Positions 1 to 58,665 of a stretch of 58,665 nt of DNA are shown piece after piece. The position numbers were made by a program, and so were the translations under genes. This stretch comes from a virus. The number at the start of each line of letters is the position of its first letter. The first letter of the stretch is position 1. Location: IMG/VR virus record IMGVR_UViG_3300036766_000466, positions 1-58,665 of that record. One strand, written 5' to 3'. The notes beneath the pieces are model-generated. The model had not been told where the DNA came from. It did no database searches and saw only the letters and a program-made list of their open reading frames with translations.

Positions 1-238
1 CTCCCCGCCAAAAGGCCCCCGAATGGCTGGAAATGGCCTTAAAACCATATACCCCCTTGAGGGTGCCCCGGTTCCTTAGCCCAAAAGCGACAGCCTCCAT
101 CCCGGCATACCCCTGGTTTTCGGCCTCCCCGAGGACGGTGCGGATCGCTGAGGCTTCCGATATTCCCGCCGCCAACGCAGGGCTACAGCCGCCCAAGAAC
201 ATCACCGCCACAAGCATCAACCATTTGATTTTATGCAT
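1..238 (-). CDS. SleB-like cell-wall hydrolase, partial at left edge
   Basis: N-terminal 79 residues only; the gene runs off the left edge. It opens with a hydrophobic segment ending in a lipobox-like LGGC, so a lipoprotein or signal-anchored exported enzyme is likely. The following segment (IRTVLGEAENQGYAGMEAVA, then LRNR) matches the start of the SleB/Hydrolase_2 fold, where the Glu of the GEA motif is the catalytic acid. Such enzymes cut peptidoglycan, so a late-expressed lysin is the natural reading. An upstream ATG at 250 overlaps the predicted -10 box, so the ATG at 238 is preferred; no ribosome binding site is seen. Confidence 0.65.
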   Translation of the reverse strand, partial: MHKIKWLMLVAVMFLGGCSPALAAGISEASAIRTVLGEAENQGYAGMEAVAFGLRNRGTLKGVYGFKAISSHSGAFWRG

Positions 239-245
239 GGGTATA

Positions 246-275
246 ATCATATAATATTATATTGTAACAAGTCAA
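246..275 (-). promoter_or_regulatory. sigma70-type promoter for the lysin-like gene
   Basis: On the minus strand: -35 TTGACT (270-275), 18-bp AT-rich spacer, -10 TATGAT (246-251). The expected start point is at about 238-239, on or beside the ATG of the lysin gene, which would make the transcript leaderless or nearly so. This covers the otherwise gene-free stretch 251-319. Confidence 0.5.
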
Positions 276-319
276 TCATTTGTGGACTTGTCCAAACCCA
301 AATGTGAAATAGAATTTTT

Positions 320-682
320 TCAAGATGCCCACTCCTCATATTTTCTCCAGTTCGCCTCGACGAAACTCCGCACTATGATTCTGCGCCGGCCTTCGTCAAG
401 TACCGTCCACAAAAACGTATCGAATAAATCCCAACATTCGCCGAGCATGTCCGGGTCATGCGGCCATCTTAAAATCTGCTCGGGGTGAAGCTGATATTTG
501 AAAAGATCAACAACGTCTTGGAAATTCTCCCCGACGAACACCGCGAAATCCGCTTGAATGCTGTCGTCTGAATCGATCCAGGAAACCGCGTCGTCGTAGT
601 TGTAGTCGGGCGCGTCTCCGGTTCCGTAGATTTCTGGTTCTGTCCCAGAAACCCCAGGCGGATAATTTTCGTCGTAGATCAT
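320..682 (-). CDS. hypothetical acidic protein, 120 aa
   Basis: Unrecognised. The N-terminal third is rich in Asp, Glu, Gly and Tyr and probably disordered; the C-terminal half looks helical with Trp and Arg residues. The start overlaps the stop of 679..996 by four bases (ATGA), so the two are translationally coupled and share the promoter at 1026-1054. Confidence 0.6.
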   Translation of the reverse strand: MIYDENYPPGVSGTEPEIYGTGDAPDYNYDDAVSWIDSDDSIQADFAVFVGENFQDVVDLFKYQLHPEQILRWPHDPDMLGECWDLFDTFLWTVLDEGRRRIIVRSFVEANWRKYEEWAS

Positions 683-996
683 TTTCCCTCCGCCTTTTTG
701 ATCGCGGCCATCAGCTGCTTAAATGTAGGACTGTTTTGATAATTCGCGTTCAGCATCTTGCCTAAGTCCGCTATGTGAAGACATGCGTCCTTTGCGGCCA
801 GGAGAAGGTCTGGGGCCGCGGCGATCAGATGGGCATTTGCCAATGCTGTTTGTTTGCCCACCCCCCCCATCCCGTGTAACGCTTGGGCTATTAAAGGGTG
901 CAATGGCCTAGCGCCTTCTGCCATAATTGCTACTGCGTGGTGTCGGCCGTCAACCTCGACTTCGCTAGTCCACGGCCCAGGCGTATGATTGGTCAT
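679..996 (-). CDS. small phage protein with TPGPW N-terminus, 105 aa
   Basis: The opening TPGPW and a central stretch reading NAHLIAAAPDLLLAAK are typical of a widespread but uncharacterised family of small phage proteins. The start is supported by an AGGAGAC ribosome binding site about six bases upstream. First gene of the short unit transcribed from the promoter at 1026-1054, followed by 320..682. Confidence 0.7.
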   Translation of the reverse strand: MTNHTPGPWTSEVEVDGRHHAVAIMAEGARPLHPLIAQALHGMGGVGKQTALANAHLIAAAPDLLLAAKDACLHIADLGKMLNANYQNSPTFKQLMAAIKKAEGK

Positions 997-1025
997 TTCT
1001 TTGTCTCCTGTGTGAATCTACGGAA

Positions 1026-1054
1026 ATCATACACGATATATTATTATATTACAA
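1026..1054 (-). promoter_or_regulatory. promoter of the 996-320 unit
   Basis: Minus strand: -35 TTGTAA (1049-1054), 17-bp spacer, -10 TATGAT (1026-1031). It lies between an intrinsic terminator on one side and a well-placed ribosome binding site on the other. Its AT-rich spacer resembles that of the promoter at 246-275. Confidence 0.6.
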
Positions 1055-1113
1055 CATTTATTTTAGGCACAAAAACCCTCCCCCGCATAACGACCAATTA
1101 TAGAGAGGGAGGT

Positions 1114-1134
1114 AAAAACGGGCCCAAGCCCGTT
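1114..1134 (-). terminator. intrinsic terminator after 1137..1874
   Basis: Minus strand: 7-bp GC-rich stem AACGGGC / GCCCGTT with a TTGG loop, running into five T residues. It directly follows the stop of 1137..1874 and probably ends the long late (tail) transcript. Confidence 0.8.
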
Positions 1135-1136
1135 GT

Positions 1137-1874
1137 TTAAATTGTGGGGGAGCCGGAGCGGAGTTTTGAGACTAGGAGCTTTGTCGATTCGTCTTGTTTG
1201 GTTTTTAGGGCGTCAAGGAAGGCCGCCTTCGTGTCCGTGAGGGCTTTTGATACTGCCTGGTAGGTTGTCCGGATCGCGTTGTGTGAAGCGAGCATTTGAG
1301 GATCGGTTGTTATAGCCGCCGCCTGGGTCGCGGCATCGACGGACGCATTCGCTGATTTGATCGCGGCGTCAAAAACGTTCAGCCCTTCATCGACGGAGAG
1401 CACGATCCTCTGTGCCTCGGTTGCTAGGTCAGCGTGTTTCTTTCCAAGCTGATCTGCTATCGCAAGGGCCGCTTTTTTTGCCTTCTCGTTAATTTTATTC
1501 ATCACAAGGCCAAGAGGCGCGAAGAACATCCCGGCGATTGTCAGGGCGATCCACCACCATCCGAGTTCTTTTAATTTTTGCCAGATTGTTTTCTTTGGAA
1601 TGACTTGCTCGTCAAGGGTTTCGTTGGATACCACCCGCTTGAATATCAGCCCCTCGGAACCGTCCGAGAGTTTCACCTTCACCGGCTTTCCATCCTCGGT
1701 GTACGGCTCCATCGTCTCGCGGTAGTTAATCTTCTGCGTGGTTTTCTGTCCGTCCCCTCCACCGAGATTGACGAGATTTTTTGCCGGGGTCAGGGTGAAT
1801 ACAGCCAGTGTCGCCGCGCTGATTAAAAAGATGATCGCAAGCGTTCCTTCGATTACGAATCCCTTGTTTTTCAT
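1137..1874 (-). CDS. membrane protein with two TM segments, 245 aa
   Basis: Residues about 7-29 form a first hydrophobic segment and about 105-125 a second, separated by a hydrophilic domain of some 75 residues. The C-terminal half is Ala/Lys-rich and strongly helical, probably a coiled coil. Last gene of the tail transcript, just before the terminator at 1114-1134 and next to a lysin-like gene, so a role in lysis (holin or spanin-like) is possible, but no family motif supports it. A membrane-anchored virion or immunity protein is an alternative. Confidence 0.6.
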   Translation of the reverse strand: MKNKGFVIEGTLAIIFLISAATLAVFTLTPAKNLVNLGGGDGQKTTQKINYRETMEPYTEDGKPVKVKLSDGSEGLIFKRVVSNETLDEQVIPKKTIWQKLKELGWWWIALTIAGMFFAPLGLVMNKINEKAKKAALAIADQLGKKHADLATEAQRIVLSVDEGLNVFDAAIKSANASVDAATQAAAITTDPQMLASHNAIRTTYQAVSKALTDTKAAFLDALKTKQDESTKLLVSKLRSGSPTI

Positions 1875-1883
1875 TTGCCCTCC

Positions 1884-2135
1884 CTATGCGGCATATCTCG
1901 TTTCGGTTTTAAAATTCATGTAGGCGGCCCTGATGTAGTGCTCGGCTTTTTCGTTCAGATCTGGGAATTCTTTTTTTAATTGTTCGATGGCCCAGACTCT
2001 TTTCTCGGCGCCCTTCTCGTCTCCCATTTTGTCTTGGGCTGATCGCACAAGTCTCCAGGCACAACGCTGGATGAGTTCTTCATTGCTATTTTTTTCCGCG
2101 TTCTGACAGTCGTAAGACAGTTCTATGAATGCCAT
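1884..2135 (-). CDS. hypothetical helical protein, 83 aa
   Basis: Short, soluble and predicted all-helical, with an AEHYIRAAYMNF segment near the C-terminus. An AAAGGAAA ribosome binding site precedes the ATG. It lies between the tail-fibre-like gene 2145..2675 and the membrane protein 1137..1874 with gaps of about ten bases, so it belongs to the late tail transcript. Function unknown. Confidence 0.6.
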   Translation of the reverse strand: MAFIELSYDCQNAEKNSNEELIQRCAWRLVRSAQDKMGDEKGAEKRVWAIEQLKKEFPDLNEKAEHYIRAAYMNFKTETRYAA

Positions 2136-2144
2136 ATTTTCCTT

Positions 2145-2675
2145 TTATTGAAACCGCAGGAAGGGTCTTAAATCCTGGTAGATATATCCATCTCCTGTGT
2201 TTGATTCCGCATCTTCAAAATTCACGATCTTCGTTTCTGTTTTCTTGTGCCAGATCGCGCAGATTGGAAGACGCGTGTCCCCGGAGGGCGAGAGACTCGG
2301 AAGGGTTGGGCTTGCCGCTTCTGTCCCAGTTACGATTCGTAGATCACCCGATGGAGTGAGATAAACGATGTCTATTCTTGGGCTAACGGACGGGGCGGCC
2401 ATCGATGGAGAATCCCCGGAGCTGAAGAACGTGCGCTTGTCGTTATTCCCAGAACCGTAGTAGATCGGGTTGTAGTAGGAGGAGGCATCGCGCCCGCGTA
2501 CCAAGATTTTTAAATCGGCTGGATTGTGCGCCCTTGGCTGAAGAGGGATCATATCCAAAAATGCCAGGGCCTGAAGCTGTCGTTTTATATTCGCAATTAA
2601 AAATAATGCCGAATCGCCGGATGAGGGGAAGGTAACGTCGAGGTACGGGCGTGCGTTTGTAAACGGGTCAGCCAC
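2145..2675 (-). CDS. tail-tip-associated or baseplate-like protein, 176 aa
   Basis: Directly downstream of the tail-tip J gene. The sequence resembles small phage proteins that follow J and act as connectors for fibres: a helical N-terminal part (IANIKRQLQALAFLDMIPL), then beta-rich sequence with RIDIVYLTPSGDLRIV and TRLPICAIW. It holds four SGD tripeptides in 176 residues, part of the SGD enrichment seen across the virion proteins. Function inferred from position and composition only. Confidence 0.55.
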   Translation of the reverse strand: MADPFTNARPYLDVTFPSSGDSALFLIANIKRQLQALAFLDMIPLQPRAHNPADLKILVRGRDASSYYNPIYYGSGNNDKRTFFSSGDSPSMAAPSVSPRIDIVYLTPSGDLRIVTGTEAASPTLPSLSPSGDTRLPICAIWHKKTETKIVNFEDAESNTGDGYIYQDLRPFLRFQ

Positions 2676-2746
2676 TAATCAATCCTTTCGGTTTCATTGA
2701 TTCCAATAATTCTACAACCAAAAACCTATTTTTTCTATTAATACCG

Positions 2747-5700
2747 TCAAGGCGATGTTACCGTCAATTTCGCGTAGATGAGACGAATAATGGCGGTCGA
2801 TATTTTTGCCTGAATCAAGAATTTGAATTTCGCGTACCTTGTCGTATACGTCCCGGCGATAAAATTAACGAATGAGCTGAATGTAATCCCATCGGCGGAG
2901 GTCGCCCACTGCGCGATCATCGACCCCTGGCTATTCGAGGAGTATGCCTGCGTCTCCAAAATGAATGTTCCGGTGGTTGATACAAGGAGATCGATTATTT
3001 CGGTCGTGTAATTTTCCTGCGTCGTGATAAATGGATCAAACCCGAATCGCACCCCAGAGTTTTGGATGGCCAGCCACGTCGCGTAGTTTACCTGTAACGA
3101 CAACCACGTGTTGATTGTCTTTGGCTGGATTGTCATTCGGTAATACGCGGGGTTGTAATCAGTCGTCGGAACGAGATTAAGCCCGGATGAAATCGAACCG
3201 AATAGCGGATGAGGGAAATCTGTGATCCTGGAGAAAAGATCAAACTCGAACACGACAACCGAGCCCACCGGGGAGGTGGCCGTGACACTTGTACATGCGG
3301 CACCTGACGAATAATTCCCGCTTCGGTCGATGGCCTTAATGCAGTATTTTTTTGTCGCGGCCGGGACATTAAAAATATTGTAGTTCGTACCCCCGTATCC
3401 CGTGACAACAACCGACCCGGTTTCCCAAACCGAGTTTACATCGCCCTGCCTTACTTCGTAACCGAAGAGGTCTGCGTCCGCGATTGGGTTCCAAGATAGG
3501 GCAACGTGATCGACGGAGAAGACCCCGGATAAGCTCAAAACGTCCGACGGGGGGCTGACGTTTCCAAGAAGTGTGATGCTCGCCGTATTATTTCCGGGAG
3601 AGATGACCCCCTTTATCGTGACGGCCCTGACGCGCACCTTAACCACCGTTCCGTTCGGCGCGTTCCCGACCGTGACTATAAATGACGTGCTATTGCTGTT
3701 GGCCACGCCTGCGTCGCCCCAAGTCGATCCCTGATCGAGCGACACCTGGATGAGATAATAATTCAGGTTCAACAAAATATCGGCGGGCACTGCCGTCCAC
3801 GATACGGCGATATTTGTGATATGAGTGCCGTCGTTTAGTTGAAAACCCTGCTCCACAAGCGTGATATTTGTTGGGTCTGGCGGGACGGCATACGGGTTTG
3901 AGAAGGCCGGGATTATCATTTGTACCGGCCCGGCTCCGACATGATCGTCGTACAAGGACGGATTATACTCTTTGCAGGAGAACCTTATCTCTTCATTATC
4001 AGATTCTTGTGCGTTCGTAATTCTGAATAACTTTCTCGTGAATCTCGCGGACTGTTGGGTGACGCAAATAACATCACCCACCTCGCAATGAATCGAATCA
4101 AGCCGTGCGGAAAATTCAATATTGACCGCCGCATACTTCATGCTCGCCATTAAAAACTTCGCCATTCGGGAGGCTTGGCTCGCTCGCGTAATTCCCAAGA
4201 GTGATACATCCCTGGTGATGATGGTGTTCCTGTCGTCCTGATCTATTCGGTCGTCAACCTGCGTGTACACCTTCACGTAGTTTTGGTCAGGGTCAACCCA
4301 CTGCACGCGGAGTCTATTTGGGCGGTCGTCGATGGAGGGCATGTTCCAACTGAATGAATCTTTGACGATATTCCCCGGGTCGAAAGTCGCATTGGCCGCT
4401 GTCGTTGACCCATCCCCAAAGTATTGGGTGATCGGAGCGATTTTTTCAATCATCAATTTCACCTTGCTTCCCGAGTACACTAAAAAGCCACCAAAGGTGG
4501 CGAGCATGTCATTCAACGAATCCCCGGCCGGGCGTTGAGTATCAAGAATGTAATCAAGACGAAAGCGATGGTTTAGGCCGTCGTCTTGGCATATCAGAAA
4601 AGGATCAAAACCGTTCCACTGAAGTAAAATCCCCCACAATATTACTGGCTTCGCCGGAGACCCAGATACACTACTGCGAAGATAGAAATAAGTGTCTTGC
4701 GGCACAGCAACCTGGTTTGTGATGTCATTTGCGTCTGTATCGGTATTACTTAATGTGACGGACAGCGAGCTAACATTTTGCATTCCGGTTGCCAATGCGA
4801 GGGTGATTGATGCTCCTGCGCCTGGCGGAGCGTCGAACCCGCCATAAATATATAGATTTTTTAAAGAAACATTACCGAGCGCATTCCATTTTCCAATATT
4901 ATCTGTGCCATTATCTTGAAGCTCAGTCAGACCCAAAATACCTGTCCTAGTCGGTGGAGAGGAGGGAGTGAGACTATACGACAACGAAAGAAGTGGCATC
5001 CACGTCTGTCCGTCGGAGGTAAAAGTTAAAAGAACCGGATCGTATGTTCCTGATGCAAAACTACAAGACCACCTAGCCTCAGTGTTCGGCGGGAAGGCCC
5101 CAGTCCTGCCACCCTCAAAAATTATTTTATCCCCGGTGGCCACAGGAATCACTGTTGTGACATCTGTGATAAGGGTATCGGCTTCCCCAAGAACGTATGA
5201 AAATTGAACCGCGCCATTCTTGTGCAGTTTGAATGTTCTGCCAAATCCTACTCCGGGTGGAGTGTCTATTTGAAAGTAAAAGTTTTTAAGTATCCCGGTG
5301 GACGGAAAAGGAAATCCACCTCCCGCGGATACCTCCGCGGCAGTAATATAAAGACTTGTTCTATCAAAATTAATACCTGTCCCGCCCCACCATCCGCTGA
5401 ATAATCCGGCAAGAGTTCCGTTAAGTCTCGCTGAAGTACACCCCATCAACATAAAACTCGCCGAATTAAAAAGTATCACTGCGTCGAATTGTAATCCACT
5501 GGAATCCGGCGTTCCAGTCGGAACTATTTTCAGACTGATGGTGTCGCCCTGCGCGAAAGTGAGGATGGTTGTAAAATCAAACGCGGTTAGGCCCGTGTCA
5601 CTGATCGTAAGAGTTAGGCCGGTATCAATCTGGTTTTTCCTAACGGTAAATTGCCAAGATTTTCCTGCGCCTGGAATCACATTCAGCTTTATCTTAAATC

Positions 5701-5866
5701 CACCGACAAAGCACGCCTCAGAGCAAATCAAAAGCGATTGCATCTCATCCGATGAGGAAGTATTATCACCATTATCATTTGTAAACCCGAACGGAGAATA
5801 ACCCGTTACAGTATTGCTTCCAATCCTCCCCGACCCAATGAAATAAGGATAAGTAACGTTTGCCAT
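2747..5866 (-). CDS. tail-tip J protein, C-terminal part with a beta-domain insertion, 1039 aa
   Basis: The start is the ATG at 5866, which overlaps the stop of 5866..6600 (TAATG) and has a GAGGAG site upstream; a TTG eight codons earlier is less likely. Residues about 1-428 are three diverged copies of a beta-sandwich domain (about 50-135, 190-280, 330-415), each with a PPGxGxx...KNG-type core and a GD before the last strands. From about residue 430 the sequence is recognisably J/megatron-like (central tip domain, then fibronectin type III-like domains from about 650). The J N-terminus is the separate upstream gene. It should form the distal tail tip and contact the receptor. Contains few SGD motifs, unlike its neighbours. 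Confidence 0.75.
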   Translation of the reverse strand: MANVTYPYFIGSGRIGSNTVTGYSPFGFTNDNGDNTSSSDEMQSLLICSEACFVGGFKIKLNVIPGAGKSWQFTVRKNQIDTGLTLTISDTGLTAFDFTTILTFAQGDTISLKIVPTGTPDSSGLQFDAVILFNSASFMLMGCTSARLNGTLAGLFSGWWGGTGINFDRTSLYITAAEVSAGGGFPFPSTGILKNFYFQIDTPPGVGFGRTFKLHKNGAVQFSYVLGEADTLITDVTTVIPVATGDKIIFEGGRTGAFPPNTEARWSCSFASGTYDPVLLTFTSDGQTWMPLLSLSYSLTPSSPPTRTGILGLTELQDNGTDNIGKWNALGNVSLKNLYIYGGFDAPPGAGASITLALATGMQNVSSLSVTLSNTDTDANDITNQVAVPQDTYFYLRSSVSGSPAKPVILWGILLQWNGFDPFLICQDDGLNHRFRLDYILDTQRPAGDSLNDMLATFGGFLVYSGSKVKLMIEKIAPITQYFGDGSTTAANATFDPGNIVKDSFSWNMPSIDDRPNRLRVQWVDPDQNYVKVYTQVDDRIDQDDRNTIITRDVSLLGITRASQASRMAKFLMASMKYAAVNIEFSARLDSIHCEVGDVICVTQQSARFTRKLFRITNAQESDNEEIRFSCKEYNPSLYDDHVGAGPVQMIIPAFSNPYAVPPDPTNITLVEQGFQLNDGTHITNIAVSWTAVPADILLNLNYYLIQVSLDQGSTWGDAGVANSNSTSFIVTVGNAPNGTVVKVRVRAVTIKGVISPGNNTASITLLGNVSPPSDVLSLSGVFSVDHVALSWNPIADADLFGYEVRQGDVNSVWETGSVVVTGYGGTNYNIFNVPAATKKYCIKAIDRSGNYSSGAACTSVTATSPVGSVVVFEFDLFSRITDFPHPLFGSISSGLNLVPTTDYNPAYYRMTIQPKTINTWLSLQVNYATWLAIQNSGVRFGFDPFITTQENYTTEIIDLLVSTTGTFILETQAYSSNSQGSMIAQWATSADGITFSSFVNFIAGTYTTRYAKFKFLIQAKISTAIIRLIYAKLTVTSP

Positions 5867-6600
5867 TAGGTCGCTATGATCTCCTCGCAATAATCATACG
5901 CGGCCCCAAACGTCGCATCATCCAGGGCAGATACCGGCATCCCAAGTCCATATCTTTCGTTTGTCAGCACGTCCCGGATGATGGCGGCCGGATTTCTGGA
6001 GAATGAATCTCCCGTACTCCAAACCCCACCCTGCCAAGTCTTAATTTTCTTCCCCGCGCCAATGGATGTAATCGTTGGGTTTCCGCCTTTTAGCTGATCC
6101 GATGATGCGAGAGTTACCGAAAGATAGGCGAGATTCCGAAGGTTCATATTGGCGCTCAGAGAATCCCCTGAGGAGTTGACTGTCGGAACCCTAGAATCCG
6201 CGGTTTGCGTGTTCGTGCCAACATAGGCCGTCGCACTGCACCCTGGGGCTTCCTCCCCATTGGCTATGAGTAAATCGTTCGCCCTGATGTCTGAAAGGCC
6301 GCAAATCTCCCCCTCGCAGACACCGATAATTTTATTGATCGTAAGCCCCGCCTCGGATTGCCAGACGGTGTTCCCGGCTACTTTGAGGCGTCCGTAAAGG
6401 ATGGGAACAGCCAGTTCGTTGGTAGTCGTATTGTCCAGGAAGAAGGAGCCGTACCTGGGAGACCCACCCAGATCACCCTGAGACCCAAAACTGATCGTCG
6501 AGGGTTTTGGAGGGTTAAATATACTGTAGATGGCTATTCCGGCGGAGATGATGGCGAAGCCAGCGGCGATATATGGGAGCGCGGGAATCAAAAATGGCAT
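5866..6600 (-). CDS. tail-tip J protein, N-terminal part, 244 aa
   Basis: An N-terminal hydrophobic Ala/Ile segment is followed by motifs typical of the J N-terminus: VPILYGRLKVAGN, WQGG near 200 and NPAAIIRDVLTNERYGLGMP near the end. In ordinary J proteins this last motif leads straight into the next domain; here the frame stops after CEEII and the protein continues as the overlapping gene 2747..5866. J is therefore encoded as two translationally coupled polypeptides, or was split by the insertion. Tail order (12, 13, 14, 15) matches gene transfer agents. Confidence 0.75.
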   Translation of the reverse strand: MPFLIPALPYIAAGFAIISAGIAIYSIFNPPKPSTISFGSQGDLGGSPRYGSFFLDNTTTNELAVPILYGRLKVAGNTVWQSEAGLTINKIIGVCEGEICGLSDIRANDLLIANGEEAPGCSATAYVGTNTQTADSRVPTVNSSGDSLSANMNLRNLAYLSVTLASSDQLKGGNPTITSIGAGKKIKTWQGGVWSTGDSFSRNPAAIIRDVLTNERYGLGMPVSALDDATFGAAYDYCEEIIAT

Positions 6601-6601
6601 T

Positions 6602-7072
6602 TTAGTCTGTCCTATCTATGGCTTTATTTAATCTCATACCGCCAAAACAGCGATTCTTGACTTCCGTATCAAGAATTCTCACAAAACTTTTGTTGTCCAA
6701 TTCGCTTGAGAGATAGTGCCTGTTGTCCACCATCACCCCAAGCCCTGTCGGATACCGGCTGACTGACGCGTGCGCGTACAAAAGAATAAGATCAAACTTC
6801 CTTAGCTCTTGAAACGAAATAAGAGACCCATGTTTTTTAATTATTTCTAGCGTCTGAGACGGTTTCTTTTTAAACCAATGCTCTAACACCTTTCCGTTCT
6901 CCTGAATGTCTCTAGTAAAATCGTTATACGAAACTTTGACCCCATTGTCATTTAACCAAAGAAGTGCGATTCCCACGCAATCGGCGCCATCGAGCTTGCT
7001 ACCGCCATATTTGAAAGGAACATCGATGAATTTTGGATTGACCATGCTGTTCGCATCTATTTTTATGCTCAT
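6602..7072 (-). CDS. NlpC/P60-like tail peptidase, 156 aa
   Basis: FKYGGSKLDGADCVGIALL places a catalytic-type Cys at residue 32, the signature of phage-tail NlpC/P60 peptidases (equivalent to gene transfer agent gp14 and the lambda K C-terminal domain). These cut peptidoglycan at the tail tip during DNA entry. The usual His-Val-Gly-Ile motif that supplies the catalytic His reads GLGVMVDNRHYL here, so the His is displaced or lost. Overlaps 7069..7986 by four bases. Confidence 0.75.
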   Translation of the reverse strand: MSIKIDANSMVNPKFIDVPFKYGGSKLDGADCVGIALLWLNDNGVKVSYNDFTRDIQENGKVLEHWFKKKPSQTLEIIKKHGSLISFQELRKFDLILLYAHASVSRYPTGLGVMVDNRHYLSSELDNKSFVRILDTEVKNRCFGGMRLNKAIDRTD

Positions 7073-7986
7073 GCGCGGCGGACAAGCATATCCGGGATCG
7101 AAATAAATCCACCATACTCCGAATTATTCTGAAATCTATCCGTGCAATTTTGGAGTGTGTGGTCGCAGTCCCTCTGGATGGTGTACTGATCTCCGGCCAC
7201 CACGACGAAAGGGAAATTCGATTCGAGGTATAAATCACCCGTCGCGGTGGATTGGATAATGCGCCGTTTCACGCCGATGTTACCCGCCGTGCCACCCGTC
7301 ATTTGGATGATGCCTGGCGCCCAATAATCCCCGGACGCTCCCTCGCTTCGGGCCCCGTCCGTAAGGTGAACCTGGCTCGGGGTCGAATCGATTGTCTGGG
7401 CAGTTTTGGTGTCGAATAGCTGTGTCTGGTTTAGGTGTGCCGCGCAGTCCCCTGTATGACCAAACCTCCAATTGCAGACCCCCTGGTACGTCCTTCTCGG
7501 GATATTGAAGGCGAGGGATTGGAAGAAATTATTCCTGGCCTGGGCGGTGAACTTTGATTGGTTGAGCGCGGGCGCGTCAAGTACCCCGTCAAACATGACG
7601 ACAAAATTATTGCCGTCGCCGTCTGCGGGACTAGCTAGATAATCCGCAAACACCTTTCGGATTATGATTCGCTTTCCGCGTAGATCTAAATTTAAAAAAT
7701 ATTGGGAAAGGGTTCTGTCTACATTGTCGAGAGACAGGCTGACAGAATCAATCTTGGAATCGATATGCCGAGCGATTGGGCTTCGCCCTATTCCGAGACT
7801 GTTGAACGTTTTTGGAGTGCCGTCAACGTATGAAAAAAATTCTAATGCCCTATTTGTTACGGCAAAAAAAACGGTGTTGGAGTCAACGGTGGTGGTTGAC
7901 CCAAGATGGATATCCCACAATTCGATTGGCGCACTTTGTGGTTCTGCTTTACGTCTTAGAAATGCGGAGGACGGTGTGCGTGGCAT
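7069..7986 (-). CDS. tail hub protein, DUF2163 family, 305 aa
   Basis: Matches the phage family DUF2163 with its BR0599-like C-terminus: CNWRFGHTGDCAAH near 185 and DCDHTLQNCTDRFQNN near 275 are the conserved cysteine motifs. This is the gp13-type hub of gene transfer agents and the counterpart of lambda gpL, which holds an iron-sulfur cluster; the four cysteines here could do likewise (inference). Sits between the distal tail protein and the peptidase, the standard order. Confidence 0.8.
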   Translation of the reverse strand: MPRTPSSAFLRRKAEPQSAPIELWDIHLGSTTTVDSNTVFFAVTNRALEFFSYVDGTPKTFNSLGIGRSPIARHIDSKIDSVSLSLDNVDRTLSQYFLNLDLRGKRIIIRKVFADYLASPADGDGNNFVVMFDGVLDAPALNQSKFTAQARNNFFQSLAFNIPRRTYQGVCNWRFGHTGDCAAHLNQTQLFDTKTAQTIDSTPSQVHLTDGARSEGASGDYWAPGIIQMTGGTAGNIGVKRRIIQSTATGDLYLESNFPFVVVAGDQYTIQRDCDHTLQNCTDRFQNNSEYGGFISIPDMLVRRA

Positions 7987-8577
7987 TCAAATTATTTCCT
8001 GCAATTCCATCCCGTAATTCCACAACTCCCCCGTGAATGCCTCCCGGCTGATATTGTCGTCCTTAAATCTTGTCGAATAATAAAATCGGTAACTCGTGGC
8101 CCTTAGAACATCCCCCGACGGAAGCGCGGGACTGGTCGTAATCGCACCCGTATTGTTATTTATCGTGTATGTCGAATAAGCCAGATAGTCGCCGGTGCCT
8201 TTAACTGACCGCGTTAAAGATTCGCTCCCCGAGACGACAATTAAATCCCCGGTCGCAAAATCGACCTTGCCCCCAAGATAAAATAAACTCCTGACTCCAT
8301 CACCAGATCCAATGGTCTCGGCTGTTACCGGATTTTCATTTGGGTTCTGGAATAGGAATGTATTGAACGATCCCTTCATCCGGGTATAGAAACGCCAGAT
8401 GCTGTCGGTCTCTACCACCTGACGGGCGTCCAGCTTTACGCGAAAGGTGCGTCTAGGTTTTAACCATTTTTGATAACGCTGTTCCTTGCCGCTTTCACCT
8501 TCTGAAACGATGGTGAAAAATTGGATTGATTCTGAAAAAGGCGTGTCTAGTGTGTAGCTGAATACCTCGTTTCCCAT
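7987..8577 (-). CDS. distal tail protein, DUF2460 family, 196 aa
   Basis: N-terminal EGESGKEQRYQKWLKPRRTF and a mid-protein IGSGDGVRSLF followed by YTINNNTGAITTSPALPSGD are characteristic of the DUF2460/TIGR02217 family, the gp12-type distal tail ring of gene transfer agents and siphoviruses. It should cap the tail tube and join it to the hub encoded next (no gap to 7986). Function from family and position. Confidence 0.8.
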   Translation of the reverse strand: MGNEVFSYTLDTPFSESIQFFTIVSEGESGKEQRYQKWLKPRRTFRVKLDARQVVETDSIWRFYTRMKGSFNTFLFQNPNENPVTAETIGSGDGVRSLFYLGGKVDFATGDLIVVSGSESLTRSVKGTGDYLAYSTYTINNNTGAITTSPALPSGDVLRATSYRFYYSTRFKDDNISREAFTGELWNYGMELQEII

Positions 8578-8585
8578 AGGTCAAG

Positions 8586-8837
8586 TTATCCGACAATCTC
8601 CTGTCCACCGTTTGTTGTAACATTCGCAACAGTCACGCCGAGAAGACCGGCCAATGCCTGTGCTTTTGCCTCTGGATATTTCGCACTAATGTAGCTTGAG
8701 CCATCGCGTCCACCGCCAGCAAACACGATGATTGGAACGCCGATAGCTGCCGCCATCTGTTCATTCGTCACCGGGACGTTGAGCGAGTTTCTATAATTCA
8801 CAAGACGTTTTCCACCTCTCAAGCAATAATCGGACAT
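8586..8837 (-). CDS. small tail protein, paralogue of 8981..9229, 83 aa
   Basis: Aligns along its whole length with 8981..9229: an (L)xGxRKLxxYxN opening, an IGVPIIVFAGGGRDGSS motif opposite TGIPKINFMGAGKDKNS, then a helix with QAxxLAxxxGTTV. The two arose by duplication. The family is unknown to me. Position between the tape measure and the distal tail protein suggests a tail-completion or tip-assembly part. A remnant HNH frame overlaps its start codon. Confidence 0.65.
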   Translation of the reverse strand: MSDYCLRGGKRLVNYRNSLNVPVTNEQMAAAIGVPIIVFAGGGRDGSSYISAKYPEAKAQALAGLLGVTVANVTTNGGQEIVG

Positions 8838-8980
8838 TGGTTTATTACCTTTCTATATTCTTCCTCGGTTTTTGTTTTTTTCTTACGATTGCATAGTGGA
8901 CACGCCACCGCAAGGTTATTGTTTTTTCCTGACCACCTTACAAGAATGTGTCGCACCTTTAATTCCAACCATAAATTCCT
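8819..8980 (-). pseudogene. remnant of an HNH endonuclease
   Basis: Directly after the stop of 8981..9229 and in the same frame, 53 codons read RHILVRWSGKNNN, LAVACPLCNRKKKTKTEEEY and end inside the next gene. The H...N-LAVAC..CNR..K pattern is the C-terminal half of an HNH nuclease, but the N-terminal part with the first metal-binding motifs is missing and there is no in-frame ATG (only TTG at 8968 and GTG). Best read as a decayed mobile endonuclease lodged between the paralogues; a very small expressed peptide cannot be excluded. Confidence 0.6.
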
Positions 8981-9229
8981 TTAGATTAAAACCTGATCCC
9001 CGCTCAGGTTGATGTTGTTGACTGTTGTACCCATAACAACCGCAAGATTCTGCGCTTGGACTTCTCCGTAGGTCGCAGTGAAACTATTTTTGTCTTTCCC
9101 GGCGCCCATGAAATTTATTTTTGGAATACCCGTGGCGACGGATAAGTCTCGGATATCACACGGACGTCCCAGGATATTCCAGTATTCTAAGAGCTTGCGA
9201 GTTCCCTGTAGGACATAAGGCATCGTCAA
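8981..9229 (-). CDS. small tail protein, paralogue of 8586..8837, 82 aa
   Basis: First copy of the tandem pair (see 8586..8837). The start overlaps the tape-measure stop by four bases, so it is coupled to that gene. The core motif GIPKINFMGAGKDKNSF is shared with the second copy. Ends in an LSGDQVLI strand. No known family; a tail-assembly role is inferred from position. Confidence 0.65.
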   Translation of the reverse strand: MTMPYVLQGTRKLLEYWNILGRPCDIRDLSVATGIPKINFMGAGKDKNSFTATYGEVQAQNLAVVMGTTVNNINLSGDQVLI

Positions 9230-11190
9230 CCCCCGAAGTTTTTTATTGCTTTTCTAAGTGATCCATTCGCCATAATAGCACGCGTTATTTGCATCTCCAT
9301 CGCCGCCTGCGCGGAAGGGCTAGATAGCATATCCGAGAAAGATTTGGCGTCGTTTGCCGTAATAAAATAAATGTTTTGCCCGCTCTTGGATTGCGTGGCG
9401 CCCGCATTGATAGATTTTAAAAGCTCTTTATTTTCCTGTGCGGCGGACTTTCGGACGATGAATTCCCCGGATTGGGCCATGACTGGGACTTCTCCTCCGG
9501 ATGGGAATTTCATAATCTCGCCCCCAGAGTGCTTATCAAGAACGAACGCGTCTGGGTTTTCAGGGGTTCTGAGATCAACGCCGAGGGCGGCTTGAGATGC
9601 GGAAGTGCCTGCGCCGAGAGAGGAAGATGCAATCGAACTAAGCCCCCCGGCAATCCCACTAATGGCTCCAAATATAGAGCCAACCTTTGAAAGCGTACTC
9701 GTCTTCCCCGGTGTGATCGTCGCCGTCATTATCCCGCCAGTAGACTTGGCAGCGGAGCAAGTACACTCGGCGATCTGGTGGAGGAGGGTAATCATCATTT
9801 TTTCATTATCGAGACTTTGGGACGACAAACTATTTGCCAGTCGCGCATTAGATTCGACGGGACTTTCTTTTCCGGCGATGCTCGCCTCGAGAGAATCGGT
9901 TGGTTTCTTTCCAAATAGACTGGAGAATATATTTCCAGTTCCACCCTTGCCAGTCATGCTTGAAAATAGACTTTCTGTTATTGCATCAGACACCGCCCGG
10001 TTGAACATGGATTGAAAGGATTTCAAGACATCCATCCAAGATTGTTTCTCGCCTTGAAGGAATTTAAAAAGGACATCGCTTGAGGTTTTTTGAGTGCCAC
10101 TGACGACGTTTTTTATATAATCGTCATAAATCTGTTTCTGATTTTTTAGACCTAACTTTGTGAGTTCAAAGGCATCTCTTTCAGCCTTCTGTTTTTGCTC
10201 TATCTCTGCTTTCACAACAGCTATTCTGGCGGCGCTACCCGTGTTTGTGGCGCTTAACATTTCGGCCTCTTGCTTTTTTTTGAGAGCTAGCCTGTCATCA
10301 CCCATAATCCTAAAAGTCTCTGCCTCTATGTTTAAGTCTTCTATCTTTTTTGTTAGGTCAAATTTCCTAAGTTCAGCCTCCTTTTGAAGCTCCGCGTCAC
10401 GAATTACATGCTTAGTCCTGACCGTATCTTTTGACAGACTAACTTTTTCTATTTCTGCTTGATATTTTTTTTCTATCGCTAATCTGTCATCACCATTTAG
10501 TTTGGCAAGTGTCGATTGAGCCTGGAGATCTTGAACCTTAATGGACATGACCAATTTATTTCTTTCTTGCTCCTGCTTGGCCATGAGCAGGGTGTTCTGC
10601 TGAAAAAACTTAAAATCATTTCCTGCGGTTGACACTTTGAGAGCCACTCTCTCCGCTTCTTGCTTCAACATGAGAGCGGTTATCTCGTCACCCTTGATCT
10701 GCTGTGTCTGGGCCTGAAGAGTCAAATTCTCGATTTTTGTTTTATCTGTTTGGGCAAACATAACCTGGCGAACCGCTACATCCAGGGCTTGGGATGGATT
10801 CACTTTTCCGGTAGTCAGGGCTCCTAGAAATGCGTAATAAATGGATAGGTAATTTGCTATTGCACCGCCAGTTCTGGAAACGCCAGCTTGAAGATTTTCT
10901 AGTGCTTTTCCGGCAGACTCCGAGCCTTTCGCCATCGCACTTAAAGTGAATGTGATAGCCGCTAAAGGAATTGCGAGGGCAAAAATTTCCTTATGTAGTA
11001 ATCTAGTTTCCTTCGATGCTGCCCTTAAAGCATTGGTGTGCTTTTCTTGTCCGGCTGTACCTTCCTTTAATTTTTGTTGATATCCATCAGCCTGTTTTTG
11101 AAGTTCTGCATTTTGAGCTTTTAGGGCAGTTACCTGCTCCAAGCCCTTAACAAAAACTTCATAGCTTATTTGTACTATGTCTTCTGGCAT
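9226..11190 (-). CDS. tape measure protein, 654 aa
   Basis: Long, mostly helical protein in the tape-measure position after the chaperones. A hydrophobic segment lies near residues 70-90. Residues about 170-370 hold three diverged repeats with KGDEITALMLKQEAE, NGDDRLAIEKKYQAE and GDDRLALKKKQEAE cores, predicted coiled coil. The C-terminal SGGEVPVMAQSGEFIVRKSA is typical of tape measures. At about 0.15 nm per helical residue the tail would be roughly 100 nm (rule-of-thumb estimate). Confidence 0.85.
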   Translation of the reverse strand: MPEDIVQISYEVFVKGLEQVTALKAQNAELQKQADGYQQKLKEGTAGQEKHTNALRAASKETRLLHKEIFALAIPLAAITFTLSAMAKGSESAGKALENLQAGVSRTGGAIANYLSIYYAFLGALTTGKVNPSQALDVAVRQVMFAQTDKTKIENLTLQAQTQQIKGDEITALMLKQEAERVALKVSTAGNDFKFFQQNTLLMAKQEQERNKLVMSIKVQDLQAQSTLAKLNGDDRLAIEKKYQAEIEKVSLSKDTVRTKHVIRDAELQKEAELRKFDLTKKIEDLNIEAETFRIMGDDRLALKKKQEAEMLSATNTGSAARIAVVKAEIEQKQKAERDAFELTKLGLKNQKQIYDDYIKNVVSGTQKTSSDVLFKFLQGEKQSWMDVLKSFQSMFNRAVSDAITESLFSSMTGKGGTGNIFSSLFGKKPTDSLEASIAGKESPVESNARLANSLSSQSLDNEKMMITLLHQIAECTCSAAKSTGGIMTATITPGKTSTLSKVGSIFGAISGIAGGLSSIASSSLGAGTSASQAALGVDLRTPENPDAFVLDKHSGGEIMKFPSGGEVPVMAQSGEFIVRKSAAQENKELLKSINAGATQSKSGQNIYFITANDAKSFSDMLSSPSAQAAMEMQITRAIMANGSLRKAIKNFGG

Positions 11191-11191
11191 A

Positions 11192-11785
11192 TTAACGGAT
11201 TCCTATGATGTAATCTTTGACCATTTTATTAATATCATCAATATCCTGATCTTGAAATAAGACAAATGGTCGCGCTGGAATATTAATCGTCCTGGCACCC
11301 ATAGAAAATCCCCTGGCTCTGAAACCAAACCCAACCCTGTTCGGCCCACTCAATTTTATTCCCCTCTTGAAACTTCCCGCTCGGATTCCTCTGAGATATC
11401 TATTGCGTTGGAATAATTCATTTCTGGCCCCTTGATTAATGACCCCGCCGAATTGATGGATGGCCGCATACTTAACGGACGTTCCAAGTGTCAAACGTGT
11501 TGAGGATGTCCTATAATGAATGCTCCCCTTTAGAATTCCACCGCGAATCAACGGCTGAGACGAATACCCATTTCTAACTTTTTGTTTTAGCGTTGAAGAT
11601 GAAAGAGGAGCCCATGAATTCGGTCTACCACTTTCCAAAAAATTCTGATTTATGGAATAGAGCATTAATTGACCAGCGCGTTTTAGTGGAATTGATAAAT
11701 TTTGAGAACGGCTTTCCACGCCGTCTAATTTGACGGTGAGTTCATTTGCGCCATTCATATTTATCTTGATTCCAATATCAGCCAT
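11192..11785 (-). CDS. Mu gpG-like virion morphogenesis (tail completion) protein, 197 aa
   Basis: SWAPLSSSTLKQK, QPLIRGGILKGSIHY, YAAIHQFGG and NIPARPFVLF are the successive motifs of the phage virion morphogenesis family (Mu gpG, PF05069). In Mu-like phages this protein helps complete or join the tail. The start overlaps the stop of the frameshifted chaperone (TAATG). The central Arg/Gly-rich stretch (about 120-160) is longer than in Mu gpG. Confidence 0.75.
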   Translation of the reverse strand: MADIGIKINMNGANELTVKLDGVESRSQNLSIPLKRAGQLMLYSINQNFLESGRPNSWAPLSSSTLKQKVRNGYSSQPLIRGGILKGSIHYRTSSTRLTLGTSVKYAAIHQFGGVINQGARNELFQRNRYLRGIRAGSFKRGIKLSGPNRVGFGFRARGFSMGARTINIPARPFVLFQDQDIDDINKMVKDYIIGIR

Positions 11786-12365
11786 TATTTCCTCGCCCCT
11801 ATTTCCTTGAGCTTATTCTCAATAATATTAAAATCAATCACGTCTCTTAATCTCTGGTCGTAATATCCGCCGGTCGAAGGCAGACACCGAAGCTCATAAT
11901 CCCCTTTCGGGGAACAAAAAAAGTATTTGGATATTGCGGATGGGAGAGAGGCTAACCCGGCTTTTTCGAGGATTCCTTTAGTCGGAATGCCCGCAAAAAT
12001 GAGTTCAATGCAGAGTTCTAACTTTTTTTTTCCTCAGCGGTGATTCTCAGGCCCGCTCGTTCTTCGATTTCTTTCACAAGCCAGACGATCACGCCGACGG
12101 GAAGTTTTCTTTTGTTCTCGGCATTGCACTCGACCTCTTGCCCATCAGACACGATCCCTTTCCAGCCAGAAACACATTGCTCGGTTTTGATGTCCCGATC
12201 CCGGCTCACGTCATATCGGAATCCACCCTTGCCGTCTTGGACGATACATTCCTTATCGATCATCTCCTGGATGGCCGGGGTCATGTGACGCATAATAAAC
12301 GTCGCCCCAAGCCAAGGGTGTTTAAGTTCGTAATTTTTAGCCGGGTCTACAAGCTCAATGCTCAT
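11785..12365 (-). CDS. tail assembly chaperone GT, made by -1 frameshift
   Basis: The 115-residue G protein ends in AEEKKS. Slipping back one base on the A run at 12024-12030 joins it to a second open frame (KLELCIELIFAGIPTKGILE...) of about 80 codons that ends with TAA at 11785. This is the classic G/GT arrangement of tail chaperones, which coat the tape measure during tail assembly. The extension has no start codon or ribosome binding site of its own, and its stop touches the next ATG. Confidence 0.85.
12018..12365 (-). CDS. tail assembly chaperone G, 115 aa
   Basis: Zero-frame product of the chaperone gene, lying between tail tube and tape measure as usual. Mixed alpha/beta sequence with a short Lys-rich C-terminus encoded by the slippery A run. 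The start overlaps the stop of the HNH endonuclease 12362..12820 by four bases; before that insertion the chaperone would have followed the tail tube directly. Confidence 0.8.
   Translation of the reverse strand: MSIELVDPAKNYELKHPWLGATFIMRHMTPAIQEMIDKECIVQDGKGGFRYDVSRDRDIKTEQCVSGWKGIVSDGQEVECNAENKRKLPVGVIVWLVKEIEERAGLRITAEEKKS
12024..12030 (-). promoter_or_regulatory. -1 slippery heptamer of the tail chaperone gene
   Basis: A AAA AAA in the zero frame (codons GAA AAA AAA), part of a nine-A run at 12023-12031, four codons before the zero-frame TAG. The -1 frame is open through to 11785. Confidence 0.8.
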
Positions 12366-12820
12366 TTAATTTTTGACCATCTTTTAAAGTTTATAATCAT
12401 ACAAACTTCCGCTCTATGTACACCAAAACGCTTGGCAATCTCTCTTTGAAGAAATTGTCTCGTAGAATAAATTCTTCTTATCATCCTAACATCGCTGATT
12501 GAAAGTTTTGTCGTGCCATTTTTCGTTCTGCCCTTTAGCATACAATCGTGCATATTGTCTTTTTGATTGCCAGAAAATAGATGATCTGGATTGCAACAAG
12601 GCGGGTTATCACATTTATGGCATACCATCAATCCACGAATATCCTCACCAGTTTTTGCTTTGTAGACAGCACGATGAGCATATTCATAATTACTTTTTCC
12701 GTTATTTTTAGAAAAAAATGTTCCATAGCCAGTGCTTTTATTTATGGAACCCTGCCAAACCAGGCATCCTGTTTTATTTTTTTTAGTTCTTAAAAGAATT
12801 TGACTGAGAGTTTTGGTCAC
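12362..12820 (-). CDS. HNH homing endonuclease, 152 aa
   Basis: An HNH_3-type core is clear: GYGTFF, AHRAVYKAKTG, then VCHKCDNPPCCNPDHLFSG and NMHDCMLKGR. The C-terminal 45 residues (LSISDVRMIRRIY, FGVHRAEVCMII) look like a helix-turn-helix that reads the target. Inserted very precisely between the tail tube and chaperone genes, overlapping each by four bases. It is a free-standing mobile nuclease and has no virion role. Confidence 0.85.
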   Translation of the reverse strand: MTKTLSQILLRTKKNKTGCLVWQGSINKSTGYGTFFSKNNGKSNYEYAHRAVYKAKTGEDIRGLMVCHKCDNPPCCNPDHLFSGNQKDNMHDCMLKGRTKNGTTKLSISDVRMIRRIYSTRQFLQREIAKRFGVHRAEVCMIINFKRWSKIK

Positions 12821-13707
12821 ACAACCGTCACTTTCATAGAATTCTGGACGCTCGCGTCGTCAACAAAAGCTGTAAAATTCAGCGTCTCCATAACGTATGA
12901 GGTCTGACTTTCCATCGGTCTGTCTGACGAGTCGTAGTTGATATTCAAAAGTTCGATCTTGAAACTCTTCGACCCGCGCACGTAATTGGCCGTGACCGCA
13001 GATATTTTGTTATTCATAAACCGATCACGGAAGGTCGTGGTCTCAAACAAGATTCCGATAGACCCTGAAACAAATGCTTTGGTGGCTAAAATATCCCGGC
13101 GCGTTCTCAGGTTTCCAAAGAGGTCAGTGACGAGATTATTTTCCTTCGCAACGGAGAAGGACACCACGGCTGTATTGACCACCCCGTCTAGGGTGAAGGT
13201 ACATTCCTCATGGCGGTAGGGGTCATCACCCGAAGGAAATGCCCCACTCGGAATCGTAGACGCGGGAACCCTGGCGTCCATGTCCTTGCCTTCGAGCGCC
13301 ACCGTACACCGAAGGTAGTCCCCCTGTTTACTTGAAAACTCAATACGGCCCACCATGTCGCCGGATGAGTAGACTGCCGCCAGATCACCCTCCTGAGCCT
13401 CAATAGCAAGCGAGGAAAGTGGTATTTGGGGGGTATACGGGCCCGTTCCTCCGATACCCGCCTCCCACCATTGGGTGGGGTTCTGAGGGGATACTGGGAA
13501 GGTAACACTGCCGGTTAGAAGGGAATGGACAAAACGGCCCCCGGTTTGTTCGGGGGTGGCACGGATGCGGTCGTTATAGGCGTAAATATTGGAGGCATTA
13601 AAACGAGAGGATTCGACGACTTGCCAGGAATCGATACCACCGCCAGAACCGAAAGAGGCTTCTTTTCTAAGACCTACAGCACCACGAGCGACGATTGAAA
13701 CGGCCAT
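12817..13707 (-). CDS. tail tube protein, 296 aa
   Basis: Beta-rich protein of the right size for a major tail tube subunit: N-terminal GLRKEASFG, a region resembling the tube beta-sandwich (AGIGGTGPYTPQ, IEFSSKQGDYLRCTVALEGKD) and a C-terminal strand-rich domain. It is the first gene after the promoter at 13756-13784 and stands immediately before the chaperones and tape measure. Two SGD motifs lie in loops. Family assignment rests on order and fold-like composition. Confidence 0.75.
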   Translation of the reverse strand: MAVSIVARGAVGLRKEASFGSGGGIDSWQVVESSRFNASNIYAYNDRIRATPEQTGGRFVHSLLTGSVTFPVSPQNPTQWWEAGIGGTGPYTPQIPLSSLAIEAQEGDLAAVYSSGDMVGRIEFSSKQGDYLRCTVALEGKDMDARVPASTIPSGAFPSGDDPYRHEECTFTLDGVVNTAVVSFSVAKENNLVTDLFGNLRTRRDILATKAFVSGSIGILFETTTFRDRFMNNKISAVTANYVRGSKSFKIELLNINYDSSDRPMESQTSYVMETLNFTAFVDDASVQNSMKVTVV

Positions 13708-13755
13708 AAGGAGTCGACCCTCTTATCTAGGGTATGTCTATGCGGTCGTATTAGG

Positions 13756-13784
13756 AGTATAGCATATTTTTTGAAAGCAAGTAA
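13756..13784 (-). promoter_or_regulatory. extended -10 promoter of the tail operon
   Basis: Minus strand: -35 TTACTT (13779-13784), 17-bp spacer, -10 TATACT (13756-13761) preceded by TGC (extended -10). The predicted start lies some 40 bases before the tail tube ATG. It gives the tail genes a transcript independent of the accessory cluster that ends at 13794. Confidence 0.7.
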
Positions 13785-13793
13785 TTTTTTGGG

Positions 13794-14816
13794 TTAGATA
13801 AAGGCGAGGTCTTGTTCGGTTCCTTCAAGCATTTCGACGGCTTGGTTATTGTACAGGTGCCACCGACAGTCAAATTTATTACACCCATCGACTGTTTTAT
13901 TTCCTTTGACCTCAGCATGCTTTGCGGATTTCCACACCGTCAGAAAACCATCATCAAAGACATTCCCGATTTGGTCTTGTTTCTCAGTAAAGTAACAACA
14001 CTGGTTTAGGTTTCCTTTGGCGTCCAACACAGCGTGGATGTCGGCCATGAAGCAGTGGTGCTTGCCTGTAAGGAAATTAAGATCACCCTTTACAAAACCA
14101 GAATATTTATTTTTCAGCTCATCCAACACTGCCCCGTATTCAATGCGCTCCTCGGGCGTGAGCGCGGCAGGGCTGTTATGTTCTGCCTTAAAGTGGACAT
14201 AGTCTGCGTCGATTGATTTCGCCCACGCGACAAGCTCGGCCAAGAAGCCCACGTTCTTTCGTCCGATTAAGTGTTTCACGCCGATCCGTGGGGCTTTGAG
14301 CCCGGCGTCGTTTCTCGCCGCGATAAGATCGAAACAGTTTTTTTCTGTCTTGGCAAACGTCCCAGCGGTTGTCCCCTTTACGATTTGGTACAGCCCGTCC
14401 TCGTGTGCATCGACGCCCAGGCGGATATAGCGAAAGGATTCAAGCGCCAATGGAATGTCAAACCTGGCTGCGTTGGTGAGCATACCGACTTGGAGCCCTT
14501 TGTCGTGGGCGTACTTGGCGATTTTGAAACAGTCTTTGTGGACTGTCGGCTCGCCGCCGCCTCCGAACTCGATGGACTCGACACCGAGCTCTACGATCTC
14601 GTCGATGAACCTTAAAAACTTTTCTGTGTCCACCATGTCACCGAATTTGTTGTGGCTCTCGGTGTACAAACAATAATCACAATTTAAATTACAGCGGTGG
14701 GTCAGCCAGCAAGAAACCATGCGTGGGATGACCATTCCGCCCGCTTTTAAAATCTTGGCGTCTTTGTAGAATGAGAGGATGCGGTTGCCGTTGAATGAGA
14801 CGGTATCATTTGGCAT
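13794..14816 (-). CDS. radical SAM/SPASM-type protein, 340 aa
   Basis: THRCNLNCDYCLY gives the CxxxCxxC that holds the SAM-bound 4Fe-4S cluster (Cys 42, 46, 49 from the chosen start), with FGGGGEPT as the SAM-binding GGE motif. The C-terminal third has HHCFMAD, QCCYF and DGCNKFDCRWH, a SPASM-like set of auxiliary cluster cysteines. Such enzymes modify peptides or sugars through a 5'-deoxyadenosyl radical. The ATG at 14816 (MPNDTV) is preferred over one 14 codons earlier, which lies inside the ParB-like gene. Last gene of the accessory cluster; substrate unknown. Confidence 0.85.
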   Translation of the reverse strand: MPNDTVSFNGNRILSFYKDAKILKAGGMVIPRMVSCWLTHRCNLNCDYCLYTESHNKFGDMVDTEKFLRFIDEIVELGVESIEFGGGGEPTVHKDCFKIAKYAHDKGLQVGMLTNAARFDIPLALESFRYIRLGVDAHEDGLYQIVKGTTAGTFAKTEKNCFDLIAARNDAGLKAPRIGVKHLIGRKNVGFLAELVAWAKSIDADYVHFKAEHNSPAALTPEERIEYGAVLDELKNKYSGFVKGDLNFLTGKHHCFMADIHAVLDAKGNLNQCCYFTEKQDQIGNVFDDGFLTVWKSAKHAEVKGNKTVDGCNKFDCRWHLYNNQAVEMLEGTEQDLAFI

Positions 14817-15315
14817 TTTTTTTGATTTTCTTTGTCTGTATCTCAAATTCAAAAGCACACTCTGGGCATACAGCGAATTTTTTATTTACAATATTGGTTT
14901 CGCTTTTATCGCCACCAGTGTCTAGTGGGGTTACGTCGAAACCAAAAGCTAATTCGTCCGGTGTAAATCCTGCATCGAGTAAAATCTCTTTATCGAGGTT
15001 TGCAAGGCTATCCCAATCCCACGATCCAATATTTCTGTTCAATCGCAAAGACAGATCCTGCTCTTTTTTTAAGTCTGGAATATTTTTATAGAATACAGGG
15101 ACTTCTTTATGGCCTAGCTTTTTGGCAACCTCAAATCTTTGATTGCCGCCGATGATTACACCCTCCCGCCCTGGCGCGGAGTTGACGACGATGTTTTCAA
15201 CGAATCCGTATTTCTCGATGGATGTTTTAATTTGATCGAATTGCTCTTTCGTTAAGCGACGTGGATTATATTCGGAGTGTTTTAGCGCCCCGACCGCCAC
15301 CATTTTTATTTCCAC
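14806..15315 (-). CDS. ParB/Srx-like domain protein with C-terminal Cys pair, 169 aa
   Basis: Residues about 1-100 are a ParB-N fold: LKHSEYNPRRL, then a helix, and VIIGGNQRFEVAKKLGH, which carries the GGxxR nucleotide-binding motif. Phage proteins of this type often serve as adaptors or nucleotide-dependent enzymes beside modification genes. The last 25 residues hold a single CPEC knuckle in a Lys-rich tail. Overlaps the radical SAM gene downstream by eleven bases and follows the cold-shock gene by three. Confidence 0.75.
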   Translation of the reverse strand: MEIKMVAVGALKHSEYNPRRLTKEQFDQIKTSIEKYGFVENIVVNSAPGREGVIIGGNQRFEVAKKLGHKEVPVFYKNIPDLKKEQDLSLRLNRNIGSWDWDSLANLDKEILLDAGFTPDELAFGFDVTPLDTGGDKSETNIVNKKFAVCPECAFEFEIQTKKIKKNAK

Positions 15316-15318
15316 GGA

Positions 15319-15519
15319 TCAGACCTTTCTGACGTTTGTCGCTTGATCCCCTTTTGGCCCTTTGGTCACCTCAAACTCAACGGGCTGCCCCTCGTCGAGG
15401 GTCTTGAAACCCTGGCCCTGGATTGCGCTGTGGTGGACAAATACGTCCTTCCCGCCGCCGTCCGGTGTCACGAAACCGTAACCTTTTTCGTTGCTGAACC
15501 ACTTCGTAATTCCCTTCAT
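15319..15519 (-). CDS. cspA-like: cold-shock domain protein, 66 aa
   Basis: Complete CspA-type OB fold: KGYGFV (RNP1, residues 12-17) and VFVHH (RNP2, 26-30), 66 residues as in bacterial CspA/CspE. Binds single-stranded RNA or DNA and melts structure, so it could act as an RNA chaperone or antiterminator for the late transcript. The sequence is conventional and probably of bacterial origin. Confidence 0.92.
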
Positions 15520-15534
15520 GCCATGTCTCCCCTG

Positions 15535-15855
15535 TTATTCCTGGTACGTCTCTTTTATGCCGAGCGCCAACGCGATCTCAGCTTTCTTCAATTCCTTTCC
15601 CAAGTACGCGGCATGTGTCAAAGAAGTAACGTATGCCGTGCCGGGGTTCGGGTTATTGTTCTTAAAAATTCCTTGGTAGATGTCTTGAGCGGAGGAGCCG
15701 AAGTAGATCTCAGAAATATTTTTAGGGTTTGGAGATGCCTTGTGGCAAGCAGCCACTTCGATCACCCCCTGCTCAAAGTTTGGCCGGATTAGAAACCAAT
15801 ATCCGCTCGCGTCCATCTCTTGTAGATCGCGGTCTAGGTGGGGACATTCGATCAT
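15535..15855 (-). CDS. DUF4346-like protein, 106 aa
   Basis: The C-terminal HAAYLGKELKKAEIALALG motif and an N-terminal DASGYWFLIRP fit DUF4346, a small domain found in bacteria, archaea and phages with no firm function. The start at 15855 (MIEC) has a GAAGG site seven bases upstream; an ATG nine codons earlier has none. Lies between the duplicated decoration gene and the cold-shock gene in the accessory cluster. Confidence 0.6.
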   Translation of the reverse strand: MIECPHLDRDLQEMDASGYWFLIRPNFEQGVIEVAACHKASPNPKNISEIYFGSSAQDIYQGIFKNNNPNPGTAYVTSLTHAAYLGKELKKAEIALALGIKETYQE

Positions 15856-15897
15856 GGTGAAACCTTCGATGCTACTTTGCATAGAATTTACATGTGT

Positions 15898-16316
15898 TCA
15901 TTGATGGCAAGCTGGACATAGCTCCACTTGTTTATCAATTTCAAGTTTTTTAAAAAATCTTCCTCCATCTTTAGACAAAATCCTAAGAGATGGAATAGGG
16001 TTGTGTGGAGAAAGAAGAATTGTTACTGTGTCACCGTTTGTGATTGCATATGCTTTATTTTTAAATTTAGAGGTTTTTTTACCAAATTATTTACATCATC
16101 AATCACTAGAAGACTGAATCCAAGTTCGCGTATTCTTAGAGTATCGCCTTTCTTTGTGGCAGCGTCTTGAGTAATTCCAACGATATTATCAACTGACCCA
16201 AATTTTACGAATCCAGGTGTTTTTGAATATGTGACAATGCGATATTTTCCAATAGGATATTCTGCGCTAAATGTATTTTCCATTATATTAATTTCACCTA
16301 CCAAATCCATCATCAA
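15898..16316 (-). CDS. second decoration-protein paralogue, two frames joined at a slippery site
   Basis: The first 81 residues align with the head decoration protein 35209..35601: GEINIMENT against GDINIMEDT, GKYRIVTYSKTPGFVKFG against SKYRVVTYSSTQGFVTLG, DTLRIRELGFSLLVI against DTVRVRQLGKSLVVI. The zero frame stops at 16023 (97 aa). A canonical A AAA AAA heptamer at 16074-16080 allows a -1 shift into a frame open to 15898, giving 139 aa and restoring a GDTVTILL strand like the GDTITCFL end of the paralogue. Either a programmed frameshift or a one-base deletion in a decaying duplicate. Located far from the head genes. Confidence 0.6.
16074..16080 (-). promoter_or_regulatory. candidate -1 slippery heptamer
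   Basis: Zero-frame codons GTA AAA AAA form A AAA AAA. The zero-frame stop lies at 16023, 17 codons downstream, and the -1 frame stays open for 58 codons. Same heptamer as in the tail chaperone gene. No stimulatory structure was verified. Confidence 0.45.
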
Positions 16317-18373
16317 TGCACCGACGTTTCGCTTGGCGATTCTTTTCGTGTCTTTACTTTTAGTTGCTCCGATGAATCGATGCTACTTATTCGCTCCTCT
16401 TCCTCGGCTTCGATGGCCATTTTCCTTTGCATTTCTCTTACATCAGCACGGCCAAGAGAAAAATCAACTTCTGCCATTGACGTTGTTGCTTTACGCTTCA
16501 CGATAGCACCAACGGAATCTACATCATAATCGCCCATCTTCTCAAGGGCATTGAATATCGTTTCTATTTCCTCCCTGGTCTTGAAAACGTGTTCATCCAA
16601 AGCAATGCCACGGCCTTCAAGTTCTTCGAGTATTTCAGGAAAGAATTTTTTAAAGATAAACTCCTGGGCTTCCATGATCGTATAGCTGTAAAAATTTTTC
16701 TCTTTGTGCCTTACTTCTTTTTCTTTGGCATACACCCACTTTTTGTATCTGGGAAAGTATTTCTCGAATTTCTCAAAGATAGCTAATGAATCCGCACGGA
16801 CTGGCATCCAGGCAGAACCTTTCTTGATTGTTTCTCGGCTCCCCTCGATGGGGATTATTTTATACCTAGTTGGAACATCAGCCTCAAAAAAGATAGTGCC
16901 GTGAAGCGGCATAAGATAAGGTTCAATGGATAACCCAACACCCATTTTGCCCATCTTACGAAAGCCATTTATATCAATAATCATGTCTTCTGGACGTTCA
17001 TAAGGAGTATGAATCAAAAGAGTGTAATAAGGTTTGATACCGGCATCGAGTATCCACTGCGTAGTTTTCCATATACGCTCAGGGGTTTGCGGTTTGTTCA
17101 TCGAATTCAATTTCCATTGGGATACAGATTCGACACCAATCGAAAGCACTCTCATACCGGCTTTGGCACAACGGGCAACACCATCTTGATCTAGGCGATT
17201 TATATTCGTGAGACAGATGAATCCTAGATGCTCTGGAATTTCTCCAATCGCTTTTGCCGCGATGACGGATTCTGTGAAACCGCGTTCCCATTGTGGCGTA
17301 AGCAAAAAATCGTCGTCACAAAAAAATATCTGGTGAGTATCTGGATATTTTTCTATGACACGTTTTATTATTTTTACCGTGTCTGTTCCTGCCAAGCCAA
17401 CCGCTTTTGTCGGCTTGCCTGTGGCCGCACGTTGAAGGCCGGTGAGGGTGCAGTAGGCGCAATTGACTGGGCAGAACGAATGCATGAACAACCTAAATGT
17501 GTTTATATCTTGGAATTGTGGGTTATCATAAAGACAAGCTGTTTTTTTCCAGTAGTAGTCCTGGTGCATGGCCTGAAAGTCGAGTTCAAATATCCAATCT
17601 GTCCACTCTTCTGTCGTAATCGCCTTCGCATGGTTTCGCATAACAATCCCTGATGCGACAGTAGCCTTTGGTTCGAATAGAGACACCTTCTCTTCGTTGG
17701 CGATGTTGATGAGCGCCCACGGGTCTTGGCCAAGGACGACCATGTCCAGCGGCGACTTGTCGAAAATGGTTTGGTAGTTCAGGGTGGCCTGACTTCCGCC
17801 TCCAACCAGGATCGACTTCAGGGAGAGTTGTTTTGCTTTGATTATTTTTGAGATGTCATATTCGATTGTGGCGTCGAGGATTGAAAAGCCGATGATGTCC
17901 CAGGGTTTCCAGATGATGTTGGTATCTTCAGTAGCTCGTTTTTGAATTGTGAATAAATCGAGGAGGTCTGTATCAGGTCTCCAACACGTGCCATCTTCTA
18001 TTTCTAATTTTGTATCTGAGCAATAAATGCATCTAGCTACTGACCCCCATACGTGATTGCAATCATGCGCACGCACAATATAATGCCCAGGCATCCCTCT
18101 CTTAAATATTTCCTCAAGCGAAACATGCGGATGATCTTGATTGTCCGGATCTTCCCCAGGCTGCATATTCATGTCGTAGGTGGATGCGTAGTGTCCGTGG
18201 GCGTTAAGGCGGGAGGCTTGCCAGTGGCTTCCTTGGTGGGCCGTGACCCAGCGAGAGTCAAAAATAGATTCTTTGGTGTTCGGCCCGACGATCAGGATAT
18301 TCTTCGGCCTGATTCCTTCGGGTCTATTTTTTGGCGGGTTCAAACGAATTGCGGAGTCGTTGGTAATGCTCAA
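16313..18373 (-). CDS. B12-binding-type radical SAM protein, 686 aa
   Basis: SFCPVNCAYC supplies Cys 301, 305 and 308 for the 4Fe-4S cluster; the preceding 150 residues (WDIIGFSILD..., SILVGGGSQATL, DMVVLGQDPWAL) follow the Rossmann pattern of B12-binding domains, without a clear DxHxxG. Cys 105, 115, 118 and 130 form an extra N-terminal cysteine group. The last 100 residues are charged and helical. Likely does a radical methylation or rearrangement. TTG start with GGGAGAG upstream; overlaps the nucleotidyltransferase gene by about 50 bases. Substrate unknown. Confidence 0.8.
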   Translation of the reverse strand: MSITNDSAIRLNPPKNRPEGIRPKNILIVGPNTKESIFDSRWVTAHQGSHWQASRLNAHGHYASTYDMNMQPGEDPDNQDHPHVSLEEIFKRGMPGHYIVRAHDCNHVWGSVARCIYCSDTKLEIEDGTCWRPDTDLLDLFTIQKRATEDTNIIWKPWDIIGFSILDATIEYDISKIIKAKQLSLKSILVGGGSQATLNYQTIFDKSPLDMVVLGQDPWALINIANEEKVSLFEPKATVASGIVMRNHAKAITTEEWTDWIFELDFQAMHQDYYWKKTACLYDNPQFQDINTFRLFMHSFCPVNCAYCTLTGLQRAATGKPTKAVGLAGTDTVKIIKRVIEKYPDTHQIFFCDDDFLLTPQWERGFTESVIAAKAIGEIPEHLGFICLTNINRLDQDGVARCAKAGMRVLSIGVESVSQWKLNSMNKPQTPERIWKTTQWILDAGIKPYYTLLIHTPYERPEDMIIDINGFRKMGKMGVGLSIEPYLMPLHGTIFFEADVPTRYKIIPIEGSRETIKKGSAWMPVRADSLAIFEKFEKYFPRYKKWVYAKEKEVRHKEKNFYSYTIMEAQEFIFKKFFPEILEELEGRGIALDEHVFKTREEIETIFNALEKMGDYDVDSVGAIVKRKATTSMAEVDFSLGRADVREMQRKMAIEAEEEERISSIDSSEQLKVKTRKESPSETSVH

Positions 18374-19031
18374 TGCCTCTCCCTATGTCATACGCGTCTA
18401 CATGCCCTATCACGCGCATTTGTCCTCCCATACGAGGAAAGACATCTTTTGCTAAGTCCCGGTCACCTTCCAAAATGTGATCGAGGAAATCTGGACGAGC
18501 GAACATGACCCCCATCCAAGATACTGTTCCGCCGTCTTGCTTCTCCGTAAAGTGTAACACTTTTCCGTTTGTATCCAAAACTATTGAAGACGCTGACCCG
18601 TCGTTTGGGTGATCCATAGAAAGAAGCCCTGCGACGACCGAAGCGCGGTTGTCATTCCACAAACCAGCATAAAAGCACATCTCATCCAGGATTTTCGTTG
18701 AGTATGTGTCCGTATAGGCGACCATAAAATCTTCGTCTTTGGGCGCGTACTTTCTTATTGTCCCGGCGGTTCCGAGTAGGCCGGCGCTTTCGTCGATGAT
18801 CGTTACTTTGTTTTTTGTTTTTGTCTCATATCGGTAAATCCAGCGAATGACATCTTGGGAGAGATAGTGGACGTTCACCATGACTTCGTTAAAAAAGTTT
18901 GAATCAAAAACAGAATCAAGCCACCATTCCAGCATCGGCTTTCCACCTATCGGAAGTAGACATTTTTGAATGTCGTTTGTGAGGGGACGAAGTCGCATGC
19001 CATTGCCGGCGGCGAGAAGAATAGCTTTCAA
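18324..19031 (-). CDS. sugar-1-phosphate nucleotidyltransferase (HddC-like), 235 aa
   Basis: LAAGNGMRLRPLTNDIQKCL is the activating signature of NTP-transferases, with the Lys and PIGGKPML following. Length and the short C-terminus fit D-glycero-D-manno-heptose-1-phosphate guanylyltransferase (HddC) and mannose-1-phosphate-type enzymes. Together with the GmhA- and HddA-like genes 2 kb upstream it would make a nucleotide-activated heptose. The exact sugar and nucleotide cannot be read from sequence. Overlaps 19028..20053 by four bases. Confidence 0.8.
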   Translation of the reverse strand: MKAILLAAGNGMRLRPLTNDIQKCLLPIGGKPMLEWWLDSVFDSNFFNEVMVNVHYLSQDVIRWIYRYETKTKNKVTIIDESAGLLGTAGTIRKYAPKDEDFMVAYTDTYSTKILDEMCFYAGLWNDNRASVVAGLLSMDHPNDGSASSIVLDTNGKVLHFTEKQDGGTVSWMGVMFARPDFLDHILEGDRDLAKDVFPRMGGQMRVIGHVDAYDIGRGIEHYQRLRNSFEPAKK

Positions 19032-20053
19032 ACCGAAACCGTCGCCTTCCTAGCTTGCTTAGAAAACTGCGCTCTTTGAACCGCCTTATAAAATCTTTGT
19101 TTCGTGTTGGCGAGATTATAAAATTGGGCCTCTTTAAATGCGTTTTCAGCGACTTCTTCGTATTCGCTGACGTTTAATAAAAGCCTCTTTGCTGCCTCCG
19201 TCATTCCGCTAATGTCATACGGGGAGAACCAAAGCCATTCGGGATATAACCGCCTTTGCGTATGACTCTCTCGGCTTCCTATACATGGCGTGCCTGTGAT
19301 CGCGCAGGAGATATTCTCCCTGGCGGTTCCGATCCACTCGGTTGGGTAGAAGTGAACTCCCGATCTTCCGAGTAACCGAAGATAGGAATACTGAGACAGT
19401 TTTGACGTTGACTTGAATCCGATGTTAGGGAATAGGCTCTTAATCTCTGCCAGCTTCCCATCCCTGTCCACGTCAACCACGATCACATCCAGCCCGAGTT
19501 TGGCCGAACATGCGATGGCGATCAACGGATGGTTTGGATTGTTGTCTCCATAAACAACGGATAGATTTTGTCCCTTCTGAACGCGGTCAACCATGAACCG
19601 CCCATTTTCCATTTCAGCCCGGAGCGGGACGTGGATAAAAGAAACGATGGTTTCGGGCGTCACAAAGGATTTGTAGTATGAAACTTTATCCTCTTCTGCC
19701 GACGAAAGGATGTCGCACGCACGCCATGCGTCGTAATATATCTTTTGGAACCCATTGATTGAGTTATCGTAAAGTTGTGTTGATCCTTCAGGATAAAACA
19801 TAGAAACCGTATCTGTATCTTTTAGGAATCGGGCGATTGTAATAATGTCCGCGATGTGAGACGGGTGCCCTGACATCATAACAACATCAAAGTTTTTTAG
19901 AGCCCCCAAATCTTCTAGGATGCGCGTGTAGTTAAAGTGGTATCCCTTCCACACGTCCACCCAGTTCATAAAACTGGTGCCATCCCCCTCCTCAGGGTTA
20001 ATAATAAATTGATTACAGTGGCTTGGGTCGGCTGTGACTAGAGCGAATCTCAA
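19028..20053 (-). CDS. probable GT-B-type glycosyltransferase, 341 aa
   Basis: Rossmann-like alternation in both halves, with a C-terminal segment ending WIGTARENISCAITGTPCIGS...YPEWLWFSPYD that resembles the donor-binding helix of GT-B enzymes (a Glu near the helix start, then a conserved Gly-Pro/Thr-Pro turn). It lacks the full EX7E signature, so the family is uncertain. Position inside the heptose/glycosyltransferase operon supports a glycan role. Confidence 0.5.
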   Translation of the reverse strand: MRFALVTADPSHCNQFIINPEEGDGTSFMNWVDVWKGYHFNYTRILEDLGALKNFDVVMMSGHPSHIADIITIARFLKDTDTVSMFYPEGSTQLYDNSINGFQKIYYDAWRACDILSSAEEDKVSYYKSFVTPETIVSFIHVPLRAEMENGRFMVDRVQKGQNLSVVYGDNNPNHPLIAIACSAKLGLDVIVVDVDRDGKLAEIKSLFPNIGFKSTSKLSQYSYLRLLGRSGVHFYPTEWIGTARENISCAITGTPCIGSRESHTQRRLYPEWLWFSPYDISGMTEAAKRLLLNVSEYEEVAENAFKEAQFYNLANTKQRFYKAVQRAQFSKQARKATVSV

Positions 20054-20259
20054 ATCGTCACCTGTTGGACGATCCGATCCTTCGGAATGTGTTTATATGT
20101 TTTCATATCGAGGACTATCTTTCCGGAGGCGGAACTAAGGACTGGGTGACATCTAAAATCATTCCCACCATCCTCGAATATCTGCATGATGGTATTGTGG
20201 TCTTTAGGACTGCGGATGAAGTTTCCGACGGCGAGGGTTCCGATGCGGAGTTTAGACAA
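20050..20259 (-). CDS. hypothetical protein, 69 aa
   Basis: Small mixed protein, IGTLAVGNFIRSP near the start and a short C-terminal strand region. Coupled on both sides by four- to eight-base overlaps (GT2 gene upstream, 19028..20053 downstream), so it belongs to the operon. No recognised family. Confidence 0.55.
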   Translation of the reverse strand: MSKLRIGTLAVGNFIRSPKDHNTIMQIFEDGGNDFRCHPVLSSASGKIVLDMKTYKHIPKDRIVQQVTI

Positions 20260-21049
20260 TTTCTTTTTCGCATTTCTGTTCTGACGTTTTAAGTTTCCAC
20301 AAGTTCGTGTCTATTCTTTCATCGTCTTTATGTAGCCACCAATGTTGCCAGTGCTCCTCCCCAGGGTGGATTTGGCGACTCCCGTCGTTGTTCTTTGCTT
20401 CGCTCTCGCGCACGACGCGCCGGTAAGAATCCAGAAATGTTTTATAAGGCTCGATGGTCGTATCGCGGTACTTCCACAACAGGTGCTTCATTTCTGCATA
20501 GGTACGGACACCATCGAATGTTTGAGCCACGTCGGTCTTTCGGTGCTCCATAAAATATTCGGACGGAAGATAGCACGACCGATGTCTACCGTGAAGCTCG
20601 GCATGTACAAGTTCGGTGTAGAAAATCCCCTGTCCTTTTCGGTGAAGCCGATTTTGAAAGTTCGGGCTTTCATCAGTCCCGTGCGGCATGAGGCGCGTAC
20701 CATCTCTGTATTCATGACGCATGACGGCATAGGCATCGTATTTATCGGAATCTGTAAACTCGTGCATCTTCTTTAGGAACGATTCCCCGAATCGCTCATC
20801 AGGATAAAACCACAAAAGCCAGTCGCCTTTGGCCGTGTGTGCCAGAAAGTCTTTGTACTGATCCCCGCAGATCAAGTGCGGCTTCTTATAAATCTCCTTC
20901 GTGAAATCATAAGCTATCTCGGCTGTGTTGTCGGTCGAATCCATATCCACGATGAGGATTTCGTCCACGTGCGGAGCGAGATTTTCTAAACACTCCTTGA
21001 TATCTTTCGCTTCATTCCATACAAACGAAACCGCGCTGATTTTTGACAC
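20252..21049 (-). CDS. family 2 glycosyltransferase, 265 aa
   Basis: GT-A fold of the GT2 type: SFVWNEAKDIKECLENL at the N-terminus, EILIVDMDSTDNT (residues 31-42) for nucleotide binding, then GDWLLWFYPDERF near 75-87 as the DxD-like metal site. About 265 residues is a normal catalytic core with no membrane segment, so it works in the cytoplasm. The similar enzyme WaaE/KdtX adds sugars to LPS heptose, which would suit the neighbours, but the acceptor is not known. Confidence 0.8.
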   Translation of the reverse strand: MSKISAVSFVWNEAKDIKECLENLAPHVDEILIVDMDSTDNTAEIAYDFTKEIYKKPHLICGDQYKDFLAHTAKGDWLLWFYPDERFGESFLKKMHEFTDSDKYDAYAVMRHEYRDGTRLMPHGTDESPNFQNRLHRKGQGIFYTELVHAELHGRHRSCYLPSEYFMEHRKTDVAQTFDGVRTYAEMKHLLWKYRDTTIEPYKTFLDSYRRVVRESEAKNNDGSRQIHPGEEHWQHWWLHKDDERIDTNLWKLKTSEQKCEKEIV

Positions 21050-21052
21050 CTA

Positions 21053-21574
21053 TTAATCCTCCAATCCAATGTTGATTAAATCTGCGACGATTCCAAACGC
21101 CGCCTCGCAGACTTTATAGTCTTTACTTTTTACGTGGACGCAAACATCTGCCGTGTCTTTCATAAATCCACCGGCCGTCCCGACAATGGCTATTTTTTTA
21201 TTGGTCATGTGGTTAAAAATAAGCGAATAGTTTGATGATTTCCCGCTACAGCTGAACGCAATGATGAGGTCTTCCGGCTGGATCAGCTTCGAAAGCGGGC
21301 CAAAGAATGCTTCCGAGAATCCGTTGTCGTTGGCATACGCTGTCAGAACCGACGGGTCATTTAAGCATTGGGCCCGGACGCCATGGGTCTTTAGAATATC
21401 CTGAGCGAAATGTTGCGCGATGGCAAGAGACCCTCCGTTACCCAATACCCAAATCCGGCCGTTGGTTTCCTTGGCCACGCGAACGGCATTCACGGCCTCT
21501 TGGATACTGTCCTCCTCTTCCTGTAAAGCCGAGAGGACGGTTGCGACGTAAATCTCAAGCCCTGGCTTCGACAT
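21053..21574 (-). CDS. gmhA: sedoheptulose-7-phosphate isomerase-like SIS protein (GmhA-like), 173 aa
   Basis: SIS-domain protein with LGNGGSLAIAQHFAQDI (residues 44-60), the GmhA signature, and SCSGKSSN near 108-115 for phosphate binding. GmhA turns sedoheptulose-7-phosphate into D-glycero-D-manno-heptose-7-phosphate, the first step to activated heptose. The Glu of the usual HFAAEL motif reads Asp here. Start at 21574 chosen for a GGAGG site four bases upstream. Followed by GT2 and preceded by the overlapping kinase gene. Confidence 0.8.
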   Translation of the reverse strand: MSKPGLEIYVATVLSALQEEEDSIQEAVNAVRVAKETNGRIWVLGNGGSLAIAQHFAQDILKTHGVRAQCLNDPSVLTAYANDNGFSEAFFGPLSKLIQPEDLIIAFSCSGKSSNYSLIFNHMTNKKIAIVGTAGGFMKDTADVCVHVKSKDYKVCEAAFGIVADLINIGLED

Positions 21575-22592
21575 GTTCCTCCGCGCTATCAAATATCACC
21601 TCGACACCTTTTTTATCGAATCCGAATTTAAGTTCATTCAGTTCGGACAACTCTCTACGCACGTCATCTTGCATGACCTTGGGAACCAGGAGATAAAGAA
21701 ATCCGCCACCACCGGCCCCGCACACCTTCGCCGCAGTCGCGCCGGATTTGTATGCCCTCTGAATTATCGCATCGATCTCCGGGTTCGTAATATCATCGTG
21801 AAGACTTCTTTTCAAACGCCAATTCTCGTTTATGTGATCCATAAAACGCTCAGGGACGGCATAAGTCATGTTTTCCCAGAGCCTGAAAGCATTGTCGCGC
21901 TGAAGAGTGTGCGTGTTTTTGTTCTGTTCCATCTCCTCGATCTGATCCTTTAAGACTTTCTGAATAAAATGGCCCCCGCCCTCGTGGTATGCGTGTTCCA
22001 TATCGAGATAAAAAAGCATTGATTGACCCTCAATCTCGGATATGAAATCGCTGTCCTCGAAGCTCTCCCCTTCGACTGTTCCATCTTGCATAAATTTTAT
22101 TCTATTGAGACCGCCAATCGCGGAAGCATAATGGTCTTGTTTTCCTATCGGTGATCCGACTTTTTTTATTTCAATATTGGATGCTGTCTCCGCAAGTGAT
22201 TTTCTGTAAAGGTATGTGTTGCTTGCGTGGACGCCGGTGAATCGATCCATGGCCGCGCATAGGGCCACGGCGAGTGCGGATGACGCCCCAAGTCCTGAAC
22301 CTTTGGCCGGGACTTCGCTGATAATAACAATCTCAATGCCGTGGATTACTCCATAAAATTTTAGAATCTCCCGGATGAGCGGATGCTTCAATTCGCGCAC
22401 AGTGTCCGCGTTTTCGTGAATCCGATATCGAACCGAAACCTTCCCGTCAAACTTTTGGTTCACTGTCACGTACATATGCCGGTTGATAGAGGTTGAGACG
22501 ACAACCCCCGGGCCATATTTTTCGTAGAAGGCCGGAAGGTCAGTACCGCCTCCGGCGAAAGAAATTCGAAAAGGGCTTCTAGCTACGATCAT
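21555..22592 (-). CDS. hddA: D-glycero-D-manno-heptose-7-phosphate kinase-like GHMP kinase, 345 aa
   Basis: GHMP kinase with all three motifs: RSPFRISFAGGGTDLPAF at the N-terminus, PAKGSGLGASSALAVALC (95-112, ATP loop) and KVCGAGGGGFLYLLVP (about 302-317). The N-terminal GGGTDLPAF form is that of HddA and fucokinase-like enzymes. It would phosphorylate heptose-7-phosphate at C1. Next to the GmhA-like gene (20-base overlap), which makes HddA the likely identity. No GmhB phosphatase is seen in the window. Confidence 0.85.
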   Translation of the reverse strand: MIVARSPFRISFAGGGTDLPAFYEKYGPGVVVSTSINRHMYVTVNQKFDGKVSVRYRIHENADTVRELKHPLIREILKFYGVIHGIEIVIISEVPAKGSGLGASSALAVALCAAMDRFTGVHASNTYLYRKSLAETASNIEIKKVGSPIGKQDHYASAIGGLNRIKFMQDGTVEGESFEDSDFISEIEGQSMLFYLDMEHAYHEGGGHFIQKVLKDQIEEMEQNKNTHTLQRDNAFRLWENMTYAVPERFMDHINENWRLKRSLHDDITNPEIDAIIQRAYKSGATAAKVCGAGGGGFLYLLVPKVMQDDVRRELSELNELKFGFDKKGVEVIFDSAEEHVEARA

Positions 22593-23236
22593 TGTTTGTC
22601 TCCTTTTTTGACGTAGACAAGCGCGATATCTTTACTGGCTCCGGTTCCTAATATCTCATGGTGGGCGAGGTGAGCCGTTCCAAAAAAATCAATCCACTCC
22701 GTCGCCGTCGCAAATCTCTCATTCGTGACCTGGTTTTCCTCCTGCCTTAGTTGGCCAAGGCAGTCATCAAAGACCAAAGGAACCAGCACAAGAAGTGATC
22801 CACCTGGCTTTAGGAGGGCCAATAGGCAATCAAACGCCTTCTTCGGGTTCATCGTATGCTCCAGGACGCCAAGCGTTGAGATGTAATCGAACACAGGCTT
22901 GTCCCCAAACACCTCATTTGCCGTCTCTAGGTCGCCGCACACAATGGTCGCGTTCTGGCCGCTAAAGCGGGCCTTCGCTAGGCGCACGGCGGCGTCGGAG
23001 GCGTCTATGCCGTACCTGACCATAAATGCCGGCAAATAGGCCAGAAACTCCCCATTCCCACACCCTGCGTCAAGGATTGAAGCCCCATCGGAAAAGGTGC
23101 CCCCAAAATCCTCCAATAGATCTGCGTACGGCCGCCGGTCGTTATTTGAGAAAGTCCCATAACCAGATGATGAATACTTTTCATTGTAAAATGCCCCAAC
23201 GTCTTTATGGCTTCCTGCGCGTTTGTGCTCGATCAT
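22589..23236 (-). CDS. class I SAM-dependent methyltransferase, 215 aa
   Basis: SILDAGCGNGEFLAYLP is motif I, GIDASDAAVRLAK and VCGDLE follow, and TLGVLEHTMNPKKAFDCLL with LLKPGGSLLVLVP are later motifs of UbiE/COQ5-type enzymes. It could methylate a sugar or an acceptor in the glycan pathway. Overlaps the kinase by four bases downstream and the small zinc-ribbon gene upstream by four. Confidence 0.85.
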   Translation of the reverse strand: MIEHKRAGSHKDVGAFYNEKYSSSGYGTFSNNDRRPYADLLEDFGGTFSDGASILDAGCGNGEFLAYLPAFMVRYGIDASDAAVRLAKARFSGQNATIVCGDLETANEVFGDKPVFDYISTLGVLEHTMNPKKAFDCLLALLKPGGSLLVLVPLVFDDCLGQLRQEENQVTNERFATATEWIDFFGTAHLAHHEILGTGASKDIALVYVKKGDKQ

Positions 23237-23385
23237 GCCCCGAACCCTATTCCGCTGTCTTTTGTCTGATGGTCTTTTTTATAAATATCCTTGCATTTTT
23301 CGCTACAAAAATCGACTCTGTATTTCTTCGGGTCAAAATCCGCGTCATAACTTTCAAAACAACGGGAGCATATTTTTCGTGTCAT
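23233..23385 (-). CDS. small zinc-ribbon protein, 50 aa
   Basis: CSRC near the start and CSEKC 20 residues later give four metal-binding cysteines in a 50-residue protein. The stop overlaps the methyltransferase ATG (ATGA). A 15-codon frame with its own CSQC precedes it (about 23380-23427), so an older ribbon may have been rearranged when the homing endonuclease arrived. Confidence 0.6.
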   Translation of the reverse strand: MTRKICSRCFESYDADFDPKKYRVDFCSEKCKDIYKKDHQTKDSGIGFGA

Positions 23386-23425
23386 GTGACGCTCGATGAT
23401 TTCGTGCACTGGCTACAGTGTTTGG

Positions 23426-24133
23426 TCATTTTAATATACCCATTGCTTTTAAATCTTTTCCTTCTAAGAGCATCATCGGATATATTTTAGATGCTTGATT
23501 GAATTTTATTTTCGCATCATTTCGCCAGTAGCCTTTAATCTCTACATACACATTAAGGTCAATAAGGTAGAAATCTGGAAAATAAATACCATATGGTATC
23601 TCTAGCATTGGCTCATATTGCCAGATGATTTTCTGTTCATCCAAATATTTTGCGAATTTTGCTTCCCAGCTTGATCTGAATGACATTCCATTATAGTTAG
23701 TCCTATGGCCATAGTTAAATTTTATAAAGAACTTATTGCCAAGTTTCTTAATATAATTAACTCTTGATTTTGACATCTTTTCTTTTGTGCTCTTTGATGC
23801 CTTCAATCCTCTATGAGAGATTCTCAATTTTTCTCTAACTTCATAAGATACAGGATGTCCCATTGCCGACGTTGACATTTTTTTTCTAGTCTCTATTGAA
23901 TGCACCCAGCCAGTGTGATTTTTAAGGATATCCGATATTTTTTTCTTAGTTTCAAAAGAATGATGTTTTCCTTGCATTGGATTAATAATTTGTCTAGCTC
24001 TGGCTTGTTTTATTTTATCAATAGTATCTTGAGAGTGTATTTTACCGAACATAGGATTTAAAGAACCCGCCCTCCCAAACATTCCATTTTTGCATCCGAG
24101 CCTTGCAAATTTTGAATTCTTCATTTTATACAT
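23426..24133 (-). CDS. NUMOD3 homing endonuclease with PD-(D/E)xK domain, 235 aa
   Basis: The first 130 residues carry a run of NUMOD3-type DNA-binding motifs (NPMFGKIHSQDTIDKIK, HHSFETKKKISD, HSIETRKKMS, STKEKMSKSR). The C-terminus has a nuclease core: SSWEAKFAKYLDE, then FPDFYLIDLNVYVEIKGYW, fitting the PD...ExK metal site of Vsr-like/PD-(D/E)xK enzymes. A mobile gene placed between two methyltransferases; overlaps the upstream one by 13 bases. Confidence 0.85.
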   Translation of the reverse strand: MYKMKNSKFARLGCKNGMFGRAGSLNPMFGKIHSQDTIDKIKQARARQIINPMQGKHHSFETKKKISDILKNHTGWVHSIETRKKMSTSAMGHPVSYEVREKLRISHRGLKASKSTKEKMSKSRVNYIKKLGNKFFIKFNYGHRTNYNGMSFRSSWEAKFAKYLDEQKIIWQYEPMLEIPYGIYFPDFYLIDLNVYVEIKGYWRNDAKIKFNQASKIYPMMLLEGKDLKAMGILK

Positions 24134-24648
24134 TCCATTACTAAATGATTTTCTTCAGGATCACGCCACTGTCTTCCGGTCATATGGATCGTTGAAAAAT
24201 CCCACTTCGGATCACTCAAAAATTTAGTCAATCTTTGCTCTGACCAGCCCCATTTATGATACATGCCCGGCCCATCTTGCCCGCCAAACAGTGAATGCAT
24301 TATCCATTTTTCGTCTCTATGGGGGTCGAGTTTAAGTCCCGTGTTGCGATCCTCGCCTGTGAGATAGGCGTGGATGAACCAGTCGAAGTCCGGGGCGTCA
24401 AACTTGAATATGCCTCCGCGTCGAAGGACTCTTGAAATTTCAAGCAACGCTTCTTGAATTTCAAAATAACCAAAGTGTTCAAACACCCCGAACATAAGGA
24501 CACTGTCAAATTCACCATCAGGAAAAGGCAGCTTCCGAGCATCACAAACAACGTCGATAAAATGGCGGTTAGTATCATCCACGTAAGCGTCAGTGTGAAT
24601 ATACCCAGGCTGAGGGTTGTTTCCTGAACCAATCTCCAATGATGGCAT
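24121..24648 (-). CDS. class I methyltransferase, 175 aa
   Basis: SLEIGSGNNPQPGYIHTDAY is motif I with the acidic residue after strand 2, VVCDARKLPFPDGEFDSVLM motif II/III, then FGVFEHF and RVLRRGGIFKFDAPD. Short form lacking an extra domain, common in glycan clusters. Next to a second, related methyltransferase (24650..25267) with only one base between, suggesting duplication or a matched pair. Confidence 0.82.
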   Translation of the reverse strand: MPSLEIGSGNNPQPGYIHTDAYVDDTNRHFIDVVCDARKLPFPDGEFDSVLMFGVFEHFGYFEIQEALLEISRVLRRGGIFKFDAPDFDWFIHAYLTGEDRNTGLKLDPHRDEKWIMHSLFGGQDGPGMYHKWGWSEQRLTKFLSDPKWDFSTIHMTGRQWRDPEENHLVMECIK

Positions 24649-24649
24649 T

Positions 24650-25267
24650 TCATTTCACTGCTTCTAAATACCAACTCATCACTGGGCGATTATCCAATGA
24701 ATGCTCATAATCTCCAAAAAATTCTGGGAATTCTGTATTTGTATACGCCATTTCAGTGATTTTAGAAAATCCTGCGCGGACTAAAAAAATCTGAACCATA
24801 TCAATCGATGGCGCGAGTAGATGGTCATAATGATCCGAATAGAACATATCCGCGAAGGCGAGTGCCGGATTATCATCATACCCATACAGTTTCCTATTGT
24901 CCGGCCCGTAGCAGTCGTTTATGAAATTCTTATTTTTAGCCTGCCAATTCCGAAAGAATATCCGAGGGTCAGGGCAGATGATCCGCATGGGCGCACCTGG
25001 CTTCAGCACCCGGTAACACTCCTCGTACACCTTCCGTTGTTTGATGTGTTCAATATGTTCAAAGATGTGAGAGGCAAAGATGCAGTCAGCTACCTCACGC
25101 GGAAGAGGCCAGGTTTCTCGAAGATCGAATTTATGATAGACGGACGGCGGTGCCCATTCCGGAAGTCCAGGCGTGTAAGCATCATCAACACATTCCCAGT
25201 CATTGCCTGCGAATGGAGATCCTCCTACATTTCCTGAGCCGATGTTGAGTTTTCTTAAACTTGACAT
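24650..25267 (-). CDS. class I methyltransferase, 205 aa
   Basis: LNIGSGNVGGSPFAGNDWEC starts the Rossmann fold, followed by DCIFASHIFEHIEH and YRVLKPGAPMRIICPDP. The same general type as 24121..24648, and like it seen in O-antigen and nucleotide-sugar clusters. The start codon overlaps the -35 box of the plus-strand promoter for the HNH gene, so the two transcripts diverge face to back and may interfere. Confidence 0.82.
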   Translation of the reverse strand: MSSLRKLNIGSGNVGGSPFAGNDWECVDDAYTPGLPEWAPPSVYHKFDLRETWPLPREVADCIFASHIFEHIEHIKQRKVYEECYRVLKPGAPMRIICPDPRIFFRNWQAKNKNFINDCYGPDNRKLYGYDDNPALAFADMFYSDHYDHLLAPSIDMVQIFLVRAGFSKITEMAYTNTEFPEFFGDYEHSLDNRPVMSWYLEAVK

Positions 25268-25289
25268 GATATTGACCTTAATTTATAAT
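25261..25289 (+). promoter_or_regulatory. consensus sigma70 promoter for the HNH gene
   Basis: Plus strand: TTGACA (25261-25266), 17-bp spacer, TATAAT (25284-25289), a full match to both consensus hexamers. The expected start point falls on or next to the ATG at 25296, giving a leaderless mRNA. The -35 overlaps the start codon of the antisense methyltransferase. Confidence 0.8.
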
Positions 25290-25295
25290 ATTCTA

Positions 25296-25703
25296 ATGTT
25301 AAGTCATAAAGAAATACTACGGCGCAAAAGATTAAGAACCCACCCATCACATTTAGGAATCCCACATTCTGAAAAAACAAAACGCATACTATCTGAAAAA
25401 GCAAAATTACGGACAGGCATAAACTCAACTCACTGGCACGGAGGAAGAATGATGATAGGTGGCTATTGGTATATTCTTTCGCCTGGCCATCCAAATAAAA
25501 CTCAGATGGGTTATGTCGCTGAGCATCGGTTAATGATTGAAAAAAAGATAGGGCGTTTTTTAACAGCTCAAGAAGTTGTCCACCATATAAACGGAATAAA
25601 GACTGACAACTTAGAATCCAATCTAGTAATGTGTCAATCACAAAGCGAACACGCCAACCACCACAATAAACCAAGAAATAAAAAAGGTCGGTTTTACTGT
25701 TAA
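25296..25703 (+). CDS. HNH homing endonuclease, plus strand, 135 aa
   Basis: NUMOD-like N-terminal part (HPSHLGIPHSEKTKRILSEK), then GGYWYI, AEHRLMIEKKIGRFL and EVVHHINGIKTDN, SNLVMC as the His-Asn-His core (HNH_3 type). The only clear plus-strand gene in the window, inserted between metK and a methyltransferase and driven by its own consensus promoter. The start at 25296 suits the promoter; no ribosome binding site is seen, consistent with leaderless translation. An ATG at 25266 would lie upstream of the predicted transcript. Confidence 0.8.
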   Translation: MLSHKEILRRKRLRTHPSHLGIPHSEKTKRILSEKAKLRTGINSTHWHGGRMMIGGYWYILSPGHPNKTQMGYVAEHRLMIEKKIGRFLTAQEVVHHINGIKTDNLESNLVMCQSQSEHANHHNKPRNKKGRFYC

Positions 25704-25706
25704 TTT

Positions 25707-26828
25707 TTAGCATGACAGCACCACTGGAACCTCCCACGTAAATTCTGGTTCGTTTCGTCCAAAATGCCCGAACGCCGCGGTCTTCTGGTAGATGGGCCTC
25801 AAAAGGTCAAGCGAGGTAATAATGCCCTTCGGGGTTAAATCGAATGCCTTATGGACGGCCTTCTCGATGTCTCCGATTGGCACCGTTTCTGTTCCGTATG
25901 TCTCGATGGCAACGGAAACGGGCTCCGCGACTCCAATCGCATAGGCGATCTGGATCTCGCACTTTGATGCCGCGCCGGAGGCCACAACGCTCTTTGCGAT
26001 GCGCCTGGCGACGTAGGCGGCTGATCGGTCAACCTTTGATGGGTCTTTTCCGGAGAAGGCTCCTCCGCCGTGGTTTGCAGCCCCGCCGTAGGTGTCACAG
26101 ATAATCTTGCGCCCGGTCAGCCCAGTGTCTGCCTGTGGGCCCCCAACCTCAAACCGTCCGGTAGGGTTCACGAGGATTTTCATTTCTCCTGACAATTCCT
26201 GTGGGATTTGATTACGAACGAGGGTCTCAATTTCAGCCCGCATATCGCCCATAACAACGTCTGTCGCGTGATGAGCACTAACAACGACCGTTCGTACTGC
26301 CACTGGTTTCCCGTCCCTATATTCGACAGTTACCTGGCTCTTCCCATCCGGCCGCAGATAGTCGATAACGCCACTTTTTCGGCTCTCAGATAGGGCCCGC
26401 GTGATCCGATGGGCCAGCGTGATAGCTAAGGGCATAAGCTCCGGAGTCTCATCACAGGCGTACCCAAACATCATGCCCTGATCGCCCGCGCCACCGGTGT
26501 CCACGCCCATTGAAATGTCTGGGGACTGCCTTTGGATCGACGAGAGAATTCCACAGGTCTTCCCGTCAAAAATCCCCCCTTGGCCGTTGTAGCCGATATC
26601 TTTCAAGACCCCGCGCACAAGGTCAGCGACATCAACGTATGCCTTCGTTGTCATCTCGCCCGACACAACCACAAGTCCGTTTGTAACAAGAGTCTCGCAC
26701 GCAACTCGTGACAGTTTGTCTTGGGTTAGCGCGGCATCAAGTACCGCATCTGAAATTTGGTCGGCAACCTTATCTGGGTGTCCTTCGGTGACACTTTCGG
26801 ACGTGAACAGGCAATTCTTTCTTAGCAT
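25707..26828 (-). CDS. metK: S-adenosylmethionine synthetase, 373 aa
   Basis: Full-length Met[14 protein letters not shown] at the N-terminus (ATP/phosphate contacts), [12 protein letters not shown] (113-124) and [19 protein letters not shown] (254-272) are the two family signatures. E. coli MetK has 384 residues. Makes SAM from methionine and ATP as a tetramer in the cytoplasm. It lies upstream of the methyltransferases and overlaps the radical SAM gene 26822..28228 by seven bases, so SAM supply is co-expressed with SAM users. Rare in phages, where SAM-degrading enzymes are better known. Confidence 0.95.
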
Positions 26829-28228
26829 ACGATGGGTTCTTTCTGTTTATTGCGTACAAGTTCTCCGCCAAGACGGTCAAGTCCTTGATGGCTTGTGATA
26901 GCGACGTGCTTTTCCATGTGTTCGATCCGCCAATATTCTTTTTTGTTGATGTAGCCCTTCGTGATTTCAAATATTCGGTTGTGTGTCTTTCTCCCAAAAT
27001 CGATATTGATTAGCACGCGCACTAGACTATACAACCACGGCCACCGGACAACAGCAGACCAGTATTTTTGCAGACGCTCGATCTGTTTTTTTCCTTTGAT
27101 CGGAAGCGACCCTTCATCAAAAAAAGTCGAGTTTACAAGAGGCATCAAGTCTTCCTCTGATTTTACAAGACCCATTTTAACGACCCGCTTTGCTATTGCT
27201 GTACCTGGGTACGCTTGAAGAATGCTACACCATGAGAGCGTCGGTTTCATTTTCATATTAAATCTCAACGTTTCGAGTGCATCCGCGAGCGGGTCTTTAA
27301 CAGGGATCCCAAGCATGTTCTGCATGCGAAATTTAATTTTATATTTATGGAGCAACCGGCATCCAGCCTCAATAATCGCGTTTGGTTCTTCGCGGTCTAA
27401 AAACTCTCGACGTGTTTGTTCATTCCCGCTTTCGATGGCAAAGCTGACGATATGAATACCGGCTTCTTTAAGCAACTTGACCCTATCCTCAGTGATGAGC
27501 CGGGGACGGAGTTGTGCAAAGAAAGGTATTCGGACACGTTTGTAGAGACGGGTAAACTTCTCAAGCCACTGAAGGTCGATTCCAAAGATATCATCTTGAA
27601 AAGAAACAAGCTGTCCTCCGTAGTCATGAAATGTCCTTTCAATGTCCTCGATCAACCATTCCGGAGAGTGATATCTGAGCCGCTTCTCCTTCACCATATT
27701 CTGCCAATTGGTATTGGAGTTAAAACAATACTCGCATTTATAAGGGCACCCCTGGCAAGCAATGAAATTTCGGATGACGTTATCTCTGACCCCAGGAAAC
27801 TCATCATTGTAGAGTAGCAATCTGTCCGGGTGCGCCCGCGAGTCCAGGTCATCAATCGGAACGAAGTCAATCCACGGCTTCCCCTCAATGGCATGGAGAA
27901 CCGCCTCTTCAGCATCCCCCCGAATAATGATATCGGCGAAGTCCTGCTTTGACTTTGAAAAGTAAAGAAAGTGCGGCCCCCCGAATATCGTCTTGACGTG
28001 TGGGTATTTATTCTTGACCGCTCTCGCAACCGCCCCCCACCTATCTTGATCTCCTGTGAGGACTTGGAATGCCACAAAGTCCGGTTTCCACGTGGAAACA
28101 AAGCTCATTGTATTTTTTTCTTGGCAGGCTTTTGTTCGATGACCGGCACGGAGGAGGGACGCGCTCACATATTCGAGGCCAAGCGGCTCATGTGATGTGC
28201 CATCGTGAGTGATAAAAAGAATCTTCAT
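26822..28228 (-). CDS. B12-binding radical SAM protein, 468 aa
   Basis: Residues 1-120 match the B12-binding domain pattern ([51 protein letters not shown]) but without the DxHxxG that places a lower ligand, as is common for this class. Cys 161, 165 and 168 (CPYKCEYC) hold the cluster; [10 protein letters not shown] and [15 protein letters not shown] follow. Class B enzymes methylate unreactive carbons, often in sugars or antibiotics, consuming methylcobalamin and SAM. Precedes metK; substrate unknown. Confidence 0.85.
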
Positions 28229-28238
28229 TAAAACCCTT

Positions 28239-28490
28239 TTAGTGGGTGATAAAAATCAAAGCCTTTGAAAAGAATTGAACGACTACAGGCAAAATAAGCA
28301 GAATTATTATCGCGCCGCATCCCTGGAGAAACGCCTGCCATCTTTCTATCTTTCCAACGCGCCCGTTTTGAACACCAACTTTTGTATCTAAATTGCTCAC
28401 CGTTGTTCTTGTATCAGAGGCAAGTTGGCTTATCTTTCCAAGTTCGATCAAAACCATTTCTATGCTTGCCGTTCGACGCTCTTCGGACAA
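28239..28490 (-). CDS. small XhlA-like membrane protein, 83 aa
   Basis: N-terminal soluble coiled coil (IEMVLIELGKISQLASD...) and a single C-terminal transmembrane segment (IIILLILPVVVQFFSKALIF). That layout resembles XhlA/hemolysin-type phage proteins that help lysis, and it starts two bases from the GT9 stop. The lysis role is uncertain because it sits inside the sugar cluster. Confidence 0.5.
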   Translation of the reverse strand: MSEERRTASIEMVLIELGKISQLASDTRTTVSNLDTKVGVQNGRVGKIERWQAFLQGCGAIIILLILPVVVQFFSKALIFITH

Positions 28491-28491
28491 T

Positions 28492-29400
28492 TCAAACCCC
28501 CGTTGGTATCGGCTTTTTCCAAGTTTCTAGTATTGGTTCGAGCTTACTAAGGACATCTTGGACTGAAATCTTGGTGTTGCAGTTGACCTCATGGCGGCAG
28601 TTCGCATGGCACCGGATCACCTGGCAGTCGGCATACCCTGTTTCTTTTGCAAACAGGTGAATCACTCGATTTGATATTGGCCCGGACGTAAGAGGATTCG
28701 TAGACCCTTGAATCACGATTGTAGGCGTCTTCATGGCGTCCGCGATATAGCTCACTCCTGAATCAAGCCCCACAAAGGCCGCCGTCTGCGATAGAAAGGC
28801 CGCCAGTTCGAGGAAGGTCATCTTTCCGCATAGATCGACGGCTCCCTTCACTTTCTTGTCGTCTCGGCCCCCAACCTGGACGACCCCATAACCGGCCACT
28901 CTCAGCTCTTCGACCAGTCGATCGAAGTAAGGCCAGTCCTTTGATTCAACACCGGACGTGGTGTGAATGGCCACGCGAGGGACATCTAGGGTTATGTGCT
29001 CCGATGCCTTTAAAAAATCAGCATCCGTTGGAAACAGGTAGCACTCGCGCTCGGTAATTGGCCTGTGTCGTCCCATGCGCATCCAGTAAAAATCCAAAAG
29101 GTTCTGGTGGCGCGTCTCCTCGATCTGGTGCCAGGCGTTACACTCTCGCCTTTGTTGGATGGGACAAAACACTTTGTCGTATTCGCCTGACGCCATCTGC
29201 ATAAAAAGAAGATTCGGGTTCCAATCATCAGGGGCGTGTATCTCAAAAACTTCTGGGTTATTGGAAAAAAGCTCGCCATACATTTTGTTTGTGAACACGT
29301 GAATTTCTGAATCGGGATAGTCTTTTTTTAGCTCTCGGACGAGAGTCGTCCCGATCAAAACATCCCCGAGCGTCTTGAGCATGCAAAACATTATTTTCAC
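28492..29400 (-). CDS. family 9 glycosyltransferase (heptosyltransferase-like), 302 aa
   Basis: LGDVLIGTTLVRELKKDYPD is the GT9 N-terminal motif, and FVGLDSGVSYIADAMKTPTI followed by QGSTNP the C-terminal donor-binding motif of ADP-heptose:LPS heptosyltransferases. GT9 enzymes act at the inner membrane on lipid A core. The neighbouring heptose-activation genes make it the likely user of the product, though phage donor specificity is unknown. Two Cys clusters near the end (ADCQVIRCHANC, NCNT) may bind metal. Confidence 0.8.
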   Translation of the reverse strand: MKIMFCMLKTLGDVLIGTTLVRELKKDYPDSEIHVFTNKMYGELFSNNPEVFEIHAPDDWNPNLLFMQMASGEYDKVFCPIQQRRECNAWHQIEETRHQNLLDFYWMRMGRHRPITERECYLFPTDADFLKASEHITLDVPRVAIHTTSGVESKDWPYFDRLVEELRVAGYGVVQVGGRDDKKVKGAVDLCGKMTFLELAAFLSQTAAFVGLDSGVSYIADAMKTPTIVIQGSTNPLTSGPISNRVIHLFAKETGYADCQVIRCHANCRHEVNCNTKISVQDVLSKLEPILETWKKPIPTGV

Positions 29401-30560
29401 GCTGTCACCTCTTCCGCTCTCACAAACGCAGGCTTTGTTTTTGGCTTGTAGAGGTTAGCGACCTCCGATATAAACGCCACAGCCATATTCGCCCATGTCG
29501 CCTCACGCGCCCATTCCATCGCTTTCGCCGCCTTGTCTTTTGCCTCGCCATAGTTTGAAACAACATGCCGCATTGCCCCGCGCAGATCGTCAATATTCAC
29601 GTGACACCATTTGCTGTTTAGGGCCGCGAGACACTTTGAAATGTAGTTCGGGTCGTCGATTATTTTGAGAGACGCCTGGACTGGGTATGAATTAAACGAA
29701 TTCAAATAATCCGTGTGTGCAGACCAGTCGGCATGAATCACAGGCACCCCGGATGCCATAGCCTCAAGATATTGCATTCCAAGACCTTCTCCGCGTGAGG
29801 TAAGGACAAAGGCATCGCAAGACCTGTAAAGAGAAGCCATCGCCTGTTCTGATATCTTGTCGCCCCAGAATAAAATGCGAGGCGGGTTATCCCCTGCGAA
29901 ACGATTGGCAATTTCCTTAAATTTATTTACGCAATCCCTCCGGTGACGTTTTACGAATCCGCCAAAGTGGGATTTTATGAGTAGTGTCACCGCCTCGCTC
30001 CCGTTAAATTCTTTCACGAATGCTTCGACGACTGCCTCGAAATTCTTTCTCTCGGTGAAGTCGCCCGAAGTCAAGAATACGAATCCTTTCTTATTTGATA
30101 TGGACATCTTCGGCCCGTCCGGGTTGTACATGAACGAATCGACAGCAACAGGAAGTGCGGATATTTTATCCGCAGGTATCCCTGACTCCACCCACCCGGC
30201 ACGGTTGAACTCACTGAACACAAGAATTTTGTCCATCTCCATCAGATTGTGCATCCACGGCTGAGGGCACCGGTCAGTCTCAAAAAGGGTGTAGCAGATT
30301 GTCGGCGCGTCCTTTGTGACCGGCTGGCCTTTTGGGAGCTGGTAGATCACGTGAGGGGCGAGAGGGTTAACCCTATTTTGGGCCATACGCATAAGGCGTG
30401 ACATCACAACAGGCGACAATCCAACGCGCTCGGCATTCCAATCCTGAGACGGACGGAGTTCAATATCCACACCCATTTGGTCGAGGGCGAGAATCAGACC
30501 ACGAGAAAGCTGTTCAAACCCAGACTGGCCCCAAACGGGGGCGTAAAAAATAAGCTCCAT
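29397..30560 (-). CDS. family 4 glycosyltransferase, 387 aa
   Basis: GT-B fold; SRGEGLGMQYLEAMASGVPV is the EX7E donor-binding motif of GT4 with the retaining mechanism. The N-terminal domain starts YAPVWGQSGFEQLSRGL, the acceptor side. The start touches the stop of 30560..31003 (one-base overlap) and the stop overlaps the GT9 gene. Sugar and acceptor not known. Confidence 0.82.
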   Translation of the reverse strand: MELIFYAPVWGQSGFEQLSRGLILALDQMGVDIELRPSQDWNAERVGLSPVVMSRLMRMAQNRVNPLAPHVIYQLPKGQPVTKDAPTICYTLFETDRCPQPWMHNLMEMDKILVFSEFNRAGWVESGIPADKISALPVAVDSFMYNPDGPKMSISNKKGFVFLTSGDFTERKNFEAVVEAFVKEFNGSEAVTLLIKSHFGGFVKRHRRDCVNKFKEIANRFAGDNPPRILFWGDKISEQAMASLYRSCDAFVLTSRGEGLGMQYLEAMASGVPVIHADWSAHTDYLNSFNSYPVQASLKIIDDPNYISKCLAALNSKWCHVNIDDLRGAMRHVVSNYGEAKDKAAKAMEWAREATWANMAVAFISEVANLYKPKTKPAFVRAEEVTA

Positions 30561-31003
30561 TATTTGTGATCCCCGTCACAATTGTCATTCTTCCACGCAT
30601 CCGATTTCAGTTCATTCTTAAAATAGGCTTTCATCGCATCAAACATTTCGCCTTGAGTCTTAAGAAGATCTTTCCCTCTTTCATCTTCTTCTGGTACTGG
30701 ATCATATGTCATTCCAATAACATCTTGCATTAAAAACATTGTCTTTTTTGGCAACGGTTCATCTTCTGTTTGTGGCCGCCCATCCATGAAAAAATAAATA
30801 GACCACGGGCTATCTTCTGGTGCAATTTTTTTCCTTTCGTCTTCGCCCAAAATTAAAAACTTGATATATTTATGCCAATGATCTATGCATTCCCTTGCTG
30901 TTTTTGCCGTTGATTTAGCGGTGATGCATTGGCCAGACCTCAAATAAACAAAAACATATACTATGATATTCCCGTCCAGCTTTTTTGATACTTTTTCGTA
31001 CAT
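30560..31003 (-). CDS. hypothetical protein, 147 aa
   Basis: Unrecognised. Begins with beta-type sequence (NIIVYVFVYLRSGQ) and ends in charged helix. Tightly coupled with the GT4 gene downstream and two bases from the membrane gene upstream, so part of the cluster. May be a small adaptor or regulatory protein; nothing in it tells which. Confidence 0.5.
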   Translation of the reverse strand: MYEKVSKKLDGNIIVYVFVYLRSGQCITAKSTAKTARECIDHWHKYIKFLILGEDERKKIAPEDSPWSIYFFMDGRPQTEDEPLPKKTMFLMQDVIGMTYDPVPEEDERGKDLLKTQGEMFDAMKAYFKNELKSDAWKNDNCDGDHK

Positions 31004-31004
31004 T

Positions 31005-31250
31005 TTATTTTTCCTCTTTTATTAATCCGTCAAGAAACCACGAAGCCCCTGAAGCCATGATCGCATACGCTGTTACATCCGGCCATCCGGTAATTGGAAA
31101 GAACATTCCACAGAAAGCAAGACCAACCCAAAAACTAAGACAGGCTGTGCATTTAAACGGCTTCATGTACCGAAGCGGGGTACCTTTAAATATTATTTGA
31201 ACCAGGATCACAGAACCGTAAACAAAAAAAACGTATTTGACGAAGTCCAC
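31005..31250 (-). CDS. small membrane protein with CxxC, DUF1360-like, 81 aa
   Basis: Two or three hydrophobic segments, with a KPFKCTACLSFWVG motif in a loop after the first one, resembling DUF1360 membrane proteins (Cys-x-x-Cys followed by FW). Could be a holin-like or membrane accessory protein. Next gene starts two bases downstream. Confidence 0.5.
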   Translation of the reverse strand: MDFVKYVFFVYGSVILVQIIFKGTPLRYMKPFKCTACLSFWVGLAFCGMFFPITGWPDVTAYAIMASGASWFLDGLIKEEK

Positions 31251-31255
31251 GGTAT

Positions 31256-31321
31256 TTAGCTTCCTTTACAACAATGAGATACCCTAGGCACAGAGAATCG
31301 AATAGATATGAGCGTGTTCAT
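31256..31321 (-). CDS. possible 21-residue peptide
   Basis: ATG at 31321 with an AAGGAG site six bases upstream and TAA at 31256, filling most of the 31251-31337 gap. The only support is the ribosome binding site; it may instead be a leader peptide. No other feature is seen in the gap. Confidence 0.3.
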   Translation of the reverse strand: MNTLISIRFSVPRVSHCCKGS

Positions 31322-31337
31322 TTTTTCTCCTTAATTC

Positions 31338-32576
31338 TCATATAACAACTTCAAATTTCTTCGGCTTCATGAACGGGATTTCCATCTCCATAAACAATGC
31401 GTGCCAATCGTCGAGCACACGATCCCACGTGTAGCTCGTGGCAAAATCATACCCCGCCCTTGCTATCGAATCCCGGTACGGCTTGTCCTTGTATACCCTC
31501 AAAAACGACTTCAGGGCCGCGTCCGCGTCCGGGACAGGCCGTTGTGTAAGGTGGCTTCCTGTCCACGTAAGGGAGCCGCCGATGGGCACCAAATCGGCCC
31601 TTCCTGCGGCCCCAAGCTCTGCGCTCGCCGAGTGGTCAAGGAGGATGCACGGGAGCCCCGTAGCCATCGCCTCGAACGTGGGAAGGCCGAAACCCTCCCC
31701 TGACAGAAGCACGAAGGCATCGGCAATCTGGTAAAGCTCGGCCAGACGCTCGTTTGGAAGGAGCATCATCTCATGCCCAGAGTGAGCGACTTGGTCGAAG
31801 TACATAATGCTTCTATTTTTTAGCTCAAGCACCTGTAGCAGGTCGTCTATTTTCCACCCCATCGGATCGTCAAAGTACATGTGTGGCCACAGGATTACTT
31901 TTTCTTTTGTCTCCGGAAGCTCCGAAAACCGCTTCCATACCCTTAAAAGCTCCGGGATATTTTTCCTCGATTGGTTGCGACAGACGGTCAAAAATACAAA
32001 TTTATCTGTTAATCCGTACCGCTCTCTTATTTCCTGCCGTTTCTTTTTGTCACCAGGGTTAAACATTTTTGTATCGACGCCGTGGTAGATCGTGCGGATT
32101 CTGTTCCTTGTCTCCTGGTCAAATATGGATTTAAGAATGGCGTTTTTGGCATAGTCCGTGTATGCCACTGGGATATCAATATCCTCAATGATCGGTTTTA
32201 TGGCAGGGGGCAGGCCGCCACCGATTGGCTCACCATCAACTGGGCAATAACTACTCCACTGAAAAAATCTTCTCGTCCTGCAAATATTTGGGTCGGCAAT
32301 ATAATAAAGGTGCCAGAAGTCCCCAATGGTCAGGAGAACATCAGGTTGAAATTTATTCACAACTGAATCCAATATGTCCGCTCCGTAGTGTTGGTTATTC
32401 GTGAACCAACAGCGGATTCCTTCCGGGTTGGTTGCTGGAATCTCAGAGTGTTGGAACCAGCCAATGTGCCCGATCTCGTGTCCGCGCTTTTGAAGGCCCA
32501 AGCATAACTCATTTGTCAGTCGTCCCATTCCTGACATGATATTCAGGGAATCACTCATGCAGAGGATACGCATCAA
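31338..32576 (-). CDS. family 4 glycosyltransferase, 412 aa
   Basis: GT-B, GT4: MSDSLNIMSGMGRLTNELCL at the N-terminus, TIYHGVDTKMFNPGD mid-protein, and SGEGFGLPTFEAMATGLPCI with the EX7E residues. First gene of the accessory cluster; its ATG overlaps the stop of connector gene 32573..33079 by four bases, so the cluster is read through from the head transcript. Confidence 0.85.
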   Translation of the reverse strand: MMRILCMSDSLNIMSGMGRLTNELCLGLQKRGHEIGHIGWFQHSEIPATNPEGIRCWFTNNQHYGADILDSVVNKFQPDVLLTIGDFWHLYYIADPNICRTRRFFQWSSYCPVDGEPIGGGLPPAIKPIIEDIDIPVAYTDYAKNAILKSIFDQETRNRIRTIYHGVDTKMFNPGDKKKRQEIRERYGLTDKFVFLTVCRNQSRKNIPELLRVWKRFSELPETKEKVILWPHMYFDDPMGWKIDDLLQVLELKNRSIMYFDQVAHSGHEMMLLPNERLAELYQIADAFVLLSGEGFGLPTFEAMATGLPCILLDHSASAELGAAGRADLVPIGGSLTWTGSHLTQRPVPDADAALKSFLRVYKDKPYRDSIARAGYDFATSYTWDRVLDDWHALFMEMEIPFMKPKKFEVVI

Positions 32577-33079
32577 ATATCTCCCGGTAAAGTTTGCTGT
32601 GTGAAAAGTCGTGAGGCGATCATGTCAACTTGCGCGACCAAAATATGTGCGTCATCGGAGATTTCGCTTTTTGTATACGACACCCCTGATATATCTAGCG
32701 GCTTGTCCAAGTAGTTTTCTCCTGCTATCGCAAGGCGTGTTCCGCGCACGACGCTTAAAAAATCAACCACGAAATTCGTAATCCCCTTTCCTTCTCCAGC
32801 GGGCCGCGTTGAATCTCCAACGATTGATGTTTCGCGGGTAAGGTATTTCAAAATGAGGTAGGCGCTCACCTGGTTCACGGCCTGTTTCCTTTGGCTTGCG
32901 ACCCACGCCTCCTGTGTTCTGGCCGGCCAAAAGCACACCTTTGGCAGGGTTGGAAGGAAAACTGTGGTTAGCATCAAATCAGGGTGGATGATTTCAACGC
33001 TTCCGATGTAGGAGAGTGCGCCACCCGAAGACTTATTGTTGGCGACGAGGGTCTTTAGGCGAGGCAGGATTACATTCAC
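32573..33079 (-). CDS. head-tail connector or tail terminator, 168 aa
   Basis: Follows the DUF1320-like connector 33076..33639 by a four-base overlap, in the place of tail terminators and minor capsid connectors. Mixed alpha/beta, with a KVCFWPARTQEAWVASQRK helix and a C-terminal DMIASRLFTQQ. No family signature; assignment by synteny. Confidence 0.55.
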   Translation of the reverse strand: MNVILPRLKTLVANNKSSGGALSYIGSVEIIHPDLMLTTVFLPTLPKVCFWPARTQEAWVASQRKQAVNQVSAYLILKYLTRETSIVGDSTRPAGEGKGITNFVVDFLSVVRGTRLAIAGENYLDKPLDISGVSYTKSEISDDAHILVAQVDMIASRLFTQQTLPGDI

Positions 33080-33639
33080 GAATCAGATTCCCTGTCGTCC
33101 GCGATTTCGTCCAATAGGCCAGGACTGACCTCTTGGTTTTTAATATCATCCAGATCAAATATGGCGGGGCGGCTCTGTTGCCTTATGTCATCTGCCTCGT
33201 TCGGGACAACGCCCGCAAATTCTGGCAGTTGCATCTTGCTTTGAGATATGAGGACGAGGAATCCAGGGGACATTGGGTTTGTTGAAATATATTGATCGTA
33301 ATAATTCAGCTTTTTATCGTCTGGCATTTTTCCAAGAAGGACATGGGCACTACGCCAGACAAAGAACATGCCGATGTCAGACCCTGCCTCGTCTAAAAAT
33401 TTAGGAACCGCGGCGACAGTCGTAACAGGGACATTGTCAGCGTACACGGGGGCGAGAAAACTATTTATAAGGCGAGTGGCCCGCCGGATCGACGCGACGA
33501 TAAGCGCACCTGGGATTTCCGCCTCGTCTACTACGTGACCAGGAGAGTTTGTTTGCAGGTAGGCATTGATCTCATTACGCACGTCACCGGACGAACCGTA
33601 GAGGACTTCTGTGGAATCGGAAGGATTTAAAAAAGCCAT
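33076..33639 (-). CDS. head-tail connector, DUF1320/gp36-like, 187 aa
   Basis: N-terminal helices with IVASIRRATRLINSFLAPVYADN, then VPKFLDEAGSDIGMFFVWRS, resemble the DUF1320 (Mu gp36) connectors that form a ring under the portal. The C-terminal 60 residues are acidic and probably disordered (DDIKNQEV...DDRESDS). Order capsid, small proteins, connector fits. Confidence 0.6.
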   Translation of the reverse strand: MAFLNPSDSTEVLYGSSGDVRNEINAYLQTNSPGHVVDEAEIPGALIVASIRRATRLINSFLAPVYADNVPVTTVAAVPKFLDEAGSDIGMFFVWRSAHVLLGKMPDDKKLNYYDQYISTNPMSPGFLVLISQSKMQLPEFAGVVPNEADDIRQQSRPAIFDLDDIKNQEVSPGLLDEIADDRESDS

Positions 33640-33654
33640 TAGGAAACCCCCGTT

Positions 33655-33948
33655 TTAAGGTTGGGCGGTTTCCGTTGGCTCCGGGCCAGAGGCAATCGCC
33701 TTTTCCGCGAAGTGTTTTTTCCAAAACTCGATATCTGCGTGAACCCCAGTATAAGGCGGGAGCGCCGCGCTGACAGGCCATCCGGCATATACGAAGATCG
33801 AATAGAGTTTCGAGATCATGGCAGGCATGTTGTAACTTGGCCTGAGCTTATTCTCATTATCTTTGTCGTTTGTCAACTCGACATCGACCTCAAGAATTTT
33901 TGACAGCGCGGACAGCTTATCTTCAATCAATTTTTCCATCGAGGACAA
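33655..33948 (-). CDS. hypothetical head-region protein, 97 aa
   Basis: Helical N-terminus (MEKLIEDKLSALSKILEVDV), a middle with LYSIFVYAGWPVSAALPPYT and a C-terminal Pro/Glu tail. Its start overlaps 33923..34213 by 26 bases. Placed in the connector block, so a minor head protein is possible. No family recognised. Confidence 0.5.
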   Translation of the reverse strand: MSSMEKLIEDKLSALSKILEVDVELTNDKDNENKLRPSYNMPAMISKLYSIFVYAGWPVSAALPPYTGVHADIEFWKKHFAEKAIASGPEPTETAQP

Positions 33949-34213
33949 CTCCCTTATTTTTTGATTCTATAAGTTTTCTTGCTTTGTGTTCTGGTATACA
34001 CATCATCTTTGAAATAGCGACGGCCACCGCGTGACGGTGACCATCCGGCATGCGCTTGGATAATTCCTTCGCACGCTTTTCGTTATCATACTCCTGGCGG
34101 TTCTCGCGGGAGATCGATGCGCGTGCGGCCTGCGCGGGCGTACGCATGATCGCGTACTTCTCCCGCTTTCCCTTGTGCATCAAATAAACCGGAACAGCCA
34201 ATGACGACTTCAT
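33923..34213 (-). CDS. hypothetical basic protein, 96 aa
   Basis: Lys/Arg-rich, mostly helical (AQAARASISRENRQEYDNEKRAKELS), which suggests nucleic-acid binding or a structural basic protein. Lies between the capsid and the connector genes. Family unknown; not a typical connector. Confidence 0.5.
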   Translation of the reverse strand: MKSSLAVPVYLMHKGKREKYAIMRTPAQAARASISRENRQEYDNEKRAKELSKRMPDGHRHAVAVAISKMMCIPEHKARKLIESKNKGVVLDGKID

Positions 34214-34237
34214 GTTTCCTTTTTTTGTCCGTCTAGT

Positions 34238-34264
34238 GGTGAGCCGGGTTTTAACCGGCCCACC
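34238..34264 (-). promoter_or_regulatory. stable hairpin after the capsid gene
   Basis: A 10-bp stem (GGTGGGCCGG / CCGGCTCACC, one G-U pair in RNA) with a 7-base loop, 14 bases after the capsid stop. No T run follows on the minus strand, so it is not an ordinary terminator. It may protect the capsid mRNA 3' end or lower read-through. Confidence 0.5.
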
Positions 34265-34278
34265 AAAAGACTAAGACA

Positions 34279-35205
34279 TTAAGATAGAACGTCCGTGCAT
34301 AGGTTCGCGGCACTCGATGACACGAGTTCCTCAGCTTGCAGAATACTCGCCGAGATCCACTCTCCAGCACGTGCCTCATCACGGTAGGATGTCACGACCG
34401 GGTTCTGAACCCGCATGATATACCCCCACGTGAGGGCGTCCAGAGAAACAGCCTGCTCTCTGTAGAAGATCGGAACCGCGTCATTCCAGATTTTAGCAAT
34501 CGTGGACGACTGGCCGAGCTTCCCCGTATCCTCAACTGCACCAGCGATAATAATCGCCAGGTTGAACATGACGGGAGGTAGTTCCCCATTCATGAGCAGA
34601 TCTTTATTTCCCGGGCCGACATTAATGACGTACCGGATCAGATCGCGCAGTGTTGAATCACGCTTTATAACGTCCTTCACGTTTTCCGGGAGAAGGATCG
34701 CATTCGGCTCAACACCCGCATTGTTGCGGATAGAATCGCGTGCCGTATCGATGTCCTTCTCAATAGTGGGCGACGTGCCATCCCACTTCGGAGCGACCGC
34801 CACAGTAGCGACGGAGTTACCGGACGCCTGGGCAATCGACTGAATCCTCTTCTCCTGGCCCAACATGATCCACTTCATCAGTTTGGCCACTGTGTTAAGA
34901 CGCGGTCTTACGGGTACATCCGCGTTTCCCACGATACGATCTGTGAGGAGATGCCGAAGGGCATATTCCTCTGCGACATACGTCGCCGTAGAAGGCACCC
35001 ACTCGATTTCCTTCGCCAGGGCTCCTTGAGCACGCCGGGTATCAACATCCCGGATTTCTTCACGCGAGAAGGTGTAGTAAAGATCAGATTCCTTTACCAC
35101 CGGGATTACCGGGAACACCTCTTCTGCGACGAATGCTCGATTGCGGAGCTGAAGGGCAAAGTTCGTCAGTGGCGCATTTACGTGTACATCAGTAAGTTGC
35201 GGCAC
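34279..35205 (-). CDS. major capsid protein, GpE-like, 308 aa
   Basis: LTNFALQLRNRAFVAEEVFP near residue 13 and a conserved acidic helix (YTFSREEIRDVDTRRAQG) fit the GpE/P3-like major capsid family (HK97 fold). The N-arm has no obvious cleaved prohead sequence, so a separate scaffold (35724..36404) is expected. GTG start with an AGGG site nine bases upstream. About 309 aa is small for a major capsid but seen in this family. Confidence 0.8.
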   Translation of the reverse strand: MPQLTDVHVNAPLTNFALQLRNRAFVAEEVFPVIPVVKESDLYYTFSREEIRDVDTRRAQGALAKEIEWVPSTATYVAEEYALRHLLTDRIVGNADVPVRPRLNTVAKLMKWIMLGQEKRIQSIAQASGNSVATVAVAPKWDGTSPTIEKDIDTARDSIRNNAGVEPNAILLPENVKDVIKRDSTLRDLIRYVINVGPGNKDLLMNGELPPVMFNLAIIIAGAVEDTGKLGQSSTIAKIWNDAVPIFYREQAVSLDALTWGYIMRVQNPVVTSYRDEARAGEWISASILQAEELVSSSAANLCTDVLS

Positions 35206-35208
35206 TTG

Positions 35209-35601
35209 TTAAGCCCTCCTGATCTGAAGGAAGCAAGTGATAGTGTCTCCGGAGGTACCTGCAGAACCTGCTCCACCCTCTTCCGAGACGCCGACGATCC
35301 CGTCACCAGTCGCTCCACCCAAATTCGAAACCCGACCCTGCGAGTCCGAAAGAATAAGAGGAACTCCCTTTGTAACGGCCGCCGAGATAACAACCAGGGA
35401 CTTCCCAAGTTGTCTCACGCGGACGGTGTCGCCAGACGCTGTCGTAGCGTTCTGGATAACACCTGCGATGCCTGCGGCCTTCGCCGTACCGAGAGTAACA
35501 AACCCCTGTGTTGAAGAGTAGGTCACAACGCGGTACTTCGATATGGCCTGGTCTGCCTGCCAGGTATCCTCCATGATATTAATGTCACCACGAAGTGGCA
35601 T
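35209..35601 (-). CDS. head decoration protein, DUF2190-like, 130 aa
   Basis: Small beta protein before the capsid, with ISKYRVVTYSSTQGFVTLG and ASGDTVRVRQLGKSLVVI, matching the DUF2190-type stabilising (lambda gpD-like) decoration family by pattern. Strong AAGGAG site eight bases from the ATG. Has three [ST]GD turns. Paralogue of 15898..16316, which means the gene was duplicated into the accessory cluster. Confidence 0.7.
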   Translation of the reverse strand: MPLRGDINIMEDTWQADQAISKYRVVTYSSTQGFVTLGTAKAAGIAGVIQNATTASGDTVRVRQLGKSLVVISAAVTKGVPLILSDSQGRVSNLGGATGDGIVGVSEEGGAGSAGTSGDTITCFLQIRRA

Positions 35602-35698
35602 TTTGGAGAACTCCTTGTTTTTTTCTGCTTCCTATTTCTCTGAAGCTAATTTTTTAATACTTAAAATGGTATCGGAGCAGTGCCCCGTCAAACTAAAT

Positions 35699-35715
35699 TC
35701 GGCCCATAAGGCCGA
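35699..35715 (-). terminator. weak hairpin, possible terminator
   Basis: TCGGCC - 5-base loop - GGCCGA followed by ATTTAGTTTG in the gap between scaffold and decoration genes. The tail has few Ts, so it may only dampen transcription between the scaffold and capsid parts of the transcript. Confidence 0.35.
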
Positions 35716-35723
35716 GAAACTTT

Positions 35724-36404
35724 TTAGGCGGCCTGTGCCGTCTTTTGTCTGCGGCTGATCTCAACAAGGGCGTCCTCGTATGAAACAGCCCGTCCGACTT
35801 TGGCCTGGGAGTCGATGTAGATCTTCGCCTCTACGTCCATGTCGAAATCGTCCACCTGCGCGGTAACAATATTTCCGCCGCGCTTGATGTCCGTGTAATG
35901 CACTTCCGTATCCGTCTGTCCGACCTGAACACGCACGGCACCATTTGCAGGCGTCATTGAAACGAACGCCTTGTGCTTTGGCAGGCTCTCGATGAATTGC
36001 TTCATCAAAGAATACTGCGTGTGTGCCGTCTTTGACCCATCCTTCGCCTCGAAGGTATGAACGGCCACTTCCGAGGTCATGGATTCCATGAGCTTCGTAA
36101 GCGCCTCCTCCTGCGCGGGGATGATCTGGCCGGATTTCTTCATTGTGTCAACGAAGGACTTGATCTCCGTCTTACGAACCTCGGCCAGAACCTTGGTGCG
36201 ATCTTCGTCGGACTTCTTGGCCTTCGCCTCGAATTCCTTCAGAGCAACCGCGCTTTTTTCTGCCGTTTCTTTCCATTGGCGAGCGTCCGCTTTCTCTGCT
36301 TCCAGTTTAACCTCGAAGTCCTTTTTCATTCCCCCGAGCTGATCCTCGTAGGCTTTGAACTTCGATTCGATCTGTGCGTCTGTCATAGGCATTGTCTTAT
36401 TCAC
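35724..36404 (-). CDS. scaffold-like protein, 226 aa
   Basis: N-terminal half Lys/Glu-rich coiled coil (DAQIESKFKAYEDQLGGMKK... to about 85), C-terminal half with SGQIIPAQEEALTKLMES. This is the expected composition and position for a capsid scaffold split from the protease. It is probably removed from the head during maturation. Confidence 0.6.
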   Translation of the reverse strand: MNKTMPMTDAQIESKFKAYEDQLGGMKKDFEVKLEAEKADARQWKETAEKSAVALKEFEAKAKKSDEDRTKVLAEVRKTEIKSFVDTMKKSGQIIPAQEEALTKLMESMTSEVAVHTFEAKDGSKTAHTQYSLMKQFIESLPKHKAFVSMTPANGAVRVQVGQTDTEVHYTDIKRGGNIVTAQVDDFDMDVEAKIYIDSQAKVGRAVSYEDALVEISRRQKTAQAA

Positions 36405-36425
36405 CGCCCTTCGCGTTTTGCAGGT

Positions 36426-37610
36426 CTATACTGCAATTCTGTTGCGTTCAAATTCGATGGTTTGTTCAAACATACGAAACTTTAGATCGTGGTCAAATAA
36501 TATTTTTGTCTCTGAAACCTTTTCCCTGAAGCACGCCGTGCCCTGACATTCAAAACGCTCCTCCAGTTTGATCGGAGTCATGCCGGTGACGGCGGGCATT
36601 TGATGGCCGAGAAGGGCGATAGCCTTCAAAACGTTTTTGTAGATCGGGGAGTCGTCCTTCGTGCCGAGCTTAAACTCCGGGTAAAGCTCGATTGACCTCT
36701 CCGCAAACCGGCCCTCTTTTATCCAGTCGTAGACCTCAAGTGGCACGCGGGAGAGTTTGGCGAATAGACGCTTCTTCCCGTCTGAGTCTGTCTTTATGAA
36801 AACATCCACTACGTCGCCGTATGATGCGAGGCCAGCTAGTGACTCCTGCGTCGAATCTTCCGCGTGTGTGATTTTGAGTTTGGGCCTCAAGTCCTCTTTC
36901 AGAGCTTTAAAGTTGTCCGCCATTTCCTGGAGATCGGCTTCGCTGAAATCATCCCCGTTATGGGTTCCAGAACGGAAAATCTCCATCTCGTGGACTTCGC
37001 GTAACTCGGAAAATTCTTTCCGTGTCATTTCTTTTTTCATCTTGTCCATCACGACCGCCTTACACTCTTCCTCCGACATGCCCTTTGCGGCGCATTCGGC
37101 CATCGCAGATTTACAGTCTGGACAGTCCTCCATCATCTTCATGGCTTTCATCTCAAAACCGATGCCACGCTTCATTTTGTCCAGGGCCGCTTCAAGACAT
37201 TTGTCCGCGTCTCCACCAGATTCGGTACAAATAGAAATATTGTTTTTCAGTCTTTCTAATTTGTCCGGTGTAAGCCACAGCTCATCCGAGGCGATATCCC
37301 CAACGTCCTGGATATCAGCGTCGGCTGATTCGACTTCTTCGTCGGCTACAGCGATAGGGGCCGCGGGGATACCCGATCCATTAAAATTCAGATTAAAATT
37401 GACGTTCGGAGGGATGACTGGGTTGAAGCTAACTTGTGAGGTAAACTTTGAATTTGCTATCCTGATTGCCTTGGCCTGCGCGTCATAAACGTTCACGCCG
37501 CGCTTAATGAGGTCTTTTAAAACGCCATTTACGGTGGAGGCCCACCGGATTTTTTGCTTCTCGTCCAAACCTTTTATGTGCTTATCTGCTTCGTGTGGAG
37601 ACCACGACAT
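36426..37610 (-). CDS. capsid protease with ChaB-like N-terminus and Cys-rich linker, 394 aa
   Basis: Residues 1-55 (SWSPHEADKHIKGL..., QKIRWASTVN) match the ChaB-like domain seen in phages. Residues about 130-200 carry eight cysteines (ISICTES, DKCLEAAL, DCPDCKSAMAECAA, EEECKAVV). The C-terminal half looks like a prohead protease: GTHNGDDFSEADL, LKITHAEDS with a candidate catalytic His, and AERSIELYPEF with a candidate catalytic Ser. The gene order protease, scaffold, decoration, capsid fits. Confidence 0.65.
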   Translation of the reverse strand: MSWSPHEADKHIKGLDEKQKIRWASTVNGVLKDLIKRGVNVYDAQAKAIRIANSKFTSQVSFNPVIPPNVNFNLNFNGSGIPAAPIAVADEEVESADADIQDVGDIASDELWLTPDKLERLKNNISICTESGGDADKCLEAALDKMKRGIGFEMKAMKMMEDCPDCKSAMAECAAKGMSEEECKAVVMDKMKKEMTRKEFSELREVHEMEIFRSGTHNGDDFSEADLQEMADNFKALKEDLRPKLKITHAEDSTQESLAGLASYGDVVDVFIKTDSDGKKRLFAKLSRVPLEVYDWIKEGRFAERSIELYPEFKLGTKDDSPIYKNVLKAIALLGHQMPAVTGMTPIKLEERFECQGTACFREKVSETKILFDHDLKFRMFEQTIEFERNRIAV

Positions 37611-37636
37611 GTTTCATTCCTTTGTCTAGGAATCAT

Positions 37637-37701
37637 AAGTGGACGCGGTCAGGTTCCACTTGTTAAAAGTGTATCATACGCTATTTACTTTTTACAAATA
37701 A
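37637..37701 (-). promoter_or_regulatory. promoter -10 with leader hairpin for the capsid operon
   Basis: Minus strand -10 TATGAT (37673-37678) with a weak -35 (TTATTT at 37696-37701, 17-bp spacer), followed by an untranslated hairpin AAGTGGA - 11 bases - TCCACTT (37637-37661) and an AAAGGAA site before the protease ATG. The stretch 37611-37701 holds nothing else. Confidence 0.45.
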
Positions 37702-37938
37702 TTATATAATCGGGTCTGCCTTTCCTACGATGCCAGACATCTTATCCGATGCCGACTGCCTCTCTTGGAACAGTTCAGACTCCATCTTTCTACAACGGAT
37801 GTCCTCGCTTAATATCAGATTGTATTCGTACTCTAGGTTTCCTGATAAGAGTTGCCACGAGGCGATGTAGGCATTGAAAAGACGGTTGTTCTCATAGAAC
37901 CAGACTTCATCACCGACGTTGTATTTATTGTCTTGCAT
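37702..37938 (-). CDS. small SH3-like protein, 78 aa
   Basis: VGDEVWFYENNRLFNAYIASW in the first half has the pattern of SH3-like beta barrels, with a charged second half. Lies between the LamG protein and the capsid promoter, so it may end the upstream transcript. Function unknown. Confidence 0.5.
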   Translation of the reverse strand: MQDNKYNVGDEVWFYENNRLFNAYIASWQLLSGNLEYEYNLILSEDIRCRKMESELFQERQSASDKMSGIVGKADPII

Positions 37939-37955
37939 TTAACTACCTCCTTTTG

Positions 37956-38753
37956 TCAGAGTCCGACTCCCACAAGGTTACGGGTTATTTTACGTCCGGT
38001 CGAAACTATTGCTGGTGCTGGAGCGGCGGCTGGGACGACGTAGGCATGACGGGAGAAACCACGAGGAAGATAGATACCATTTATCGGTGGGCCCGAATTA
38101 AAGAATTTCGTTCCTGTGACCGCCCCATGTTGTCTATTTCCACTATAATCTCCCTCAAATGATCCTACCCCGCTTAGGAGATATAATCTTTTTAGCCCAT
38201 TCGTGACAGACCCAGGATAAACCATCGTCCGTATAAACTCATTCCCAGATATCACTCTATTGAATATTTGAAGGTATGCCATCAGTCCGTAATAGGGCCT
38301 TATCAGATTTGCCGTATTTCCAATTATTAACGATGTATTGGAATTATCCGATGGAGACACCCCGTCTTGCTTCGCTGAATAATTCACCTCTAACAGATTT
38401 TTATACATATGGATATCCGTTGCTATGGAAGACCCCGTATGGGTGACAATCCAAAATTGCCATATATTGTAGACAACATCCGTATTTGTTCCGACTCTAT
38501 TTAATTCCGTTCCTCCTGTTATCGCAAAATACAATGCGCCATTTGCCCCGCCACCCTGATCTGCTCTAAGATCAAATCCATTGGAATTATTAAGCCCCCT
38601 GGATATTATTCTTGAATTGCCTGCCCCTGCTCCAAGTCCAAATTGGTTTAGCCAAATACATATTGTCAGGGGTTGGTTTTCTAAAAGGACATCATCCAGG
38701 GCTCCGCAATTCACGCTATCGGTTGATGCTCCACCAGCAAAGAATCTGGACAC
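37956..38753 (-). CDS. LamG/concanavalin-like domain protein, 265 aa
   Basis: LTICIWLNQFG, DLRADQGGG, LYFAITGGTEL, WIVTHTGSSI and YYGLMAYLQIFNRVIS are the successive motifs of a LamG_3 jelly-roll, which usually binds glycans or other surface ligands. C-terminus Pro/Ala-rich (AYVVPAAAPAPAIV). Placed between portal and capsid protease after two other surface-like proteins, so a head fibre or decoration is more likely than a tail fibre. Confidence 0.7.
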   Translation of the reverse strand: MSRFFAGGASTDSVNCGALDDVLLENQPLTICIWLNQFGLGAGAGNSRIISRGLNNSNGFDLRADQGGGANGALYFAITGGTELNRVGTNTDVVYNIWQFWIVTHTGSSIATDIHMYKNLLEVNYSAKQDGVSPSDNSNTSLIIGNTANLIRPYYGLMAYLQIFNRVISGNEFIRTMVYPGSVTNGLKRLYLLSGVGSFEGDYSGNRQHGAVTGTKFFNSGPPINGIYLPRGFSRHAYVVPAAAPAPAIVSTGRKITRNLVGVGL

Positions 38754-39292
38754 TAGGAAACGTCTATCCTAAGAAGCGGCGGAAGCGTCAAATCCCATCC
38801 TCCTTTGAGCGTATCGCCAGATGTGCCAAGCGGCTCGCGCCTCATAATAATCACAAGGCGATCACTGGCGGCCACTGGAAGCTGTGCATCGAAACTCGCT
38901 ACACCCGCAAGAGACGACATGACGGAAACATTCTCATCACCAGACGCACCAACTCCCAATAATTTATTCGGAACGATGACAACCGGGATATCCGGTGTAT
39001 CTCCAGTCGGTTGCGTCTCGGCTGAAATATGTAAAAGAACCATCCCGGCCGACCCAGAAGCATTTACATGGTGAAGCACTAAATCCCAAGCAGGGGTTCC
39101 CGCGACATTCTTAGGTATGTTTCCTGAAAACACCATGAGTCCTTCACCGGAAGGCATTGATGGATTTGCAAAGCGGTCGAATCTATAACGTGCCTCGTAC
39201 CAAAGCGGCCCGTTTTGAAGTGTCCAATAGGCGTTGGCATTGGTCGGATTGACTACGGAAAGTTCTAAGGGAATTTCAATCGTCGTTGCCAT
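38753..39292 (-). CDS. beta-rich virion protein, 179 aa
   Basis: All-beta composition with few Lys, several loops carrying [ST]GD (ASGDEN, TSGDTL, PTGDTP). Overlaps the 935-residue protein by one base and the LamG protein by one base, so the three form a unit. Likely a partner of the surface fibre; family unknown. Confidence 0.5.
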   Translation of the reverse strand: MATTIEIPLELSVVNPTNANAYWTLQNGPLWYEARYRFDRFANPSMPSGEGLMVFSGNIPKNVAGTPAWDLVLHHVNASGSAGMVLLHISAETQPTGDTPDIPVVIVPNKLLGVGASGDENVSVMSSLAGVASFDAQLPVAASDRLVIIMRREPLGTSGDTLKGGWDLTLPPLLRIDVS

Positions 39293-42099
39293 TAGAAAGC
39301 ATCATCCGCTTGGTAGGTCACATCATATTTTATAGGTTTAGTAGAGCTTGATTCAAAACTAAGAGCCGCGCCTGCCGTCGTTGCAAAAAGAAACTCGCCT
39401 CCGTTTGAGTTGACCTGTTTTACAATACCTTCTCGTGACGCCAATTCCCATTCTGTCGTGAGCTGGGTTCCTGATGCCCCAGACGCAAAGAATCCTCTGG
39501 CGTTATCCCCATCACCTTGCAAAGAGTATGATAAAACCTTCAATCTTTTTCCTGCGACAGCCGCAATGATGGATGTTGAGCCCGCTCCTGAAACTCTCCC
39601 AGCTTTATTTAAAATAACAGCCACTGAATTTGAGGCATTGTATGTGTCACCGGAAGCGTTTACAAGCGCAACCGCGAGAGGATTAGACCGTGTGTAATCG
39701 AATACCGTTGTTTTGATACTCTGGTCAACACCGTCAATAAGTCTGGTATCGCCGCTTACTGGGAAACGTGTGAAGATCGTTGTTGACGGGATGACACTCA
39801 AATCACCCGATGCACTTATCCTCGCCCCGATCGATCCTCCGATGACATTCACTCCGACGGTTCCGCCAAGCTGTCCGATTACCGTAGTCGGGTTTGCTCT
39901 TAAAAGAACGTCGCCCGTTATGGCTACCGCCCATGCTCCGGCTTGTTTACTTTGCACATCACCAGACACACCAGTCGAGCCGCCAGATTGTCCACCGACT
40001 ATCTGGACTCCGACCACACCTTGCTGGATTACGTTTAACGAGTCACCGGATATCGAGACACGGCCACCTACAGAGCCACCAATCACGTTTACACCTAGAG
40101 TATTTCCGATTTGTCCGATGATGGTGTTAGGATTTGCCCTCAACAACACGTCGCCTGTTATCGCAGTAGCCCACCCGCCTTGTTGAGACACGGGAAGCGT
40201 ATCCCCTGAAACAGAAATGCGGGCTGTCCCGCCACCTACGATCTGAACCCCAAGAACGCCGGCGAGACTTACGTTCCCGATATTCACCCCAGGATTTGCG
40301 CGTAGCAAAACGTCCCCGGTGACAGCTACACCCCAAGCGCCAGCCTGTTTGGATTGAACGTCGCCTGAAACTCCGACCGTGCCGTGGCCAGTGCCTCCTG
40401 TGATATAAACTCCTGCCACGCCTTGAGGGACAACATTGAGGGAGTCGCCGGATATGGACACGCGACCGCCAGGGTTCAAAACTTGTACACCGACCGGTGT
40501 TGCGACAGTCACGGTTCCTATATTTGTTGATGGATTGGCTCGAAGGAGAACGTCGCCTGTGACTGCCACACCCCACGCGCCCTGTTGATTAACGAGAAGC
40601 GTGTCACCAGAAATACTCACGCGGGCACCGACCGACCCACCTATGACCTGGACTGCTACGGTGCCTTGCTCGCGCACGGGCCATGTTTGTCCGCCGGCGG
40701 GCCTTGTGTTGATCGGATTTACCGTGTCCCCCGTAAGAGCGACGGCCCATGCCCCTTGTTGGCTTACGGGTAGTTGGTCGCCTGAGACTGAAACCCTCGC
40801 GCCTATCGAGCCGCCAATCACCTGAACGCCTATTTGCCCGGAGAAGGTTACCGGCACGGAACCGGCTATCGAGACCGGCCAGGTTTGTCCTGCCAAGGGT
40901 TTTGTTGAAACGTCTCCAGAAATTCCAATCGGGGCGGTGACGGCACCTATCGACACGCCACCTGGAAACGATACAGCCACTGTATCATCGCTTGCGATTA
41001 CGACGCGGAGAGTTCCCGTATCTGTTGTGCCTGCCCCGACCGAGGTCGTGTTTCCTGAAACTTGGTTTAGGTTCACATTGCTCGCCGCGCCTCCCGCTCC
41101 AAGCGCGTTATAAATATCACCGGAGGCATTTGCCAGAGCGACGACCAAAGGATTCGATCTTAAAAATTGTTTTACTGTGGCCGCAATGGACGGGCTAACA
41201 CCGTCCATTATTCTTCCGTCGCCACTTGTCGGGAACGGCTTGAAATTTGTTGTGGACGGCACGACATTTAAATCGCCCGATGCGCTGATCCTGGCCCCAA
41301 TGGAACCACCGACCACGTTCACGCCGACGACATTTCCGATTTGGCCTATAATTACACCGGGGTTCGCTCTCAGGAGAACGTCACCGGTGACAGCGATCGC
41401 CCAAGCACTTTGTTGAGTGACCGCTAACGTATCGCCAGATATAGAAACACGGTTTGTACCACCGCCGACTACTTGGACACCGACAACACCTTGCTCACGG
41501 ACAGGCCACGTCTGCCCGGCCTTCGGAGTGGTTGATACGTCGCCCGAAACACCGATTGGCGCCGTCACGATGCCGATTGAAACACCGCCAGGGAAGGAAA
41601 CAGGTTGGGTTACCGCCGAGCCATCCACTTTGACAGCGAGGGCGTTTCCACCACGCACAAGAACGTCGCCAGAAATACCGACTGGGTTCGCACTGGTTGC
41701 CCCGGAGACATTCACCGTTCCCGCGATAGAGACAGGCCAGGTTTGTCCTGCTAACGGCTTGGTAGATGCGTCGCCCGTGACCGCGACGGCCCACGCCCCG
41801 GCTTGAGTGCTTGTGACACCACCTGGAAATGAGACTGGGACGGTCGGTTGATCCGTCGCCAGGACGACGCGCAAAGTTCCCGCGCTCGCGTTGCCAGTGT
41901 TTACGTCAGCCGCGGTGCCGACCCCCTGATTTAAATTTACGTTGGAGGATGCCCCGCCCGCTCCGAGGGCGTTGTAGACGTCTCCGGAGATATTGACGAG
42001 TAGGACGGGGATGGCATTGGCACGTGCGAGAGGGCGCACATGAAGTGCGGTTATTGGCGTCTCATTTTGCCCACCGCTGACAATCCGCGTGTCAGACAC
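39292..42099 (-). CDS. long repetitive virion (head-fibre-like) protein, 935 aa
   Basis: Composed of repeated beta modules. Five copies contain TGDVLLRANP; two longer copies share LxNxSGDxYNALGAGGAxSNVNLNQ (near residues 35 and 345), so the protein grew by internal duplication. Eighteen SGD and seven TGD tripeptides occur in it, with varying third codon positions. C-terminus differs (KRLKVLSYSLQGDGDN...) and may be an exposed domain. Follows the portal directly, suggesting a head-attached fibre or a long flexible spike. Family unknown. Confidence 0.55.
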   Translation of the reverse strand: MSDTRIVSGGQNETPITALHVRPLARANAIPVLLVNISGDVYNALGAGGASSNVNLNQGVGTAADVNTGNASAGTLRVVLATDQPTVPVSFPGGVTSTQAGAWAVAVTGDASTKPLAGQTWPVSIAGTVNVSGATSANPVGISGDVLVRGGNALAVKVDGSAVTQPVSFPGGVSIGIVTAPIGVSGDVSTTPKAGQTWPVREQGVVGVQVVGGGTNRVSISGDTLAVTQQSAWAIAVTGDVLLRANPGVIIGQIGNVVGVNVVGGSIGARISASGDLNVVPSTTNFKPFPTSGDGRIMDGVSPSIAATVKQFLRSNPLVVALANASGDIYNALGAGGAASNVNLNQVSGNTTSVGAGTTDTGTLRVVIASDDTVAVSFPGGVSIGAVTAPIGISGDVSTKPLAGQTWPVSIAGSVPVTFSGQIGVQVIGGSIGARVSVSGDQLPVSQQGAWAVALTGDTVNPINTRPAGGQTWPVREQGTVAVQVIGGSVGARVSISGDTLLVNQQGAWGVAVTGDVLLRANPSTNIGTVTVATPVGVQVLNPGGRVSISGDSLNVVPQGVAGVYITGGTGHGTVGVSGDVQSKQAGAWGVAVTGDVLLRANPGVNIGNVSLAGVLGVQIVGGGTARISVSGDTLPVSQQGGWATAITGDVLLRANPNTIIGQIGNTLGVNVIGGSVGGRVSISGDSLNVIQQGVVGVQIVGGQSGGSTGVSGDVQSKQAGAWAVAITGDVLLRANPTTVIGQLGGTVGVNVIGGSIGARISASGDLSVIPSTTIFTRFPVSGDTRLIDGVDQSIKTTVFDYTRSNPLAVALVNASGDTYNASNSVAVILNKAGRVSGAGSTSIIAAVAGKRLKVLSYSLQGDGDNARGFFASGASGTQLTTEWELASREGIVKQVNSNGGEFLFATTAGAALSFESSSTKPIKYDVTYQADDAF

Positions 42100-44992
42100 G
42101 GATGCTCCTGAACCTTAATTTCTCTTTGAAATACTGCGGCATGAGACCAAGTGTCGTGCGTTCCCATTTATCTACACCGGCATCATAGAGATAGAGATCG
42201 CCTTTGGATGAGACTCGGAAAGGCATGGAGCATTTATCGCACACGAACTCGGCGATGTTGAACTTCCCGCCTGTGATGTGGATTTTGTCCGACCAACACG
42301 ACGTGTAAGGACAACGGGTAATAAGCTGAGACATCTCCTCGCGTAAACTTTGCTCATTGGCTAGGTCTTTGGCAGAGCGTGGAGCCGGAGTCAGGTCTGA
42401 GCCGGCTGGAACCACTGCCACGTCTATCGGCTTTGGGGCTTCGAGTGCTTGTGAGTCCAGTATATTTACTGGCTCACGTTTGATGTCGGTGAATCCGAGC
42501 ATACGTCCGGGACATGGCTCGGAAACTTCAACACCGTTTCTTTCAACTTCAATGTTTGTGATTGGGACTGCGAGTGAACGACAATTGTAGTGGGCAATTG
42601 GGATAAGAAGTGGCAAATCCTCTATCCTGAATATCTTTTCGTCCATACAAATACAATAATCCGTAGTTAAATCATCGAGAGTTGCACTATACAACCAATA
42701 ATTCACGAATCCCTGCACATCAGGGTCTTCCATCATCGATCGGCGCCCTTCGTTTATTGCCTCTCCCATGTTCGTTCGGATGATGGTGTAGAGACGGCCA
42801 GGCGCGAGAAGTTCTCCATCTACCATGAGTCCGGTGTCCACGTATTTCGTAAACAGACTCTTTAGGTCTTTTATGCCGCCGGTCAAATCTTGACGCTTGA
42901 TAGCGTTTAAGATAACTGCCTTCGCGTCGTTTAAAATATCATCGCGTACAATACCTGAGATTGAGAACGCTTTCGAGTCATAGTAGGCAAGCTCCTTCCT
43001 CACGGCGAGAGTAAGCAATACCTTGATACCATTTACATCCTCTATCGTGGCGTTCACTTTCTTGTTAAAGAACGTGATCGCCTCAGTCGGAGGAAGTGGC
43101 TCCCAGGATTCAAATGGCGGGTCTTGTGAATCTGCGAATTTCTTGGTTATCTGGACTTTCACACCAGAACGACCAAGCTCTTCTAAGAGGCGGAGTTTGG
43201 AATCCAAGTGAATTTTAATAAGCCATGACCTAAGCGTCTCTTTTAAGTCCGAGACGTTCATCGGCATTTCATGGACCAGCTTCGGATTGCCGGTAGCGAT
43301 GATGTCTTTCTTTTCTACCCACGAGACGACCCTATCCATGATTTTTACCATCTCGGCTTCGATGGACAGATAGAATGCCTTCTCAAGAGTATTTATTTTA
43401 TGCTCGAAGTCTTTGACCATGAGCTTCGCCTCAAACTTGTTTGGGGAACGGACGATGAATTTGACCGCTGAAGCCAGTTCCTTGCCAGGCTTATTCGGTT
43501 CGGCGCTCGACCCCTCCGGTATCTTGCCCGTCTTATCGCTTTCCTTGGCCGGTGTTGGGCTATCGGGCGTCGGAGGCCCCTGCGTGCCAGGTTTGGCGTC
43601 ACCGCCCCCAAACGGCCCCAAAAGCGACTGTGGGACTGGTAGGATTGTCCCTGCGTCCATCTTGGGGATGGTAAGAAACTCCCTGATCCATTCCTCCGCT
43701 GGGTTCACAAATCCACCACGGGCCAACATGTCCACGATCTTCCCGCGTGCGGTAATCGATTCTTCGTTGATTTCCTCGTACTTGAACCGAGGGGCGAGGT
43801 TTGGATTGACGTTTGGGAACGATAGGTTTAGGAGACGCTTAATGATCTGCTCGCCGACGATGTCCTCTGCCGTGTCACGCCCCATCTTGTCGAGCACCCA
43901 GAAGAAGGCGTCAAACTGTTTCTGTCCAAGACCAAACGACCCGCCGCTTCCGCCGCTTCCTTGGTCTCCTGTAAATCCAAGAAGATTCGGCACGAGGATA
44001 GCATGAGACATGAGTCGGTTGTGCATGTTGATCGCCTCGACGTAGACGGCGCTCCGGGCGGCTTGACCCTCTTTGATGTCGATAGTGACACCCTTTGGAA
44101 CGCGGATGCCTGCCTTAGCTGACAGATTTCGGATAAAATTATCTAACTCATTCATCACGCCTTTTTTCTGGATTTGATCCGGGTCAACCGTAATCACCGG
44201 GAACGGGGCGGCATACCGCTCAAGCCAGATGTTCCAAAATTTCATCGCGTGCTTTTTAGAAAGCCACGACCGGAAGGCGGCGAGAAGATCAGACCGACCA
44301 TAATAATTTCCGTACTGTGCATTGTACGAGTAGATGACAAACTTGTCCTTCGGGAATGGGTTATTGTTATTTCCAAACCCGCTCTGCGTGCCTGCCATCG
44401 GCCCGAAAGTTTGCTGTGATCCACCTGACGCTGGGATGAGGTTCGCACCGACGCCGGAATAAACAATCCCAAGAAGGTTTCCGTACACATCCGTTTTGAA
44501 ATCGTAGTGAAGGGGGTCACGGGTCTTGATCGCCCTTAACCCCATCTTCCCCTCAAATTCTCCATCGGGTAGAAGCTCGAATATAAGCTCGGAAATACTG
44601 AATCCCACATCGATGGCAGAATAAATATCGTATAAATCATTCTCGAATGTTCCTTCCATGCGCTCAAGGACGTGGAGAATATAATCTTTGTACATCTGGG
44701 CTTCCGTAGACTCGTCCGCGGCGACGATATTCCACGGGGTCGAAAGGCGGGACTGTTTTCGGATTTCAATACAGGCTTTTACCTGGTCGTCCTCCATCAT
44801 TTCTTTGTAAATCTGGATGCCCTTCTTACGAACTACAGGATCAGGGTTCCCTCCATAGGCCACCATAGAACGAATCCAATCGCCCTCGCTCCATGATATC
44901 TCCTGGGTGACTATGTCTTTTTCTATCTTGGCGGGTTCTTGGGACTGTGCTCCGCGTGCTGAGAGGGGCCTGTTTATTTGATAGGGATCCAT
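42092..44992 (-). CDS. portal fused to Mu F-type minor head protein, 966 aa
   Basis: Residues about 1-480 are a DUF935/Mu gp29-type portal (DDQVKACIEIRKQSRLSTPW, then YYGRSDLLAAFRSWLSKKHA). A Pro/Gly-rich linker follows (about 470-500). Residues about 700-850 are the phage head morphogenesis (Mu F) domain: LYTIIRTNMGEAINEGRRSM, TTDYCICMDEK, PIAHYNCRSLAVPI. A terminal four-Cys zinc-ribbon-like region (CPYTSC...CDKC) is appended. These two proteins are usually separate; here they form a single polypeptide at the portal vertex. Confidence 0.85.
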   Translation of the reverse strand: MDPYQINRPLSARGAQSQEPAKIEKDIVTQEISWSEGDWIRSMVAYGGNPDPVVRKKGIQIYKEMMEDDQVKACIEIRKQSRLSTPWNIVAADESTEAQMYKDYILHVLERMEGTFENDLYDIYSAIDVGFSISELIFELLPDGEFEGKMGLRAIKTRDPLHYDFKTDVYGNLLGIVYSGVGANLIPASGGSQQTFGPMAGTQSGFGNNNNPFPKDKFVIYSYNAQYGNYYGRSDLLAAFRSWLSKKHAMKFWNIWLERYAAPFPVITVDPDQIQKKGVMNELDNFIRNLSAKAGIRVPKGVTIDIKEGQAARSAVYVEAINMHNRLMSHAILVPNLLGFTGDQGSGGSGGSFGLGQKQFDAFFWVLDKMGRDTAEDIVGEQIIKRLLNLSFPNVNPNLAPRFKYEEINEESITARGKIVDMLARGGFVNPAEEWIREFLTIPKMDAGTILPVPQSLLGPFGGGDAKPGTQGPPTPDSPTPAKESDKTGKIPEGSSAEPNKPGKELASAVKFIVRSPNKFEAKLMVKDFEHKINTLEKAFYLSIEAEMVKIMDRVVSWVEKKDIIATGNPKLVHEMPMNVSDLKETLRSWLIKIHLDSKLRLLEELGRSGVKVQITKKFADSQDPPFESWEPLPPTEAITFFNKKVNATIEDVNGIKVLLTLAVRKELAYYDSKAFSISGIVRDDILNDAKAVILNAIKRQDLTGGIKDLKSLFTKYVDTGLMVDGELLAPGRLYTIIRTNMGEAINEGRRSMMEDPDVQGFVNYWLYSATLDDLTTDYCICMDEKIFRIEDLPLLIPIAHYNCRSLAVPITNIEVERNGVEVSEPCPGRMLGFTDIKREPVNILDSQALEAPKPIDVAVVPAGSDLTPAPRSAKDLANEQSLREEMSQLITRCPYTSCWSDKIHITGGKFNIAEFVCDKCSMPFRVSSKGDLYLYDAGVDKWERTTLGLMPQYFKEKLRFRSIRV

Positions 44993-45001
44993 TTGTCCTT
45001 T

Positions 45002-46582
45002 TTAATCCAAGTCCGGGGCATGACTATTACCGCTCGCTACGTCCGAATCGCCAACGCCGACCATTTCTTCGGCTTGATCTCCTCGGTATGCTCCGGCCCG
45101 CTCGATTGTCTGCTGTAGCTCCATCGAATCGGTCGTGCCTGTTTCTATCGCTGTTTCGCCAGAATTTATCATCCGCGTTCTCATCCACCAGGCCATGGCA
45201 AGGGCGTCTGATCTGTCGAACATGACGTGTGATTCTTGGATATTCTGAGATTTTGTTTTGAGCTTGATCTTTCGTTTGCCCCGACTCGTGTATTCATACT
45301 GTCTTCCAGCTAGCTGTCCGATAAGGATTCGGTCGTTCGGAATAGAGATAGGCGTTTGGGAGTTTGGCTCAAATGCTTTTCGGAGCGTCCAGTACATCTT
45401 CGCCGCGAGGTTATCGTAGTCCTCTGAGTCCTCGACCGCTGAGCCGAACATAATTCGGGCCACGGGGAGACCAGCCTCTTCCAAAAACCCGGCAATGCCG
45501 GCGAGCCCGCCCTCGTCCACTCCGTAGAGCTTGACCCCATCGGTTTTGATAAGGTTCTTCGCCCATCCCACCGTCTCGTTGATGTCCACCTTGTGGAAGG
45601 CTTGGCAAGGTAAAGCTAGGCGCCCAACAAGCTCCTGGTGAACGGTCTCAGCCGTGCCGCCCTTGGATACGTCGCACCCGGCTACACGCAGATCGTCGTT
45701 GCCTTCAAGTTCACGATCCACCGCGGCCATGATCCACTCAATCGGAATAATACAATCGGCGGAGGATTGAGGGAACTCTCCCAACACGCGGGAGTAATAA
45801 AACGGGTGATCCTTGCCCCAGTCATTTATGACGCTGTCGATAAATTCCTGGTTTGCCATACCAGGAATGATTTCCTTTTGCTCAATAACATTCGGGCTAT
45901 CAAGAGCGCATAGCTTGATGACGTTGTACCCAAAACGGGGTTGAGTGCAGTGCTCCCAAAACCTCCCTTGCGGAGACATGGGATTTCCAATTTCTAGGAT
46001 GTGTGGCTCGCCACCGGACGCCAAGCCATAAATCTGATCGTAGATGGCGTCTTCAACGGCCTGGGCCTCTGAAATTATAATTAATAGGTGGGGGGATTTA
46101 AAACCCTGGAACTTCCCAGTCAGGCCATGCGTCTCTTTTGTCGTTCGCCCAAACGCATACCAATCGGGGCCAAAGGTAAGCTGTTCGGTTGTTAAGACGC
46201 ATTCATTTGTTGACCAAGGGCTGTGATCTTTTAGGTTTTGAAATTGCTTGGCTATCTCCCCGAACATGATTTTTTTTACCTGGTCATTCGTCGGGGCTGT
46301 ACAGATAACCTTGGAGTTGAAAGGGAAACGGAATAGCCAGGTGAGGACACAAATCCCCGCTGCCCAGTCCTTGGACATGGAGTTTGCCCCCTGGACTGCC
46401 GTGCGCCTATTCTTAAACGTGGAGTTAATAACTTCTTTCGCGCCTGCCCAAAGGTTGACCTCTGGGATTCCAAGCATCGTTCTTGCGAAGTTAAGAGGCT
46501 CCGTTCGTAATAAAATTCTTACGGCCCTGACCTGCTCTTTCACTGAGGAGGGTTTCATCCTCTGTGTCCGGGGTGTTTCCAA
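45002..46582 (-). CDS. terL: terminase large subunit, 526 aa
   Basis: ATPase half: LFRFPFNSKVICTAPTNDQV, a Walker-B-like LLIIISEAQAV with the catalytic Glu, and the GNPMSPQGRFWEH motif III. The Walker A site reads GANSMSKDWAAG, lacking the usual GKS/T. Nuclease half: RVAGCDVSKGG, YGVDEGGLAGIAG and FDRSDALAMAWW supply the metal-binding Asp residues. Cuts and packages the genome into the prohead. Overlaps the small terminase by 92 bases. Confidence 0.9.
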   Translation of the reverse strand: METPRTQRMKPSSVKEQVRAVRILLRTEPLNFARTMLGIPEVNLWAGAKEVINSTFKNRRTAVQGANSMSKDWAAGICVLTWLFRFPFNSKVICTAPTNDQVKKIMFGEIAKQFQNLKDHSPWSTNECVLTTEQLTFGPDWYAFGRTTKETHGLTGKFQGFKSPHLLIIISEAQAVEDAIYDQIYGLASGGEPHILEIGNPMSPQGRFWEHCTQPRFGYNVIKLCALDSPNVIEQKEIIPGMANQEFIDSVINDWGKDHPFYYSRVLGEFPQSSADCIIPIEWIMAAVDRELEGNDDLRVAGCDVSKGGTAETVHQELVGRLALPCQAFHKVDINETVGWAKNLIKTDGVKLYGVDEGGLAGIAGFLEEAGLPVARIMFGSAVEDSEDYDNLAAKMYWTLRKAFEPNSQTPISIPNDRILIGQLAGRQYEYTSRGKRKIKLKTKSQNIQESHVMFDRSDALAMAWWMRTRMINSGETAIETGTTDSMELQQTIERAGAYRGDQAEEMVGVGDSDVASGNSHAPDLD

Positions 46583-47024
46583 GTTTTAATATCTCCTGTA
46601 ATTCTATCTGGCCTTTGAACTCAATCGCTGTGCGTTTTAAATATCCGAGTGTTTGTAAAATATCAACTGCTTTTGCTTCGACATCAAAAGCTTCTTTCGG
46701 TTTTCCATTTCTAAAAAGCGCGGCTGACGCGAACTCTGCCGTTTGAATGATGTCAAACGCTATCTTTCTCTCATCCAGCTCGTCAAGCATCCATGAATTT
46801 TGTTCCTGAATTTTTATCTTGTCTCGGTAGACGTAAACGGGTGGGACGTGAAGGATTTCGGCTATCTCAACCTGAGTGTATTTTTTCTTCTGTAATAGGA
46901 ATCGGACGCAGACGCGACGCTGATGGGCATTAATCTTTTTAGGTTCGATCTTTCCGTCTTTGAGGAGAGCGAGGATGTATGGCGCAGAACTAGACGGCTT
47001 TTGTATATCCGGCACTGTGGTCAC
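46491..47024 (-). CDS. terS: terminase small subunit, about 177 aa
   Basis: Residues after SSSAPYILALLKDG contain a helix-turn-helix (YTQVEIAEILHVPPVYVYRDK), followed by helices for oligomerisation and an acidic C-terminus. Directly precedes terL. Start uncertain: the frame is open from 47120, but that upstream part reads as non-coding leader (basic, Cys/Phe-rich); GTG at 47024 or 47015 with a nearby GGAG is preferred. Confidence 0.7.
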   Translation of the reverse strand: MTTVPDIQKPSSSAPYILALLKDGKIEPKKINAHQRRVCVRFLLQKKKYTQVEIAEILHVPPVYVYRDKIKIQEQNSWMLDELDERKIAFDIIQTAEFASAALFRNGKPKEAFDVEAKAVDILQTLGYLKRTAIEFKGQIELQEILKLGNTPDTEDETLLSERAGQGRKNFITNGAS

Positions 47025-47149
47025 TCTCCGTAATCTACGGTCGCATGGAAAGAATAACATAAAAGGCGGGATAAAACAAAAACACCGTGGTCTCTCCCGC
47101 GGCATAGTCACGCCAAGCACCCCTCCGGCGTTCGAGCCCTAGTAAAAAT

Positions 47150-47158
47150 ATTATAACA
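47150..47158 (-). promoter_or_regulatory. extended -10 promoter before the terminase genes
   Basis: Minus strand TGT TATAAT (47150-47158), consensus -10 with an extended TGn; no good -35. It is placed 125 bases before the terminase start, leaving a long untranslated leader with a CCGCGG...CCACGG...TTTTTG hairpin-like run that might act as an attenuator. Confidence 0.45.
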
Positions 47159-47161
47159 TAT

Positions 47162-48184
47162 TTATATGTACACGACTAATTGCGACCACGGAAATTCCCC
47201 ATCGGCTATCTTGGTTCCAACAACATCCCAGATGTGTTTTCCGGCAAGGTACGGAGCGAGGAAAGCATCCGTGCTTGTGATTCCGTATTGGGTGGTATCT
47301 TCAACATAAAAAACAGTGGCTGACCCGCCCGTGGTATCGCGCAAGATTATTCCGTAATCCCTTGCAGCGACAACGAGCATTTTTGTTAGTGGCGTCCACG
47401 CGGGATTAATCCAAACTGACAATGGAAAACGAAACCTGGTTCCGGCTGGAATCGATGTCGGGTCTGAGCCGTCCGAGGATTTCGCCGGGTAAACAAAGCC
47501 AGACGCGCAATTTGGGGTTGCGAAGGCCAAGGCACATGGGATGATTCCACTCTCTAGGTGTACCTTCCTAACCACTCCTCCTGCCAGTGGCAAATGCGTG
47601 GCCGTGGCACTGTTCCAATAGACTAGGCGGGCCAGTGTGCCGTCAGATACCGATACACTCGGCAAAATGCCACCGCTTGCGGCAGTCCATATTCCCGGTG
47701 TCGTAGTGGGCTTGGCCTGCCAAAGGTCGTATTCTTTGTTTGCCGAAAGGTCAATGATGCAGACATGCCCGTCGGTTCCTGGGGATGCCGCGAATTTTGA
47801 AGGGACGTGAATACCCGCTCGAAGTTCTGTGTCGATAGGACTTGAGACTGGAAGCTGAAATTTAATTATCGGGTCTGTCGATGTGACAAAGTAGATCGGT
47901 GGCCCAAATCCGACCCCGTTTATCCAAGCGTTTGTGCTTCTCAGATAGGCGGTCAGTTTTGTTTTGTATGCTGAGGACTGCGGGCTTAATACAATTCCAG
48001 TTTGTTTTGTTCCCCACGCGTTTCCAGGGCCGTAGATATCGGATGAGATTGGCAGAGGCGCGACCACGCTGTGAGCGGCTACCCAATCCTCAAGAGCTTT
48101 TACGCGGGCAGTTAGTGGGGCATCGTTATACGGATCGGGTATTGTAATTTTTTGTTGTGGGCCTTGCGGGATCAGGATATCCAT
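47162..48184 (-). CDS. beta-rich protein of unknown family, 340 aa
   Basis: A helix with ALEDWVAAHS is followed by beta-rich sequence (FVTSTDPIIKFQLP, HVCIIDLSANKEYDLWQAKP, CALAFATPNCASGFVYPA, PAGTRFRFPLSVWINP, VVAARDYGIILRDTTGG). These motifs recall secreted proteins from actinobacteria with a jelly-roll fold, so a receptor-binding or glycan-binding role is possible. Ends at the terminase promoter. No named family is recognised. Confidence 0.5.
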   Translation of the reverse strand: MDILIPQGPQQKITIPDPYNDAPLTARVKALEDWVAAHSVVAPLPISSDIYGPGNAWGTKQTGIVLSPQSSAYKTKLTAYLRSTNAWINGVGFGPPIYFVTSTDPIIKFQLPVSSPIDTELRAGIHVPSKFAASPGTDGHVCIIDLSANKEYDLWQAKPTTTPGIWTAASGGILPSVSVSDGTLARLVYWNSATATHLPLAGGVVRKVHLESGIIPCALAFATPNCASGFVYPAKSSDGSDPTSIPAGTRFRFPLSVWINPAWTPLTKMLVVAARDYGIILRDTTGGSATVFYVEDTTQYGITSTDAFLAPYLAGKHIWDVVGTKIADGEFPWSQLVVYI

Positions 48185-48186
48185 AT

Positions 48187-48411
48187 TTATACTTTCTTTT
48201 CTGGCGGCGCTGCGCCTCGCATTAATTTCTCGCCTTCTCGTGGAGGATCAAATCTATCATAGAATCCATCCATTTCCTCACTGGTTAGCAGGCGATATAT
48301 TCTGACTGTCAATATTTGAGACGCCTGAGTACCCGGACGACACAAGGCCCTCCAAATCAAATACGCTTCTGTTGCCGTAAGATTTAAAACTCTATCTCTT
48401 TTTACTCTCAA
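48187..48411 (-). CDS. hypothetical protein, 74 aa
   Basis: Small, basic, with an AYLIWRALCRPG helix. TTG start; overlaps the DUF4430 gene by 20 bases and stops just before 47162..48184. Unknown function. Confidence 0.5.
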   Translation of the reverse strand: MRVKRDRVLNLTATEAYLIWRALCRPGTQASQILTVRIYRLLTSEEMDGFYDRFDPPREGEKLMRGAAPPEKKV

Positions 48412-48862
48412 CAGAAACGTATTTCCACTTTACATTGTCGCCTGATTTTAGAATTGTGTGCGCATTCGTGTTCGCATAATCCCCATTGACGGACACAATC
48501 CAGTAGCGGCCTTCGGAATAGTTCCCAATCCCATCCACAGACAAAACCCCGTATTCATCGGCACATATTTTTCCATATTTCACGTGGTGTTTTTTTGAAA
48601 GAACGTCTGCCGTAGTTGAGCCAATCGGCATGATCTCGGAGTAATGTTCTCTTGTCCCTCCGTGTTCGATCTCAACTTGAACGTCTGCCGCGTAAAATAT
48701 CCCAGGTTGTTTGGCTTCTTGTCTTGTTGGGACATCAATACCCGGAACCAAACCAATAGATGCTTCGGCCGCAAGTGAGACTCGTGCACAAAACAAAAAA
48801 AACAATGCCCCTGCTTTTATCATGCCCTTTTGGATCTGTTGGCGTCGAGTGGGCCGCATCAT
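48392..48862 (-). CDS. exported DUF4430 (transcobalamin-like C-terminal domain) protein, 156 aa
   Basis: N-terminal signal peptide: basic n-region (RPTRRQQIQK), hydrophobic AGALFFLFCARVSLA, cleavage probably near SLAA/E. Residues about 45-150 carry the DUF4430 pattern: beta sequence with RYWIVSVNGDYANTNAH and SGDNVKWKYVSVE, the family related to the C-terminal cobalamin-binding domain of transcobalamin and intrinsic factor. Binding to cobalamin is inferred, not shown. Cysteines are few. The location near a BtuB-like receptor is notable. Confidence 0.7.
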   Translation of the reverse strand: MMRPTRRQQIQKGMIKAGALFFLFCARVSLAAEASIGLVPGIDVPTRQEAKQPGIFYAADVQVEIEHGGTREHYSEIMPIGSTTADVLSKKHHVKYGKICADEYGVLSVDGIGNYSEGRYWIVSVNGDYANTNAHTILKSGDNVKWKYVSVESKKR

Positions 48863-48987
48863 TCCTTTGTGATAATAATCTTTTGTGACAAAACGTCTTC
48901 CGTGTGCATTTCGTTTATAAATTCCGTCAGGGATGTTTCGATTTCATCAAAGATTTCGTCGTCAATCTCGATGATGAGGCGTTTCAT
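48859..48987 (-). CDS. small acidic protein, 42 aa
   Basis: ATG at 48987 overlaps the stop of 48984..49454 (ATGA) and its own stop overlaps the ATG of the DUF4430 gene. Acidic amphipathic helix (IDDEIFDEIETSLTEFINEM). Coupling on both sides supports a real gene. Confidence 0.55.
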   Translation of the reverse strand: MKRLIIEIDDEIFDEIETSLTEFINEMHTEDVLSQKIIITKE

Positions 48988-49454
48988 TTTCTTCCAACAG
49001 CCTCAAGAATACGGTCGAGCTTCTTGTCTTGCTCATCGATTCGTGTTTCGATGGCCACGATCCGCTTGTCATATTCATAGGTCTTTGGGTCGTCGCCCTT
49101 TTGGTCTTTTGACGCGGCGATAGGCACGATGCCCTTCTTCTTTGCGTAGTCGATGACTACATTTCCTGCCCGTTTGTTTCGCCAAAGGTCTGATGCTCCA
49201 GGGCCGTCGTAGACAAAGACTTCGTTTTTGGTCAGTTTTTTTTCTCCTGTTGCCGGGTCTTTCATACAAAGAGCCACGTGTGGAGCCTTCCTAAATCCTT
49301 CCAGTTGTTCCTTCGCCGTAATAAAAACTTCTTCGATATTCTCGCCGACCTTTTTGTTTTTCTTGATGTCTTCAAAGTGGATGGCCACCAGTTGGCCGCC
49401 AGGTAGGTGCGAGTAAACAGCCCAGATTTGATTCTCAGCCCTTTGGATTGGCAT
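48984..49454 (-). CDS. hypothetical protein with C-terminal coiled coil, 156 aa
   Basis: Alpha/beta N-terminal part (GQLVAIHFEDIKKNK), then a Lys-rich middle and a C-terminal heptad region (KRIVAIETRIDEQDKKLDRILEAVG) likely to form a coiled coil. Overlaps 49435..49599 by 20 bases. Function unknown. Confidence 0.6.
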   Translation of the reverse strand: MPIQRAENQIWAVYSHLPGGQLVAIHFEDIKKNKKVGENIEEVFITAKEQLEGFRKAPHVALCMKDPATGEKKLTKNEVFVYDGPGASDLWRNKRAGNVVIDYAKKKGIVPIAASKDQKGDDPKTYEYDKRIVAIETRIDEQDKKLDRILEAVGRK

Positions 49455-49599
49455 TTTTTTGACCCTCCATGATACCGGACATTCTCATAACTTCCATTTT
49501 CGTGATCGACAATATTTTCTTTTGAACTCTCGGATCATCGAGGCAATCCAAAAACTTCAGAATGTCTCGCTCTTCAATCGGGTCTTTTGGCTGGCTCAT
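49435..49599 (-). CDS. hypothetical helical protein, 54 aa
   Basis: ATG at 49599 overlaps the preceding stop (TGATG). Helical with a run of Met residues (TKMEVMRMSGIMEG). Part of the coupled chain of small genes at 48.9-50.1 kb. Confidence 0.5.
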   Translation of the reverse strand: MSQPKDPIEERDILKFLDCLDDPRVQKKILSITKMEVMRMSGIMEGQKNANPKG

Positions 49600-49796
49600 C
49601 AGTGCTTCTCCCACGATCCACGATTTTCTTTATTTATCCGTTCCAATATTCGTTGCCTAGAAAAATGATCCCGGATAACCCAAAGCAGGTGAACGGACAT
49701 TGGACGGCCCTGTTTTTTACCATCTTTCTTGAGTCGACAAAACCAGATGTCATCCGTCGCCGCATAAGAGATCGTCCTTGTTTTTCTTTCGCTCAT
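49599..49796 (-). CDS. hypothetical basic protein, 65 aa
   Basis: Lys/Arg-rich with DDIWFCRLKKDGKKQGRP and a C-terminal helix. Four bases after the membrane gene 49800..49943 and coupled with 49435..49599. Unknown function; may bind nucleic acid. Confidence 0.5.
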   Translation of the reverse strand: MSERKTRTISYAATDDIWFCRLKKDGKKQGRPMSVHLLWVIRDHFSRQRILERINKENRGSWEKH

Positions 49797-49799
49797 AGA

Positions 49800-49943
49800 T
49801 TATTCTTTTTCAAACGCTGTTGTTAAGCATAAAATCGCTGCTGATGGTTTAAAACAAAAAAATAAACCAATGATATCGACAATTAGCGCTGCTGGGAATA
49901 AACAGAGCCCGCCAAGAAATACTATAATTCTTAGGACAATCAT
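49800..49943 (-). CDS. small membrane protein, 47 aa
   Basis: Almost entirely hydrophobic with two segments (IIVFLGGLCLFPAALIVDII and FFCFKPSAAILCL). ATG overlaps the stop of 49940..50143 (ATGA). A small holin-like or regulatory membrane peptide is possible. Confidence 0.55.
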   Translation of the reverse strand: MIVLRIIVFLGGLCLFPAALIVDIIGLFFCFKPSAAILCLTTAFEKE

Positions 49944-50143
49944 TCTTCCTCTTCTTCCTTAGTTTCCTCAAAATCTCTTTTGGAGTGTCCTGCCAACGAG
50001 CATTTGTGTCTTGAGATAATTTCTTGTAGGTCGCGCTCCCGGTAAGATTCCGTGCGGTGGGCCGGGACTATAATTTTTGCACAGGCGGAGCATCTGATAT
50101 CAGCAGGTGTTTTGTCTTGCATGGTTTTTACTTTGTTTCGCAT
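49940..50143 (-). CDS. hypothetical protein with Cys pair, 67 aa
   Basis: IRCSACAKIIVP suggests a zinc-ribbon half-site, with a Glu-rich tail. Two start choices, ATG at 50143 and one eight residues later (MQDKTP). The palindrome 50141-50158 lies over the first start. Unknown function. Confidence 0.5.
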   Translation of the reverse strand: MRNKVKTMQDKTPADIRCSACAKIIVPAHRTESYRERDLQEIISRHKCSLAGHSKRDFEETKEEEEE

Positions 50144-50158
50144 AAGTTTAAGCTTATG
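50141..50158. repeat. inverted repeat before 49940..50143
   Basis: CATAAG-TTTAAG-CTTATG, a 6-bp inverted repeat around the start codon of 49940..50143. May act as an operator or a small hairpin. Confidence 0.4.
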
Positions 50159-50161
50159 ACT

Positions 50162-51271
50162 TTAAAGAATACTTGTAAAGTGTTTTCCGAACTGGCTCGC
50201 GGCGGCATCCCAAGTGTATTCTCTGAGCCGGGCCGTTTCCATAGCCCATTGTTTTGTAGACCTGAATTCACGGACGTTGTGATAAGACCATCTTATTTTC
50301 TCGATAAGCTCCGCATCATTCGGTACGTTCCAATTACCACGATTGCCGTGATACCACACTCCGTCATTGGCGGGTTCGGAGTAAAAATTCTCAAGTGTCA
50401 ATTCTTTTGGGTACGAATCACCGAGATATTCTGATTGACCTGTCCAGTTGCCTACGATTGATGGGACGCCAGTTGCGAGACATTCAAGGATTGGCAAACC
50501 AAAACCTTCACCCCTTGATGGGAAGATTCCGCAATCGGAACCGGCGTAGACGGCGGCGAGATTCTCGGCCTGGGAAGATCGTAATTCTATTTTGAGTCCT
50601 GCTCTTGTCCAAGTGCTGTCAGGCATATAAACTGATTGGGAATAAATTCCGGTACCCTTATATCTAAAACCCAAAGAATTAAGCCATCGGAAAACTTCTC
50701 CAGACCAATCCTCTTTAAATGGATTCTCGCAGTGCATTTCAAGAATCGCATCTTCGTTTTCAAGAGCATCGAAAAAACATTGTAAGACTTGCATTGATCC
50801 CTTTCTGACCTCAAATTTTCCGATGTGGCAGAATTTTATGATTCCATCTGGTGTGGGAGCTATATGAAATTCATTTTGGTCATACCCTTCGTTCACAACT
50901 TGAGATTCTATACCGTGCATTCTTAGCACACGCCTTCCCCATTCGGATGGCACTAAAACAGCATCGAGAGATTTTATGGCTGCGAGTTGAACCGGATCAA
51001 ACCCATCTGTTTCAGTCACGACGAAGCCGATTCTTGGCGTTCCTGAAAATTGTGTTAAAAAACCTGAGTCAAAAATCATAAGACTTGGATTCTTTGGGTC
51101 GAATGTCTCACGGTTTTTAAGCCAACGGTATATGGATTCGTTATGGACGGAGATTGAGCCGAACGGTGGGATCAAAGTAATTTCAATGCCTGCCCTTTCA
51201 AGTGCATAGCCGAAGTTGGTCGCGTGTGTGCCGACACCCAAAGCGTTTGAAGGGGCGAAAAGGTTTAGCAT
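50162..51271 (-). CDS. family 4 glycosyltransferase, 369 aa
   Basis: GT-B enzyme: FAPSNALGVGTHATNFGYAL at the N-terminus, GFDPVQLAAIKSLDAVLVPSE mid-protein, and PSRGEGFGLPILECLATGVP with the EX7E acidic residues. Start at 51271 chosen for the GGAGG site nine bases upstream. Sits beside the MTA/SAH nucleosidase, well away from the main glycosyltransferase cluster. Acceptor not known. Confidence 0.82.
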   Translation of the reverse strand: MLNLFAPSNALGVGTHATNFGYALERAGIEITLIPPFGSISVHNESIYRWLKNRETFDPKNPSLMIFDSGFLTQFSGTPRIGFVVTETDGFDPVQLAAIKSLDAVLVPSEWGRRVLRMHGIESQVVNEGYDQNEFHIAPTPDGIIKFCHIGKFEVRKGSMQVLQCFFDALENEDAILEMHCENPFKEDWSGEVFRWLNSLGFRYKGTGIYSQSVYMPDSTWTRAGLKIELRSSQAENLAAVYAGSDCGIFPSRGEGFGLPILECLATGVPSIVGNWTGQSEYLGDSYPKELTLENFYSEPANDGVWYHGNRGNWNVPNDAELIEKIRWSYHNVREFRSTKQWAMETARLREYTWDAAASQFGKHFTSIL

Positions 51272-51272
51272 T

Positions 51273-51935
51273 TTAATCATCCTCCCAATCTTCACTTATT
51301 TCTGTCTTTAGAATAACTGGGCTTGGCCCATAAATAACATCCCCCACCGCCATCAAAGCCAGCGTTATTTGTTCGTTCATTTTGTCCGCAAGTTCCACCG
51401 CCATCTTTTTAAAATAATCCTCTGACGTGTTCCCAACAATATCCGAGATCACCTTGACGACTGAGTACGGGATTGCGTGCGCTTTACAAAACTTTGCAAC
51501 AGCGAAAGATTCCATGTCTGTCGCACAAGCGTCAAAATAGCCATATGGGTCGGTCTTTAAGAATTTGTCCTGCGAGATGAACGGTACTATTTTCCAATCA
51601 AAATCAAATATCGTTGGGCCGGGTTCCCCACATTTAGGTATTTCATGTTCTGCGTCGCTTTCAAAATCGCCTGCGTCAAAATCCCCCTCACGGAAAAACT
51701 CGGCCTGCACCTTTTTCCCTGCGGGTAATTCTTTCTCGTTCAATGAACCGGCATACCCGGCCAAAATCACCCATTCGAGCGAACCAAACTTATGCAATGA
51801 TTCGTAAAGGCACCCAAGCGTCCGTAGCTTTCCCATCCCCGGCGACTGGATCACAACCTTTCCATTTAATTTTTCAGGCATGATGAATTGGAGGATATTG
51901 AATTCATACTGAGTGGGGAGGATTAGGAGGATCAT
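51273..51935 (-). CDS. 5'-methylthioadenosine/SAH nucleosidase-like protein, 220 aa
   Basis: PNP_UDP_1 superfamily by pattern: LAGYAGSLNE near 60-70 (substrate phosphate/ribose loop) and ACATDMESFAVAKFCKAHAIP around 140-160, where DMES supplies the ribose-binding Glu, then VVKVISDIVG with the catalytic Asp. In bacteria this enzyme cleaves MTA, SAH and 5'-deoxyadenosine to adenine. It overlaps 51932..52123 by four bases (ATGA) and the GT gene is just downstream. Other nucleoside phosphorylases are possible, but APRT next door fits an adenine product. Confidence 0.75.
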   Translation of the reverse strand: MILLILPTQYEFNILQFIMPEKLNGKVVIQSPGMGKLRTLGCLYESLHKFGSLEWVILAGYAGSLNEKELPAGKKVQAEFFREGDFDAGDFESDAEHEIPKCGEPGPTIFDFDWKIVPFISQDKFLKTDPYGYFDACATDMESFAVAKFCKAHAIPYSVVKVISDIVGNTSEDYFKKMAVELADKMNEQITLALMAVGDVIYGPSPVILKTEISEDWEDD

Positions 51936-52123
51936 TTCCTCCACCAGTCAGCGTCGTCCACTTCTTTTCCTGACATAAAATTATGTCTGAAAATACATTC
52001 GAGGACATTATTAAATGCTTTAAGTTCCTGACTCAATTTTTGAATACGGATTATTACCGTGATGCTCAAAAAAATATGGATGGTGAGCACAGCCAACACA
52101 ACCCACAGAACTGTCGTTATCAT
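51932..52123 (-). CDS. small single-pass membrane protein, 63 aa
   Basis: N-terminal transmembrane segment (TTVLWVVLAVLTIHIFLSITVII), then a charged tail ending GKEVDDADWWRK. GGAG six bases before the ATG; start codon overlaps the APRT stop (ATGA), end overlaps the nucleosidase start. Function unknown, perhaps a membrane anchor for the neighbours. Confidence 0.6.
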   Translation of the reverse strand: MITTVLWVVLAVLTIHIFLSITVIIRIQKLSQELKAFNNVLECIFRHNFMSGKEVDDADWWRK

Positions 52124-52644
52124 GGCAACTCCATCAAACACGCGATTTTGTCCGGTTCGGCAATCGGTTCTTTTTGCAGTCCTGCAATGCTGGCGACAAA
52201 AATAAATCCTGCCACCTGCGCCCCGCAGTCGCGGATAAGCTCCGCCGCCGCGAACGCCGTCCCACCCGTGGCCAGAATGTCGTCCACGATTAGGATTCTC
52301 TCGCTCGGCATAATGTCATTTTGATGGATTTCGATACACCCCTGGCCGTATTCCAGGTCGTAAGCTATGCGGTGTGTCACGCCCGGGAGCTTTCCGCATC
52401 GACGGATCGGGACGAACCCAACGTCACAGGCCAGGGCAAGGGCCGAACCGACGATAAAGCCCCGCGCCTCGATCCCGACGATTTTATCGAATGGCATAAA
52501 TCGATGCGCGAGCTTTTCTAGTTGTAGGATTAGCTCGCTGAATGCGGCACCATCCGAAAATATTGGCGTGAGGTCGTAGAATAAGATTCCTTTTTTTGGG
52601 AAGTCTTGGACTCTGGCTATTTTTGATTTTAGATATTCACTCAT
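52120..52644 (-). CDS. apt: adenine phosphoribosyltransferase, 174 aa
   Basis: Type I PRTase: KKGILFYDLTPIFSD (19-31) is the APRT N-terminal motif, IVGIEARGFIVGSALA follows, and ILIVDDILATGGT (117-129) is the PRPP-binding loop. Full length for bacterial APRT (about 170-180). Converts adenine plus PRPP to AMP. Start overlaps the MazG stop by four bases. With the adjacent nucleosidase it would recycle the adenine of used SAM. Confidence 0.93.
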   Translation of the reverse strand: MSEYLKSKIARVQDFPKKGILFYDLTPIFSDGAAFSELILQLEKLAHRFMPFDKIVGIEARGFIVGSALALACDVGFVPIRRCGKLPGVTHRIAYDLEYGQGCIEIHQNDIMPSERILIVDDILATGGTAFAAAELIRDCGAQVAGFIFVASIAGLQKEPIAEPDKIACLMELP

Positions 52645-53150
52645 TTTGTTGGGTTCTCCCTGTCCTCAATCCCGTATTGTTGAAATACTTCTCTCATCCG
52701 CCAGCGTACTGCCTCGTTTAAATCAATTCCCAAAATATCGGCCATCAAACACGATAAGGAAATGATATCGACAAGCTCACGTGCGATCTTTATCGGTGCA
52801 GGAAGTTTGTCTATCATGGCCTCGGCTTCTTCCTCGTATTTCCAAAGAGCTGACGAACATTCGGCTATTTCCTCGAATAAATGCCTTAATACCAAATCAG
52901 CCCTGCGTCTATATCCTTTCTTTGTCTCGACTTCTTGTACAAACTCCATAATCGCTTCGGTGTTAAGGTATGACCCTGCACGCATGGGGACACGTCTACA
53001 CCGACAAGCCGGGCACCGAGTGGGTGGGGTGGACACCTTCCACTTTCCATCGGCGACCAACTTGTCGAATTTCCTCTGCTCGTCTGCCATCCAAACAAAG
53101 TCTTTAGAGCAGACCTGGCAGGTGAGGGTTAGGTCTTTTTTAGCGTCCAT
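52641..53150 (-). CDS. zinc-ribbon fused to MazG-like NTP pyrophosphohydrolase, 169 aa
   Basis: Residues 1-55 are a small zinc ribbon (LTCQVCSKDFVWMADEQRKF... CPACRCRR) of the zf-trcl type. Residues about 65-165 are all-helical with HLFEEIAECSSALWKYEEE and ARELVDIISLSCLMADILG, carrying the acidic EExxE and ExxD pattern of MazG/dUTPase-like pyrophosphohydrolases. Such enzymes clear noncanonical or excess NTPs. The ribbon may add nucleic-acid binding. AAGGAG site; a pentanucleotide repeat lies just upstream. Confidence 0.7.
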   Translation of the reverse strand: MDAKKDLTLTCQVCSKDFVWMADEQRKFDKLVADGKWKVSTPPTRCPACRCRRVPMRAGSYLNTEAIMEFVQEVETKKGYRRRADLVLRHLFEEIAECSSALWKYEEEAEAMIDKLPAPIKIARELVDIISLSCLMADILGIDLNEAVRWRMREVFQQYGIEDRENPTK

Positions 53151-53173
53151 TTAACACTCCTTTTTTAATAAAA

Positions 53174-53210
53174 CCTTGCCTTGCCTTGCCTTGCCATGCC
53201 ACGCCGCGCC
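53174..53210 (-). repeat. pentanucleotide tandem repeat (GGCNN)
   Basis: On the minus strand seven units GGCGC, GGCGT, GGCAT and four GGCAA, then the MazG leader. It lies between the receptor stop and the MazG ribosome binding site. Slippage here would change leader length, not a coding frame. Confidence 0.8.
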
Positions 53211-53236
53211 AAGCGACTTCGTCCAACATTTGACTA

Positions 53237-55129
53237 TTAAAATTCCGTCCTTACCCCGCCGAACACCCCAAGCCCTGGCGTACGAAATCCTGACTCCGTG
53301 TACCCCTCGTCGAAGATATTTTCAATCCGTCCGTAAACCTGAACGGCCTTTGCTATTTCGTAAGACGCCCCGGCATCAACACGCACAAACGCGTCTTCGT
53401 GTATCTTGTCCGTCAGAAAGGTGTCCAGGTTAAATATTCCGACAGTCCGCGGCCCGATGTACGTTCCGCGTGTCCATGCGGTGAACTTCCCTGATTTCCA
53501 TTCGACCTCGCCGCCCCACTGGTTCTTTGGGATATCAAAAGAGCCAGTGCCTTCCGCGAGGGCTTGCGTGTAGGTGTGCGAGACGCGAGCTTTTAAACCA
53601 TCAGCGGGCTTCCAATCAGCGAAGCTCTCCACGCCCCAGGTATGCCCTTGCCCACCTATGTTTTCATACCCAAACCCGACAAAATCAATCTGACTAATTA
53701 GGTCGTGTCTGAAATAGGTCGATCCGACAAGAATATCCTCGGACAGATTCTGCTCCGCGCCGAAGTCGTACCCGGTCGATCTTTCCGGGGACAGCGTTGG
53801 GTTTCCCACGTTGAACGTGCCCCATTCGGTCAGGAAGGCTCCGTGTTTCTCGTAGAGAGACGGTGCGCGGTATGCGGTTCCGTAGTGTGCCTTGAGGTGG
53901 GTTCCAGGGACGACCCACAGCGATGTGGCGGCATCCCACGTTGCGCGGCTCTTGGTGTGATCTGGGTTAGACTGCCTGGCCCCTATCGTCGAAACCCACT
54001 TCTCATCAAACAGGCCGATTCTTTCCTGGGCAAAATATTCGTTTCTGCCTGACCTGCTTTGAAGCTCCTGGTCTCCGCCCGGGATCGACTTGGCGAAGAT
54101 CGTCTGCCATTCGGTCTCGTGTTGGTATCCGATTGTCGTCGTCAGATTGTCATTGTGGATGAAATCAAGCTGTTCATCGAACGCCAAATTTTGGCCCTTG
54201 TATCCGCCATCATTGTAAAAACCCGTTCCATCTTCGTTCGGCAGAAATTGAAACCTGCGGGCGGAGTCGGTATACCCGATCCTGGACGACAGATTAATAC
54301 TCTCCGAAATCGGGACGGACAAATGAACCCCGTAATTACGAAGCTCGTTCTCCCGGCGATCATTTTCGTCAGCCGAGTCTTTTAACGTGACGCCTCCGAT
54401 TACAAGTGGCGAATGTTTTAACGCACCGTCAGCGTTGTATCCAAGAAACGTGGTCTCAATGCGTGCTCCACCATCCCATGAATAACCAAGCCTTGAATTA
54501 AACGACGTGTTTCCGTATCCATCATGCGCGTCGATGCCATCCGAGTCCGTGCGCCCAAGACGGTTGTAAAAATCAAACCCTTTTGAGACGCCTTCGGTCT
54601 CAATATATTCCCGGAATGTCCCACGACTCCCGTACTCAAACCCGCCATTGGCTCGCGGTGCCCCGTGGCCACGCTTCGTGTAGAGGGCCACCACGCCAGC
54701 CTGGGCGTCCGATCCGTAAAGGGCGCTCCCGGTTCCACGTGTGATCTCGGTGCGACCAATTCCACCCTCCATGAGGTCGAGCCATAAAGGGTTTGCGCTT
54801 CCTTGAGGATCCGAGGGGTCACGAAGAGGAAGGCCATCCACCATGAGCTTCGTGTCGATTGATCGAAGGCCACGGACACGGATCGTTGTGAGGCCACCAA
54901 GACCGTTGGCCTGCTTTACACGCACACCGGGGATGGTCACAAATCCATCTATGATGCGCTCATTTACGGTTTCGTCAGGCCCAAGAACATCGACCGACTT
55001 TCCGACCGAGTATTTGGATTCGGACAACCTCGTCGGACTGATTACGATTGTGCCGAGATCAACGGAGTCTTCTGCGAATGCAGACCCACTTAAAAACACA
55101 GCTAATATAAAAAATAGTCTCTTTTTCAT
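53237..55129 (-). CDS. TonB-dependent outer-membrane receptor (BtuB-like), 630 aa
   Basis: MKKRLFFILAVFLSGSAFA is a clean signal peptide, then a TonB-box-like DLGTIVISPTR. The plug domain follows (IPGVRVKQANGLGG, TIRVRGLRSIDTKLMVDGLP, IGRTEITRGTGSALYGSDAQ) and about 480 residues of beta barrel, ending in GVFGGVRTEF with the C-terminal Phe needed for assembly. Size (BtuB about 600) and plug fit cobalamin or siderophore receptors. The start at the ATG has GGGGG upstream; the GTG two codons earlier is less likely. Phage genes on both sides rule out an obvious host flank. Such a gene in a phage is unusual. Confidence 0.85.
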   Translation of the reverse strand: MKKRLFFILAVFLSGSAFAEDSVDLGTIVISPTRLSESKYSVGKSVDVLGPDETVNERIIDGFVTIPGVRVKQANGLGGLTTIRVRGLRSIDTKLMVDGLPLRDPSDPQGSANPLWLDLMEGGIGRTEITRGTGSALYGSDAQAGVVALYTKRGHGAPRANGGFEYGSRGTFREYIETEGVSKGFDFYNRLGRTDSDGIDAHDGYGNTSFNSRLGYSWDGGARIETTFLGYNADGALKHSPLVIGGVTLKDSADENDRRENELRNYGVHLSVPISESINLSSRIGYTDSARRFQFLPNEDGTGFYNDGGYKGQNLAFDEQLDFIHNDNLTTTIGYQHETEWQTIFAKSIPGGDQELQSRSGRNEYFAQERIGLFDEKWVSTIGARQSNPDHTKSRATWDAATSLWVVPGTHLKAHYGTAYRAPSLYEKHGAFLTEWGTFNVGNPTLSPERSTGYDFGAEQNLSEDILVGSTYFRHDLISQIDFVGFGYENIGGQGHTWGVESFADWKPADGLKARVSHTYTQALAEGTGSFDIPKNQWGGEVEWKSGKFTAWTRGTYIGPRTVGIFNLDTFLTDKIHEDAFVRVDAGASYEIAKAVQVYGRIENIFDEGYTESGFRTPGLGVFGGVRTEF

Positions 55130-55166
55130 TGCCACACCCCCGCTTATCTTATAAAATTAATTTCAC

Positions 55167-55403
55167 CTAAAGATAATCCATAAACATTTGTTTTCCAACC
55201 ATTTGGGCTAATTCCTCCATGTTGCTTTTGGGTGGATTACATTTTGAGCAAAACCAACGATGATCTTCAATAAAAAAAGTCATTGTTACTATGAACGAAC
55301 CTATGATTAATTGAATTATAGTTCCGTACTTTGAAAAACCAATCAACATGTTTCCAACACCAAGAAGTCTTAAACAGAATAATTTTTTATATGTTCTACA
55401 CAT
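55167..55403 (-). CDS. small membrane protein with CxxC, 78 aa
   Basis: One or two hydrophobic segments (MLIGFSKYGTIIQLIIGSFIVTMTFF), then FCSKCNPPKSNM with a Cys pair and a charged C-terminus. It follows the small chain at 55.4-56.2 kb by a few bases and lies just before the receptor gene. Unknown function. Confidence 0.55.
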   Translation of the reverse strand: MCRTYKKLFCLRLLGVGNMLIGFSKYGTIIQLIIGSFIVTMTFFIEDHRWFCSKCNPPKSNMEELAQMVGKQMFMDYL

Positions 55404-55405
55404 TT

Positions 55406-55480
55406 TTATCCCATTCCTTTCATATTAAAATAAAGACTTACTAAAAAGATGAACATTGGCCATAAATTTGTGCTGTTCAT
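55406..55480 (-). CDS. tiny membrane peptide, 24 aa
   Basis: ATG at 55480 overlaps the preceding stop (ATGA). WPMFIFLVSLYF is a short hydrophobic helix. Real only if the chain is real; the coupling is the sole evidence. Confidence 0.35.
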   Translation of the reverse strand: MNSTNLWPMFIFLVSLYFNMKGMG

Positions 55481-55596
55481 CTAATCTCATACCCATCCTC
55501 TTGAGTATAAATATCCTCTTCTGGGTCATACAGGAAGTTGAAAGAGTCATGATTGTCCAAGATAAAATGGTAGTAGGTTGAGTCACGGCTGGTCAT
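55477..55596 (-). CDS. small acidic protein, 39 aa
   Basis: Acidic and aromatic (YDPEEDIYTQEDGYE). Its ATG lies inside a 16-codon frame (55583-55633, ATGAAGACAGC...) that is itself coupled to 55630..55788; that shorter frame may be a real peptide or just the linking region. The stop overlaps the next ATG. Confidence 0.45.
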   Translation of the reverse strand: MTSRDSTYYHFILDNHDSFNFLYDPEEDIYTQEDGYEIR

Positions 55597-55629
55597 TGTC
55601 TACTACCGAGGTCAAATCTTTTGCTGTCT

Positions 55630-55788
55630 TCATACCACTCTCAACCATTTTTGGAGTCCCGTCCAACATGTCTCGCAAACGTGATACTTCCAAACTTTGT
55701 CACAGTAGTTCTCAGTCGGAGGAGATAACACAATGGCCCCCGAAGTATCGAGTTCCTTGCGGCACTTTGTACAATAGACGGAGATCAT
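55630..55788 (-). CDS. small zinc-ribbon protein, 52 aa
   Basis: CTKC near residues 6-9 and CETCW near 38-41 give the two CxxC knuckles of a zinc ribbon, with a third Cys between them. ATG overlaps the stop of 55785..55928. Confidence 0.6.
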   Translation of the reverse strand: MISVYCTKCRKELDTSGAIVLSPPTENYCDKVWKYHVCETCWTGLQKWLRVV

Positions 55789-55928
55789 TTAACCTCCCTG
55801 CATAGAACATCCTTGCCAAATTTATTACAGAATCCAACGTACTTCCCATTCTTGATAAACATGCGGGTTACAAGATTTCTTTTGTTTCTGTGAAGAATCT
55901 TTTTACACAGCGGGCATTTAAATTTCAT
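55785..55928 (-). CDS. small cysteine-rich protein, 47 aa
   Basis: CPLC at 5-8, then C34 and C43 in a Lys-rich background (KILHRNKRNLVTRMFIKNGKY). Zinc binding is likely. ATG and stop are coupled to both neighbours (ATGA). Confidence 0.55.
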   Translation of the reverse strand: MKFKCPLCKKILHRNKRNLVTRMFIKNGKYVGFCNKFGKDVLCREVK

Positions 55929-56062
55929 TTCTTATAATCCCTCGTCTTTCTTGGTCGCCTGTCGCACTTATCGATAATATTTACATACCCGCGCAAAATA
56001 CAGGCGCAGTTAGGCCATGTAGTGCAAGACTTCTTCCTCTTCCTCGGACGCTTCGGGGTCAT
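55925..56062 (-). CDS. small basic protein, 45 aa
   Basis: Very Lys/Arg-rich with CTTWPNCACI, so possibly a metal-binding and nucleic-acid-binding peptide. ATG overlaps the previous stop (TAAATGA); the stop overlaps the next ATG. Confidence 0.5.
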   Translation of the reverse strand: MTPKRPRKRKKSCTTWPNCACILRGYVNIIDKCDRRPRKTRDYKK

Positions 56063-56227
56063 TTAAGTCTCTTGAATTATTCCAGTGCCCTTACAACATT
56101 TGCACGGATAAGACGTTCGATTGTTTGCCCAAGTCTGTTGGTCTCCCGCTACCCACGGGGGCTTAGAGATAATTCCTTGACCATCACAGACGGGACATTT
56201 CTGGAACATCGGACGCAACTCATTCAT
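56063..56227 (-). CDS. DnaJ-type zinc-finger protein, 54 aa
   Basis: CPVCDGQGII near 11-20 and CKCCKGTGII near 42-51 are two CxxCxGxG knuckles, the same pattern as the DnaJ cysteine-rich zinc finger. DnaJ uses it for substrate release; here it stands alone. Overlaps the Imm5-like stop by eight bases. Confidence 0.7.
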   Translation of the reverse strand: MNELRPMFQKCPVCDGQGIISKPPWVAGDQQTWANNRTSYPCKCCKGTGIIQET

Positions 56228-56843
56228 GGCCCATCCCCCCATCTCCTAAGAGTTTAATCCCATACTCAAGACAGGTTTTTTGGAGTTGTTTTCTGGCGGC
56301 GGCATTGGCGGCATAGTTGGCGGCATAGCTGGCGGCATAGGCGGCATAGGCGGAATCGGCGACATAGGCGGCGGTGGCGGCGGCATCGACGACATCGGCG
56401 GCATAGGCGGTGGCGGCGGCGGTGGCGGCGGCGTCGGCGGCATAGTTGGCGGCGGAATCGGCGGCGGCGGTGGCGGCGTCGGCGGCGGCATAGGCGGCGT
56501 CGGCGGCGGCGGCGGCCCTATTATTTTTCTTGTTTGGAGTTCTTAAATACTCTTTCGCCGCTTCAATCGCTTTCCGTGGTCTCTTATCGTCAGGATACTT
56601 CTTCTCGTAAATATCAATCACCTGTTCCGCGCAGAAGATCGCATATTGGACGCACTTTGTTTTGTCAAAAAGTCGCACAAGCACCCAGTTGGCCCAAGGG
56701 TAATGGTTGCCATCAAAGAGTTCGAGGATAAACTTCTTGGCGTTCATTTTTTTGCCATTTAGCTTATTGAGCGACCACTCGTAGCCGTCAGAGCAGGCGT
56801 TGTGTTTTTTGAGCCATTCTTTTGAGATCGTGTGCTTTTTCAT
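56220..56843 (-). CDS. Imm5-like putative immunity protein with Ala-rich repeat, 207 aa
   Basis: Start chosen at 56843 because GAGGGAG lies five bases upstream; an ATG 14 codons earlier overlaps the neighbour's stop. The first 100 residues match the Imm5-like family (HTISKEWLKKHNACSDG, WANWVLVRLFDKTKCVQYAI, YPDDKRPRKAIEAAKEYL). Residues about 105-195 are an Ala/Asp/Tyr repeat in which Ala triplets alternate with AYA and ADA, probably a long helix or disordered rod. Phage proteins of this family are often near terminases or early genes; immunity function is not proven. Confidence 0.65.
   Translation of the reverse strand: MKKHTISKEWLKKHNACSDGYEWSLNKLNGKKMNAKKFILELFDGNHYPWANWVLVRLFDKTKCVQYAIFCAEQVIDIYEKKYPDDKRPRKAIEAAKEYLRTPNKKNNRAAAAADAAYAAADAATAAADSAANYAADAAATAAATAYAADVVDAAATAAYVADSAYAAYAASYAANYAANAAARKQLQKTCLEYGIKLLGDGGMGHE
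56285..56520 (-). repeat. imperfect triplet repeat coding Ala-rich segment
   Basis: GCx-rich short repeat (units of 9-15 nt such as GCCGCCTATGCC) in the Imm5-like gene. Codes for AYAA, ADAA and similar units and may change in number by slippage without breaking the frame. Confidence 0.7.
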
Positions 56844-56881
56844 TTTGCTCCCTCGGCTAACTGGCCCTGAAGTGTCTTTGG

Positions 56882-57067
56882 TCATACACTATTTCCTTGA
56901 TAGTCAAAAGACACTCCAAAGTTTCCACATGGGAAATATTCAGCTCGTTTTAACATTGCTTTGTAGATTGGTTTGTTTCTATCAATTTTTACCTGCTTGC
57001 ACTTTTTTGTGCAAAACTTCTGATTAGGGTCGCTATTCTTGGCTCCACAGATTTGACAATTCTTCAT
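56882..57067 (-). CDS. small zinc-finger protein, 61 aa
   Basis: CQICGAKNSDPNQKFCTKKC gives a CxxC plus CxxxC metal site, followed by a basic helical tail. ATG overlaps the stop of 57064..57171; the stop overlaps an alternative ATG of the Imm5-like gene. Likely zinc-binding, role unknown. Confidence 0.6.
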   Translation of the reverse strand: MKNCQICGAKNSDPNQKFCTKKCKQVKIDRNKPIYKAMLKRAEYFPCGNFGVSFDYQGNSV

Positions 57068-57171
57068 TTCAGTCTCCTAGCACATTCTTTACAAAGACCA
57101 TTTTCATCAAGTTCGACTTCCATTCCACAATCAGAGCATGGAATTTCCTGTACTCCATTTGGCTCACTCAT
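57064..57171 (-). CDS. tiny zinc-ribbon protein, 35 aa
   Basis: CSDC near 12-15 and CKEC near 28-31 with an acidic stretch between form a minimal ribbon. Coupled by ATGA to genes on both sides. A Gly/Leu-poor, well-balanced composition supports coding. Confidence 0.55.
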   Translation of the reverse strand: MSEPNGVQEIPCSDCGMEVELDENGLCKECARRLK

Positions 57172-57362
57172 CCAATCACTCTCCTCTGATTCTCGCAGTC
57201 CTCAATCCTCAACTCCTCAGCGGTCATTTCCCACCCGTATGAATTTTGTGGAGTCCGAGGATGGTTTCTTTGTGCGTTTTCCAAAACTCCGAAGCACCTT
57301 CTCCCATGAGCTTGATTGATGTGACATATTTTCACAGGTTTTAACTTATTGAGAGTTATCAA
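57168..57362 (-). CDS. hypothetical protein, 64 aa
   Basis: Basic protein with Cys at 13, 23 and 56. TTG start and no clear ribosome binding site, so weaker than its neighbours; coupling to 57064..57171 (ATGA) and close spacing to 57369..57704 support it. A plus-strand frame overlaps here but has no signal of its own. Confidence 0.4.
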   Translation of the reverse strand: MITLNKLKPVKICHINQAHGRRCFGVLENAQRNHPRTPQNSYGWEMTAEELRIEDCENQRRVIG

Positions 57363-57368
57363 GCATAC

Positions 57369-57704
57369 TTAATCAGCCACCACTCTAGGAGTATTGGTCA
57401 GATGGTCATACTCAACTTTCCGCCGAACAATGTAATCCCCTGCCGGAAGAACCTGCGTATCATGTCGATCTTCCAATACACACTTCACCTGGGCCTCATC
57501 CTCGACATGAACAAACAGAGTCCCATCTACTCCCTCATAGACATCAACACCGTCCTGGGCCACTAGGATATGGTGGTTCCCTGAAATTTCAGAGTTTGCC
57601 AGAATATATCGGCCATCCTTCTGCTCAACCTTCTTCGCAGACTTTGGCTTATTAGCACCACTAATTACAGCAACCTCACCATGAAAATAGACTAGTTTCT
57701 TCAT
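57369..57704 (-). CDS. hypothetical beta-rich phage protein, 111 aa
   Basis: Conserved-looking small protein with EISGNHHILVAQDGVDVYEGVD and VLPAGDYIVRRKVEYDH. ATG overlaps the stop of the DUF6745-like gene by four bases, so the two are coupled; they often occur together in phages. Function unknown. Confidence 0.6.
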   Translation of the reverse strand: MKKLVYFHGEVAVISGANKPKSAKKVEQKDGRYILANSEISGNHHILVAQDGVDVYEGVDGTLFVHVEDEAQVKCVLEDRHDTQVLPAGDYIVRRKVEYDHLTNTPRVVAD

Positions 57705-58665
57705 TTGATTCCTCCTATGGAATACTCTTCCTCGTTAATTCCAAGCTGAAAATCCAACGCCTCTCCAATTGTCTTACATTTTGGGTCAATCCCTTCCAAG
57801 TGATAGACTCCAGTAGTCTGATTCTTCATCCAAATATAGGGACAGTAACGTTTCTGAAAACCAGTCTCAGACATAAACTTACCCATATCTAGTAGCTCAT
57901 ACTCAGACTTCGCCCACCACGGGTCATTATGCCTATCCCACTTATCAATAGTCTCGCCATAACCTTTCATCTTAACCATCCCGGCCTTTCTAATAAACTC
58001 GGCCTTTTGGTCAGCGTTCTTCAAACTATTAAACTGTTCCAGTTTTAATGCTTCTGCCGGAGTCTCAATAAGCCATCTAGGAACCCCAATTCCATTTAAA
58101 TGCCATAGTCCCCACCCATCGGGCCAACTAATTGACATCCCAGATTCTGAGTGTAAACGGCCTTGAAAGTTTCTATTGATCTGAGACGGCCTGGCGCATA
58201 CCATCACAAAGTCTTTATTAGGACAAATATAGCTAACTGATTCGCATACTTTTCTGTAAGCTTCGGCTCTCTCCATAATGTCTTTATCGAGTTTTAATCC
58301 GCAAACATCGATCATAAAACTTAAAGAGGCGGGCCCGTAATATGAGTACCCATAACCTACCCAAAACTGTCCACCTAGCCAGTAGTGCCATTCGATATCC
58401 AGTCCAAGTTTTCTGATAATCTTTAAAGCACCGTCCACAGCATCGCCCACAGCATCGCCCACAGCACCGCGCATAGCACCGCGCATAGCACCGTCCACAG
58501 CACCGTCCACAGCACCGCGCACAGCATCGCCAACAGCACCGCCCACAGCACCGCCCACAGCACCGCGCACAGCATCGCGCACAGCATCGCGCACAGCATC
58601 GCCCACATCACCGTCCACAGCATCGCGCACAGCATCGCGCACAGCATCGCCCACAGCACCGCGCA
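57701..58665 (-). CDS. DUF6745-like protein with N-terminal 4-residue repeats, partial at right edge
   Basis: The C-terminal 220 residues match DUF6745 by pattern (SWPDGWGLWHLNGIGVPRWLIETPAE), a domain common in phages and Streptomyces. The N-terminus is about 19 units of a 12-nt repeat coding [DGR]AV[GRD]. A GTG at 58654 could start it, but the repeat frame stays open to the window edge, so the true start is outside. Function unknown. Confidence 0.6.
   Translation of the reverse strand, partial: RGAVGDAVRDAVRDAVDGDVGDAVRDAVRDAVRGAVGGAVGGAVGDAVRGAVDGAVDGAMRGAMRGAVGDAVGDAVDGALKIIRKLGLDIEWHYWLGGQFWVGYGYSYYGPASLSFMIDVCGLKLDKDIMERAEAYRKVCESVSYICPNKDFVMVCARPSQINRNFQGRLHSESGMSISWPDGWGLWHLNGIGVPRWLIETPAEALKLEQFNSLKNADQKAEFIRKAGMVKMKGYGETIDKWDRHNDPWWAKSEYELLDMGKFMSETGFQKRYCPYIWMKNQTTGVYHLEGIDPKCKTIGEALDFQLGINEEEYSIGGIK
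58430..58665 (-). repeat. 12-nt tandem repeat coding DAVR-type units
   Basis: About 19-20 copies of a 12-mer of the type GCGATGCTGTGC (minus strand), with changes mostly at two positions. It runs to the window edge. Coding frame gives GAT GCT GTG CGC units. Copy number can change by slippage without a frameshift. Confidence 0.85.

Follow-up and report, generated by a model that had tools for sequence, protein, structure and literature searches.

A phage-borne receptor of the BtuB type

An intact, uninterrupted open reading frame (ORF) encoding a TonB-dependent outer-membrane receptor (TBDR) is located on the minus strand at positions 53237-55135 of an IMG/VR virus record. This record of 58,665 bases was analysed over its whole length and is referred to as the window. 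The preferred start of the ORF is the ATG at 55129, which leads to a protein of 630 aa; an in-frame GTG further upstream, at 55135, is also possible. The N-terminus consists of MKKRLFFILAVFLSGSAFA followed, after the putative cleavage site, by EDSVDLGTIVISPTR, and the C-terminus reads GGVRTEF with phenylalanine as the last residue. Signal peptide and TonB box were called by eye and by alignment (Table 1). A plug followed by a barrel, together with a signal peptide, a TonB box and a C-terminal aromatic residue, are the hallmarks of a TonB-dependent receptor. An earlier note on this DNA had described a full receptor with these parts at 53237-55129; the ORF, the Pfam matches and the alignment bear this out, and the coordinates are correct with ATG 55129 as the best start.

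Table 1 Features of the window and of BtuB-like loci in other phage contigs (L numbers denote loci outside the window)
Feature	Position	Strand	Remark
BtuB-like TonB-dependent outer-membrane receptor	53237..55129	-	630 aa, start ATG 55129
Signal peptide MKKRLFFILAVFLSGSAFA	55073..55129	-	Basic start, hydrophobic core, cleavage site between AFA and E; by eye
TonB-box-like stretch LGTIVISPT	55031..55057	-	Aligns with DTLVVTANR of E. coli BtuB
Plug domain PF07715	54692..54997	-	Pfam, E 1.2e-11, above cut-off
Beta-barrel domain PF00593	53315..54523	-	Pfam, E 1e-25, above cut-off
Portal/minor head fusion (phage anchor)	42092..44992	-	Portal phrog_113, E 6e-60
Terminase large subunit (phage anchor)	45002..46582	-	Phage homologues
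Secreted or periplasmic DUF4430 (PF14478) protein	48392..48862	-	Pfam
B12-binding (PF02310) and radical SAM (PF04055) protein, CPYKCEYC	26822..28228	-	Possible user of imported cobalamin
Radical SAM protein, CPVNCAYC	16313..18373	-	Best NCBIfam models are B12-dependent radical SAM families; no Pfam B12-binding match
Third radical SAM protein	13794-14858
S-adenosylmethionine synthetase	25707..26828	-
MTA/SAH-nucleosidase-like protein	51273..51944	-	Pfam match covers C-terminal part only
Adenine phosphoribosyltransferase	52120..52644	-
T4-like phage group	L154-L171		Gene adjoins tail structural genes
Second phage group	L174-L185, L188-L190, L196		Gene adjoins virion-structural and DNA primase genes
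AdoCbl-II phage group	L172, L173, L191		Receptor behind AdoCbl-II riboswitch
Single phage loci	L186, L187
AdoCbl-II riboswitches	L172:7868-7946, L173:1891-1969, L191:9207-9285		Upstream of phage BtuB-like genes

The top five matches among the PDB sequences are BtuB chains (E 3e-15 to 2.7e-14), and two BtuB models of NCBIfam are the best for the receptor with about 100 bits each. The protein is filed as BtuB-like because the curated BtuB cut-offs are not reached (99.8 versus 599.7 bits for the equivalog TIGR01779, 100.6 versus 836 for PRK10641). The TonB-B12 model is followed by hemin and siderophore models at a distance of only about 10 bits; L109, a cellular relative under riboswitch control, likewise stays below the TonB-B12 cut-off with 338.1 bits. 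A structure model built from the window protein and 20 relatives from viral contigs (21 sequences; pLDDT 74.9, pTM 0.79) contains the strands of plug and barrel; an earlier model from 6 sequences was too poor (pLDDT 38.7) and was set aside. The first 12 fold matches of the 21-sequence model in the PDB are BtuB entries (E 2e-33 to 1.5e-30), followed by FepA, PfeA and Cir, and the BtuB3G3 complex with cyanocobalamin is also among the matches. In a library of viral structures only one receptor match was convincing, to a SusC-type protein from an uncultured marine phage (BFVD A0A8D9FQQ5). The assignment to the BtuB type made before is supported by the PDB matches in both sequence and fold, and the barrel model that had been proposed, now calculated, has BtuB and then FepA as its nearest folds.

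Phage surroundings and possible users of B12

The window has neither end repeats nor Ns, and 77 of its 87 ORFs (greedy tiling) lie on the minus strand. In addition to the portal and terminase genes it encodes a tail tube protein (PF18906), a head maturation protease and a TipJ-type tail tip. The receptor gene is flanked by a MazG-like/treble-clef gene (52641-53150) and by a series of short ORFs, and its codon usage is indistinguishable from that of the rest of the phage (z = 0.5). The claimed position among phage genes on the phage strand is thus well founded on portal, tail and terminase genes, the one-strand array and the codon usage. Host synteny or a nesting among the host genes of one species, which could have spoken against it, was looked for and not found. 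As an intact metabolic gene of host type inside a phage genome, and no artefact of a host edge, the gene belongs to the auxiliary metabolic genes. Searches with the portal and the terminase detected no sister phage (best terminase match 34%). Two low-complexity repeat proteins are encoded at 57701-58654 (GDAVRDAV-type repeats with a DUF6745 domain) and at 56220-56885 (an alanine-rich, Imm5-like protein).

Several genes of the window may be connected with B12 or S-adenosylmethionine (SAM). The SAM synthetase, the MTA/SAH-nucleosidase-like protein and the adenine phosphoribosyltransferase (APT) form a possible SAM-recycling set beside radical SAM and methyltransferase genes. The region 18324-32576 encodes glycosyltransferases, a GHMP kinase, a nucleotidyltransferase, methyltransferases and a heptosyltransferase-family protein, and resembles a phage glycan pathway. 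The phage may provide cofactors for reactions of the radical SAM type and for methylations, perhaps in the modification of glycans. Genes for inner-membrane corrinoid transport or corrinoid synthesis were not recognised by Pfam and NCBIfam among the larger genes of the window.

The DUF4430 domain is common to the C-terminal domain of vertebrate transcobalamins (PMC4350170), and the DUF4430 protein of the window could, at a guess, be a corrinoid-binding partner of the receptor. The genomic context lends this partnership no support, as only one out of 198 genomes from the phylum of the relatives has the domain, and 0 of 21 other records of BtuB-carrying phages. Relatives of the protein were not found in phage or plasmid collections. 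A BLAST match to the "BtuF-like" L108 (E 1e-4) was dismissed since Pfam reads L108, weakly, as Peripla_BP_2.

Relatives in cells and in other phages

Cellular relatives were drawn from a sample of one phylum, identified as Bacteroidota because a Pedobacter locus belongs to it, and from alphaproteobacterial plasmids. The nearest of them are full-length and about 30% identical to the window receptor (25-31%, E down to 3e-59). In the 45 loci scanned for riboswitches, which were the best matches to the query receptor, the cobalamin riboswitch RF00174 is located directly upstream of the receptor gene in 42 cases (39/42 and 3/3); the three loci that have none (L143, L145 and L146) are among the more distant relatives. 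Many receptors of the Bacteroidota set are followed by genes for a periplasmic binding protein, CobQ, a CobD-type aminotransferase, CbiB, CobA/BtuR, a FecCD permease and an ABC ATPase, and a Shinella relative has an ABC importer and an adenosylcobinamide amidohydrolase downstream. The window itself gave no match to Rfam, hence a known riboswitch was not detected at the phage receptor.

When the single protein served as query in scans for close relatives, viral contigs yielded no phage relative, and the sole match in genome contigs covered 45 residues of a Pedobacter receptor. Of the 46 loci that alignment-based scans of viral contigs gave, 38 were sorted as phage. The T4-like group has 17 of these, the second group 16 and the AdoCbl-II group three, and the remaining two are single loci. 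The receptors are full-length in all phage groups and the gene order is kept within each group, which argues against chimeras. In all five phage representatives tested TonB-B12 is the top NCBIfam model (E 8e-43 to 5e-87). Furthermore, the AdoCbl-II riboswitch RF01689 (82-84 bits) precedes the receptor gene by about 0.6 kb on the same strand in L172, L173 and L191, and this arrangement is the most direct tie of a phage-borne receptor to B12. An ORF of 101 aa lies between riboswitch and receptor gene in L172 and L191, and in L191 a gene for a FAD/NAD oxidoreductase (12018-12821) is found downstream of the receptor. The cut-off of RF00174 was reached in none of 43 records, the window included. 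The data suggest that phages can boost the B12 uptake of the cells they infect.

Carriage of such a receptor by a phage had been called very unusual. It is rare, but in view of 38 phage contigs in several groups and of published phage TBDR genes of another or no assigned type (PMC9723777; PMC10504331) the expression is too strong.

Some matches had to be discounted. Those in a phage collection to "Acinetobacter phage MD-2021a" and to Salmonella records look like bacterial contigs, and the matched Acinetobacter region contains trpA, trpB, folC and other host genes. The phage-filed records L002 (CAKLQH020000002.1) and AFYI01/AGRM01 contain normal loci of bacteria, with trp and fol genes or with a 16S rRNA gene beside btuB, and give rise to false matches to a "phage BtuB". 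The receptors L009-L012 come from enterobacterial viral contigs, where their genes lie at prophage edges or close to them, and were set aside because they group with CirA/FepA.

A tree of 43 sequences unites the window gene, the T4-like phage group and riboswitch-controlled receptors encoded on plasmids (support 95/89), although the branch of the window gene is long (1.87) and the placement of a long branch is uncertain. With the same caveat, the tree that the earlier note had proposed puts the receptor into a BtuB-like clade with receptors under cobalamin control. A topology that joins the window gene to FepA, CirA and L009, a receptor from a prophage edge, was rejected (p-AU 0.005). A single clade of all phage-borne receptors was rejected as well (p-AU 0.0005), so that under this model phages have acquired BtuB-like genes more than once.

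B12-binding proteins were also looked for in the phage records. G235, a record of 67.7 kb which holds the single locus L186, encodes a B12-binding radical SAM protein (L203:241-1875) whose B12-binding match is below the cut-off; a permuted tmRNA and several tRNAs are present in the same record. The association between the carriage of BtuB and that of a B12-binding protein was not significant (2/23 versus 1/49 records, p = 0.24). A class II ribonucleotide reductase was rejected as the cause of a B12 need, since none exists in 23 records.

Proposed role during infection and comparison with known receptors

The window thus carries an intact phage-borne receptor which is of the BtuB type in sequence and predicted fold, belongs to a clade with riboswitch-controlled cellular members and has no detected riboswitch. 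It is likely that this gene is an auxiliary outer-membrane importer for corrinoids, i.e. compounds of the vitamin B12 type, from the BtuB-like clade, which acts during infection. The receptor would be expressed from the phage genome and inserted into the outer membrane of the host. Energised by the TonB of the host, it would bring corrinoid into the periplasm, from where a BtuFCD-type system in the host inner membrane may relay it onward. The corrinoid would then feed B12-dependent chemistry, probably including the B12-binding radical SAM enzyme of the phage itself. As the phage copy is without a cobalamin riboswitch, B12 would not shut the receptor off and the infected cell would keep on importing corrinoid, presumably to the benefit of the phage.

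The earlier note regarded the ligand as not readable from the sequence. A corrinoid can be inferred from the relatives: 42 of 45 cellular ones lie behind a cobalamin riboswitch, the grouping with FepA and CirA is rejected, and three phage contigs have an AdoCbl-II riboswitch ahead of the gene. Its suggestion that the receptor could be a cobalamin importer gains support from the same relatives, the tree and these contigs. However, with a branch of 1.87 and about 30% identity to any relative the ligand may have drifted. An importer for heme, a siderophore or another chelate, in which the BtuB-like fold was kept and the specificity changed, would agree with this divergence and with the hemin and siderophore models that lie only some 10 bits behind. 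It is nevertheless unlikely, since cobalamin riboswitches control nearly all of the close relatives, BtuB takes the first 12 places among the fold matches and a grouping with FepA/CirA is rejected.

A decoy or replacement receptor, which soaks up or excludes competing phages and colicins or feeds the cell while the host receptor is blocked, appears quite improbable. Phages often use TBDRs as receptors, among them FhuA and BtuB, the latter for example in the case of a Salmonella phage (PMC7599459), and phages are able to inactivate such receptors, as Cor does with FhuA (PMC11436027). However, TonB box, plug and barrel, i.e. the parts for transport, are all retained, the AdoCbl-II riboswitch ahead of the gene in one phage group fits import and not exclusion, and an exclusion gene was not recognised next to the receptor. 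Positive evidence for the decoy or phage-blocking function, which had been named as an alternative before, was not found.

Other TBDRs of viral contigs, namely L009-L012, do lie at or near prophage edges, and in principle the gene could be an assembly chimera or host DNA caught at the edge of a prophage. This is very improbable, as the one-strand gene array extends on both sides of the gene, the codon usage is that of the phage, a near-identical cellular gene is missing (best about 30%) and independent phages hold such a gene amid phage genes in conserved order. Another reading, put forward for the TBDR gene of the pelagiphage Skadi (PMC10504331), takes the product as a marker of phage entry that serves as the adsorption receptor. 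It is hardly credible here, because the first adsorption takes place on an uninfected cell, in which a phage-encoded receptor does not exist, and because the protein has a signal peptide and an outer-membrane barrel of its own and matches no virion protein.

Beyond the corrinoid importer of the window, a wider interpretation is put forward tentatively, as possible rather than probable. As a strategy for B12 supply, BtuB-like corrinoid importers may have been captured again and again by unrelated phages, in some cases together with an AdoCbl riboswitch of their own. Here the importer would belong to a B12/SAM set. B12-dependent radical SAM enzymes and a SAM synthetase would be further members, a nucleosidase and APT would recycle the adenine by-product, and the secreted DUF4430 protein might serve as a corrinoid binder.

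Many waters contain little vitamin B12, and most bacteria depend on its import. If the corrinoid reading is true, phage B12 importers, either free of B12 repression or under a switch of their own, would change the competition of infected cells for B12, and a class of outer-membrane transporters would join the genes by which phages steer metabolism. Whether corrinoid uptake limits the yield of some phages is a question which is now open to a clean test.

Among known receptors, E. coli BtuB (PDB 2gsk, 1nqh) is the closest solved structure to the window receptor by sequence and by predicted fold, and both possess signal peptide, TonB box, plug, barrel and C-terminal phenylalanine. In contrast to E. 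coli BtuB, the window receptor is phage-borne, has no riboswitch, shares only about 20% identity with it and scores far under the curated cut-off. The nearest clade consists of the riboswitch-controlled BtuB-like receptors of the Bacteroidota set and of the alphaproteobacterial plasmids. These are located behind cobalamin riboswitches and often adjoin genes for inner-membrane corrinoid transport, whereas the phage copy has neither. Both traits are common among these receptors but do not define the clade. The BtuB-like receptors of other phages are likewise embedded among phage genes but only 19-25% identical to the window gene. TonB-dependent receptors in phages as such have been described before. 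A marine megaphage carries a SusC-type TBDR gene (PMC9723777) and the pelagiphage Skadi a TBDR gene read as an adsorption receptor (PMC10504331); together with the marine phage protein A0A8D9FQQ5 they resemble the window gene in this respect. However, SusC is a receptor of the carbohydrate type with 11% identity to the window receptor in the fold match, and neither the SusC nor the Skadi gene has been tied to B12. In the part of the literature that was covered by our search we found no report of a phage-borne BtuB or of a cobalamin riboswitch in a phage. The TBDR genes of phages mentioned there are SusC or receptors of no given type, and the BtuB type as an auxiliary gene of a phage appears to be new.
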